Below, piece after piece: positions 1 to 38,966 of a stretch of 38,966 bases of DNA. Numbering within the stretch: the stretch's first letter is position 1; each line of letters opens with the position of its first letter. The position numbers were made by a program, and so were the translations under genes. Where the stretch lies: IMG/VR virus record IMGVR_UViG_3300042519_002218, positions 1 to 38,966 of that record; one strand, given 5' to 3'. This stretch comes from a virus. The notes under the pieces are model-generated. The model was not told the origin of the DNA, did no database searches, and saw nothing but the letters and a program-made list of their open reading frames with translations.

Positions 1-591
1 TTCCCACCAGTCGAAGAAGGCTTCCACATAAGGATTAGTTTCACCGAATTTATAAAGTTGACTACTATCATGAGTGTGAGTAAAATGGTTCCTGCCATCG
101 CTAACCAACCCGTTGTAGGGTCCATGCCGGCGTATATCATTGACCCAAGTGGAACTAAAAGCAGGATTGCAATAAGAACAAGCAAATTGACAAGTGCGAT
201 CGAAACTGATTTCCAGCGTTCTGAGATTGACATCATCTTGGATGGGGGTGTTGACTGCTTCATGTAAGGCCTCTATGGGATAAATTTTACTTTTGTACAC
301 ACGGTCACTCACAGCGTCAGTGTTCATGTCTTCAATCTTCCAGCAGTATTCGCACCCGCTGGGACGTTCTCCAGCCAACATTTTATGTCGGTCTTGTTTC
401 TTTTGATCAGTATTGTGCAGCAGCCTAGAGTTGTTATTGACTTTATCAACGTCAATCAAATGAGCTGGCGGGTGATGGCAACTTGTGGTCTGCCCACTTC
501 CTAACCAAATGGTAGCATTGTACCACTTCGCTGCACAAAAACTTGGGGATAACGGGTCCAAGACCTGTTGTTTAAATTCTAAATCATTCAT
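1..591 (-). CDS. Radical SAM protein with N-terminal extra-cysteine (twitch-like) region, 3' end cut by window
   Basis: This gene was read directly from the minus strand and stays open for 197 codons to the window edge, so the C-terminus is missing. The radical SAM signature CxxxCxxC is at C134/C138/C141 (TCQFACSYC). Four more cysteines lie before it at C19, C38, C80 and C83, in the contexts SCHHPP and CEYCW. The same pattern occurs in the neighbour at 1671-3068, so the two are paralogues. Radical SAM enzymes use a [4Fe-4S] cluster and S-adenosylmethionine to make a 5'-deoxyadenosyl radical. The extra cysteines suggest a second cluster in an N-terminal twitch-type domain. The ATG at 591 overlaps the end of the upstream gene in an ATGAATGA junction, which points to translational coupling. 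The substrate is unknown. Glycosyltransferase neighbours suggest a sugar or a small peptide/polymer precursor, but that is inference. Confidence 0.85.
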   Translation of the reverse strand, partial: MNDLEFKQQVLDPLSPSFCAAKWYNATIWLGSGQTTSCHHPPAHLIDVDKVNNNSRLLHNTDQKKQDRHKMLAGERPSGCEYCWKIEDMNTDAVSDRVYKSKIYPIEALHEAVNTPIQDDVNLRTLEISFDRTCQFACSYCNPAFSSTWVNDIRRHGPYNGLVSDGRNHFTHTHDSSQLYKFGETNPYVEAFFDWWE

Positions 592-1687
592 TTATGTATT
601 GGGCCAAACGTTCTGGAAGCTCTGCACGTTCACGACGATTGTGTTCGCGAAGTTGTTGATAGTTGTATTTACAAACGGATCTAGCACTCTCCAAGAAACT
701 GGCAGCACCATTATAACATATATCTGCTACAACGTCAACTATTCTATTGGCACGATCTGTAGGATCATCTATCTGATCAAAACTCTCATCAATCAGGTGC
801 CCAAATGTTTGGAATCCTGCTAAATGCAAATCTCTATAATAGCCACGATTGGCTGCTACCACAAACGGATGCCCCATGATCATGGGCTTCCAAATCTTTT
901 CTGTGCGGAATGTATACGGGTAATCAAATATGGTTTCGGTTACTACACTGAAGTAGGTGTCAATGTATGGTGCCGGATTAACTTCAGCATCGCCCCAGGT
1001 GTTGCCAAACAAATGATGTTTTATGAATCCCCCAGGCACTGTGCTCATATTGGGCAATGCACGATCAATTTCGTATTGCGGCGGCAACAATCGTATGGGT
1101 TCTGTATTGCCAGTTTGTAGTTGACTGCTCCAGGCCATTTCCACACGGTCATTGAGATTGGTCCACAGTGCTCGATCCAATAACTGTTGATCACGCATGG
1201 CATCTATTAAGTACTTGCGATGTGGACGTAGTCGTCCGTTTAGGAACAAGAAGTCATAGGGCTTGTTGATTTTGTGATATACCTGTGGGTAAGACTCATG
1301 CGCACGTAAGTTTTCCAAGTACTCCACAATGTTGGAGAAGTAACAGTCTGTTTTGCAATAGTTCCAGTCCGGTTCCATGTCGCCAGATGTCAACAATAAA
1401 ATCTCACCTCGTCGTACTTGTTCTTTGATACGCAATCGTGTGAGCTGTAACAGTATGGTTTCACTGCCTTCAGCAGGATTTGAAAATACAATACGGCCTG
1501 GATATTGTTTTGCCCATTCAGTTATTTCGGTCCAGTTGTCTTTTAATATCACACGTCCAACAATGTACACGTTGTTGGGATCAAGCACAACATCTGACCA
1601 CTGCCAGAAACTGCCATCTGCTGATGACTTCAGCAGATCCCATACTTCGGCCCACTCATCCACAATGATTTTACGATTGCCTAGCAT
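584..1687 (-). CDS. Putative glycosyltransferase with fucosyltransferase/exostosin-like C-terminal motif
   Basis: The protein has 367 residues. The C-terminal half contains TFRTEKIWKPMIMGHPFVVA, followed by a Tyr/Leu-rich stretch ending GFQTF. This resembles the nucleotide-sugar-binding motif (Y-TEK-hydrophobic-G-P-V) of GT10 alpha-1,3-fucosyltransferases and exostosin-like enzymes. A central segment, PYDFLFLNGRLRPHRKYLID, also looks like a Rossmann-type beta strand plus helix. I chose the ATG at 1687 because GAGGAG lies about 10 bases upstream. A GTG at 1696 is also possible but sits too close to that ribosome binding site. The gene overlaps the upstream radical SAM gene by 17 bases and the downstream one by 8. 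It lies between two paralogous radical SAM genes, so the three probably act together. The sugar donor and acceptor cannot be told from the sequence. Confidence 0.7.
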   Translation of the reverse strand: MLGNRKIIVDEWAEVWDLLKSSADGSFWQWSDVVLDPNNVYIVGRVILKDNWTEITEWAKQYPGRIVFSNPAEGSETILLQLTRLRIKEQVRRGEILLLTSGDMEPDWNYCKTDCYFSNIVEYLENLRAHESYPQVYHKINKPYDFLFLNGRLRPHRKYLIDAMRDQQLLDRALWTNLNDRVEMAWSSQLQTGNTEPIRLLPPQYEIDRALPNMSTVPGGFIKHHLFGNTWGDAEVNPAPYIDTYFSVVTETIFDYPYTFRTEKIWKPMIMGHPFVVAANRGYYRDLHLAGFQTFGHLIDESFDQIDDPTDRANRIVDVVADICYNGAASFLESARSVCKYNYQQLREHNRRERAELPERLAQYINE

Positions 1688-3068
1688 GGTATGCACACTC
1701 CTCCCACCATGCCCGCATCTCCGGAAATGTCTTTAAGAAGTCTGTGCCGCGGCGACGATCATGTTCACTGAAAAAACGATAAAAGTCTGCCTTGGCTCGA
1801 GAATGATCTGTCAACTGTGCAGACCGCATCCAAGCAATGTCACGATCCAGTCTATGTAACTCGTAGTCTTTGAATCCTTTGAACGGTGCTTCTTCGGTTT
1901 CAATCTGTCGCACCATCCAGGCCCACAACCATTCCAGTTTCTCTGCATAACTTTCGGGCAGTATTTGCAGACTCTGCCATGCAGGTTCTCTTAACACAGG
2001 GGTGTCGAACCACACACGTTGGTAGTCTGTGCTGTACACTTTGCGCAGGCCCAATATGCCAGCAAACAGTTTGTCTAAACTGGTCACACTGAGATTGTTC
2101 ATTGTAATAATAAATGTAAGGCTTGAGTAGTTGGGCACTTCGGTAAGGAATTGATTTACTCGATCCCACAGCAGGTCAAAGTCCAAGCCATTGCGCATGT
2201 ATTTTGCTTGCTCGCCCCAGCCATCCAGACTAACATACTGCATAAAGTGTTCAATGCGTCCATCGCATATGGCCTTGACATAGGTCAAGTACTTTTGCCA
2301 TGACTTTTCATCCACTGAGAAGTTGCTGGTGACATTTAAGTGTAGTTTGGAACTGGGATTGGTCAACACATAATCAAACACACGATAGGTGTTCTTGTCT
2401 AGTAACGGTTCGCCACCAGTCATGCGGAAATGTTCTAAGTGAGGGTACAGGTCTGGCCACCAGGCCCAGAAGGCGTCAACATAAGGATTTGATTCTCTGG
2501 CCGGTATTGGTCTACGCTGACCCATAAAATGATCAGGAGAGTTGTGTGGACTGCTAGTAGGAAAAGCACCCAATCGTGCAACCTCATCTGCCCATGAGCT
2601 CGAAAACTGAGGGCTACAATAACTACACTTAAGATTACAAGCGTGATTAAAATTAACTTCAACATAACTGGGGATAACATTTTCTTCTCCTGTGCTGTTC
2701 TTTATCTGTTCAAAATCCACTGCTGCCCAGGGTTCTCCTGAACGATAGTGTCTATCACTCAACTTGCCTTGATCTTCCATGTTCCAGCAATACTGGCATT
2801 CTGCAGGTTTCTCTCCTGCTAACATCATCCGACGTTGTTGTTTTTTGTATGCGGTATTGTGTAATGCCGAGACATCTATCTTGATTTCGTCTGGATTGAT
2901 AGCATGCAGTGGTGGATGATAGCATGAGTTGTTCATGCCTGTGGTCAAGTGCAGACTGACCTGCTTCCATTTGGCCAAACAAAGTGCAGGACCTAACTGA
3001 TCATGCATCTCTTCAGCAGAACTAAGAAACTTGCTCTTGTTGTCCACTGACTCATTGCCCTTGTTCAT
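1671..3068 (-). CDS. Radical SAM protein with N-terminal extra-cysteine (twitch-like) region
   Basis: The protein has 465 residues and is complete. The radical SAM core begins with C144, C148 and C151 (HACNLKCSYC), and the SAM-binding GGEP motif is at 218-221. Upstream of the core are C30, C49 (SCYHPP), C91 and C94 (CQYCW), which match the partial paralogue at 1-591 in order and spacing. This layout fits radical SAM proteins that carry the auxiliary twitch domain at the N-terminus. The C-terminal part is rich in Trp, Asp and Arg and probably helical. The start is the ATG at 3068, which overlaps the upstream TAA as TAATG; a TTG two codons earlier is less likely. No precursor peptide gene is visible beside it. 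Context favours carbohydrate or surface-polymer chemistry, but the reaction is unknown. Confidence 0.88.
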   Translation of the reverse strand: MNKGNESVDNKSKFLSSAEEMHDQLGPALCLAKWKQVSLHLTTGMNNSCYHPPLHAINPDEIKIDVSALHNTAYKKQQRRMMLAGEKPAECQYCWNMEDQGKLSDRHYRSGEPWAAVDFEQIKNSTGEENVIPSYVEVNFNHACNLKCSYCSPQFSSSWADEVARLGAFPTSSPHNSPDHFMGQRRPIPARESNPYVDAFWAWWPDLYPHLEHFRMTGGEPLLDKNTYRVFDYVLTNPSSKLHLNVTSNFSVDEKSWQKYLTYVKAICDGRIEHFMQYVSLDGWGEQAKYMRNGLDFDLLWDRVNQFLTEVPNYSSLTFIITMNNLSVTSLDKLFAGILGLRKVYSTDYQRVWFDTPVLREPAWQSLQILPESYAEKLEWLWAWMVRQIETEEAPFKGFKDYELHRLDRDIAWMRSAQLTDHSRAKADFYRFFSEHDRRRGTDFLKTFPEMRAWWEECAYHARQS

Positions 3069-3994
3069 TACCAACCTTCTTGTTGGCGGATGACGTCAAT
3101 TTCTCTGACCATGACGCCACGGTTGTACCAGTTTGAAAGATAATGCTGTTTGAAGAATCGGCTTTGCTCACCTTCAAAGATAGCCATGGGCAAGTCTAGC
3201 TGACCATGCAACTCATCTGCCACACGCCCACCCAACAATCTTGGTTCTGCATCTTTTACTGTTTCCCAAATGTCAGCCAATGCATCAAAGTCTTGCACCA
3301 ATCGATGATCCCAGTTTGTGAGCATGGTCATGTATGTGCCTTGTCTTGCACCAGCCATGGCCCACTGACCATTGTTGACATCTGCGCCAATGTTGTGCCA
3401 TATGGTCAAATGATCCAAGTTGCGTTGATGTACTTGTTGTTGAAATTCTTCCACTGTGGGTCGAGCACCTTTGTTTAGACACATTTTAACACCTTCTCGG
3501 AAGCCGGCACGCCATGCTTGAAAAGGGGAGCCATTGGGGTATGTGATTGAATAACAGTCGTACATGGCCCAATACATGGGATCAAAACAAAACTCCACTT
3601 CAGTTTCCACACGCCCATCTGTGGCTTCGTGTGTTCGCATGTTTTCAACAAACTCTTTGGTCCATGAACTTAGTCCACCGTTGCCATACATCAGTCCGTT
3701 GATGTGATTTTTGGCACGCCATCGGAAAACAGCCTGTTCGTAATCTCCTGTAGGAAGATCCAAAGTAGCATTAAAAAAAACAGGATCTGGAAGATTATCT
3801 CCGTCAATAAGAATAAAGCGATCAGTACTACTCTCAGCAGCGGCGGCTTTGTGGGCTGCATCACTTCCTTTAATTCCGTCCACACGTTTTGCCCAAGGCA
3901 CCATGTTACGGATCTTAATCCAAAACTCTTCTTTTTCAGGTTCATCATAACTCAAGTATATACAATCTAAGTCTGCAATGTCAATTTGTTTCAT
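3068..3994 (-). CDS. GT-A-like glycosyltransferase candidate
   Basis: The protein has 308 residues. The N-terminus has a beta-strand start (LDCIYLSYDEPE) and then a DxD-type motif, FILIDGDNLPD, with D64 and D66 placed as in GT-A glycosyltransferases that bind a metal and a nucleotide sugar. The rest has conserved-looking aromatic and basic segments but no second motif I can name. The ATG at 3994 is preferred because GGAG lies nine bases upstream. A start at 4036 would add 14 residues and overlap the upstream gene far more. The gene overlaps the upstream gene by 14 bases, and its stop overlaps the radical SAM start by one base. The role as a transferase is inferred from the motif and the neighbours; donor and acceptor are unknown. 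Confidence 0.7.
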   Translation of the reverse strand: MKQIDIADLDCIYLSYDEPEKEEFWIKIRNMVPWAKRVDGIKGSDAAHKAAAAESSTDRFILIDGDNLPDPVFFNATLDLPTGDYEQAVFRWRAKNHINGLMYGNGGLSSWTKEFVENMRTHEATDGRVETEVEFCFDPMYWAMYDCYSITYPNGSPFQAWRAGFREGVKMCLNKGARPTVEEFQQQVHQRNLDHLTIWHNIGADVNNGQWAMAGARQGTYMTMLTNWDHRLVQDFDALADIWETVKDAEPRLLGGRVADELHGQLDLPMAIFEGEQSRFFKQHYLSNWYNRGVMVREIDVIRQQEGW

Positions 3995-4316
3995 ATGTTC
4001 GTTTACTCCAGCGGATATGAGGTTGGTCCTCAGCAACGATTACAGCGACATTGTCAGGATGACAAGGGGATCCAGAGTTGCCAGGAACCAATTTTGTTGT
4101 GGTCGCCCACGTTATTTCTATTAATTTTCCGTCTCGCACCCGCACGTTGGTAGCACCACAAGCAAATGTTTCTTGGTCAATTTCAATGTATGTACCAGGA
4201 CAATCTTCCATGCTGTAGAATAGTGGCACACCATCTGAGTCGTAGTATAGCCTAAAGAATGGTGCGGGCGGTTCAGGCACTGCATGTAGTACAGACCAAA
4301 ACTCTTCGGGCGTCAT
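3981..4316 (-). CDS. Conserved-looking hypothetical protein in the glycan cluster
   Basis: The protein has 111 residues and I do not recognise its family. It starts MTPEEFWSVLHAVPEPPAPF and appears mostly beta, with a mid-protein GTYIEIDQETF segment and a C-terminal SKRTYE segment. There is no signal peptide, membrane span or obvious catalytic motif. Two cysteines (in DCPG and ACG contexts) and a late PCHPDN are visible, but they do not form a known metal site. The start at 4316 is set by an ATGA overlap with the upstream cupin gene; a longer start at 4403 would run far into that gene. Its position between a cupin and a glycosyltransferase-like gene suggests an accessory role in the same pathway. 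Confidence 0.75.
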   Translation of the reverse strand: MTPEEFWSVLHAVPEPPAPFFRLYYDSDGVPLFYSMEDCPGTYIEIDQETFACGATNVRVRDGKLIEITWATTTKLVPGNSGSPCHPDNVAVIVAEDQPHIRWSKRTYETN

Positions 4317-4672
4317 TGTTGGCTGTCCCCAGGCAACACACGATAGTTGTCTTCCACTGAGTCTGCTGTGCTGACTTCTAAGATAGTTCCTGCTTCTTGA
4401 CACACTAACTGATGAGGCTTGCAGGGTTCGTTGTGCCAGACATCACCGGGCTTGAGATATTGCCAGTGCTCTTCTGCTGTTTTAGTGTCAATCCATTTAA
4501 CAATAAATTCACCGCTCATCACCCGCCAGGTCTCTTCCTTCTCTCGATGGAAGTGCATACTGAATTTTGCATCGGTATTAAAGTGCATGAACTTGCTACA
4601 GTACTGGTCGTTGGTTGCCCAAATTTCTTCTGATCCCCAACCTTTTTCTACTCTACCTGTCAGTCTGGTCAT
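4313..4672 (-). CDS. Cupin-fold protein, sugar-phosphate isomerase-like
   Basis: This is a single-domain cupin of 119 residues. The first cupin motif is MHFHREKEETWRVMSGE, which supplies H40, H42 and probably E46 as metal ligands. The second is LKPGDVWHNEPCKPHQL, with H87 as the likely fourth ligand. The opening KGWGSEEIW resembles the start of phosphomannose-isomerase-type cupins, so an isomerase or epimerase role on a sugar phosphate or nucleotide sugar is plausible. It is too short to be a full type I enzyme. Its ATG overlaps the kinase stop as ATGA, and its own stop overlaps the next start in the same way, so the three proteins are probably made together. The exact reaction cannot be assigned. 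Confidence 0.82.
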   Translation of the reverse strand: MTRLTGRVEKGWGSEEIWATNDQYCSKFMHFNTDAKFSMHFHREKEETWRVMSGEFIVKWIDTKTAEEHWQYLKPGDVWHNEPCKPHQLVCQEAGTILEVSTADSVEDNYRVLPGDSQQ

Positions 4673-5409
4673 TTGATTTGTTCCAATCTAGGTGCATACA
4701 CACCCACATGTTGTACTGTGATTGAGGATGCTTTGATTGCAAACTTCACTGCTTGTCTCATATCCGTTGTTTCTAAAAACTTGTAAGCCAAGGCCGCTAA
4801 AAATGTATCACCTGCCCCACACACGTCAGTGACATCGCCCACAACTTCAGCGGGGAATACCCAGTCGTTCCAGACAGCACCCTGATCGCCGTGTGTGACA
4901 ACCAAATGCTCTTTGTTGGGCAACTCACTGGTGGTACGACTTTTTTCTAGTCGATTGATCTTGACATAACAACCATGTAGTCGTGCTAGGTCTGTTTTCT
5001 TTGTGTCAACAAAGATTGGTATGGTTTGAGTGTTGACTAGGTCTTCAATCAATTCGTAATCCACTGTGCCTTTGTTGTAGTCGCTGATCACAATGGCGTC
5101 ATACACTGGTGGTATGTCTGTTTCAAATCTAATGGGCTTGCTTTCCTCATCGTTATCAAGTCTCAGTAGTTGTTGTTTGGTACGATGATCAATCAGTCGG
5201 TTCTTTTTGCTTACTGCACCATGTAAGAAGGTGACTGTGCATCCTAGTGCTTCCAAGTTCTTGCGTACATTGCCTGCCATGCCATCATGATTGATAGTAT
5301 AATGCGGTTCAAATATAGGAACAGGTGCTTCGGGACTGATGCGATTCACATAGCCGTATGTGTATGTGTCTGCACAGGCATCACCAATTAACAATATGTT
5401 GAATGTCAT
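4669..5409 (-). CDS. PfkB-family carbohydrate kinase resembling the heptose-7-phosphate kinase domain of HldE
   Basis: The protein has 246 residues. The N-terminus reads ILLIGDACADTYTYG and then RISPEAPVP (23-31), a hallmark of the HldE/RfaE kinase domain that phosphorylates D-glycero-D-manno-heptose 7-phosphate for LPS core synthesis. The PfkB signature with the catalytic Asp is CGAGDTFLAALA (GAGD at 198-201). An acidic VDTKKTDLARL segment matches the region before the ATP site. It is shorter than the roughly 320-residue bacterial kinase domain, lacks the cytidylyltransferase half, and has VKINRLE where HldE has a TPN motif. The sugar-binding GG-A-N loop is altered to DGMAGNV. I chose the ATG at 5409 because it forms an ATGA overlap with the upstream stop and removes 29 unconserved residues. 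A heptose-like substrate is likely but not certain. Confidence 0.85.
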   Translation of the reverse strand: MTFNILLIGDACADTYTYGYVNRISPEAPVPIFEPHYTINHDGMAGNVRKNLEALGCTVTFLHGAVSKKNRLIDHRTKQQLLRLDNDEESKPIRFETDIPPVYDAIVISDYNKGTVDYELIEDLVNTQTIPIFVDTKKTDLARLHGCYVKINRLEKSRTTSELPNKEHLVVTHGDQGAVWNDWVFPAEVVGDVTDVCGAGDTFLAALAYKFLETTDMRQAVKFAIKASSITVQHVGVYAPRLEQIK

Positions 5410-6209
5410 TGTGCTCTCCAATCTTTGGCATGGTAATGAAACGCACCTGTTTGTGCCACAGTTTGTATGCGTAGTCTCAGGTCCTGATATTCCCACACCA
5501 ATTCATCCAACCAGTGTTCAGTGCGTGTACCGGCTATGTGTCTTTTCATGTGTACAATTTTTGGGTATGTGCTGAATGGCATTGTAACACGGTCTCGACC
5601 CATGATTTCAGCAGCCATGGCGTACACCAGGTCAGTTGTGGGCACTTCATCAGGAAACTTTATGAGTTTTTTAAACTCAGACCAATTGGCAAATATATTT
5701 CCTACCCAGCCAAAAAATTCTTTGGCGGTTTCACTACGCCGCCAGTATGTGATGGCATTGTACACGTCTGGCAAGTTGTTTGCATCAAACACTCTGCGGT
5801 AATGTCTTGCTGTGCTTACGCGGTCTTTCCAATCTCTGCAGCCGGTTGATATCACAACATCTCTATGTCTAAACTGTGTCCACCAGTGGTCAATGGGACT
5901 CACAATAAACATGTCTGCTTCTAGTTTGATGGTTTCGCGAAATGGTGTGAGTGCAAACAGTTGTGCATCATTGGCAAATGGGTTGGCATTGGGCACAATC
6001 TGTCTGTGATGATCATACAAAGGTTCAGTGTAAGCACGGTCTGTGACCAAACAGATACGTGCCGACGGATCCCAGTAGCGTATGGTTTTGGCCAGAGTTC
6101 TAGCACAATCTTGATAATCTACTGTGTCGCTGTTAACCGCAACAATCACATAACCTTGTTCGTCAATGGGCTGCAACGATGGCCTCCAGATGTCGTTTGC
6201 ACATGGCAT
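5406..6209 (-). CDS. GT-A-like glycosyltransferase candidate, distant paralogue of the upstream gene
   Basis: The protein has 267 residues from the ATG at 6209. It starts with a beta strand (GYVIVAVNSDTVDY) and has VTDRAY after the first helix. It then carries KLEADMFIVSPID, where E97 and D99 take the place of a DxD metal site. The upstream gene has the matching LDADYVV. These features fit GT8-like nucleotide-sugar transferases of the GT-A fold. The start is uncertain. The ATG has AAGGA ten bases upstream and overlaps the previous gene by 47 bases. A TTG at 6176 has GGAGG six bases upstream and would give 256 residues with only a 14-base overlap. The stop overlaps the kinase ATG as ATGA. The acceptor is unknown. 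Confidence 0.75.
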   Translation of the reverse strand: MPCANDIWRPSLQPIDEQGYVIVAVNSDTVDYQDCARTLAKTIRYWDPSARICLVTDRAYTEPLYDHHRQIVPNANPFANDAQLFALTPFRETIKLEADMFIVSPIDHWWTQFRHRDVVISTGCRDWKDRVSTARHYRRVFDANNLPDVYNAITYWRRSETAKEFFGWVGNIFANWSEFKKLIKFPDEVPTTDLVYAMAAEIMGRDRVTMPFSTYPKIVHMKRHIAGTRTEHWLDELVWEYQDLRLRIQTVAQTGAFHYHAKDWRAQ

Positions 6210-6981
6210 GAAAATCTAATCCTTGCCAACTCATGGTTTTCAATCTACCTTCAGTGTTGGTGTATGTGATTTCATAATGGTCCTGTTCCGTGCAAGTCAA
6301 CCCATGATCTGGCATGACATTGAGCATGGGCCGAAATATCTCATGCACTGATTGTTCTGAACCTGCTACCAATCCCAGGGCAATGCTCAGTGCATAGTCA
6401 TTGCGATAGTTGCTTTGGTGTATGCCATATAGGTCTCGATAGTGCTGCCAATTGTTGCGAATCATTTGCATACTATCAAATATGAATTGACTCACATTGC
6501 CACGACGAAACATCATCACAGTGGCCCACCACATGGGCATCTTGTACTCACCAAATGTTTCAAGATTGGTCATACTGCTGGGTTCAAATGCATCTTTAAA
6601 GGCTGCGAACTGTTGCGGTAGTTTCAATACATCCAACAGTGAGTTACTGGCCACAACATAGTCGGCATCCAGCACTATGGTTTGATCAAAAGGTGACAAC
6701 TCATAAGCATTGATGCGTCCAGCATTGTGCCAGGTCACTGTGGTACCGTAGTCTGCAAAGTGTCTTGAGCCACCAGTATCCGGTGCTGTGACGATGATGT
6801 GTTCAAATGTATACTTTGCTGCCTCTTCGGGTGCATCTGTGACCACAGCCACAGGCAAGTCTAAATGGCGGCGAATGTTTTGAGCACTCCATGCTGCCAT
6901 GGAGATATAATCTGTTTGTTCGTTGTTAAACGCAAAGATTAGCACACCTTGAGTCAGCGTTTTTGGTTTAGTTCTTGCCAT
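6163..6981 (-). CDS. GT8-like (GT-A fold) glycosyltransferase candidate
   Basis: The protein has 272 residues. It begins with GVLIFAFNNEQTDY, a first beta strand, and continues with VAVVTDAPEE. The DxD motif is in TIVLDADYVVASN (D105, D107), which in GT-A enzymes binds the divalent metal and the nucleotide sugar. Later segments such as WWATVMMFRR and NDYALSIAL resemble the acceptor-side region of GT8-like enzymes. The start is set at the ATG at 6981; ATG 6993 and TTG 7014 are in frame but would extend into the upstream gene. It overlaps that gene by 28 bases and the next one by up to 47. It is the second gene of the cluster read from the promoter near 7280. Family membership is inferred from the motif pattern; the sugar is unknown. 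Confidence 0.78.
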   Translation of the reverse strand: MARTKPKTLTQGVLIFAFNNEQTDYISMAAWSAQNIRRHLDLPVAVVTDAPEEAAKYTFEHIIVTAPDTGGSRHFADYGTTVTWHNAGRINAYELSPFDQTIVLDADYVVASNSLLDVLKLPQQFAAFKDAFEPSSMTNLETFGEYKMPMWWATVMMFRRGNVSQFIFDSMQMIRNNWQHYRDLYGIHQSNYRNDYALSIALGLVAGSEQSVHEIFRPMLNVMPDHGLTCTEQDHYEITYTNTEGRLKTMSWQGLDFHAMCKRHLEAIVAAH

Positions 6982-7262
6982 TCCACTTTCCATGCGTTCA
7001 TTTGTTCTTGCCAACGTTCGTGTGCTAGAGCAAATAAGTCTGTCACAACAATTTTCACAGGAGTCTCATACAAGTCCAGTATCACAACGTCTTTGTCTTG
7101 TGCGCAGGCCAACAACACAGTCAGCAATTCTGGCCCTGCACGCCACATGCCACCAGCATGGGCGAACACCATTTTTGCTTCATACTTTTCTTTTAGCACC
7201 CGTCTTGCGGCTGCGTGATCAAATCTTGCTCGTGCATGAGCAACCAAGGCATCAGTATTCAT
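6954..7262 (-). CDS. Small hypothetical protein, first gene of the auxiliary operon
   Basis: The protein has 102 residues and no function I can name. It starts with an Ala/His/Arg-rich helix (MNTDALVAHARARFDHAAAR), has a short central beta region ending VVILDLYETPVKI, and closes with a charged helix rich in Trp, Glu and Gln. It seems soluble, without a signal peptide or membrane span. The ATG at 7262 follows a TATAAT box by only five bases and has no ribosome binding site, so the message may be leaderless. The next gene starts inside its 3' end, so it is probably the lead gene of the glycan cluster. It may be unrelated to glycans and simply share the promoter. Confidence 0.75.
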   Translation of the reverse strand: MNTDALVAHARARFDHAAARRVLKEKYEAKMVFAHAGGMWRAGPELLTVLLACAQDKDVVILDLYETPVKIVVTDLFALAHERWQEQMNAWKVEWQELNQKR

Positions 7263-7267
7263 AATGC

Positions 7268-7296
7268 ATTATACAGTAGAAGCGGAGAAAAGTAAA
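7268..7296 (-). promoter_or_regulatory. Sigma70-like promoter for the auxiliary operon, with predicted leaderless start
   Basis: On the minus strand the -35 is TTTACT (7296-7291), then a 17-base spacer, then a perfect -10 TATAAT (7273-7268). The expected start of transcription, six to seven bases further on, coincides with the ATG at 7262. The -35 lies inside the terminator stem of the structural operon. A 12-base palindrome, ATAATGCATTAT (7261-7272), overlaps the -10 and the start codon and could be an operator. This is a sequence-based prediction only. Confidence 0.6.
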
Positions 7297-7313
7297 GGGG
7301 CTGTTGCCCCTTT
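7294..7313 (-). terminator. Intrinsic terminator-like hairpin after the structural operon
   Basis: An 8-bp perfect stem (7294-7301 pairing with 7306-7313) with a four-base loop starts four bases after the stop of the gene at 7317. On the minus strand it reads AAAGGGGC-AACA-GCCCCTTT and is followed by TACTTTTCT, a moderately U-rich tract. It separates the structural block from the auxiliary cluster. Confidence 0.7.
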
Positions 7314-7316
7314 TGG

Positions 7317-8300
7317 TTAAACGATCGAAGACGTTACAGTGGGTGTACCCCAGGTATTGGAGAGATTGGTTGTTTCAGGTGGGTAGTATGTGACAATGGT
7401 GCAAGGTGCTGTGCCAGGTGTTGCACCAGTTGGTGCTGTGCCGCCCGATACTGGATCAGTACCGCCTGTGGGAGGTACGTTGGTATCAACTGCACTCCAA
7501 ATAGTTAAAATGTTCAATGAGGTGCTGTTGGCTGCTCTGGTCAAATACGTTGTAATGTTGTTGCTGGTGTATGGTGCTGTGTCAGCATATTGCTGATAAA
7601 CAACCTGATTAGCAGTTCCAGCAGTAAGACCGTCCCACCCCAGTGTTGAATTTAGAATAGCCGGTGCACCTGATCCACCAATTTTGGTTACTCCATTGTA
7701 TGCAGTACCTGCAATAGTGTGGCTGGTTCCTAGTCCGCTGATCCAAATAACACCAGACAGTGTGTTGGCCAAATCATTCCATTCAGGATCGCCAGTGGCG
7801 CCAGTTGATGTTTTAGAAGTTTGAACTCTGATCAATCCGCCAGCGTTGAAAAAATATTGTGCGGCTGCTGCACTTGACCAAGATACCAAGTTGTTGAACT
7901 GCATGTTCCAAGCAGCACCACCCGAACTGCCACGGCCTGCGGTGTAAGAGTTGGTGCCAGTCCAACCTGTAAATTGTGTTCCTACTGAAACAGCATTGTA
8001 GCGATTGTTGTAGATGTTGGTCAAGTCAGTGTTGACAGCGGCCAACACGTTGATAGTTTGTCCTGCACTAGGTGCTGATCTTGCAGTGATTGTGGTGTTT
8101 GTGTGTGCGCCCATGCTGGCAGTGCTGTTGACTAGACTGGCCCAGTTTGTGGCTGTAACAATACCGTTTGTACTCACAGTGGCCAACGCGGTTTGTCCGT
8201 ATGCTGTGTTTAGCGTTGCATTGAGATTGGCACCAACGTTGGTGCTTACAAAACCATTGTAATCTGCTGCCTGTATTAAGCCGCCACTTGAATATGTCAT
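7317..8300 (-). CDS. Putative tail fibre-like or minor virion protein
   Basis: The protein has 327 residues and starts MTYSSGGLIQAADYNGFVS. It is very rich in Thr, Asn, Ser, Gly and Ala and low in charged residues, typical of beta-rich virion surface proteins. A segment with YFFNAGGLIRVQTSKTS is the most family-like block; similar text occurs in structural proteins of environmental T4-like phages. Near the C-terminus is a Pro/Gly/Thr linker (PPTGGTDPVSGG) followed by a short tail. It is the last gene before the terminator. AGGA lies eight bases before the ATG. A role as fibre, fibre tip or decoration protein is inferred from composition and position. Confidence 0.7.
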   Translation of the reverse strand: MTYSSGGLIQAADYNGFVSTNVGANLNATLNTAYGQTALATVSTNGIVTATNWASLVNSTASMGAHTNTTITARSAPSAGQTINVLAAVNTDLTNIYNNRYNAVSVGTQFTGWTGTNSYTAGRGSSGGAAWNMQFNNLVSWSSAAAAQYFFNAGGLIRVQTSKTSTGATGDPEWNDLANTLSGVIWISGLGTSHTIAGTAYNGVTKIGGSGAPAILNSTLGWDGLTAGTANQVVYQQYADTAPYTSNNITTYLTRAANSTSLNILTIWSAVDTNVPPTGGTDPVSGGTAPTGATPGTAPCTIVTYYPPETTNLSNTWGTPTVTSSIV

Positions 8301-8313
8301 ATCTCGTTCCTAA

Positions 8314-10101
8314 TTATTTGATTGTCACAATCGCTTCGATCGTTCCCAATTCTGCTGTGTGTTTGTTTTCTAGTGAGCGACCAATCACATTAAATGCTGT
8401 GGCTTCTCCTACTTGGGCTGCTCTTGCAACACCTTCGCCAGCACTCACAAGTCGATCACCTTTGCGTACTATGCCCACACATTTTACAGGAACTCGACCA
8501 GTCATTGCAACCGCTGGATGAGTGTCATCTTCGCCGGCTCCGCCGTTCATTGTGTAGGCTGGTCTTGTACTTATCACGCCAAATACATTTTCGCTTAAAT
8601 CTACAGTAGATCGGGTAATTTCTTTAGTACCACCCAATTCCACAACTGTGCCAGGTTCCAACAGTTCGTCAGCAGCAAAACGTTCTGCAACGTCAGCGTA
8701 AAGTGCTGTGGTGGCAGTGGCAAACACACGGTTGAAGTAGTTACTACTAGATCCAATGTTGCCAATTGCGTTGGTACCAGTTTTCTCAATACCAATTGTA
8801 CTGACGTTGCCGGCAAAGAATGCAGTACCGGTTGTAAGCACCAGTACATTGGCCACGCCGCCGACGTCAAAGTTAACGTTACCGCCGGACACGCCAATGT
8901 TGCCTTCTGTGGTACCGTTGACAAATTTGGTAACGCTGACACCCAAACTCAATCCTGTGAGTTGTGATCCGTTGCCCAAGAAGAATGTACCTGCAATATT
9001 GGCCGCTGATGTAATGTTACCTGTAGAACTCACTTGACCAACAGTTCGCAAATTACCTGCTTGCACGTTGGCTGTGGCACTGAGTGTAGCACCTTGCATC
9101 AAACCAGCAGTGAGTACATTACCGCCGGTGATGTTACCAATTGCACTGACTTGTCCGCCAGTGGTCAAATTACCGCCTGAACTGTTGCCGGTTACACCCA
9201 ACGTTGTGCCTACTGTGGCAGCGTTGCCGATGGCAAAAACACCATTGGCACCGTATGCAGTGGCCACAATGTATGTTGTGCCGCTGACATTGGCTTGAAT
9301 GATTAAATTACCACCAGAGATATTGCTCTTGATGTTGGCGTCTGTGGTTGTGGTGTTGACGTTGAACACGTTGGCCGAGCCAACAAACAAACCAGTATTG
9401 GTTTGTACACGTAACACACCAGTTGTGGAAGTGTTTGTGTCAGTACGCATGAATTGACTACTGTCTAAGCTGTCCAACAACTGTGAGTTGGTAGCTGAAC
9501 CAGCAAATACAGCACCCGACACTGAAGAACTCAATGTCACGCCAGGGAAGATAGTCGGGAAGGCAGTGACCAATGCGGCTTCAGGTGTGAAACTTGCACC
9601 ATCGTAAACAATAGCCACACGCACGTTGTTTACATACAAACTGGTAATGTAACGTGTAGCACCAACGTTGTTTAAAATTGTTTCTGGAATAGCACCAGAC
9701 GTACCTTGTGCCTGAGAATATCCAGGGCCTACAACTAAGAATGACGCACCAGTGTAAACTTTCAACTGTTGATTTGTGGTATCGTACCACAAGTCACCTG
9801 TGACGTTGCTGGCAGGTTGACTAGCAGAAGCTGTGGCAGCACTGATGGTTTTAAATATGGAACCGTTGTAAACTTTGAGCAGGTTATTGGTTTTGTCCCA
9901 CCAAAGTTGTCCAGTTAGTGGCGATGCTGGGGCAGTGGTGTTTGATCCATTTTCCAACAAATGGATAAAGTTTTCGTCCAAAAATTCACCATATCCAGCG
10001 TAGTTTTTACCTACCAAGATCATTGAACTTGATGTGTTGATGGTACCATCACTGATGGTAGCAAAAACTGTGCCGTCGGTTAGATTGATTGTATATGCCA
10101 T
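8314..10101 (-). CDS. Tail fibre / virion structural protein with C-terminal fibre domain
   Basis: The protein has 595 residues. Near the N-terminus are two copies of a short beta motif: GQLWWDKTNNLLKVYNG and GDLWYDTTNQQLKVYTG. The middle (about 230-400) is a repetitive Gly/Asn/Thr region with units such as GNITGGN and GNLRTVGQVSSTGN, suggesting a trimeric beta-helical shaft. From about 465, ALYADVAERFAADELLEPGT leads into a C-terminal domain with GRVPVKCVG and VIGRSLEN, a domain common in fibre-like proteins of cyanophages and related phages. It probably takes part in host recognition. A perfect late-promoter box, TATAAATA, and an AGGA ribosome binding site precede it, so it can be transcribed separately from the upstream genes. 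Confidence 0.85.
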   Translation of the reverse strand: MAYTINLTDGTVFATISDGTINTSSSMILVGKNYAGYGEFLDENFIHLLENGSNTTAPASPLTGQLWWDKTNNLLKVYNGSIFKTISAATASASQPASNVTGDLWYDTTNQQLKVYTGASFLVVGPGYSQAQGTSGAIPETILNNVGATRYITSLYVNNVRVAIVYDGASFTPEAALVTAFPTIFPGVTLSSSVSGAVFAGSATNSQLLDSLDSSQFMRTDTNTSTTGVLRVQTNTGLFVGSANVFNVNTTTTDANIKSNISGGNLIIQANVSGTTYIVATAYGANGVFAIGNAATVGTTLGVTGNSSGGNLTTGGQVSAIGNITGGNVLTAGLMQGATLSATANVQAGNLRTVGQVSSTGNITSAANIAGTFFLGNGSQLTGLSLGVSVTKFVNGTTEGNIGVSGGNVNFDVGGVANVLVLTTGTAFFAGNVSTIGIEKTGTNAIGNIGSSSNYFNRVFATATTALYADVAERFAADELLEPGTVVELGGTKEITRSTVDLSENVFGVISTRPAYTMNGGAGEDDTHPAVAMTGRVPVKCVGIVRKGDRLVSAGEGVARAAQVGEATAFNVIGRSLENKHTAELGTIEAIVTIK

Positions 10102-10122
10102 GTCAAAGGTTCCTAGTTGCTA

Positions 10123-10130
10123 TATTTATA
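10123..10130 (-). promoter_or_regulatory. T4-type late promoter box TATAAATA
   Basis: The box is a perfect match to the T4 late promoter consensus. By T4 rules transcription would start near 10117, giving a 16-base leader that carries AGGA before the ATG at 10101. It overlaps the stop codon of the upstream gene. The gp55-like sigma factor at 37920 is its likely partner. Confidence 0.7.
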
Positions 10131-10734
10131 CAGCATTTATATTGCTCAGCGTCTGTATACGCAGGGTGTAATCAATTTGAATCTGACGATTCAAACTCTT
10201 TTGTACAGGGTGAAAAATCACATGGGTGATCAAGCGTAGATTGTCCACCGATCCATTCCATGTTTTTAACCCAAGTTCGTCAAACACAAATTCACCACTG
10301 AAATTGGTTGAATTGTCAAATGCTTGTTGTTCAGGCGGTTCGCCGTAGTCCAGTAAACATGTTACCAAGATATCGCTGTAAACATTGCCGCTGACATGCA
10401 ACGGGGTCATTTTGTTGTTTTCAGGATCGGTGTCCGCTGCAGAATTATCATCTACAACTTTAGCGTAAGTTTGATTGTACAAGTCAGCATTCTGGCCTGT
10501 GGTATTCGGGGGCAAATACGTAATAACACCAGTGGGGTCAACTGAACTGCCGCCGTTGCCAAACGCCATTTCGTAAATGTATCCAGTGTTACGATCACTC
10601 AGTGTTTGGGCCATGGCCAAACTGATATTTTCATAGTGGATTGCGTTCTTTTTATCCACAAGAACTTCACCAGTTTTAGGGTCATGTATTTTGACAAAAC
10701 CTTCAATTTTGCACAGACCTGGTTGAATAATCAT
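10126..10734 (-). CDS. Tail-associated structural protein of unknown role (conserved in T4-like environmental phages)
   Basis: The protein has 202 residues. After MIIQPGLCKIEGFVKIHDPK it has a helix (NISLAMAQTLSDR) and a Gly/Ser/Pro loop (FGNGGSSVDPTGVITYLPP). Then come a polar middle region and a C-terminal beta region ending in YTLRIQTL. This is a family I associate with structural regions of T4-like cyanophages and their relatives, but no biochemical role is known to me. It starts with an ATGA overlap with the 50-residue gene upstream. Its place after the giant wedge-type protein and before the fibre suggests a connector or baseplate-periphery role, comparable in position to T4 gp8-gp10. 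That role is inference. Confidence 0.75.
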   Translation of the reverse strand: MIIQPGLCKIEGFVKIHDPKTGEVLVDKKNAIHYENISLAMAQTLSDRNTGYIYEMAFGNGGSSVDPTGVITYLPPNTTGQNADLYNQTYAKVVDDNSAADTDPENNKMTPLHVSGNVYSDILVTCLLDYGEPPEQQAFDNSTNFSGEFVFDELGLKTWNGSVDNLRLITHVIFHPVQKSLNRQIQIDYTLRIQTLSNINAV

Positions 10735-10883
10735 GCTCGGCCCTCCACATAAGTTTTTTGTGTTTTTGGATCAAAAATCCTCATGTGTGCTTGCACACTG
10801 ATTGTGCCGGTCTCGTTGGGGCGTCGTGACTGTGGTGCAGTTTTTTGTGCTTCAGTTGCCTGTTTTGGTGCTGTGTTTGACAT
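10731..10883 (-). CDS. 50-residue protein preceding the 202-residue tail protein
   Basis: This short gene was read by hand: ATG at 10883, 50 codons and TGA at 10733-10731. The first half is polar and probably disordered (MSNTAPKQATEAQKTAP). The second half, MRIFDPKTQKTYVEGRA, resembles the start of the next protein, VKIHDPKTGEVLVDKKNA, so the two share a short I-x-DPKT-V motif. It fills almost the whole gap after the giant gene and overlaps the next gene by four bases (ATGA), which supports real translation. It may be a small accessory or a duplicated docking peptide of the tail. No homologue function is known to me. Confidence 0.65.
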   Translation of the reverse strand: MSNTAPKQATEAQKTAPQSRRPNETGTISVQAHMRIFDPKTQKTYVEGRA

Positions 10884-10890
10884 GGTCTTT

Positions 10891-10898
10891 TATTTATC
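10891..10898 (-). promoter_or_regulatory. Late-promoter-like box GATAAATA
   Basis: It matches TATAAATA at 7 of 8 positions and lies just after the stop of the giant gene. The predicted start of transcription would be only about two bases before the ATG at 10883, so the message would have almost no leader for that gene. Confidence 0.45.
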
Positions 10899-10902
10899 CG
10901 TG

Positions 10903-13900
10903 TTATCTGTCGCACAAAAACCTTGCGGCTATTGTGTCAGTTTCTTGTAATGCAACACCGTTGCTGGGATTGCCATCAGCTGGTTGATACCAACTCTTGC
11001 CGCGGCGTTGCAGTATGGTTACTTCGCTGCCGGCTGCAGGAGCAGGATATGTATCATCAACTATGAATTCAATGGCCAATGGGTCAAACAGCGAGACAAT
11101 ATAACGATATTCACTGGTTGCACTGGTATCACTGTAATTGTATTGGCGTACCCCGCCCACATACACTTCGATACTTTCTACGTACACAGTGCTAGAATCA
11201 CCAAAGTCTGCAATGTCAATGCTAGGAGCATAGAATACAGCAGTAGTTCCATCGCCCATGCCTGTATCTTTGACCACGTAATCTTGATATTGAACATTTA
11301 ACAAGTTTCCACGCCCAATATCGTACACGTCTGTACCAACCGCATGTGAATTTGCTGCGGTGCCGGCGGTGCCTCGCTGCAACCCAGAAATAGTGTTTGC
11401 AACCAGATCACGATATCTGTACATTATGCGTTCACCGTCAACAGTTATTAATCCAAAAACACCAGCAGGCAAATCTGGCTCACTCAACGCTGCTGCATTT
11501 TCTACATAAATGACATCAGCTGTGGCGCTGACTGTTTGCGTTACTTGTGTGGTAGTGGCCGCGGTCATTCTATAAGTGGCTTGTACGCCACGCATGTCTT
11601 GGAATATACGGAATGACACTGCCTCAGGCACAATAGAATTGGTAAATTCTGTGACTATCAATATTTGTGCTGGATTGATTGCACCTTGAGACAAGATTAA
11701 ATATCGACCTTGAATAGTGTAATCACTTCCTTCAAACAATCTAAAACCATCCAATGTGACCCACAATCTGCTGGCATCAATGTTTGTACGCAATAAATCA
11801 AAGTCATTGATAGGACTTGATGTACCAACTTCAAAAGCAAACTCACCAGGCAATGGTTGAGCAGGATCATTCAAAGTTGGACTGTCGTAATCAGTAGTAT
11901 CGTATGCTTGATAAGTGGTTACACCTGTTTCAACCGGGCCGGCAAAGGTCAGTGTCAATGCATTTTGCTCGCGTGTGTCATTCCAGGTAATAACCTGCAC
12001 AACATCACCAAGATTGAGTGTGCTAGAAATTTGTAAAGTAGATGTGAATAATGGAGCACTAGGATTGTATGCAAATTCACAATCTGCTATGGTGCTAACT
12101 GCAATTAGAATAACTACACCATCAGCTGGCACAGTTTCAAACACAACTTGTCGTCCAGGAGTATTACTTCCGTCCCAGTTTGTTACACTGTATGTTCCGT
12201 CTTCCGCACCAAATGATTGTTTTTGCAACACGCCATCTACATACACTTGAATATCGTTGGTAGCATCAATTGATGATTGCAAGAAACTTGTGCCCATACG
12301 CTGTGGCAACCCAAAACTGGCTGTGGTCCCATCACCAACCCATTCTATACAACTTGGGCCAAGTATTCTGTATCCATTGACCATGACTATCATGTTGGCT
12401 GGGTTGCTGAAAGTAGGTGCGTTTTCAATTTCTACAGCACTATTGTCAATAACTTCTTGGTCCACAATAAATGTTTCAATTACTGGAGTGCTCCAACTTT
12501 GATAAGTTGTGGGAACGAATTTTGCTACCAATTCTCCAGACCAAGTTGCTTCATCGTCAATCAAAGAGACTTCTGTAACACCGTCTTCAGTGATAGTAAT
12601 CGCACTTATTGAGTCATCAACAACACTGAGTATTTGGTAAGTGGGTCCAGTTAGTACACCACCCAAACTATAACCCGAAAATGTAACAGTTTGTCCCACG
12701 CTCAATGATGCTGTTGATCCCAACAACACAATGGCGTTGCCCAATGCTTGTGTATCAGTTACTATGATACTGTTTGCATCTCCTAATATCAGTACTGCTA
12801 CTTCATCGGTGGCTGAGATAGTGGCTGTGATTGAAACCAGACTACGAACAGAAGGAACAAACGGTATCCAATAATTTGTGTCAGTTAACAAGATACCAGG
12901 AGGCACTGTTTGAATGGCACGATAGTATGTGCCTTTGGGAGATCCAGTCATCAACCCCGATGCTGTGGTCAATGCCAACGGAGCAGTAGATCCTGCAATG
13001 TTTGTTATATAAAATTGCGTCCCATTGAGAATGCTTTGCACATAGTATTCCTGTCCCGCAACGATTCCTCCAAACACTGTGCCAGAGAACACAATTGGCT
13101 GCCCAATAGTCAACGCACTGGTATTGTTACAAGTAACCAGGTTATATACACTCACTGTGTTGGTCACTGCAAGTTGGTTGTTGTTGAACACAATATCAAT
13201 GGATTGATATGTATTGTTAACATTGTACACCTGGCTATTAGTATATGGTGTAACTTCGGGAATTGCCACTAACTCGCTGTTTACAAACACATAGACTTCT
13301 ACAATTTCTTTGTACCCAACTGGAACAATTATTGTGTTGTTATCTGCTATGACATCAGCACCTGTATAGTTGCCTTTGAACAACTGGCTACCGCCGCCAA
13401 TTTCGTAAACATCAATGCTGATAATAGCACCTGAATCAACGTTGTTGTCAATGGTAACTGTGCCTTCATCCCAATTAACTGTGTAATCAACGCCTTTGAC
13501 CAACACACGTCCAGTGGACAAATTAGACACAACTATGTTGAATGGATGATCCACAATACCGGCCCAGCTATAATCAAGTGTGATGCCTGGTTCAAATGTG
13601 TAACGAATTGTGCCAATTTGGAATCCATGTCCATCATTTTGCCAGTCTGCACCTGGACGAGTGTAGATACGCATGTCCAGTGTGTCATATTCTGAACCGT
13701 TGACTAGTTCTTCGGGTGCATGGCCTTCGTATGGGCCAATGAATTCACCGCCATCGACATTGATGTCACTGAATCGTTCACCAAGATATATGTCAGCAAA
13801 CTCACTTTGATAGTTGGCATCCAGTGTTTGTGTACCAGTGAAATAGTCACCCCAAACTTGTACTCCAGGGTAATCCACACCATCTACTAGCAATGGTAAT

Positions 13901-16900
13901 TCTAGGCCAAATTCATTGGCACCGGGTACATACAGACCCATGGTACGGTCAACACCAGTCAATCCAGTGGCTTGTGTGCTGCCTGGATATGTGTATGTGG
14001 CTGCATCGACTATTACCCAGTTTTCTAAATCAAAAGTTGGACCAACCACTGCACTACTGCCATCAGCATTTAATGCGGACCATACACGATTATTATAACG
14101 AACCAGGGTGCCGTTTTCGTAAGTGCCCTCACTGCTCCAGGTTTGAATAACAGTTTGGTATTGGAATCTATCGTATCTAAGCACTGTACGGAATTGGCGT
14201 ATCACATCATTTGTCATACGTGGATATGCCACTGCACCAGATCCGTTGCCACCAATGAATGTCACTGTGGGAGTAGAACGATATCCAGATCCACTGACTG
14301 TGACGTTTATGCCAACTACTTGTCCTTGGCCATTTAACACTGCAACAGCCTGAGCAAGAACTTCAGGAGCAGGATCATTGGGGTTGGGTGTAATTTCAAC
14401 CTCAGGCGGTTCAGTGTAACCTGATCCCCCAGCAATCAATGCCACAGAATCCAGTCTCAACAAATAGTTGCCGTACCATTGACTGTATGGCCACGATGCC
14501 CATACTGTTGAGTTGGCTGGTAAATCACTTAGGGTATTGGTTTCAGAATTGAATGCAGTACTCTGAGCATATGGTAACAAAATAGGACTAGTGAATCGAG
14601 GTACCTGCAGACTGGTATTGTAGTATGCTGGTAAATCAAAATCAGTCATGTCCCCAAACCATTGATCAAAACCATTGTATCGCAAGTTGAATTCTCTAAC
14701 TTGAACATGATATGGTTTGACTTCTTGGATGTAGTCTAATACAAACTCTTGATTGTCGCGGCTGTAATTCTGGAACTTGGTCAAACTACGAATTCTGTGT
14801 TCTACATCAATCAACGAAGTTTTAACCAACCATTCAGGTGCTGCAAATTCACTGAGCACAAAGTTAAACATCAATGTCAATTGACGATTGCGTTCAATTG
14901 CCAGCTCGTCAATGAACAATTCTTCATTGATAGCCTGTATGATTTTTCGTGTTTCAATCACGGGCTCTTGGTCAAAGTATTGTGCATCAAAAACTTCAAC
15001 ATCAAATCCAAAACGTCCCAATTGGTAATCCCATAGTTGTGCAGAAAACTCAATGGTACCATCCTGCAATCCCACACGTTCAAACCCTGTGGCACCACGT
15101 AGGTAAATTTCAAATTTACCGAGACTGTTGGCAGTGACTTTTACACTGCTGCCAACTGCAACATTCAATGTATCCAGTCCAGCAACATTAGGAACTTCAG
15201 CAATGATTTTGCTGCTACTATTGTATCCTGGTCGATACCAATCAACATAACTCCAGTATTGTGTGGTGTCATAATTTTGTACTTGAGTCAATTGTAATAC
15301 TCTCACAATACCGTCAACAGTGACTCTTTCTTCAACTGTGTAAATTGTCCACAATCCTTTATTTCTAGAATCAGTAACAACCAGGTATTTGTAACCCAGT
15401 GACACTGCATAAATGTTTTGAAACTCTAAAATTTCTAAGTTTTCAACTCGTTTATTCCACTCACCTGATCCTGCTGACGGTTCAGGTTCACTGCTGTTTA
15501 ACAATACAAATTGACGATTCTCTGCAATAGAAAATCTTGCTAATACAGAATTGGCACGAGTTAAATAATTTTTTAACGCTGCAAATCTGTCCACAAACAT
15601 GCTTTGGCGTGGGCGGAACTGTACTCCATATCGTTCTGCCACTCCAAGATTGATGTCAGGTACCAAACTTCCATTGGTATCAACACCGCAGAAACTGTCT
15701 TGCATTTTGCGGTATAAGTTTTTGCTGATGAATGCATCTTCGCGGTCTTGCGCGACTAATTCGTATTCAACGTGAACGTTGTCGTCGGTTAATTCTTTGT
15801 CAAATTCAATGCTGATAATAGTGTCTTGTGCATTGATATAATCTCCAGCATTATACAACGCAATGGTGCTGGCATCAATGGGTGCCAAATAAGTTATGCC
15901 AGACGCTCTAGGATTTTCAATGTAGTTGGCCACTGTGCTAACTGGCAAAGTTTTGCCTTTTTGTGTGGCAGTGGCAGTTATCCCACGCACCCAGAAGTAG
16001 TATTCAGTGTTGAAAATACCATTGTCACTGAGCACGGTGTTTATTACATAACTATCAATGCTGTAAGGAGTGCCCTCACCTGTGTAGTCTGCAGGAGGTG
16101 TTGCGCTTACAATCCATTGATAAACGTCTACTCGACTACCTGGGAATATTTGTCCCCAACGGCGACTTGCATACACAATATCATCTTGATTGGGATCAAT
16201 AAATCGCACTGAACTAGTATCCCACCATGTTTCACCAACACGACTTTGTCCCCAAGTAGTTCCACGTATTCCAACTGGACCAACATTGTAACTAGCAGGA
16301 TCAACAGCACCAATGTAATCTAAGTTTTGTCTGGCTGCACCAAGAATCTTGCCTTGCAACGGATTGAAGAAATCATAATACTGTGTGGTGGCCGATGTGA
16401 GTCTGTCATAAGAGTAAACAGAGTTCAGCAACCTCACGTCTACCACAGGTTTTTGTTCACGCAACACAGTCCACGAAGGAGTGCGAGTTTCGTTAGTGCT
16501 TACAAAAACTCGTCCATAATTTGCAGTAAGTGTGCTGTCTTCAAATTCATTACCTGGTGCACCTGTGAACAACACGCCATCGGTGTAGTTTACTGCTGTA
16601 CCATACTGGTCATATGACACCACATCAGGATTGTCAATTTGTTGACCAAACACAAATTTGTCTGGGTTGCTGACCGATGGGGTAGCACTGGCCAACAGAT
16701 CGTAGGTATAAACTGCACCACTTTGTATGGTCTGATCAAAGAAGTCTGTGGCGTCCTCGTCAAACACTGTGTTGTTAAGATCAAAAATTGTGATCAAGTA
16801 CAATGTACCGCGTGGTGCACCAACCACTAGATTTATAGCACTGTCTTCTATGCTGAGACTGCTGCCAAAACCAGCATAGTCTGCAGGATATGGACTCTTG

Positions 16901-19900
16901 ATTGTTTGTGTAAACACATAAGTTTCAAACCCAAGGTCGGCAAATGTGGTGCCAACGCTGCCTGGTGCAATATTTAATTTATCTCCCACTGGTGCTGCTG
17001 CTGAGTTCTGAACTGCAATGGTTAGATATCCATCAATGTCAACTGTGGCTTGTACATTGGGCACATCTATATTAATCTGTGCGGCCAACGCACGTACTTT
17101 TGCACTTGCAATTACCAAAGTTGTTGTGATTGCTGTCCAATACGAAGTGTTAGACAACGCAATACCTGCAGGTACATTTTGCAAACTTGAATATACTGTG
17201 GTTATTGCAGTGGCGGCACTGTAGTTGTACACCACAGTATCTGTTGCATAAGATGCAGTATTGCTCCACGCACTGGGAACTACAACATCTTGGTTGTTGA
17301 TTCTAATGGTATTGCCATTGGTTAAATTAGCATTGGCCACTGTAGCAGTAGTAATTCCATATGCACGACTTTGATTGATATGTCGTTCAACCACTCCACC
17401 TTTTAGTTGTTGTAAACTGCTGTTTGGTGCACCAACATACAAACTGCAATTATAACTGCACAGATCTGTAGCATACCCAAAGTTAGAGAATTCTTCTACT
17501 GTGTTTTGGGCTACTGCTTGTACAAATTGAAAACCATTGGTTTCAATTTCGATGATGTCGCCCACTTGCAAGTTACCAAGTATGGTAACAGTATTGCCAC
17601 TCACAGAGAATGTGTCAGTTTCGTCAGGTGCCGCACTTGATTCGTTCACAAAGAAACTGTCATTGACCAGTACACTGACCGGTTCAGCAACTGCACCCAA
17701 CACTGTGAACGACACAGTTGATCCTTCAGTTCCGTAGAAGAATCGTTGTACGTCACGATCAAACACATACACTGAGCCTGCTTCAGTCTTGCCAGAATTT
17801 GTGTCGTACGGTGCACCAATCAACACCTGTCGACCATCAGTGCTGGTGCTAACACTGTGTCCAAACCTATCGCCTGCTTGAGATCCTGCGTAGGTGATGG
17901 TTCCTGAATATTCAAAATAACCTTCAGCACGTACAAGAATACTTGCACCTGCAGGTGGGTTGGATGCTGCTGCAAACGTCACATCATATGTGGAGTTGTT
18001 GAATGTGTAATCAATATTGGGACGTTGTAATACTCCATCAACCAGCAAGGTAAAACTGTAAATGTTATCAGCACTGAACAAGTATTGATTCAATGAGAAT
18101 GTGGTTTCCAATACAGTCGGCGTGTAGGCTGTAGAAAACCCAGTAACTGTGCCACCCGTACCAATGCTGGTAACTGTGAGGGTAATGTTGCCATTGACTA
18201 CGGCTCCGCCAAAACTGGCGGCACTGAGAGTAATGGTGTCAGACACTGCGTAGTTTGTACCTAGCGTGGTAACAGAAACAAGACCTTTGCCGGCTGCTGG
18301 TTGTCCAACTTCATTGCGTTGATACACCACAGTAAACTTGGCTCCTGTGCCTGACGCCGAAGTTGCTGATTGACTTACATTGTAAGTTGCTTGATAATCA
18401 AGAATCTTACGACTGGTTCTAATAATTTCAACAGCATTGCCTGCTGCAGGGGGTGTAGTAAACACAACCATAGTAAATGAGTTTACAACTGTGTAGTCTG
18501 TGCCTAAAATTTGTTCGTCGCCATCGACGCTGACAGTTAGTTGTGTGTCTGCATCAATTTTAATTACATCACCAATGAAATAATTAGTAGTTGCTCCGTC
18601 GCCAACTGCTTTGAGATTTTGTAATTGCCAGTCCACTCGTCCAAATGCATACACCGCATTTGCACCAGGTGCACCAACATACATCCAGCGTTCATCCTGG
18701 CTGATTGCCACGCTGTATCCAAATTCTTCAGCAGCAGTGGTAGACCCTGGGCTGGTCAGTAATTGCCATTGTCCATAAGGAATATTTCCCGGTGCTGCCA
18801 GTTGCGGATCTCTGTAGATGACCACAGCATAACCATTGTCTACTGCGCCAGTTGATCCCAAACTGCCTGGTGCTCCTGCCACTGCCCAGGTTTGATTACC
18901 AAAATCCACGCTGGTGCCATAGCCACGAGCAGCAGCTTCTCCATTGTATGATCCACCGCTAACATCCAATACATCTAAACTTAGTACAGCGTCACTGGGT
19001 GCCAAAGCACTGACTGGTGTGTATATGTTGCTGTCGCTCTTGACATACACATACACACCACCACGACGTGGTAAGTTGGTCAATGGATATGGTGTCCAAT
19101 ATGCAGTATTATAGATACTGATACCTTGTGGCACTGGTGCAGGTGCATAGAAAAATTCTGTTTGCAACGGATCACTTACATACACAATTGAAAATTCAAC
19201 ATACTCATTGGCAATGGTCCATTGTGTGGCACCTGCTGGGAATCGATATCTTGGACTGCCGACCAGGGCAGCATATCGGTTTCGTGCTTGTGCTATTGAA
19301 CTGCCGTATTGTTCGCCTTGATCAACTTCGTCAGGACTCAATCCTAATAATTCAGCGAATACTTCTTGTTTTTCAAGCACACTCCACAATCCGCTACCGT
19401 TGTCGTCTACCCAAACTTTGGCACCTGGTTCAATTGTATTGGCATAAGGAAGATTCAATATGTCACTGGCTTGTGCAACACGTTGCGTTTGCAAAGTAAA
19501 GCCCAGTCCTGTACCGTTGACCACAGTGCGGTCACCAGTGAAACTAAATGCAACAGTAATTGTATCAAGACTTACCACACTGAGTACAGTGTACACACCA
19601 TCAACTTCAGTGTCAAAAAATCGTATGACCAATTTGTCGTTGACTGCGAGCCCGTGCTGTCCGGAGAATATAACCAAACTGGTTCCATCCAAATTATCAC
19701 AAACGTGATTGATAGTGCCTGGTACTGATTGAGTTCTATAGATTGCCCAGTCGTATGCATTGATTTTTGCTACCCATACATTTGTACCAACACCAATTGA
19801 ATTGATGTTTGCAGCCAAGCTGTCAGTGTTGTCAATGTCAAACACTGTGATATCTACATCATTGAGATTTACATATCCTGCTGTGGGCAATGCAATGTCT

Positions 19901-22900
19901 GTGGGCAATGTGGTGGTAACTGGTAAGATGTCTGGGGAAGTAATTTTGTAACTTTGTTTCCAAATATCTGACACCAGGACGGTTTGGTCCGCTTGACTGG
20001 TTTCTTGGGGGTTGACAATTTGTATCAAGCTAGGATTAGAATCCAACAACGCACGATTCAATCGCAACTGGAAGAAACTGCGGTTGGCATTGGCACCGTA
20101 TACAGCACGTTGCACTGCCCAGTTTTCGTAGATGCTGTAGTCTGCGGATTCTTTACCAAGGTTGGCCTGGGCAAACAATTCAGCACTGAGAATGGTACCT
20201 TTGCTGCCCAGGAACTGTCGATACACATTTAACTGACTGACATCGTCAAGATTCAATGATGTCATGTATTGGCGTGGGCGGAATCCAATCAAGCCATAAC
20301 TCAACAAATCGTTGTCTGTTTCAAGATTGGCCGTGTTGATATTGTAACTGTTTTGCAGTTGATTTGCCTTGTTGGACAAGTTAGGCAACAATCCCAATTC
20401 AATTTGAGTGTAGTCACTGGCTAGCCAGTCGTTGGCATTGAACACTACCTTGGGCTGGACAATGCTGGCTGCTGACCAATAAGCACCTTTGTACTTGACA
20501 ATTTCGCCTTTGGTATATGTTGTGTATGAGTTCCACTCTTGGATGTTATCTTGGTTGAGAATAAAGCCTTGTGCGTCAACTGAACCGTTCCATTCAGTTG
20601 TGGTCACTGCAATTAGATTCAGTCGACTTTGTCTAGCACCAGTCACTGGTTGATAAATCAAATCACCAAACACACTGGCATTGTTCAACACAATCATGTG
20701 CTCATAAGACGTGTATTTTAAGTCAATGTAACTCAGTGTTTGATCTGTGGCAGGTTCACAGGTGAACGTGTTGTCTAGACGTGTGATAATGAGATTACGT
20801 GTGGGCAATTCTCTGCGATTTTGATCCAACAAAATGTTGTCAGATGTCTGTGCAGCAATGCTGTCTACCACAGCCTGCTCACGAGATATACTGAGTCTGA
20901 ACGCCAATGGATTCAAATTGATCAGGGCGTTTTCGTCCCAACCTTGTTGACTCCAGTACAGGAATTCATTGACCATTTGCGACCAGTTCAACTCATAGCC
21001 ATTGGTGCGGTTGTCAAATATCAGGCCTTGTCGCTCTAGATATTTCCCATAACTCAACAAAAAGTCCGACACTGCGGTTTCTGTGGCAAAAATAAATCCA
21101 TATGGGATCTGTGTAACATTGTTGGTATAAAACGTAGGAACTTGTACAGTGATGCCGCCTGCACTGTAAGTTTGCAAACGTCCAGCATACACACTTTGAA
21201 TTATGTTAAAATATGGCTGTGATGTACTGTAACCAAACACTGCATAGCCACCTGCAACTTTTTGTATCACAACTGCTGAATAACTGGCACGATCAAACGG
21301 TTGGTTCTTGTACAACACCAAGTCATAACTTTCGTCGGGAATCAAAAAAGTTGTGTTGGTTGAGTTAGGACTAGATTTTTCAGTGTAAATTTTGATATAC
21401 TGTTTGTCTGAGAAACTGGCCATTCTGTAACACAATCTCACATCCAATGCACCAAGATCAGCAGTGAGATCAGCAGTGCTGTCTACACCACTTTGGCGAT
21501 TGAAGTCTACAATCCAATTTACGTAACTGGCTTTACTGACACCGTCGCCGTATATTTCCAAATCATTGGCATTTAATCTATAACGATTGTTGTAGAGATA
21601 CTGATCAAGGTCTGCATCAAACTTGTACAGATCTCTATCTGCAAACAGTGCAAAGAATTTGGCAGGGCGTGTAAGTGCCAACAATCGCATGACAGCAAAT
21701 GGATATGCACTGCTATTCCACCATGATGCTTCTACTGGGCCACCGTCGCCCACTGCCCAACTCTTGCGGAATGTGTTATCGTTGTAATTGCCCACCACTG
21801 AGTTGAAAGGACTTAACAATTCACCTTCTGTGCCAGTGGGAATGACCGAAGTTAAACCTGGTCTTGCATATTCTGGAAGATAGTACGGTGCAACAGGATC
21901 TGCAACATAACCTGCTGTCAGATCGTCCCACAACACCAAGTTGTCTTGAGTGTATGGACCGTCGCCATACACAAGATTCCACCAGGTTGGTCGAATTGAG
22001 AATCCCAGCATTTGCCAAGGTGTTTCCTCAGGTTGTTGTGTGTCATAGTAGTAGCGGTTGATGCCACGCCACGCTCCAGGCAATGCTGCATTATCTAATC
22101 GGCTGGTACTGCCACTGTAGTTCCAGGTAAATTCATTGGCAGCTGAATAATCTTGTGTTTTGTAATCCAGTTTGTTCCAAGCAACATAACTCAAAAAGTC
22201 TGTGGCCAAGATATTGTTGATATCATCTATGCTGTAGCCAGTGTTTCTGAACTGTCCTGGCAGTACTTCTGCAATGCTGATTGGCACAGGATTTCCGTCC
22301 AGTTTCAAGTTGTTGAATATTCTGGTTTCAAATTCCAACAACACGTCGTCGCGGATGTCACCAAATGTTCGAGTAATACTGCCATCATGGCCAACGATCA
22401 CTGTTTGTGTACCTGAACTGATTTTTTGTGTGATAATTTCTGGACGGAATGCAGGATACAGTCCCAGTTTAGTGGGAGTGTTAGGCACAAAACTACCATA
22501 GGTAGCAGAGTATTCATTTATTGTGAGAACATCACCTAAGGTCAATGCGGTTGCTACCACAATGCGAGGCCCGTCTGTGGCCACAACATAATCAAGATCT
22601 CTGGTGAGAATTACGTCATTCAAGTACACATTCATGCCTTGATAATTGGCCGATGTGTAGTTGTAGATATTGATAGTGTCAAATGTGTCGTTGGTGGTAT
22701 TTGAAATGGTATATGTTGTGGTTTGATACACTGCGCCTGCAGGTATCATATCACTCCAGTAGAATGGCTGTGATTCGATACGACCCAAGGTGATATCAGC
22801 CATGGCAATATCTAGTATTTGGCCAGCAGTTTGGTATTGAACCACTTGTTGAATTGCAGTGTTCAACATTTGACCTTTGAATTTCAAATATTCATTGCTG

Positions 22901-25900
22901 TTGTATTGCAGGCTTGAAAATATATTGTATTTTTCACTGCGTAAGAAATACCCGGCCAAAGTTAATGGAGAACTTTGTTGCAGTATGGTCGCACCGTATG
23001 GCACCAGATTGCCCAGGTCTCTGGTGTTGTTTGAACCGTTGACTGGTCCAGACAATGTCATCAAGTTTTCGCAGATGCTTTCATAATGAGTACGAATGGT
23101 ACCCAGTGTAAAACTGGGACTGTTGGTATTCAACGGATTGTTTTGTAAGTTGATTGGAACTTGATAAAATGCAGTGGTACTGGTTTGATCACTTAATACC
23201 AACACTTCAATGATGTCAGTGGGCAGATAAGTGTTGACCAACGTAATGGTCGTGTCGTTGGTGCCTACAAGATAACTGTACTCGTCAGGCATTAAAAAGT
23301 CTGAACTTACATAAATTTTCATCGGTGGCAATACTGTATTAGTGCCAACCGCCACATCAAGTTTTAGTGTTTGTCCAGTATAAGTGAATTTAAATTGTTG
23401 GTATTGTTGACTGCTTGCTGCTGCGGTCTGCCAACCAATGAGTTTGCCAAACACAGTTCTATCTACATATTCTCTAGCCACGCCCGAACTAATATCTGAC
23501 GTAATTGACACGTTGTCTTGAACATACAAGAATGTGTCTTTGTACAAGTTGTTTTCAAATACAATGTCACCAACGTTGTTGATGTTTAAATATTGCAATG
23601 GGAATTGCAAAATAGGATCAAGTATACCAGTGTCTCCCACTGCATAACTGAACAACTTGCTGCCAGTAAATGTACTTGACGGATATTTGGCTCGATCGCC
23701 AAAACTGATGCCAGTCAAATCGTACACGTTGAACAACGGTGCTTGTTGTACTCCAGTTTTTTGTTGTGCTTCAGTCCATTGCACACCATTGTACCAGAAT
23801 GTCACACCTTTTTGTGTGGTGCCTTCAAGACATACCACGCTTTGATCCAACAATACTAAACCATCGCTGGCCAGCACAAGATTGATGATTGGTTGTGCAA
23901 TTAGCGGTGCCACACTGTCAGGTGTGATAAATTGAACCACATAAATTTTATTACGTACTTCAGGATCTGAATCAGCAGCAAAAATCACTCGAGACCCATC
24001 AACAAATGTATAACCGTCAACGCTATATGATGTGGCTCCTTCGATGTTGCTGAGTGCATCAGATTCTGAGAAGTCAATTATGTCCACTGGTTGTTTGCCT
24101 TCAGTGCCCATGTTGTACAATCTAATGTCAGGTCTAAAGTTGATAATTGGACGTTTGGCTCGATAGTTGTTGTCTAACGTGGCCACGTTGTTGTTGTAAG
24201 CAGCACTGGCTTGAATAACTTCTACATGGAACCAACGATTGCTACGTGTCCATGCATTTAGATCTTTGCTGGCACGGTCAATGGTAAGATAGTCCACTTC
24301 GCCTGGCTCTGTGGCAATGGTACTGTCTCTAGCATCAACCACATAAGTTTCTGGGGTAACGAAGTCTCGCACAGGCAACAATTCAATTGCTGTGCCAACA
24401 CCTGCCACATAAAATTCATTGTTGGCAATGGCCACCGCAGTGAATCCTACCACAGTAGCAGTACTCAATTCAAATGTTGCACCGTCGGCCACTGTGGCTA
24501 TTGAGAATTGAATGCCATTGGCTGCTAAAGATTTGATATAATAACTTTGGCCAGCAACAATGCCACCAGCGGTGGTGCCTGAAAACACAATCTCTTCACC
24601 TTCATACAATCCGTCAGTTGAACTGCATGTGATGTAATTGCTGCCAGCCTGTGTGGCTGTGCAAGTAAATGTAATGGTGCCTGAACCGTAACTAACTGGC
24701 AGTACATCACCAGTGAAGCGTACTTTGAGTCCGTTGGTAAAGGCCACACCATTCGGGCTGGTATAGGTTTTTTGTCCAATAATTTGATCAACAAAAATTG
24801 TACTGGTTTCTGTTTGATCAAGTAGACGAATTTTACCAAAAATTTCTGGATCAGTTCCATCCTGATAGTACAGTTCATTGAACAGTGCTGTCAACAAAGG
24901 TATGCGTTGGAAGTAGCCAACAGCGTTTTTATACCAACTAGTGTTGCTGTATGTGTTACCATAACTGATGGTAAATTTTTCATTAATGTCAACATCAGCA
25001 ACTTTTGCCAGGCTAATATATTCCACACCATTGCGATTTACTATACTGATTTGCCATACTTGATAACGGTCCGCTAACGGTACTTGAGTAGACTGATCAA
25101 AGTTAATAGAATCATAACTACCAATTTGCCCGTTGAATGAGTCTAGTCTAGGCAATGGATCATAGAATGTGGTCTCAATCCAGCCTCCGTCCTCAGCATC
25201 AACAATGTTGTTTGTAAACACCAGTGTTCGACTATCTAAATATGTAGTGCCGTCAATTCCGCCATAGGTCGCAATAAACTGTTCCAATGGCTGGTTGTTG
25301 ATTTGATTGAATTTTAATTCTGTCAACAAATCAACTGGTCCTACATCAGTGAGGTTATAATAAAATTCTTGTGCTGTTTTTTGTGGTACATCAAATGTTA
25401 CTATGCCTAGATCTTCGCCATTGTTGGTAACACCATACACATCACGATTACTAATGTTAGGAGTCGTAGGCACAACCCCTGCTATTCCAGGTGAAGTTTG
25501 AATCCAAAAACCTGGACCAGTGCCAGGTGTGCCGTCAACAACATTGATAGTACCACGTAAGTTGGTTTGATTTTCGCTGACGTAATACAATGTGTCAGGA
25601 GCATCTTGTGGCACAGTAAATGTCACAAGACCAAAACTACTGCCGTTTCGCAACACACCTGAGTTATATGCATCGCCGGTGCCCAGACTCAGTGCAGTTT
25701 TGATCCAAAAAGGATACACTCCATTGAGTGTGATGTTGAAAACATAAGTGTTACCACGTGCCAGAGTCAGTGTTGGGTTTGCTTGAAAATCAATCAGATA
25801 TGAGGCAGTACCGTTGTTGGTCACACGGTAGTTTACTGTCTCTTTATTGTTTTGTGCCACTTGGAATGTGTAACTACCGCCTCGAACTACATCGATTGTG

Positions 25901-26424
25901 GGATTATTACCGGATAGTCCTGAGAACGTGTAAACGCCATTTTCTCTTGTGACCACAAAATTATCATTGGTGGGAATGCCAAGTGATCGCACATCCACTG
26001 TTTCTGGTCCACTGGGCAACCAGAAGTACTGACTGAAATTGATGAAAGCATCGTAATCAACAAATGGATCCCAGGTATAGTATTCACTGTTGTACAGTTG
26101 ATCAGCACGTGCCTGATCACCACCTTGGAATCCAATGGCATCATTCATACCAGGATACGTTATGACATTCTTGATTGTTTGAGTGTCGGGCTCAAGACTG
26201 ATCACTCCTGGTTCAAGTTGATAGTCTTGTCTGGCAATATCTGGTTCAACAACATAACTGTCATTGGGGTTGACACCTGGTCCCACAGTGCGTCCAATAA
26301 AACCTTGTGTCTTTTTAAATTTTGGCTCTTGTACCATTTGGTCAAGAGTGGCTGCCAAGAATTGTTTGTTGACCGGAGTTCTAAAAATTTCTGGTAAAAA
26401 ATCAACTGATCTAGTTCGTGCCAT
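10903..26424 (-). CDS. Giant 5173-residue virion protein, probable baseplate/tail-periphery protein in the gp7 position
   Basis: This is one uninterrupted frame of 15.5 kb. The first 170 residues (ARTRSVDFLPEIFRTPVNKQ, then YNSEYYTWDPFVDYDAF) match a start I know from large structural proteins of marine T4-like phages. The rest is beta-rich. About eight modules follow the pattern V-x-V-[DN]-G...DYT...P-x-G-x-x-I (for example near residues 1050, 1280, 2645, 2810, 4320, 4750 and 4900). Three modules contain FSGT-x-x-GG-hydrophobic-x-AGQ-like cores (near 600, 4450 and 4580). Six FG-GAP-type repeats lie between 2495 and 3295. Two GSGY-type segments occur near 4000-4050, and a TAGTAANSHAVGTDVYDIGRG domain is near 5020. 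The ATG overlaps the gp6-like stop as TAATG. T4 gp7 in this position has about 1032 residues. The role as an expanded wedge/arm protein is inferred from gene order. Confidence 0.85.
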   Translation of the reverse strand: MARTRSVDFLPEIFRTPVNKQFLAATLDQMVQEPKFKKTQGFIGRTVGPGVNPNDSYVVEPDIARQDYQLEPGVISLEPDTQTIKNVITYPGMNDAIGFQGGDQARADQLYNSEYYTWDPFVDYDAFINFSQYFWLPSGPETVDVRSLGIPTNDNFVVTRENGVYTFSGLSGNNPTIDVVRGGSYTFQVAQNNKETVNYRVTNNGTASYLIDFQANPTLTLARGNTYVFNITLNGVYPFWIKTALSLGTGDAYNSGVLRNGSSFGLVTFTVPQDAPDTLYYVSENQTNLRGTINVVDGTPGTGPGFWIQTSPGIAGVVPTTPNISNRDVYGVTNNGEDLGIVTFDVPQKTAQEFYYNLTDVGPVDLLTELKFNQINNQPLEQFIATYGGIDGTTYLDSRTLVFTNNIVDAEDGGWIETTFYDPLPRLDSFNGQIGSYDSINFDQSTQVPLADRYQVWQISIVNRNGVEYISLAKVADVDINEKFTISYGNTYSNTSWYKNAVGYFQRIPLLTALFNELYYQDGTDPEIFGKIRLLDQTETSTIFVDQIIGQKTYTSPNGVAFTNGLKVRFTGDVLPVSYGSGTITFTCTATQAGSNYITCSSTDGLYEGEEIVFSGTTAGGIVAGQSYYIKSLAANGIQFSIATVADGATFELSTATVVGFTAVAIANNEFYVAGVGTAIELLPVRDFVTPETYVVDARDSTIATEPGEVDYLTIDRASKDLNAWTRSNRWFHVEVIQASAAYNNNVATLDNNYRAKRPIINFRPDIRLYNMGTEGKQPVDIIDFSESDALSNIEGATSYSVDGYTFVDGSRVIFAADSDPEVRNKIYVVQFITPDSVAPLIAQPIINLVLASDGLVLLDQSVVCLEGTTQKGVTFWYNGVQWTEAQQKTGVQQAPLFNVYDLTGISFGDRAKYPSSTFTGSKLFSYAVGDTGILDPILQFPLQYLNINNVGDIVFENNLYKDTFLYVQDNVSITSDISSGVAREYVDRTVFGKLIGWQTAAASSQQYQQFKFTYTGQTLKLDVAVGTNTVLPPMKIYVSSDFLMPDEYSYLVGTNDTTITLVNTYLPTDIIEVLVLSDQTSTTAFYQVPINLQNNPLNTNSPSFTLGTIRTHYESICENLMTLSGPVNGSNNTRDLGNLVPYGATILQQSSPLTLAGYFLRSEKYNIFSSLQYNSNEYLKFKGQMLNTAIQQVVQYQTAGQILDIAMADITLGRIESQPFYWSDMIPAGAVYQTTTYTISNTTNDTFDTINIYNYTSANYQGMNVYLNDVILTRDLDYVVATDGPRIVVATALTLGDVLTINEYSATYGSFVPNTPTKLGLYPAFRPEIITQKISSGTQTVIVGHDGSITRTFGDIRDDVLLEFETRIFNNLKLDGNPVPISIAEVLPGQFRNTGYSIDDINNILATDFLSYVAWNKLDYKTQDYSAANEFTWNYSGSTSRLDNAALPGAWRGINRYYYDTQQPEETPWQMLGFSIRPTWWNLVYGDGPYTQDNLVLWDDLTAGYVADPVAPYYLPEYARPGLTSVIPTGTEGELLSPFNSVVGNYNDNTFRKSWAVGDGGPVEASWWNSSAYPFAVMRLLALTRPAKFFALFADRDLYKFDADLDQYLYNNRYRLNANDLEIYGDGVSKASYVNWIVDFNRQSGVDSTADLTADLGALDVRLCYRMASFSDKQYIKIYTEKSSPNSTNTTFLIPDESYDLVLYKNQPFDRASYSAVVIQKVAGGYAVFGYSTSQPYFNIIQSVYAGRLQTYSAGGITVQVPTFYTNNVTQIPYGFIFATETAVSDFLLSYGKYLERQGLIFDNRTNGYELNWSQMVNEFLYWSQQGWDENALINLNPLAFRLSISREQAVVDSIAAQTSDNILLDQNRRELPTRNLIITRLDNTFTCEPATDQTLSYIDLKYTSYEHMIVLNNASVFGDLIYQPVTGARQSRLNLIAVTTTEWNGSVDAQGFILNQDNIQEWNSYTTYTKGEIVKYKGAYWSAASIVQPKVVFNANDWLASDYTQIELGLLPNLSNKANQLQNSYNINTANLETDNDLLSYGLIGFRPRQYMTSLNLDDVSQLNVYRQFLGSKGTILSAELFAQANLGKESADYSIYENWAVQRAVYGANANRSFFQLRLNRALLDSNPSLIQIVNPQETSQADQTVLVSDIWKQSYKITSPDILPVTTTLPTDIALPTAGYVNLNDVDITVFDIDNTDSLAANINSIGVGTNVWVAKINAYDWAIYRTQSVPGTINHVCDNLDGTSLVIFSGQHGLAVNDKLVIRFFDTEVDGVYTVLSVVSLDTITVAFSFTGDRTVVNGTGLGFTLQTQRVAQASDILNLPYANTIEPGAKVWVDDNGSGLWSVLEKQEVFAELLGLSPDEVDQGEQYGSSIAQARNRYAALVGSPRYRFPAGATQWTIANEYVEFSIVYVSDPLQTEFFYAPAPVPQGISIYNTAYWTPYPLTNLPRRGGVYVYVKSDSNIYTPVSALAPSDAVLSLDVLDVSGGSYNGEAAARGYGTSVDFGNQTWAVAGAPGSLGSTGAVDNGYAVVIYRDPQLAAPGNIPYGQWQLLTSPGSTTAAEEFGYSVAISQDERWMYVGAPGANAVYAFGRVDWQLQNLKAVGDGATTNYFIGDVIKIDADTQLTVSVDGDEQILGTDYTVVNSFTMVVFTTPPAAGNAVEIIRTSRKILDYQATYNVSQSATSASGTGAKFTVVYQRNEVGQPAAGKGLVSVTTLGTNYAVSDTITLSAASFGGAVVNGNITLTVTSIGTGGTVTGFSTAYTPTVLETTFSLNQYLFSADNIYSFTLLVDGVLQRPNIDYTFNNSTYDVTFAAASNPPAGASILVRAEGYFEYSGTITYAGSQAGDRFGHSVSTSTDGRQVLIGAPYDTNSGKTEAGSVYVFDRDVQRFFYGTEGSTVSFTVLGAVAEPVSVLVNDSFFVNESSAAPDETDTFSVSGNTVTILGNLQVGDIIEIETNGFQFVQAVAQNTVEEFSNFGYATDLCSYNCSLYVGAPNSSLQQLKGGVVERHINQSRAYGITTATVANANLTNGNTIRINNQDVVVPSAWSNTASYATDTVVYNYSAATAITTVYSSLQNVPAGIALSNTSYWTAITTTLVIASAKVRALAAQINIDVPNVQATVDIDGYLTIAVQNSAAAPVGDKLNIAPGSVGTTFADLGFETYVFTQTIKSPYPADYAGFGSSLSIEDSAINLVVGAPRGTLYLITIFDLNNTVFDEDATDFFDQTIQSGAVYTYDLLASATPSVSNPDKFVFGQQIDNPDVVSYDQYGTAVNYTDGVLFTGAPGNEFEDSTLTANYGRVFVSTNETRTPSWTVLREQKPVVDVRLLNSVYSYDRLTSATTQYYDFFNPLQGKILGAARQNLDYIGAVDPASYNVGPVGIRGTTWGQSRVGETWWDTSSVRFIDPNQDDIVYASRRWGQIFPGSRVDVYQWIVSATPPADYTGEGTPYSIDSYVINTVLSDNGIFNTEYYFWVRGITATATQKGKTLPVSTVANYIENPRASGITYLAPIDASTIALYNAGDYINAQDTIISIEFDKELTDDNVHVEYELVAQDREDAFISKNLYRKMQDSFCGVDTNGSLVPDINLGVAERYGVQFRPRQSMFVDRFAALKNYLTRANSVLARFSIAENRQFVLLNSSEPEPSAGSGEWNKRVENLEILEFQNIYAVSLGYKYLVVTDSRNKGLWTIYTVEERVTVDGIVRVLQLTQVQNYDTTQYWSYVDWYRPGYNSSSKIIAEVPNVAGLDTLNVAVGSSVKVTANSLGKFEIYLRGATGFERVGLQDGTIEFSAQLWDYQLGRFGFDVEVFDAQYFDQEPVIETRKIIQAINEELFIDELAIERNRQLTLMFNFVLSEFAAPEWLVKTSLIDVEHRIRSLTKFQNYSRDNQEFVLDYIQEVKPYHVQVREFNLRYNGFDQWFGDMTDFDLPAYYNTSLQVPRFTSPILLPYAQSTAFNSETNTLSDLPANSTVWASWPYSQWYGNYLLRLDSVALIAGGSGYTEPPEVEITPNPNDPAPEVLAQAVAVLNGQGQVVGINVTVSGSGYRSTPTVTFIGGNGSGAVAYPRMTNDVIRQFRTVLRYDRFQYQTVIQTWSSEGTYENGTLVRYNNRVWSALNADGSSAVVGPTFDLENWVIVDAATYTYPGSTQATGLTGVDRTMGLYVPGANEFGLELPLLVDGVDYPGVQVWGDYFTGTQTLDANYQSEFADIYLGERFSDINVDGGEFIGPYEGHAPEELVNGSEYDTLDMRIYTRPGADWQNDGHGFQIGTIRYTFEPGITLDYSWAGIVDHPFNIVVSNLSTGRVLVKGVDYTVNWDEGTVTIDNNVDSGAIISIDVYEIGGGSQLFKGNYTGADVIADNNTIIVPVGYKEIVEVYVFVNSELVAIPEVTPYTNSQVYNVNNTYQSIDIVFNNNQLAVTNTVSVYNLVTCNNTSALTIGQPIVFSGTVFGGIVAGQEYYVQSILNGTQFYITNIAGSTAPLALTTASGLMTGSPKGTYYRAIQTVPPGILLTDTNYWIPFVPSVRSLVSITATISATDEVAVLILGDANSIIVTDTQALGNAIVLLGSTASLSVGQTVTFSGYSLGGVLTGPTYQILSVVDDSISAITITEDGVTEVSLIDDEATWSGELVAKFVPTTYQSWSTPVIETFIVDQEVIDNSAVEIENAPTFSNPANMIVMVNGYRILGPSCIEWVGDGTTASFGLPQRMGTSFLQSSIDATNDIQVYVDGVLQKQSFGAEDGTYSVTNWDGSNTPGRQVVFETVPADGVVILIAVSTIADCEFAYNPSAPLFTSTLQISSTLNLGDVVQVITWNDTREQNALTLTFAGPVETGVTTYQAYDTTDYDSPTLNDPAQPLPGEFAFEVGTSSPINDFDLLRTNIDASRLWVTLDGFRLFEGSDYTIQGRYLILSQGAINPAQILIVTEFTNSIVPEAVSFRIFQDMRGVQATYRMTAATTTQVTQTVSATADVIYVENAAALSEPDLPAGVFGLITVDGERIMYRYRDLVANTISGLQRGTAGTAANSHAVGTDVYDIGRGNLLNVQYQDYVVKDTGMGDGTTAVFYAPSIDIADFGDSSTVYVESIEVYVGGVRQYNYSDTSATSEYRYIVSLFDPLAIEFIVDDTYPAPAAGSEVTILQRRGKSWYQPADGNPSNGVALQETDTIAARFLCDR
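16549..18950 (-). other. Six FG-GAP-type repeats inside the giant protein
   Basis: Six segments pair an aromatic-Gly start with a GAP end: GYGTSVDFGNQTWAVAGAPG, EFGYSVAISQDERWMYVGAP, RFGHSVSTSTDGRQVLIGAP, NFGYATDLCSYNCSLYVGAP, GFGSSLSIEDSAINLVVGAP and QYGTAVNYTDGVLFTGAPG. They lie at about residues 2498, 2577, 2863, 2990, 3195 and 3281. The pattern matches integrin-alpha-like beta-propeller blades. Other beta modules sit between the second and third and between later repeats, so the propeller would be interrupted. Confidence 0.7.
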
Positions 26425-29400
26425 TAAATTACTCCGCTGCCTGGTGCAGTACGCAAGTTGGTACTGGTCAATGCTTCAATTACATCAATGTTGTCAATGG
26501 TAGCACCATTGGCAAAAATTTCGTTTGGCTGACTGCGAATTTCATACAGGTCGCCAAAACTCTTTTGTTGGTCCAAGGGAACTAACACCACAGAACTAAT
26601 GATTGTGCCCAGTTGGCGGTGCAAATACGCTGCCAACTCTGAGAAATAGAAAGTATCGCCAAAACTCCATTTGTCAATACTGAAATATGCATTCATCTCA
26701 GCCAATACTGAACTTTTGATCTCGCTGGTACTGGCAGTGCTATTCTGCGCACGTATGACTTTGATTGTGGCTCGCAATTCTTGTGCGGCCTTGGGACCAA
26801 ACAGTGGTTTAAATATCACTGAGTTGACCACAATATTGTCCGAAATCATTTTGTAATCTTGCAGTGCTTGATAATCGGTTGACAATTGGTCAATGGTAGG
26901 CAATGCTGGCTCTGTCACAGTACCAGTGGTATCTCTCAACCAATTTTGATATGAAGTGTAATACGCCAATGTAACCACATACAAGTCAATGATATTAGTA
27001 GAGCCAGGGTCAATACGATTGGTCAATGGTGAATTGTGACGGTATTGGAAATACAAACTTTGTCTGCCTGTTTTGGCAATCCAACCACTGACACTGATAA
27101 TAGTACGTACACCAGTAACGGTGATACTAAGTTGGTAAAATGCATTTTCTTCGTAGGCGTAAAATATTTGTCCTGGAGTCCACTCAGTTTTTGCTAGTTC
27201 AATTTCATCCAATGTACCATAATCATATATCACAATGCCTTCTTCTACCAACAGGTAACGTTGCAAGTTGTCAAAGTCCACTGTTTGTTGCAGGAACACA
27301 TAAGGTCCAGCGGTGGTAGCAGGTCCTACAATTTCATCAAAAAAATCAGGATTGTCAGGCACACCGTCATTGTCTGAGTCACGATAGCTCACCAGCACTT
27401 GGAAGTCGTCTACATAACCATCGCTTTCCACAGGTTGGCCAATTATGGTGGTGTAGATATCGCCAGGAAGAGGTTCTGTTGAGTCAGGCTTGGTGTTTAC
27501 CGCCAACACATTGATAAAGTCTTTGATGATTGTGCCTGTGCGACTGTCGTATACCAGTTGATCTTCATAGAAGAAGAAACGTGTTTGTAACACTGATCCA
27601 AAGTTATAACTCAGCCCACGGAATGTGATTGTGTAGTTTTGATTTTGTACAACAAATTGCACCAGCCAACTGGCGTCAAGGTTGGCACCAGATGTATTGC
27701 CAGCATATTGCTGGCTCCATGGTGCAGGATTACTTTGCGAATAATCGTCAAGATTGGTACTGGTAATAAGGTACCAAGTGTAAGGGGTTCCGGTGATATC
27801 ACCGTTGCTGTCATAACCTAGACCAAAGTTGCGATACAACAAGATCTGTTCGGCCATTTGTTGTTCAATAGCGTTGGGAATATCTGTAACAAACAGTGGA
27901 ATAATAGTGTCTACAATGGCACCAGATGGCACAAAATTGTTGATAGTAACTGGTCCAGCACCTGAGCTTAAATTGCCCAAGCCACCGTTGTAACCATCGC
28001 CCACAATTTGTTGTGGGCTGGCCCAGATTTCTACTCTCTCGTCGGCTTTTGTTGGGGTGCCTTGCACCAGTCTGTTGTTGCGGTCAAAATAGTAACCAGT
28101 GGGCGGCACAAACTTGATCAGACTACCAGGTATCACATACTTGAACATGGTGGTAGTGGTATCGCCTACAGGGATAGGTGTGCCATCAGGCCATGTAGCA
28201 CTGGTAGTTGTGTTTCTAAAGTAACCAGTGGTTTCGTTGGCCAATGTGGTGCTTTGATTCCAAGTGTAACCACTCAACCATGTTACTCCTGTTGGTTGTG
28301 TAGTAGATGTAATACGAGGAAAGTTTGAATAGTAAAATTGTCGTACAGTTTCACCATCAATGTTGGGTTGTACTTGATTGGTAATAATGTCTGCAATTTC
28401 GTTACGATTGGTATAAGAAAACAAAATAGTAGGCAATATATTTTGTCTCCATATGCCACCATCACTGGAGAATGTGTTGGTTGAACTGTACTTGCCAGTG
28501 TTGTCCACAAGATCAAGATAACGGCTAGTACCAATGCTGGCACGGTTCAACGCCTTGCTCTTGATAATACTGTTGTATTGTGTGTAAGGGAACAGATTGT
28601 AGTCTTCACCATTGACCATGCGGTTCTGTGTGTAGTAACGAGCAGGAGCACGTTGTTTGATTTCGCCAATGGGCTCACGTGCCTGACTGTTTGATACAGG
28701 ACGTGTGATACCACAAGTAAATGTAATAGTTTGTAAATTGCCATTGCGGTCAGTGTAACTGATGGGTAGCACAACGTTTTGCATTTCTTCTGGGTTGATA
28801 ATATATTGCAACCCGTTTGATGCACGAACATAAGCGCGAAATATGCCTACAGGAATTTCTGAAAACACACCATCGCCAAACACCATGGTGATCTGATCAT
28901 TGGCTCTACTGGTTACACTGTAGATAGGCTGTAAAATATTGTTTCGTTGTTCGGCTGCTGTGTAAACGTTTTCAACGTACTGCCACTCACGACTGATATT
29001 GCCAATGTTGTCCAGTTGAAACAACCAACGATCGTCATTGTTTACACCTTCAACATTGATGTCTACTGTGCGGTTGGCAATGCGTTCGGCCAAGTTAAAA
29101 TCTTGATTTTGCAAAATGCCTTGTTTGAAATAGAAAAAGTAGCCGGTGTTGGCTGATTGAAATCCCAGCTGATCGTTTCTGAACAGCATGTTGAACACTG
29201 TGTTGGGCACTGGAGCAGGTTCGTACACATAGTCTCTGCCCACTGAAGTAGAAGTTGTGGCTTCAAATGGCATGTTGACACCATCCACTGTGGCAGTGTA
29301 AGGAATCACTGGTAAAAATCCTGACACTAAATTGATGCCATATTCAGCAGTGTCCACGCCTAGTATAGTTTGACGATTGCTTGGGCGGCCTATTTTTTGA

Positions 29401-29900
29401 CTATCAACCAGACTGGCATTGATAATAGCTGTGAACTGTTCTTGCCAGTCTGGGTTGGTTGGGTCAGCCCAGTTAATTGTAACATTGCTCAGGTTTACAC
29501 CATTGTAGTCCACAACATTTTCAGTTGTGGTAACGTTGAATACTTTGAGAAAACCTTCTGCCGCAGTGTTGCGTTTGGCTGTGTAACTCACAAGGTTTGC
29601 TAGTCGTACTACTGAATCTCTGCGTTCAGCAGTGTCTATGTAGTTTTCGCGAGTGTTTAAGTCTGTACGAAATGCCAGTGCCTGCCCCATAAACGCCATG
29701 ACGTCCAGCAAGGCAATAAATTCTGATGATTCAATGTAGTCATTGAATGTTTCGGGGTAATACAAACGCAAATAGTCGATGAAACTTTTGCGAAGAGTTT
29801 CAAAGTCATAACTTTGAAAGTCGGCTTCGCGATAAGTTTGGTAGACTTGTTTCCAATCTTCTACACCAAATATTGCTGTTTGTCTTGTGGTTGTTGCCAT
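26424..29900 (-). CDS. Baseplate wedge protein, gp6-like
   Basis: The protein has 1158 residues. The N-terminus (FIDYLRLYYPETFNDYIESS, then EFIALLDVMAFMGQALAFRT and DLNTRENYIDTAERRDSV) is characteristic of the gp6/gpJ baseplate wedge family. In T4, gp6 dimers form the inner ring of the baseplate and trigger sheath contraction. The protein is longer than T4 gp6 (about 660 residues); the extra length is beta-rich and lies mainly in the middle. A C-terminal region with IKSSVLAEMNAYFSIDKWSF and the LHRQLGTIISSVVLV segment matches the usual gp6-like end. It sits between gp25-like and the giant protein, as gp6 does between gp25-type and gp7-type genes in related phages. A late-promoter-like box lies upstream. 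The start codon has only a weak GGA about 12 bases away. Confidence 0.92.
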   Translation of the reverse strand: MATTTRQTAIFGVEDWKQVYQTYREADFQSYDFETLRKSFIDYLRLYYPETFNDYIESSEFIALLDVMAFMGQALAFRTDLNTRENYIDTAERRDSVVRLANLVSYTAKRNTAAEGFLKVFNVTTTENVVDYNGVNLSNVTINWADPTNPDWQEQFTAIINASLVDSQKIGRPSNRQTILGVDTAEYGINLVSGFLPVIPYTATVDGVNMPFEATTSTSVGRDYVYEPAPVPNTVFNMLFRNDQLGFQSANTGYFFYFKQGILQNQDFNLAERIANRTVDINVEGVNNDDRWLFQLDNIGNISREWQYVENVYTAAEQRNNILQPIYSVTSRANDQITMVFGDGVFSEIPVGIFRAYVRASNGLQYIINPEEMQNVVLPISYTDRNGNLQTITFTCGITRPVSNSQAREPIGEIKQRAPARYYTQNRMVNGEDYNLFPYTQYNSIIKSKALNRASIGTSRYLDLVDNTGKYSSTNTFSSDGGIWRQNILPTILFSYTNRNEIADIITNQVQPNIDGETVRQFYYSNFPRITSTTQPTGVTWLSGYTWNQSTTLANETTGYFRNTTTSATWPDGTPIPVGDTTTTMFKYVIPGSLIKFVPPTGYYFDRNNRLVQGTPTKADERVEIWASPQQIVGDGYNGGLGNLSSGAGPVTINNFVPSGAIVDTIIPLFVTDIPNAIEQQMAEQILLYRNFGLGYDSNGDITGTPYTWYLITSTNLDDYSQSNPAPWSQQYAGNTSGANLDASWLVQFVVQNQNYTITFRGLSYNFGSVLQTRFFFYEDQLVYDSRTGTIIKDFINVLAVNTKPDSTEPLPGDIYTTIIGQPVESDGYVDDFQVLVSYRDSDNDGVPDNPDFFDEIVGPATTAGPYVFLQQTVDFDNLQRYLLVEEGIVIYDYGTLDEIELAKTEWTPGQIFYAYEENAFYQLSITVTGVRTIISVSGWIAKTGRQSLYFQYRHNSPLTNRIDPGSTNIIDLYVVTLAYYTSYQNWLRDTTGTVTEPALPTIDQLSTDYQALQDYKMISDNIVVNSVIFKPLFGPKAAQELRATIKVIRAQNSTASTSEIKSSVLAEMNAYFSIDKWSFGDTFYFSELAAYLHRQLGTIISSVVLVPLDQQKSFGDLYEIRSQPNEIFANGATIDNIDVIEALTSTNLRTAPGSGVI

Positions 29901-29920
29901 TTTTCGTATCGTCCGTGCTT

Positions 29921-29928
29921 TATTTATT
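29921..29928 (-). promoter_or_regulatory. Late-promoter-like box AATAAATA before the gp6-like gene
   Basis: It matches the T4 late box TATAAATA at 7 of 8 positions, in the 47-base gap between the gp25-like and gp6-like genes. The predicted start near 29915 would give a leader of about 15 bases. The surrounding sequence is A/T-rich, so a chance match is possible. Confidence 0.45.
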
Positions 29929-29947
29929 AATAATAAAAACGGCGTAG

Positions 29948-30322
29948 TTATACGTAACTGGCATTACGTGTTTGTTCGTCGAAGAATATGCTGAGAATTT
30001 CAGCGTTAGTGGTGTTAATAACCGTGATCTGAAGTTGTATCAGTATGCCATTTTCCTGGGGGAACATCTGTATGTCATTTATGGTGAATCTAGGATCCCC
30101 GCCTGCCACACGTTGTACTTCAGCACGTAGTTGCTGTGACAGTTGTTCGACTTGATTCTCAAACACAAAGTCCCATAGTGCAGTACCATATCCTGGACGG
30201 CCTGGCAATTCACCTTGCCGTATGCTAAAAGCATTCAGCAGATCTCGTTGGATTAGATCAAAGTCTGTGAGTGTAAACTTTTTGTATTGATCGATAGTGT
30301 TGAAGCCAATAAATGTGGTCAT
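29948..30322 (-). CDS. Baseplate wedge protein, gp25-like
   Basis: The protein has 124 residues, close to T4 gp25 (132). It shows the family pattern: DLIQRDLLNAFSIRQGELPG, then RPGYGTALWDFVFE and a helix with AEVQRVAGGDPRFTINDIQM, and a C-terminal beta region with LIQLQITVIN. The family is also called GPW/gp25 and occurs in T6SS baseplates as TssE. In the tail it links the gp6 ring to the first sheath subunits. It probably starts translation from a message that begins at the ATG, because CATAAATA lies just before it. Position directly before gp6-like supports the call. Confidence 0.9.
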   Translation of the reverse strand: MTTFIGFNTIDQYKKFTLTDFDLIQRDLLNAFSIRQGELPGRPGYGTALWDFVFENQVEQLSQQLRAEVQRVAGGDPRFTINDIQMFPQENGILIQLQITVINTTNAEILSIFFDEQTRNASYV

Positions 30323-30327
30323 GACAA

Positions 30328-30335
30328 TATTTATG
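30328..30335 (-). promoter_or_regulatory. Late-promoter-like box CATAAATA before the gp25-like gene
   Basis: It matches TATAAATA at 7 of 8 positions. By T4 spacing the first transcribed base would be the A of the ATG at 30322. No ribosome binding site lies in the 17-base gap, so either the message is leaderless or the gene is read through from upstream. Confidence 0.5.
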
Positions 30336-30339
30336 GCTG

Positions 30340-31740
30340 TCAGGCAGTGGTGCGTTGCGCAATGATTTCTCGGAGTTTTTCAATGGTTGCTTCTATGCGT
30401 TTTCGGATGCCAACCAGTCTTGTGACGTCTTTTTCAATTTCTGCTGTGATACTATACAAAGGATTAATTTTGCCAAGTTGATCAGATATGCGTCGGTATT
30501 CTAAATATTGGCTGTCTACCAGCAGCAATTCTCCCAATGTGTCTTCTAATATTTGGATGCCTTCGGCTGCATTTGATGGCACAACAGTTTTTCTAATTTC
30601 AACCAGTTGCAATTCTATTCTGTTGAGTTCTTTGCTGGCTGTTTGTAATTTTTTAACCAATGCCAGTGATTCGTTTTGTGCATTGATTTGGTCTGACGCA
30701 CTGTATTTTACTGTGGGAACTTTGTCATTGCCCACAATGCGTTTGCTGGCTGCATCTACAGTTTGTCGATCGGTTGTATCAACTGCTGGCAACGGAGTGA
30801 TCACTGCTTTCATAGGATCATCTATTTTGAAGTCTGCAAAATCTACTGCAAATGCCCCGTCTCTGGCTGCGGTATCAAATTCAGCCTTGATGTCTGCGGG
30901 CAACGGTAGTCCTTTGGCCCAATCCAGTGTGGTAGGTATACTTTTGGCAGCATTATTGGCCAAGCCGGCCAGTGATGCAGTACTTAATTTGTCAACAGGT
31001 ATGCCCAGTTGTTTGACTGCATTGAGTCCTTGACTCATGAGTTGTTGTTGAATACCATTTTGCGTTGGCACTGAACCCAACAAACTGTCTAAGTTGTTGA
31101 TGCCATCTTTGCCAGTAAACACTGCTGGACTTTTCAATACGTCAGTTAGTGAATTAATGCCTTGTTTCAAATACGTGGCTGCGGTGCCTGGTTTGAGTAC
31201 TCCCACTGATTCCAACTGTGACGCATCAAATCCAAATTTTCCTGCACCCAAAGCATCTGATATTGCACTTGATGCCTGTCCCACAAGTTTGCTGGCCGAA
31301 GACATGGCAGCAGTAACATCAGGTATACTCAATCCCTGCATAGGTACTAGAGCTGCTCCTTGTTTGGCAAAATCAGCCACATTGATGCCGTTGGTCACAG
31401 GCAAGTTGCTCACAGCGGCTGATATCCCAGACAGTGTTTTGCTGGCCACAGACTGTGCTTGTGCTGCAATGTCACCAACTCCTGGTACATTTTTAATAGC
31501 TCCTGCTAGATCACCGCCGATACCTTTGGCTGCCTGTGACAGTTGTGCTTGAGCACCAGCCAGTCCGTCGGCAGCTTGTGTGGCAGCACTGAGTACATCA
31601 CCTTTTTTGAATCCCACCAAACTGCCAGCACTGACTTGCTTGTCAAATATAGCCTTGGCTTGATCAAAACTGAGCCCTGGCGGGCCTTTGATTTCAAACG
31701 GTTGCCCATTGACCGGATTGGTGAAATTAAAAATACTCAT
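30340..31740 (-). CDS. Alanine-rich, mostly helical tail protein of unknown role
   Basis: The protein has 466 residues. It begins FTNPVNGQPFEIKGPPGLSF, where a short beta start leads to an Ala/Gly/Ser/Gln-rich helical region. A central segment (FGFDASQLESVGVLKPGTAA, later LAGLANNAAKSI) resembles a block I have seen in tail-region proteins of other environmental myoviruses. The C-terminus (about 365-466) is charged and probably coiled coil, with ELNRIELQLVEIRKTV and RKRIEATIEKLREIIAQ. There is no signal peptide or recognisable enzyme motif. It overlaps the gp5-like stop as ATGA and lies directly before gp25-like. A hub, tape-measure-associated or assembly role is possible but cannot be shown. 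Confidence 0.7.
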   Translation of the reverse strand: MSIFNFTNPVNGQPFEIKGPPGLSFDQAKAIFDKQVSAGSLVGFKKGDVLSAATQAADGLAGAQAQLSQAAKGIGGDLAGAIKNVPGVGDIAAQAQSVASKTLSGISAAVSNLPVTNGINVADFAKQGAALVPMQGLSIPDVTAAMSSASKLVGQASSAISDALGAGKFGFDASQLESVGVLKPGTAATYLKQGINSLTDVLKSPAVFTGKDGINNLDSLLGSVPTQNGIQQQLMSQGLNAVKQLGIPVDKLSTASLAGLANNAAKSIPTTLDWAKGLPLPADIKAEFDTAARDGAFAVDFADFKIDDPMKAVITPLPAVDTTDRQTVDAASKRIVGNDKVPTVKYSASDQINAQNESLALVKKLQTASKELNRIELQLVEIRKTVVPSNAAEGIQILEDTLGELLLVDSQYLEYRRISDQLGKINPLYSITAEIEKDVTRLVGIRKRIEATIEKLREIIAQRTTA

Positions 31741-33239
31741 TTGGCTGAAATCTCCACTCCAGCCGGTACGGCTGTTGCTCCTGGCGGTGGGGTTGGTTTG
31801 CCTGGTTCAAATTTATTTTCCACTGCCACACCCTTGTTGTGATAAGGATAAGGTTCATGAGTGGGTGCTCGGGTAACAATGCTTTCTAGTTTGTCTTTTT
31901 GTACTTTCCATCCTGCACTCGTACTAAAAGTCACATCGTCCATGGTGGTTTTTTGTATAAGTTTGGGTGCTGTCACAGACGGTGCTGTGGGACCATTTAA
32001 GTCTATGCCGCCGGCAGTAAACAACAGTGATTCGCCACCGTTCCAGGATCCACTTGCACTTTGCAACGCCATTGACCCGTCGGCTTTGATGCCTATTTTG
32101 GCTTTGCTGTAGATGGTTATGTCTTTTTTCACTGTGGCCGTGAGATCAGCATCGGCTTCCAAATTGATATTAGACATGGCCTTCATTTTTAGATTGCGGC
32201 CAGCATACATGTTGATGTCACGATCAGCATGCAAGTTGATATCGCCTTGTGTGCGTATGTTCACTGAGTTGGTTGAGAACACATCTACTGTGCCTTCCTG
32301 TCCAAACTCCAGCCAGGTTTGTCCATTGGCATGTAATATGTAGAAAAAGTTGCCGGAGTCGTTCATCATGATCTGATGACCTTTGGCTGTTCGCAGTCTA
32401 AACAAGGCATTTTTGCCGTCAATATCGCCATCGTCCATGACCAAGGTATGACCGCCCATGCGACTGATCACTTGTGCATCTTCAGGTTTGAGTTCTCCTG
32501 CGTTTATTTTTTTACGAATGTCATCGGGACTCATACCTCCCTGATACACAGCGACACCCGGTGTGCTTACCCCAAAAACAGCACTGGGACTTTCTCGTTG
32601 GCTGCTGGATCTTATGGGACCACGTTCTGCATCTTCGCTGATGCCTTGTTGAAACAATGCTTGTGCCACAACACCTTGCACAGGTTTTGTCTGTTCAAAA
32701 AATCTGCTGGAGTTCACAATTTTTTCGTTGTTGGTGTTGATTTCTGTCACTGGCAACAGCGGTGCATCGGCAAAATATGTTTCTTGATTTTTGTTGCCTG
32801 ACACATAATTATTTGCTGCACCAATGGCCGGTACCATGTGACCTATGCCGTTGCCCGGAACAACACCAATGTAATATCCTAGATTTCTGTCACCATTGGC
32901 AAACACACACAGCACCTGAATGCCAATGTCTGGCGGCGTAAACCACATGCCATATGAATTTTGATTGCCAGGATACGTACCAAAGTCACTGTCAGACGTT
33001 TTTCCCATGGGGGTGTATCCAAAAAATCCTGGCAGATAACTCACTGTGATCCACTTGGTCCTGTCAGTTTTATCAATACCAGAAAACGTTTCAATATACA
33101 CTTGCAAACGTCCTGCTCGTGTGGGATCTGCGTTGTTCATCACAATGCCCGAGAATGGACCAAACTCTGCTGGTACACCTCCACGATCTAATTTGTAGTT
33201 TGACGGACGGCCTCTACTGCGTTGTACTTCTTCTGACAA
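31737..33239 (-). CDS. Baseplate hub needle protein, gp5-like, without lysozyme domain
   Basis: The protein has 500 residues. About residues 26-130 form an OB-fold region (FSGIVMNNADPTRAGRLQVY, and later IGIQVLCVFANGDRNLGYYI) as in T4 gp5 and VgrG. A repetitive region at about 283-396 (VNIRTQGDINLHADRDINMY, then NINLEADADLTATVKKDITI) matches the triple-stranded beta-helix of the puncturing needle. The gp5 lysozyme domain is not visible between them. The C-terminus ends in a Pro-rich segment. It starts with TTG at 33239, supported by AAGGAG five bases upstream; the next in-frame Met is at residue 34 inside the OB fold. In T4, gp5 sits on gp27 in the hub, which fits its neighbour here. Confidence 0.87.
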   Translation of the reverse strand: MSEEVQRSRGRPSNYKLDRGGVPAEFGPFSGIVMNNADPTRAGRLQVYIETFSGIDKTDRTKWITVSYLPGFFGYTPMGKTSDSDFGTYPGNQNSYGMWFTPPDIGIQVLCVFANGDRNLGYYIGVVPGNGIGHMVPAIGAANNYVSGNKNQETYFADAPLLPVTEINTNNEKIVNSSRFFEQTKPVQGVVAQALFQQGISEDAERGPIRSSSQRESPSAVFGVSTPGVAVYQGGMSPDDIRKKINAGELKPEDAQVISRMGGHTLVMDDGDIDGKNALFRLRTAKGHQIMMNDSGNFFYILHANGQTWLEFGQEGTVDVFSTNSVNIRTQGDINLHADRDINMYAGRNLKMKAMSNINLEADADLTATVKKDITIYSKAKIGIKADGSMALQSASGSWNGGESLLFTAGGIDLNGPTAPSVTAPKLIQKTTMDDVTFSTSAGWKVQKDKLESIVTRAPTHEPYPYHNKGVAVENKFEPGKPTPPPGATAVPAGVEISAK

Positions 33240-33248
33240 AGTTGCTCC

Positions 33249-36041
33249 TTATGCTTCTTTTACTATGGTCTGTGTACGCCCTGCATTGGCGAACGGGTTG
33301 GTATTTAATGGTTGCGGTGCTGCTTCACCAAATGTAATGGGGTTGACTCCTGACCCAGTGGGTGCCCGTGGATATGCTGATGGTGCAATTGCATTGTTGG
33401 TGTTTGCTGGCGACACTGGTGAAGAACTACCAATGTTTGTTGCTTGTTGCACGGCTGCTGGAAGAGCACCACCTTCGACAGCCGCTGCCGCAGTTTTTAT
33501 GCCGTTGTCCAGTGCGGAATTGCCATTGGCCAATGCTGCTGCCGGAGACTGTGCGTTTCGTCTGGACAAAATGGGATTTTCTGCCACGCTGTCATTGCCT
33601 GCGGCTCTGTTTTGTGCTTCTCTCAAAGATGCACCATTGGTTGCCACAGCTGAGGCTGACTTGCCCACAGTGTTTGACCCATCAGGTTTGGGAAAGCGAA
33701 AATAAGAACCTTTGATGGTTTGTTCAAATTTACCTTGTTTGAATTCACTGATCACTCGTGTTGCAAGGTACACTGAACTTTGTATTGGCAGACGATTTTT
33801 TGTATCGCCTCCTGCATAAGGATCTGCCAGGCCAGTGTTTAAATCATAATCATTTGGCCGCTGCCAAGCAACTTCATACATCACTTGTTGTGCATCAAAA
33901 TTTATAGTGCCATCAGGTAAAAATGGGGAATAACTGAATTCTGCGGCACTGACTCGGCCAGCCATGCTGCCTTGTTGTATCCAAGCAGGGTCGCCAATGA
34001 TGCGTAGAGATCCATCCCCCATGTTGCCAGGACTGTAAAGATATTCAGCAGCATTGGCCTGTGCTTCCAGTGCTCGGCCTTCTTCACCTGTTCTGCTTTC
34101 TGTACTGCTGGCTGCATAGGTATATTTGGCTATGTCTCTCATGCTAGAAGTGAAATTTCTACGTATGGCTGCGGTACCCGAATCTTCTTTACTGGTACCT
34201 GTCACGGTCAAGTTATAGAGATTGTTGAAGTTGGCAGTGAAATCTAACACCGCTGTGTTTTGTCCAGTAAACCAGTAAGGATATGATTTATGAACTCCAC
34301 GAAATTTGGTCAACGGAAAATATGTTGAGTCAAAGTCTTGCAGAGTGTAAGGTGTCACAACAAATGTAATATCGTAGGCATGGTCTCTGCGTAATTTGTC
34401 ATATTTGCCTTGTTTTGCTTCCATGCTTATTTTAAACCAAGACATGGGTTTTTTCTGTGCTTGAGCATCAGGTCGGTCAACACCATTGGCATCTATGGTG
34501 GTCAATTGTTGTTTGGTAATATAACTGCTGTTGCGAATCACCAGATCAATCACCTGTATCACTTGCATACCAGCAGTAACACTCCAGTTGCGATTGCTGA
34601 TCTTCATTGCGTCAGTTTCAGGATTCAATGCCTGATTGGCATCTTGGCTGGGTGCAACGTTCATTGACGTTCTACTTTGAGTGACTGTGCTGCCAGGCAA
34701 TCTTAACGTTGCATCAGCAATGTTGAGATCAGGATAGTCAGGGTTTTCATCAAATTCTATAGAATAAGTATCAGCCACTTCGTATTTGCCTTTTTTAACC
34801 AACTCTTGTTGATATGCATTCATGGCCTGCATGAGTCCTTGTTTGACTGTTTGACTAGAGGTAGGAGCACCTGATGCTTTGGGAGGAGAACTAGTGTAAC
34901 TACTTGAAGTGTTATTAACTGCAACAGGCGTAGTAACAAATTGCAATTCGCCGCCCAGTAACTCACGCACCGATGACGCAGTAAATTGTGCATCATAAGG
35001 TATTGTGCCACGACGTGTGTAACCGGCAACCATTTGTGCCACCGGCGCACACTCAAAATCATAGGTGACCAATTTTGAACTCACACTCCAGTTGATTTTT
35101 TTAATAAGAAACGGTATGAACTTCTCAACCACAGCATTGGGATCAGTGAGTCCTGTGTTGGGATCAGCAGCACCCACTTGCACCAAGTTGCCATCAATAT
35201 CATATCCGTACCAACGTAGGACCATGAGATACACCGCTGCTGTGTAGTTGACTGGTTGGTTGGAATCATTTACTTGTCCAGCGTCCTGTACTGCACGATA
35301 CAACCTATCCAGCAGTGTGATGTTGCCAGGTTCTACCACAGTAAATTTTAAATCAGTGACCATGTGTGCGGCTTGAGTCTGTTGACCTGGCATTGCATTG
35401 TCTATGGTAATGGAATCAATGTAAAAGTCTTGGGGAAACGCTGGATTACGTCCGTAATCATCAGGGGAGTCATATGCAAAATCAGCGTTAGGATCTTGTC
35501 CTCCTACTGAGCCTGCTCCTTTGCCCAAGAATCCACCTTTGTTGACCGGTGCACCGCCACTTTGAAACAACAAAAAGTATCCGTTGATGTTCTTTTTATT
35601 GCTGAGCAACAGTCGTTCATACTGTCTGGCACTCATTAGATACACACTAGCACTGTAGGTGTAACTAGCAAATCTATCCAGCACATTGGGCTGAGGCGTT
35701 ATGTCATCCTTGGCTGACAGATTGCCAGACACATCAACCCGAGTTTGAGCTGCTGTGACTGTTACCTCTGGCAATGTTCCATCGTCTTGCACTGTTGAAG
35801 GGTTGGTTGTTGAGTTGCTTCTATCAGTGGCATTGAGCGGTGTGTTGTTGTTGTTATTGTTGTTGGTTGGGGCGGTTCGAGTTGCTGTAATAGCATCTCG
35901 AATATTGGTGTTGGTTTGATTTACAAAATTTTGCCCAGTGTCACTGTTTTGAGGAGTGGGTATTTGATAATCAGATATCTGACGTCTTTGTTCTTCCACT
36001 GTGTTGGGGAGAACTGGTGGTGCTGCTGGTCCGTAAGCCAT
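33249..36041 (-). CDS. Large baseplate hub-type protein candidate (gp27 position)
   Basis: The protein has 930 residues. The first 125 residues are low in complexity, with an Asn run (TNNNNNNNTPLN) and Thr/Pro-rich text, and are probably disordered. The folded part begins near VLDRFASYTYSASVYLMSAR and includes RNPAFPQDFYIDSITIDNAM and LKFTVVEPGNITLLDRLYRA, segments I associate with hub-like structural proteins of environmental T4-like phages. A region ending PFLIKKINWSVSSKLVTYDF follows. The last 150 residues are again Ala/Asn/Gly-rich. It lies between gp53-like and gp5-like genes, where a gp27-type partner of the gp5 needle would be useful. Direct gp27 homology is not clear to me, so the hub role is inferred. 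GGGA precedes the ATG. Confidence 0.65.
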   Translation of the reverse strand: MAYGPAAPPVLPNTVEEQRRQISDYQIPTPQNSDTGQNFVNQTNTNIRDAITATRTAPTNNNNNNNTPLNATDRSNSTTNPSTVQDDGTLPEVTVTAAQTRVDVSGNLSAKDDITPQPNVLDRFASYTYSASVYLMSARQYERLLLSNKKNINGYFLLFQSGGAPVNKGGFLGKGAGSVGGQDPNADFAYDSPDDYGRNPAFPQDFYIDSITIDNAMPGQQTQAAHMVTDLKFTVVEPGNITLLDRLYRAVQDAGQVNDSNQPVNYTAAVYLMVLRWYGYDIDGNLVQVGAADPNTGLTDPNAVVEKFIPFLIKKINWSVSSKLVTYDFECAPVAQMVAGYTRRGTIPYDAQFTASSVRELLGGELQFVTTPVAVNNTSSSYTSSPPKASGAPTSSQTVKQGLMQAMNAYQQELVKKGKYEVADTYSIEFDENPDYPDLNIADATLRLPGSTVTQSRTSMNVAPSQDANQALNPETDAMKISNRNWSVTAGMQVIQVIDLVIRNSSYITKQQLTTIDANGVDRPDAQAQKKPMSWFKISMEAKQGKYDKLRRDHAYDITFVVTPYTLQDFDSTYFPLTKFRGVHKSYPYWFTGQNTAVLDFTANFNNLYNLTVTGTSKEDSGTAAIRRNFTSSMRDIAKYTYAASSTESRTGEEGRALEAQANAAEYLYSPGNMGDGSLRIIGDPAWIQQGSMAGRVSAAEFSYSPFLPDGTINFDAQQVMYEVAWQRPNDYDLNTGLADPYAGGDTKNRLPIQSSVYLATRVISEFKQGKFEQTIKGSYFRFPKPDGSNTVGKSASAVATNGASLREAQNRAAGNDSVAENPILSRRNAQSPAAALANGNSALDNGIKTAAAAVEGGALPAAVQQATNIGSSSPVSPANTNNAIAPSAYPRAPTGSGVNPITFGEAAPQPLNTNPFANAGRTQTIVKEA

Positions 36042-36042
36042 G

Positions 36043-36342
36043 TTAGAATCCCAACACAGATTTGAGTGTGGTAATTTTGGGCAGGTAAATGTTGGTACCT
36101 ACTGCAAAATCCACTGGAGGCTTTGTGAGTGTGTTGGGATTGCGTTGATAGAATACCCACCACAGTCTAGAATCACCATACAAATCATGTGCCAGCAAGT
36201 CAGGGCGATATTGGTATGTGAGGTTGATGCTGAAACTCAAATCATCGCTTTCTTTGGGTATGGGTCTATCCACCATGACATCAAGATAAAACTGATTGTA
36301 TCCTGTGAGAAAATAAGGACTGGTTGAATCATAATTGGCCAT
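36043..36342 (-). CDS. Baseplate wedge protein, gp53-like (short)
   Basis: The protein has 99 residues. Its core, YQYRPDLLAHDLYGDSRLWW, followed by VFYQRNPNTLTKPPVDF and GTNIYLP, is the LysM-like pattern of T4-type gp53: a helix carrying DLYG, then a LWWVF strand, then a G-T-x-I-x-LP ending. T4 gp53 (about 196 residues) clamps the baseplate wedges together. This copy is half as long and may keep only the clamp domain. Its ATG overlaps the upstream stop as TAATG, so the two are coupled. It is placed between the tube-cap-like and hub-like genes. Confidence 0.82.
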   Translation of the reverse strand: MANYDSTSPYFLTGYNQFYLDVMVDRPIPKESDDLSFSINLTYQYRPDLLAHDLYGDSRLWWVFYQRNPNTLTKPPVDFAVGTNIYLPKITTLKSVLGF

Positions 36343-37808
36343 TACCAGAACCCTCCTTTGAGTAAATCACCATTGGCAAATCCGCTGACACTGAATTGTT
36401 GGCTTTGTTGATTTCTTGTTTGAATGGGCAACAAACTGACGGTCACTGTGATTTTGGTAGGCACGTAAGTTGAGTTGTCTATGTTGCTGACACTCTGACT
36501 CACTGTCAACAATTCTTGTGGAACATTGGGCAACGCACCTTTGGGCAACAAGGCATTTCTCAATCTGCTGATCACTGCAGATATGGGATTGCCGCCACTT
36601 TGTGTTTTGGGCAATGTGTTGTTGAAGTTGACATTGTAGTTGTTGGGTTTGGTTCTGATATAATCTACATCATTGGGCAAACTGTAGTTGAAACTGCGAA
36701 TCACACAAGGATGTGCGTTGAATTGATATTGTCCCAATCCAAACAAATACACCAAGGGCGGTGGTGCTCCACGCAATGAATCTTTTTCTCCATAAAACAT
36801 TTTTGTAGCACTACGAAAGAAATGTATCACTGCCAAGAGATAGTTGGCCTCTTGAGTATTTTGTGCAGTGAATACTCCAGTGATGTTGATATCGCCCACA
36901 TATGAATTTTTGTAGAAATATCCGCGGTAGTTGCTGTGTACTAAATCTGTGGTGTCATAGTTGGCGTTGTATGTGGTCTGTATGTCAGGCATGTAAGGAA
37001 ACACCACGCCATCACTGGCCGCCAGCGGTGCCAAAATTGAATCTGCCTTGCTGTCTTTGTACAGGTATGTGGCCTGAGGTGACAGTTTTAATTTCACTCT
37101 CCAATCGCCATTGGCTGGCGATTGGAACTGTGCCTGTATGGCCTGTTGTTCTCGTAGTCGTTGTTCGGTGACTCTTTGCTGAGCTGCATCAGCAGCGGCC
37201 ACAGCATCTACTGCTGCTTCAGGATTTCTTGCGGCTGCATCGTTGAAGGCTGCACCGCCAAACGGTGATCTAGCACCTGGATCCTGTGCAGGGTCCACAG
37301 GTGCAGGAGTTCTTGCTGTTGCATCATTAAATGCACCACCACCAAAAGGTGATCTCACACCTGGGTCAGCAGCTGGATCCACAGGGTCTCTTTGTGTGGT
37401 TCTAGCAGCAGCATCGGTGAAGGCGTCTCCACCAAAAGGTGATCTCACACCTGGGTCAGCAGCTGGATCTACTGGATCTCTTTGTGTGGTTCTAGCAGCA
37501 GCATCGTTGAAGGTGTTTCCACCAAACGGACTCGTTGCCCCTGGATCCTGTGCAGGGTTAACTTGGGCAGGTGTTGCATCAACAAAGGCCACTGGAGGGA
37601 ATGAATTTACATCGGTAGGCACAAGTGGTACAAGAGCAGGTGTTGCGTCAACAAAGGCCACTGGAGGGAATGTATTTACATCAGTGAGAGGCAACGTTGA
37701 CAATGGCGCAGGATCTCTTACAGGTGGTCCCGGTACAGTCGTTGGTGGCTGAGGCAGTTCTGGGTCAACTGCGGGGTTTTGTTCAGCAGGGGCGTTTGTG
37801 GTGGCCAT
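36342..37808 (-). CDS. Baseplate tail tube cap/initiator-like protein (gp48/gp54-like) with repetitive N-terminus
   Basis: The protein has 488 residues. Residues 1-232 are Pro/Ala/Asp-rich and contain two copies of a unit with FPPVAFVDATPA and four copies of a 28-30 residue unit with SPFGG, so this half is probably flexible. Residues 235-488 are the folded part: QTTYNANYDTTDLVHSNYRG, AQNTQEANYLLAVIHFFRSA, TKMFYGEKDSL, PPPLVYLFGLGQYQFNAHPC and LPNDVDYIR. These match the family annotated as gp48 (tube cap) or gp54 (tube initiator) in T4-like cyanophages. In T4 these proteins cap the hub and start tail tube growth. It is the first gene of the late block. AGGA lies seven bases before the ATG, with a weak late box further up. 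Confidence 0.78.
   Translation of the reverse strand: MATTNAPAEQNPAVDPELPQPPTTVPGPPVRDPAPLSTLPLTDVNTFPPVAFVDATPALVPLVPTDVNSFPPVAFVDATPAQVNPAQDPGATSPFGGNTFNDAAARTTQRDPVDPAADPGVRSPFGGDAFTDAAARTTQRDPVDPAADPGVRSPFGGGAFNDATARTPAPVDPAQDPGARSPFGGAAFNDAAARNPEAAVDAVAAADAAQQRVTEQRLREQQAIQAQFQSPANGDWRVKLKLSPQATYLYKDSKADSILAPLAASDGVVFPYMPDIQTTYNANYDTTDLVHSNYRGYFYKNSYVGDINITGVFTAQNTQEANYLLAVIHFFRSATKMFYGEKDSLRGAPPPLVYLFGLGQYQFNAHPCVIRSFNYSLPNDVDYIRTKPNNYNVNFNNTLPKTQSGGNPISAVISRLRNALLPKGALPNVPQELLTVSQSVSNIDNSTYVPTKITVTVSLLPIQTRNQQSQQFSVSGFANGDLLKGGFW
37227..37547 (-). repeat. Tandem 84-90 bp coding repeats (SPFGG units)
   Basis: Four in-frame copies encode units beginning DPG-x-x-SPFGG and ending in an A-ARTT-like stretch. 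The two middle copies (about 37341-37430 and 37431-37520) are nearly identical at the DNA level with a 90-base period. The outer copies are diverged, and one spacing is 84 bases. This suggests a recent duplication within an older array. Confidence 0.85.
37566..37688 (-). repeat. Two coding repeats with a 69 bp period (FPPVAFVDATPA units)
   Basis: Residues 41-58 and 64-81 of the tube-cap-like protein share TDVN-[TS]-FPPVAFVDATPA. The DNA copies (37635-37688 and 37566-37619) differ at only a few positions. Confidence 0.85.
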
Positions 37809-37825
37809 TTCTTATTCCTATGCCT

Positions 37826-37833
37826 TATTTACC
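37826..37833 (-). promoter_or_regulatory. Weak late-promoter-like box GGTAAATA before the structural block
   Basis: It keeps the TAAATA core but matches TATAAATA at only 6 of 8 positions. The predicted start near 37820 would give a short leader containing AGGA (37819-37816), the same arrangement as in front of the fibre gene at 10101. Confidence 0.4.
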
Positions 37834-37864
37834 CAATTTTTTAACCACGCAGTTTAAGATCAGG

Positions 37865-37892
37865 TTGACAACTGTTGTAAATGTGCTACAAT
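37865..37892 (+). promoter_or_regulatory. Sigma70-type promoter for the gp55-like gene
   Basis: A perfect -35 TTGACA (37865-37870) is followed after 16 bases by TACAAT (37887-37892), which matches the -10 consensus at five of six positions. GGAG (37905-37908) lies 11 bases before the ATG at 37920. This looks like a promoter for the host RNA polymerase, suitable for early or middle expression. Confidence 0.75.
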
Positions 37893-37919
37893 AAGTACAT
37901 ATCTGGAGAAACCCCGCCG

Positions 37920-38816
37920 ATGACTTTAATCGCAAAACCCGCAGCCAAGGTTAACTACCTTAACAACCGTGACATTTTAAAAGAAATACATCTCAGCAAA
38001 AACACCTACTGCTCATTTCAGGACCGAACAACTGATCATCAGTTTGACATGATCCTGCCTTCAGTGAGCAAAATCAATCAAAAGACCATTGCAGAAGCAC
38101 GCCGCAATCGTGCTGACCGTCACAAACGTGAAACTGGTGAGGTGATTGATCCCAAAAAAATACCCAATACGGAGGTGGTTTTTCGCATCATGACTTGGGA
38201 ACACATACCCATGGCACCCAAGAAAGTGCCCAAAACTGCCACTAAAAAGAAAAAGATTGAAGACATTTTGGACTTGGATGATGTCACAGAAGATCCGCTA
38301 GCGGACCTTGTAGAGGACGTTGTGCTGGATCCCACACACATGCGAGTTAACTTTCCCCCGTTCTGGCATTACAGATTGGATGAAGACAAGAACCCTGTGC
38401 TGGTGGGCAAAAGCCACTGGAAGGGCGATTTAGATACAGGCGAGTTCTGCAAGGATCACGGCAACATGACACGCAAACTGGCCACCATGTTTATGAAACT
38501 GTGTGAACGTTATGCCACAAGATCAAACTGGAGAGGATACACTTACAATGAAGAAATGCGTGGACAAGCCCTGTTACAACTCAGCCAAATTGGACTGCAA
38601 TTTGACGAGTCAAAATCGCAGAACCCTTTTGCATATTATACTGCCGCTATCACTAATAGCTTTACTCGCATCCTGAACATTGAAAAGAAAAATCAAAACA
38701 TCCGTGATGACATTCTTGAAATGAACGGACTCAACCCCAGCTGGACACGACAGAACTCTGGCAAGGCAAGCATGCAAGCCATGAGCGGTCCAGTTACTAC
38801 CACCTATGAAGAGTAA
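37920..38816 (+). CDS. Late transcription sigma factor, gp55-like
   Basis: The protein has 298 residues. Residues 183-266 carry the conserved block: KLATMFMKLCERYATRSNWR, GYTYNEEMRGQALLQLSQIG, NPFAYYTAAITNSFTRILNI and EKKNQNIRDDILE. This corresponds to the sigma region 2-like core of T4-type gp55, where NPFAYFT-like text is typical. In T4, gp55 directs the host RNA polymerase to TATAAATA promoters together with the sliding clamp and gp33. T4 gp55 has 185 residues, so this protein has a long N-terminal part: a basic/polar domain (1-100), a Lys-rich then Asp/Glu-rich linker (103-137) and a Pro/aromatic segment. The start is the ATG at 37920 with GGAG upstream; an ATG at 37881 lies inside the promoter. 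It diverges from the structural block it should activate. Confidence 0.82.
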   Translation: MTLIAKPAAKVNYLNNRDILKEIHLSKNTYCSFQDRTTDHQFDMILPSVSKINQKTIAEARRNRADRHKRETGEVIDPKKIPNTEVVFRIMTWEHIPMAPKKVPKTATKKKKIEDILDLDDVTEDPLADLVEDVVLDPTHMRVNFPPFWHYRLDEDKNPVLVGKSHWKGDLDTGEFCKDHGNMTRKLATMFMKLCERYATRSNWRGYTYNEEMRGQALLQLSQIGLQFDESKSQNPFAYYTAAITNSFTRILNIEKKNQNIRDDILEMNGLNPSWTRQNSGKASMQAMSGPVTTTYEE

Positions 38817-38966
38817 GCTGACTTCAGAGGAACTCAAACAAGAACTTTGTAAAAAATTCAAAGTTCTTGAATTTATAGACTTGGCATCAATTGCTGTCCG
38901 ACCCACTGTGGGCTTTACAGTTTTTAAAAATCAATACAAAGAAGTATTTGAACCAAACGAGCGTAT
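38806..38966 (+). CDS. Start of an unknown protein overlapping the sigma factor gene, cut by window
   Basis: A frame opens with ATG at 38806, overlaps the sigma factor end by 11 bases and stays open for 53 codons to the window edge. It starts MKSKLTSEELKQELCKKFKV, a charged helix, followed by a hydrophobic/basic region. I do not recognise it. The overlap and the lack of stops suggest a coupled gene of the same operon. Confidence 0.6.
   Translation, partial: MKSKLTSEELKQELCKKFKVLEFIDLASIAVRPTVGFTVFKNQYKEVFEPNER

Follow-up and report, generated by a model that had tools for sequence, protein, structure and literature searches.

The window studied here, a whole viral contig of 38,966 bp, carries the first half of a conserved island in which radical SAM (rSAM) genes are interleaved with glycosyltransferase-like genes. 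The island is operon-like, about 14 kb long in relatives, and belongs to a clade of myophages that resemble T4 and are often jumbo phages. It is read here, tentatively and with somewhat less than even confidence, as a non-late glycan operon that would remodel the surface of the infected cell. The following genes are found in the window.

6954..7262, minus strand: g1, a conserved protein of 102 amino acids, function unassigned (77 of 80 relatives; dN/dS 0.08)
6163..7014, minus strand: g2, GT-A-type glycosyltransferase-like (D116 and D118 invariant in the alignment; 77 of 80 relatives)
5406..6209, minus strand: g3, GT-A-type glycosyltransferase-like (invariant E97-A98-D99; 78 of 80 relatives)
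4669..5409, minus strand: g4, a PfkB-family, HldE-domain-I-like kinase of 246 amino acids with a GAGD motif, accessory (PF00294, phrog_8133)
4313..4672, minus strand: g5, a cupin, accessory (PF07883; phrog_7851, 'cysteine dioxygenase')
3981..4403, minus strand: g6, a small conserved gene, function unassigned (78 of 80 relatives; dN/dS 0.23)
3068..4036, minus strand: g7, a GT-A-like protein (DGDN in 79 of 79; very conserved for the unit)
1671..3074, minus strand: g8, an N-terminal-twitch rSAM enzyme (NF033640, 4e-96; CxxxCxxC at residue 146)
584..1696, minus strand: g9, a fucosyltransferase-like protein (two Rossmann-like halves; AF2 pLDDT 93.8)
1..591, minus strand: g10, a second N-terminal-twitch rSAM enzyme, cut by the contig end (NF033640, 2e-38)

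These ten same-strand open reading frames, mostly overlapping, run from 7262 to 1, as expected for the single co-oriented, sugar-type cluster described in a sequence-only reading of this DNA. Since the window is the whole contig, the unit is truncated and runs off its end. The order g1-g2-g3-g6-g7-g8-g9-rSAM is common to 80 related viral contigs of up to 347 kb, where it lies behind the corresponding tail genes and continues with at least three further N-terminal-twitch rSAM genes, usually with F15 and a carbamoyltransferase. Because so many phages share this order, the earlier reading's counter-case, that these genes are scattered and independent in related phages, fails for the core. Marine contigs keep the gene order at 31-61% identity (31-32% for g1), with the island behind a related tail gene; g9 is absent from these marine relatives and is outside the deepest core. 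Likely starts are at 4316 for g6 and, less certainly, between 6957 and 7014 for g2.

Three signals bear on the transcription of the unit.

7294..7313, minus strand: intrinsic terminator between the tail-type gene 7317-8300 and the cluster (AAAGGGGCAACAGCCCCTTT-ACTTTT, 8 pairs)
7268..7296, minus strand: sigma70-type promoter (-35 TTTACT at 7296-7291, 17-bp spacer, -10 TATAAT at 7273-7268)
10123..10130, minus strand: T4-type late promoter TATAAATA, fronting the tail genes 10101 to 7317, a contrasting element outside the cluster

The T tract of the terminator contains the -35 of the promoter, and the stem is perfect in 47 of 59 distinct relatives, changes in it being compensated. Because the -10 stops 5 nt before the g1 ATG (7262), the cluster mRNA is probably leaderless. 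A -10 matching at least five of six positions and lying 2-9 nt before the ATG recurs in 57 of 59 distinct relatives, compared with 230 of 2950 shuffles, including 13 of the 15 relatives below 60% identity; the 17-bp spacer is present in 56 of the 59. The late sequence occurs once in the window, and a late-type motif is found at the matching gap before the tail genes in 64 of 65 relatives. A search of Rfam gave no match. With the promoter class assigned from its motif, the conserved terminator and the sigma70-type promoter set the unit apart from the tail genes with their late promoter, so that the proposal of a promoter of its own holds and a single transcription unit of cluster and tail genes is disfavoured. 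We infer that transcription of the cluster precedes that of the late virion genes or is independent of it. Its separation from virion genes, also proposed earlier, does not extend to distance, as the tail-type gene is only 54 bp away.

Every core gene tested is under purifying selection, dN/dS in the island being 0.05-0.23. Median identity is 66-75% for the rSAM enzymes and g7, as against 54-56% for the neighbouring tail proteins. Hypervariable insertions occur at fixed spots, with exchangeable cargo genes; 49 of 72 lie at g7-g8, and none at g1-g2, g2-g3, R13-F15 or R12-R13. Neighbours of the island in relatives include a DegT aminotransferase and a carbamoyltransferase by Pfam and, judged by reading of the sequences, SDR epimerase-like and SGNH-like proteins; amidinotransferase-like, AMP-ligase and SDR genes are sporadic. 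The TGT family (PF01702) was absent from 14 records.

The two twitch-type rSAM genes said to flank g9 are both present. Against the N_Twi_rSAM profile (NF033640; curated cut-off 170), g8 scores 322.4 bits over positions 3-397, and g10 scores 132.3 bits over positions 1-166 only, where the contig ends; its full-length orthologue in relatives is R0. Like members of this family, g8 has a cysteine module ahead of the rSAM domain. The cysteine motif CxxxCxxC and a GGE-type motif are intact in all five core types (g8 77/77, R0 78/78, R10 67/67, R12 59/59 and R13 57/57), which form separate old clades, one main clade each; g8 forms a single clade with support 100, and its dN/dS is 0.05. Long relatives carry 6-21 N-terminal-twitch rSAM genes, some of which stand alone, with replication and packaging-type genes as neighbours and no glycosyltransferases nearby. 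Cellular N-twitch rSAM genes adjoin each other (20 versus 8 of 114 for control genes over 6 kb away) and lie beside GDSL/SGNH enzymes (at least 5 versus 0 for genes at that distance); enrichment of GT2 next to them is not significant (5 versus 2, p 0.22). The family name gives neither reaction nor substrate, and we know of no substrate for an N-twitch rSAM enzyme. No solved structure related to g8 was found by a PDB sequence search.

The claim of several glycosyltransferases stands on motifs and fold and lacks family-level matches for g2, g3 and g7. DxD-type metal-site motifs are conserved in these three proteins (DAD, EAD and DGD), g2 is homologous to g3 by profile comparison, and g7 has weak GT2-type (GT-A fold) matches, the best at E 0.013. 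They are putative GT-A-type glycosyltransferases, as judged from such motifs, the g2-g3 homology and the weak fold matches of g7. None has a match to a Pfam glycosyltransferase family or, among the core glycosyltransferases, to a curated family; g3 corresponds to phrog_1903, annotated as of unknown function. Assignment of g7 to a glycosyltransferase family from its AF2 model was set aside, a pLDDT of 75.6 being too weak. For g9 the fucosyltransferase-like label is borne out at fold level: its model matches viral glycosyltransferases (E about 1e-5) and, more weakly, viral fucosyltransferases (E 1.6e-3 and 1.1e-2), and its best PDB matches are protein O-glucosyltransferases, weakly (E 0.03). There is neither a Pfam match nor a family-level sequence match to GT10-type fucosyltransferases. 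PDB sequence searches with g2, g3, g7, g8, g9 and F15 gave nothing useful, and tblastn of g1, g3, g7, g8, g9 and F15 detected no relatives in the phage record collection.

The heptose-like kinase and the cupin are likewise present by profile, and g4 is up to 43% identical to cyanophage kinases. Their use as a sign of heptose or LPS chemistry is not upheld. The pair is found in only 3 of 80 relatives and is rejected as part of the core. With 130.6 bits against TIGR02198 (HldE heptose-7-phosphate kinase), g4 stays below the 345 bits set as curated equivalog cut-off, and the window has no gene for the partner nucleotidyltransferase. The two genes form an accessory cassette, left over from one already known in cyanophages.

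In the reading favoured here, host nucleotide sugars, joined in larger genomes by amino-sugars that the phage makes itself, would be built into a glycan by the GT-A-type enzymes and the fucosyltransferase-like g9. Sugar or glycoconjugate intermediates would be altered through radical chemistry by the five N-terminal-twitch rSAM enzymes; epimerisation, dehydrogenation and deoxygenation are obvious candidates. Variable decorations would come from the carbamoyltransferase, from SGNH enzymes and from exchanged cassettes, kinase-cupin among them. The product would most likely be put on the envelope of the infected cell, where it would hide the receptor and keep competing phages out. The conserved order, the sugar-type neighbours, the separate promoter and terminator, the purifying selection, the company that cellular N-twitch rSAM genes keep with each other and with GDSL/SGNH enzymes, and the glycosyltransferase matches of g9 suggest such a role, as do, by analogy, published islands (PMC7029224, PMC7824862). 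Against it, variable host O-antigens as targets would lead one to expect much less conservation than the rSAM enzymes and g7 show, and some rSAM genes stand alone, away from glycosyltransferases. On the earlier alternative of masking the cell or decorating the virion, the evidence is divided: a sigma70-type promoter, compared with a late one at the tail genes, leans to the cell as target, and the strong conservation leans to a constant substrate. It is conceivable, if on balance doubtful, that the five different rSAM enzymes form a vertically kept relay which, jointly with the glycosyltransferases, works on a single conserved substrate (a glycan or a glycosylated protein) and gives an undescribed sugar modification.

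A second reading has the island act on the phage's own virion, through glycosylation or radical modification of its proteins (in the simplest case the tail proteins encoded next to it), so that tail or capsid would be decorated. It is unlikely, though it has several points in its favour. SPASM/twitch rSAM enzymes frequently have peptide or protein substrates, the weak PDB matches of g9 are to protein O-glucosyltransferases, the rSAM enzymes and g7 are highly conserved, and the island keeps its place 54 bp after the tail genes throughout the clade, while in marine relatives it follows a related tail gene. The terminator between cluster and tail genes and a promoter that is sigma70-type rather than TATAAATA argue otherwise, as do sugar-nucleotide and carbamoyl enzymes typical of envelope polysaccharide loci and the reading of related tail-region cyanophage cassettes as LPS or surface-polysaccharide genes (PMC7029224, PMC7824862).

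Production of a diffusible or cofactor-like small molecule for infection, derived from an amino-sugar or peptide, seems improbable. The rSAM enzymes and carbamoyltransferase, sometimes with DegT aminotransferase, AMP-ligase and amidinotransferase-like genes, make the island look like a natural-product cluster, and a secondary metabolite was predicted for a jumbo cyanophage carbamoyltransferase cluster (PMC7824862). However, a polymer accounts better for the SGNH enzymes and the four glycosyltransferase-like genes, the amidinotransferase, ligase and SDR genes are only sporadic, and neither a precursor peptide nor an export gene was evident.

Hypermodification of phage DNA, an earlier suggestion in which glycosyltransferases and carbamoyltransferase would decorate a modified base, is very improbable. 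The non-late promoter fits it, and phage carbamoyltransferases can act on 5-hydroxymethylcytosine; those flanked by glycosyltransferases, however, are those of unmodified contigs (PMC8670742). The thymidylate-synthase family, including dCMP hydroxymethylase, was found in 0 of 14 records of 100-347 kb, which may be incomplete, versus 9 of 14 control genomes, disfavouring a hydroxymethylcytosine-type route; a TET/JBP search, in which the controls were silent, carries no weight either way. Hardly credible is mobile cargo without a common product, piled up in a plastic tail-region island: the insertions and the additional rSAM copies elsewhere in relatives' genomes would suit it, but the core order is fixed, four junctions are free of cargo, each core rSAM has one main clade, and dN/dS is low.

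In sum, the earlier observation is confirmed and its interpretation partly supported. Many large uncultured phages keep this long unit of radical enzymes (171 related stretches were recovered with one query). If the island tailors glycans, the ways in which phages remodel surfaces and control superinfection would gain a radical-chemistry branch, and the N_Twi_rSAM family a testable role; if the five enzymes act as a relay on one substrate, this would be the first function for that family.

The nearest published system is the host recognition cluster of pelagimyophages and cyanomyophages (PMC7029224), likewise a tail-adjacent hypervariable island of T4-like myophages with GT8-type glycosyltransferases, rfaE-like genes and rSAM cassettes; pelagimyophage islands of this kind were read as O-chain modification against coinfection. 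Here too a variable island with glycosyltransferases lies beside tail-fibre genes, but the rSAM-glycosyltransferase block is a fixed conserved core with its own terminator and promoter, not a set of cassettes. The published cluster is flanked by VrlC and the neck gene gp14; the gp14 family (PF11649) had no match in 8 records, with controls also silent. Kinase, cupin and glycosyltransferase clusters of jumbo cyanophages are likewise read as LPS or surface-polysaccharide genes (PMC7824862). The cyanophage cassette of P-SSM2 and S-CAM1 (carbamoyltransferase, nucleotidyltransferase, kinase, phosphoheptose isomerase, cupin and epimerase) has a kinase and cupin (phrog_7851) of the same kinds as the window; in relatives the island described here has a carbamoyltransferase too, and the nucleotidyltransferase is present as well in three of these (L003, L005 and L013). 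Unlike it, the window has no nucleotidyltransferase or isomerase and the cassette is optional, while the cyanophage stretches have no annotated N-twitch rSAM. The T4-like Tara contig TARA_ERS488813_N000010, with 12 rSAM genes, is by description a similar uncultured phage, within the 6-21 of the relatives, but its report deals with Fe-S supply rather than with an rSAM-glycosyltransferase operon (PMC5332604). Among named genomes, the Vibrio phages K566 and K567 (OZ196521, OZ196593; about 255 kb) have an rSAM cluster, in K566 with five N-twitch-like proteins interleaved with glycosyltransferase-like genes by motif reading. The rSAM proteins of K566 form a group of their own (support 82), and none of its glycosyltransferase-like proteins matches the g2, g3, g7 or g9 profiles; on these comparisons the cluster is a parallel assembly, and a possible route to a bench system. 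Because phage glycan islands linked to tail genes and carrying rSAM cassettes have been published before, the cluster described here is an rSAM-dominated form of a known island type, and it is this form that is new.

The 38,966-bp window corresponds to one entire IMG/VR virus record, which is itself a genome fragment. It belongs with T4-like myophages, as it encodes proteins of the baseplate wedge and hub, structural proteins of the virion and a late sigma factor. The features are:

7262 to beyond the left end, minus strand: ten open reading frames, g1 to g10
g2, g3, g7: GT-A-type glycosyltransferase-like proteins
g4, g5: PfkB/HldE-like kinase; cupin
g8: N-terminal-twitch radical SAM protein (NF033640)
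g9: fucosyltransferase-like protein
g10: second N-terminal-twitch radical SAM protein, truncated by the window end
7317-8300: tail-type gene adjoining g1
10903-26424: one single open reading frame of 5173 amino acids, within the structural region

Scanning viral contigs with g8 brought up 171 related stretches, and among the best 80 of these g1, g2, g3, g6, g7, g8, g9 and g10 are each matched in 77-80, the kinase and cupin in 3. In relatives the order is g1-g2-g3-[kinase/cupin]-g6-g7-[cargo]-g8-g9-R0-R10-R12-(second g9)-R13-F15, where R0 is full-length g10 and R10, R12 and R13 are further radical SAM genes; p202-TF-T327 precede this unit and a carbamoyltransferase gene follows. Within the unit, genes overlap, with median gaps of -4 to -26, and a 94-bp gap separates F15 from the carbamoyltransferase. 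Cargo of at least 150 amino acids is mostly inserted at g7-g8 (49/72); none was found at g1-g2, g2-g3, R12-R13 or R13-F15. Contigs binned with marine MAGs keep the order T327-g1-g2-g3-x-g7-g8-R0-R10-R13-R12 at 31-61% identity and lack g9; one runs on into SGNH-like, carbamoyltransferase and DegT-like genes.

An intrinsic terminator occupies the T327-g1 interval. Within its T tract is a -35 sequence, TTTACT, followed after 17 bp by TATAAT, with the g1 ATG 5-6 nt further. A lone promoter match in one window has little weight, as shuffles give such matches equally often; the promoter call rests on conservation across relatives. A -10 of at least 5/6 occurs at this site in 57 of 59 distinct upstream regions vs 230/2950 mononucleotide shuffles, the 17-bp spacer is kept in 56 and the hairpin in 47, with compensated stem changes (GGGGC/GCCCC, GGGCC/GGCCC, GCCCC/GGGGC). 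The -10 is retained in 13/15 upstream regions of <60% identity, and marine contigs keep TATAAT 6-7 nt ahead of the ATG. A late motif of the TATAAATA type stands ahead of the tail genes preceding the cluster in 64/65 relatives; the only exact TATAAATA copy in the window is at this position. The sequence-only reading was thus correct in giving the cluster its own promoter. Transcription would be non-late in timing, and g1 translation is probably leaderless.

All five core radical SAM types have intact CxxxCxxC and GGE motifs. In a tree of 157 radical SAM proteins, built by a quick method and having long branches, g8, R12 and R13 each form one clade across phages (support 100). The main copies of R0 and of R10 also group in clades, at support 99 and 98, and additional copies fall outside these. 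Longer records (14) have 6-21 N-twitch matches each, the lowest-scoring being other radical SAM proteins under the family cut-off. In bacterial contigs, N-twitch genes adjoin GDSL/SGNH enzymes in at least 5 cases vs 0 (p 0.03) and further radical SAM genes in 20 vs 8 of 114 cases (p 0.013); enrichment of glycosyltransferase family 2 is not significant (5 vs 2). A contig binned as Bacteriovoracaceae UBA6144 (L090), either viral or chromosomal, has eight radical SAM genes in one stretch, 30-56% identical to phage core types, with no recognisable g2, g3 or g7. Two different large relatives (L168, L173) have single N-twitch genes at matching positions, alongside a terminase-like and a UvsX-like gene and away from glycosyltransferases.

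No Pfam glycosyltransferase family matches g2, g3, g7 or g9. Metal-site motifs are conserved: DAD in g2 (75/77), EAD in g3 (76/76) and DGDN in g7 (79/79), and a profile shows g2-g3 homology. The predicted g9 model (pLDDT 93.8) has no significant PDB match, the weak ones being mostly GT-B-fold glycosyltransferases; its hits in viral predicted structures include named glycosyltransferases (E 9.5e-6, 7.3e-5) and fucosyltransferases (E 1.6e-3, 1.1e-2). dN/dS is 0.04-0.23 across genes tested. Median identity of the radical SAM proteins and g7 (66-75%) exceeds that of neighbouring tail proteins (54-56%) and is below that of p202 (82%). The 332-kb relative G004 has a 2047-amino-acid open reading frame (L176:3089-9232, minus strand) with >20 repeats like VDYSWHPDPxDPPYIYHFxxQWQ and a final domain resembling g7 by eye; it adjoins DegT aminotransferase and SDR-type genes, and its G002 counterpart (L164_30) matches the g7 profile weakly.

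Remodelling of the infected cell's surface is the favoured reading, held tentatively. It draws on papers that interpret similar islands as serving to modify O-chains and avoid coinfection (PMC7029224, PMC7824862), on neighbouring genes in large relatives (DegT aminotransferase and, by sequence reading, SDR-type and SGNH-type proteins) and on the poor standing of the hydroxymethyl route. The same island might instead decorate the virion, a serious but less probable rival; synthesis of a small molecule, also a serious rival, is less likely again. DNA modification by the usual 5-hydroxymethylcytosine route is disfavoured, because thymidylate-synthase-family genes occur in 0/14 records and the same search was positive in 9/14 control genomes. 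In one published set (PMC8670742), DNA-modifying carbamoyltransferases accompany thymidylate synthase, and the carbamoyltransferases from unmodified contigs have unrelated neighbours, e.g. glycosyltransferases. The L175 stretch has one gene that by eye resembles a DpdA-type transglycosylase (6166-7719; it matches no Pfam family, and a search with PF01702 found nothing) and another that by eye resembles a QueE-type radical SAM protein (18664-19515), near a DNA-polymerase-like gene; 7-deazaguanine DNA modification is possible there.

Islands of this kind are known: pelagimyophage islands carry radical SAM cassettes (PMC7029224), a T4-like Tara genome has 12 radical SAM genes (PMC5332604) and Tasman Sea phages are enriched for radical SAM and glycosyltransferase genes (PMC7150976). 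The open-access papers searched yielded no description of the conserved five-radical-SAM core with a regulated boundary, of how deeply this core is rooted in marine and other phages, or of the parallel Vibrio phage K566 cluster. The kinase had been read as HldE-like; at 130.6 bits vs 345 required, a heptose kinase is not upheld. Its nearest named kin are cyanophage genes. In P-SSM2 and S-CAM1 a cassette near the tail fibres encodes a carbamoyltransferase, nucleotidyltransferase, kinase, phosphoheptose isomerase, 'cysteine dioxygenase' cupin and epimerase, whereas the window has only the kinase and cupin; three relatives additionally have the nucleotidyltransferase. The named genome of Vibrio phage K566 (L083, 143.6-180.8 kb) displays a parallel cluster of five N-twitch-like radical SAM proteins with glycosyltransferase-like genes; the latter differ in origin from those of the window.
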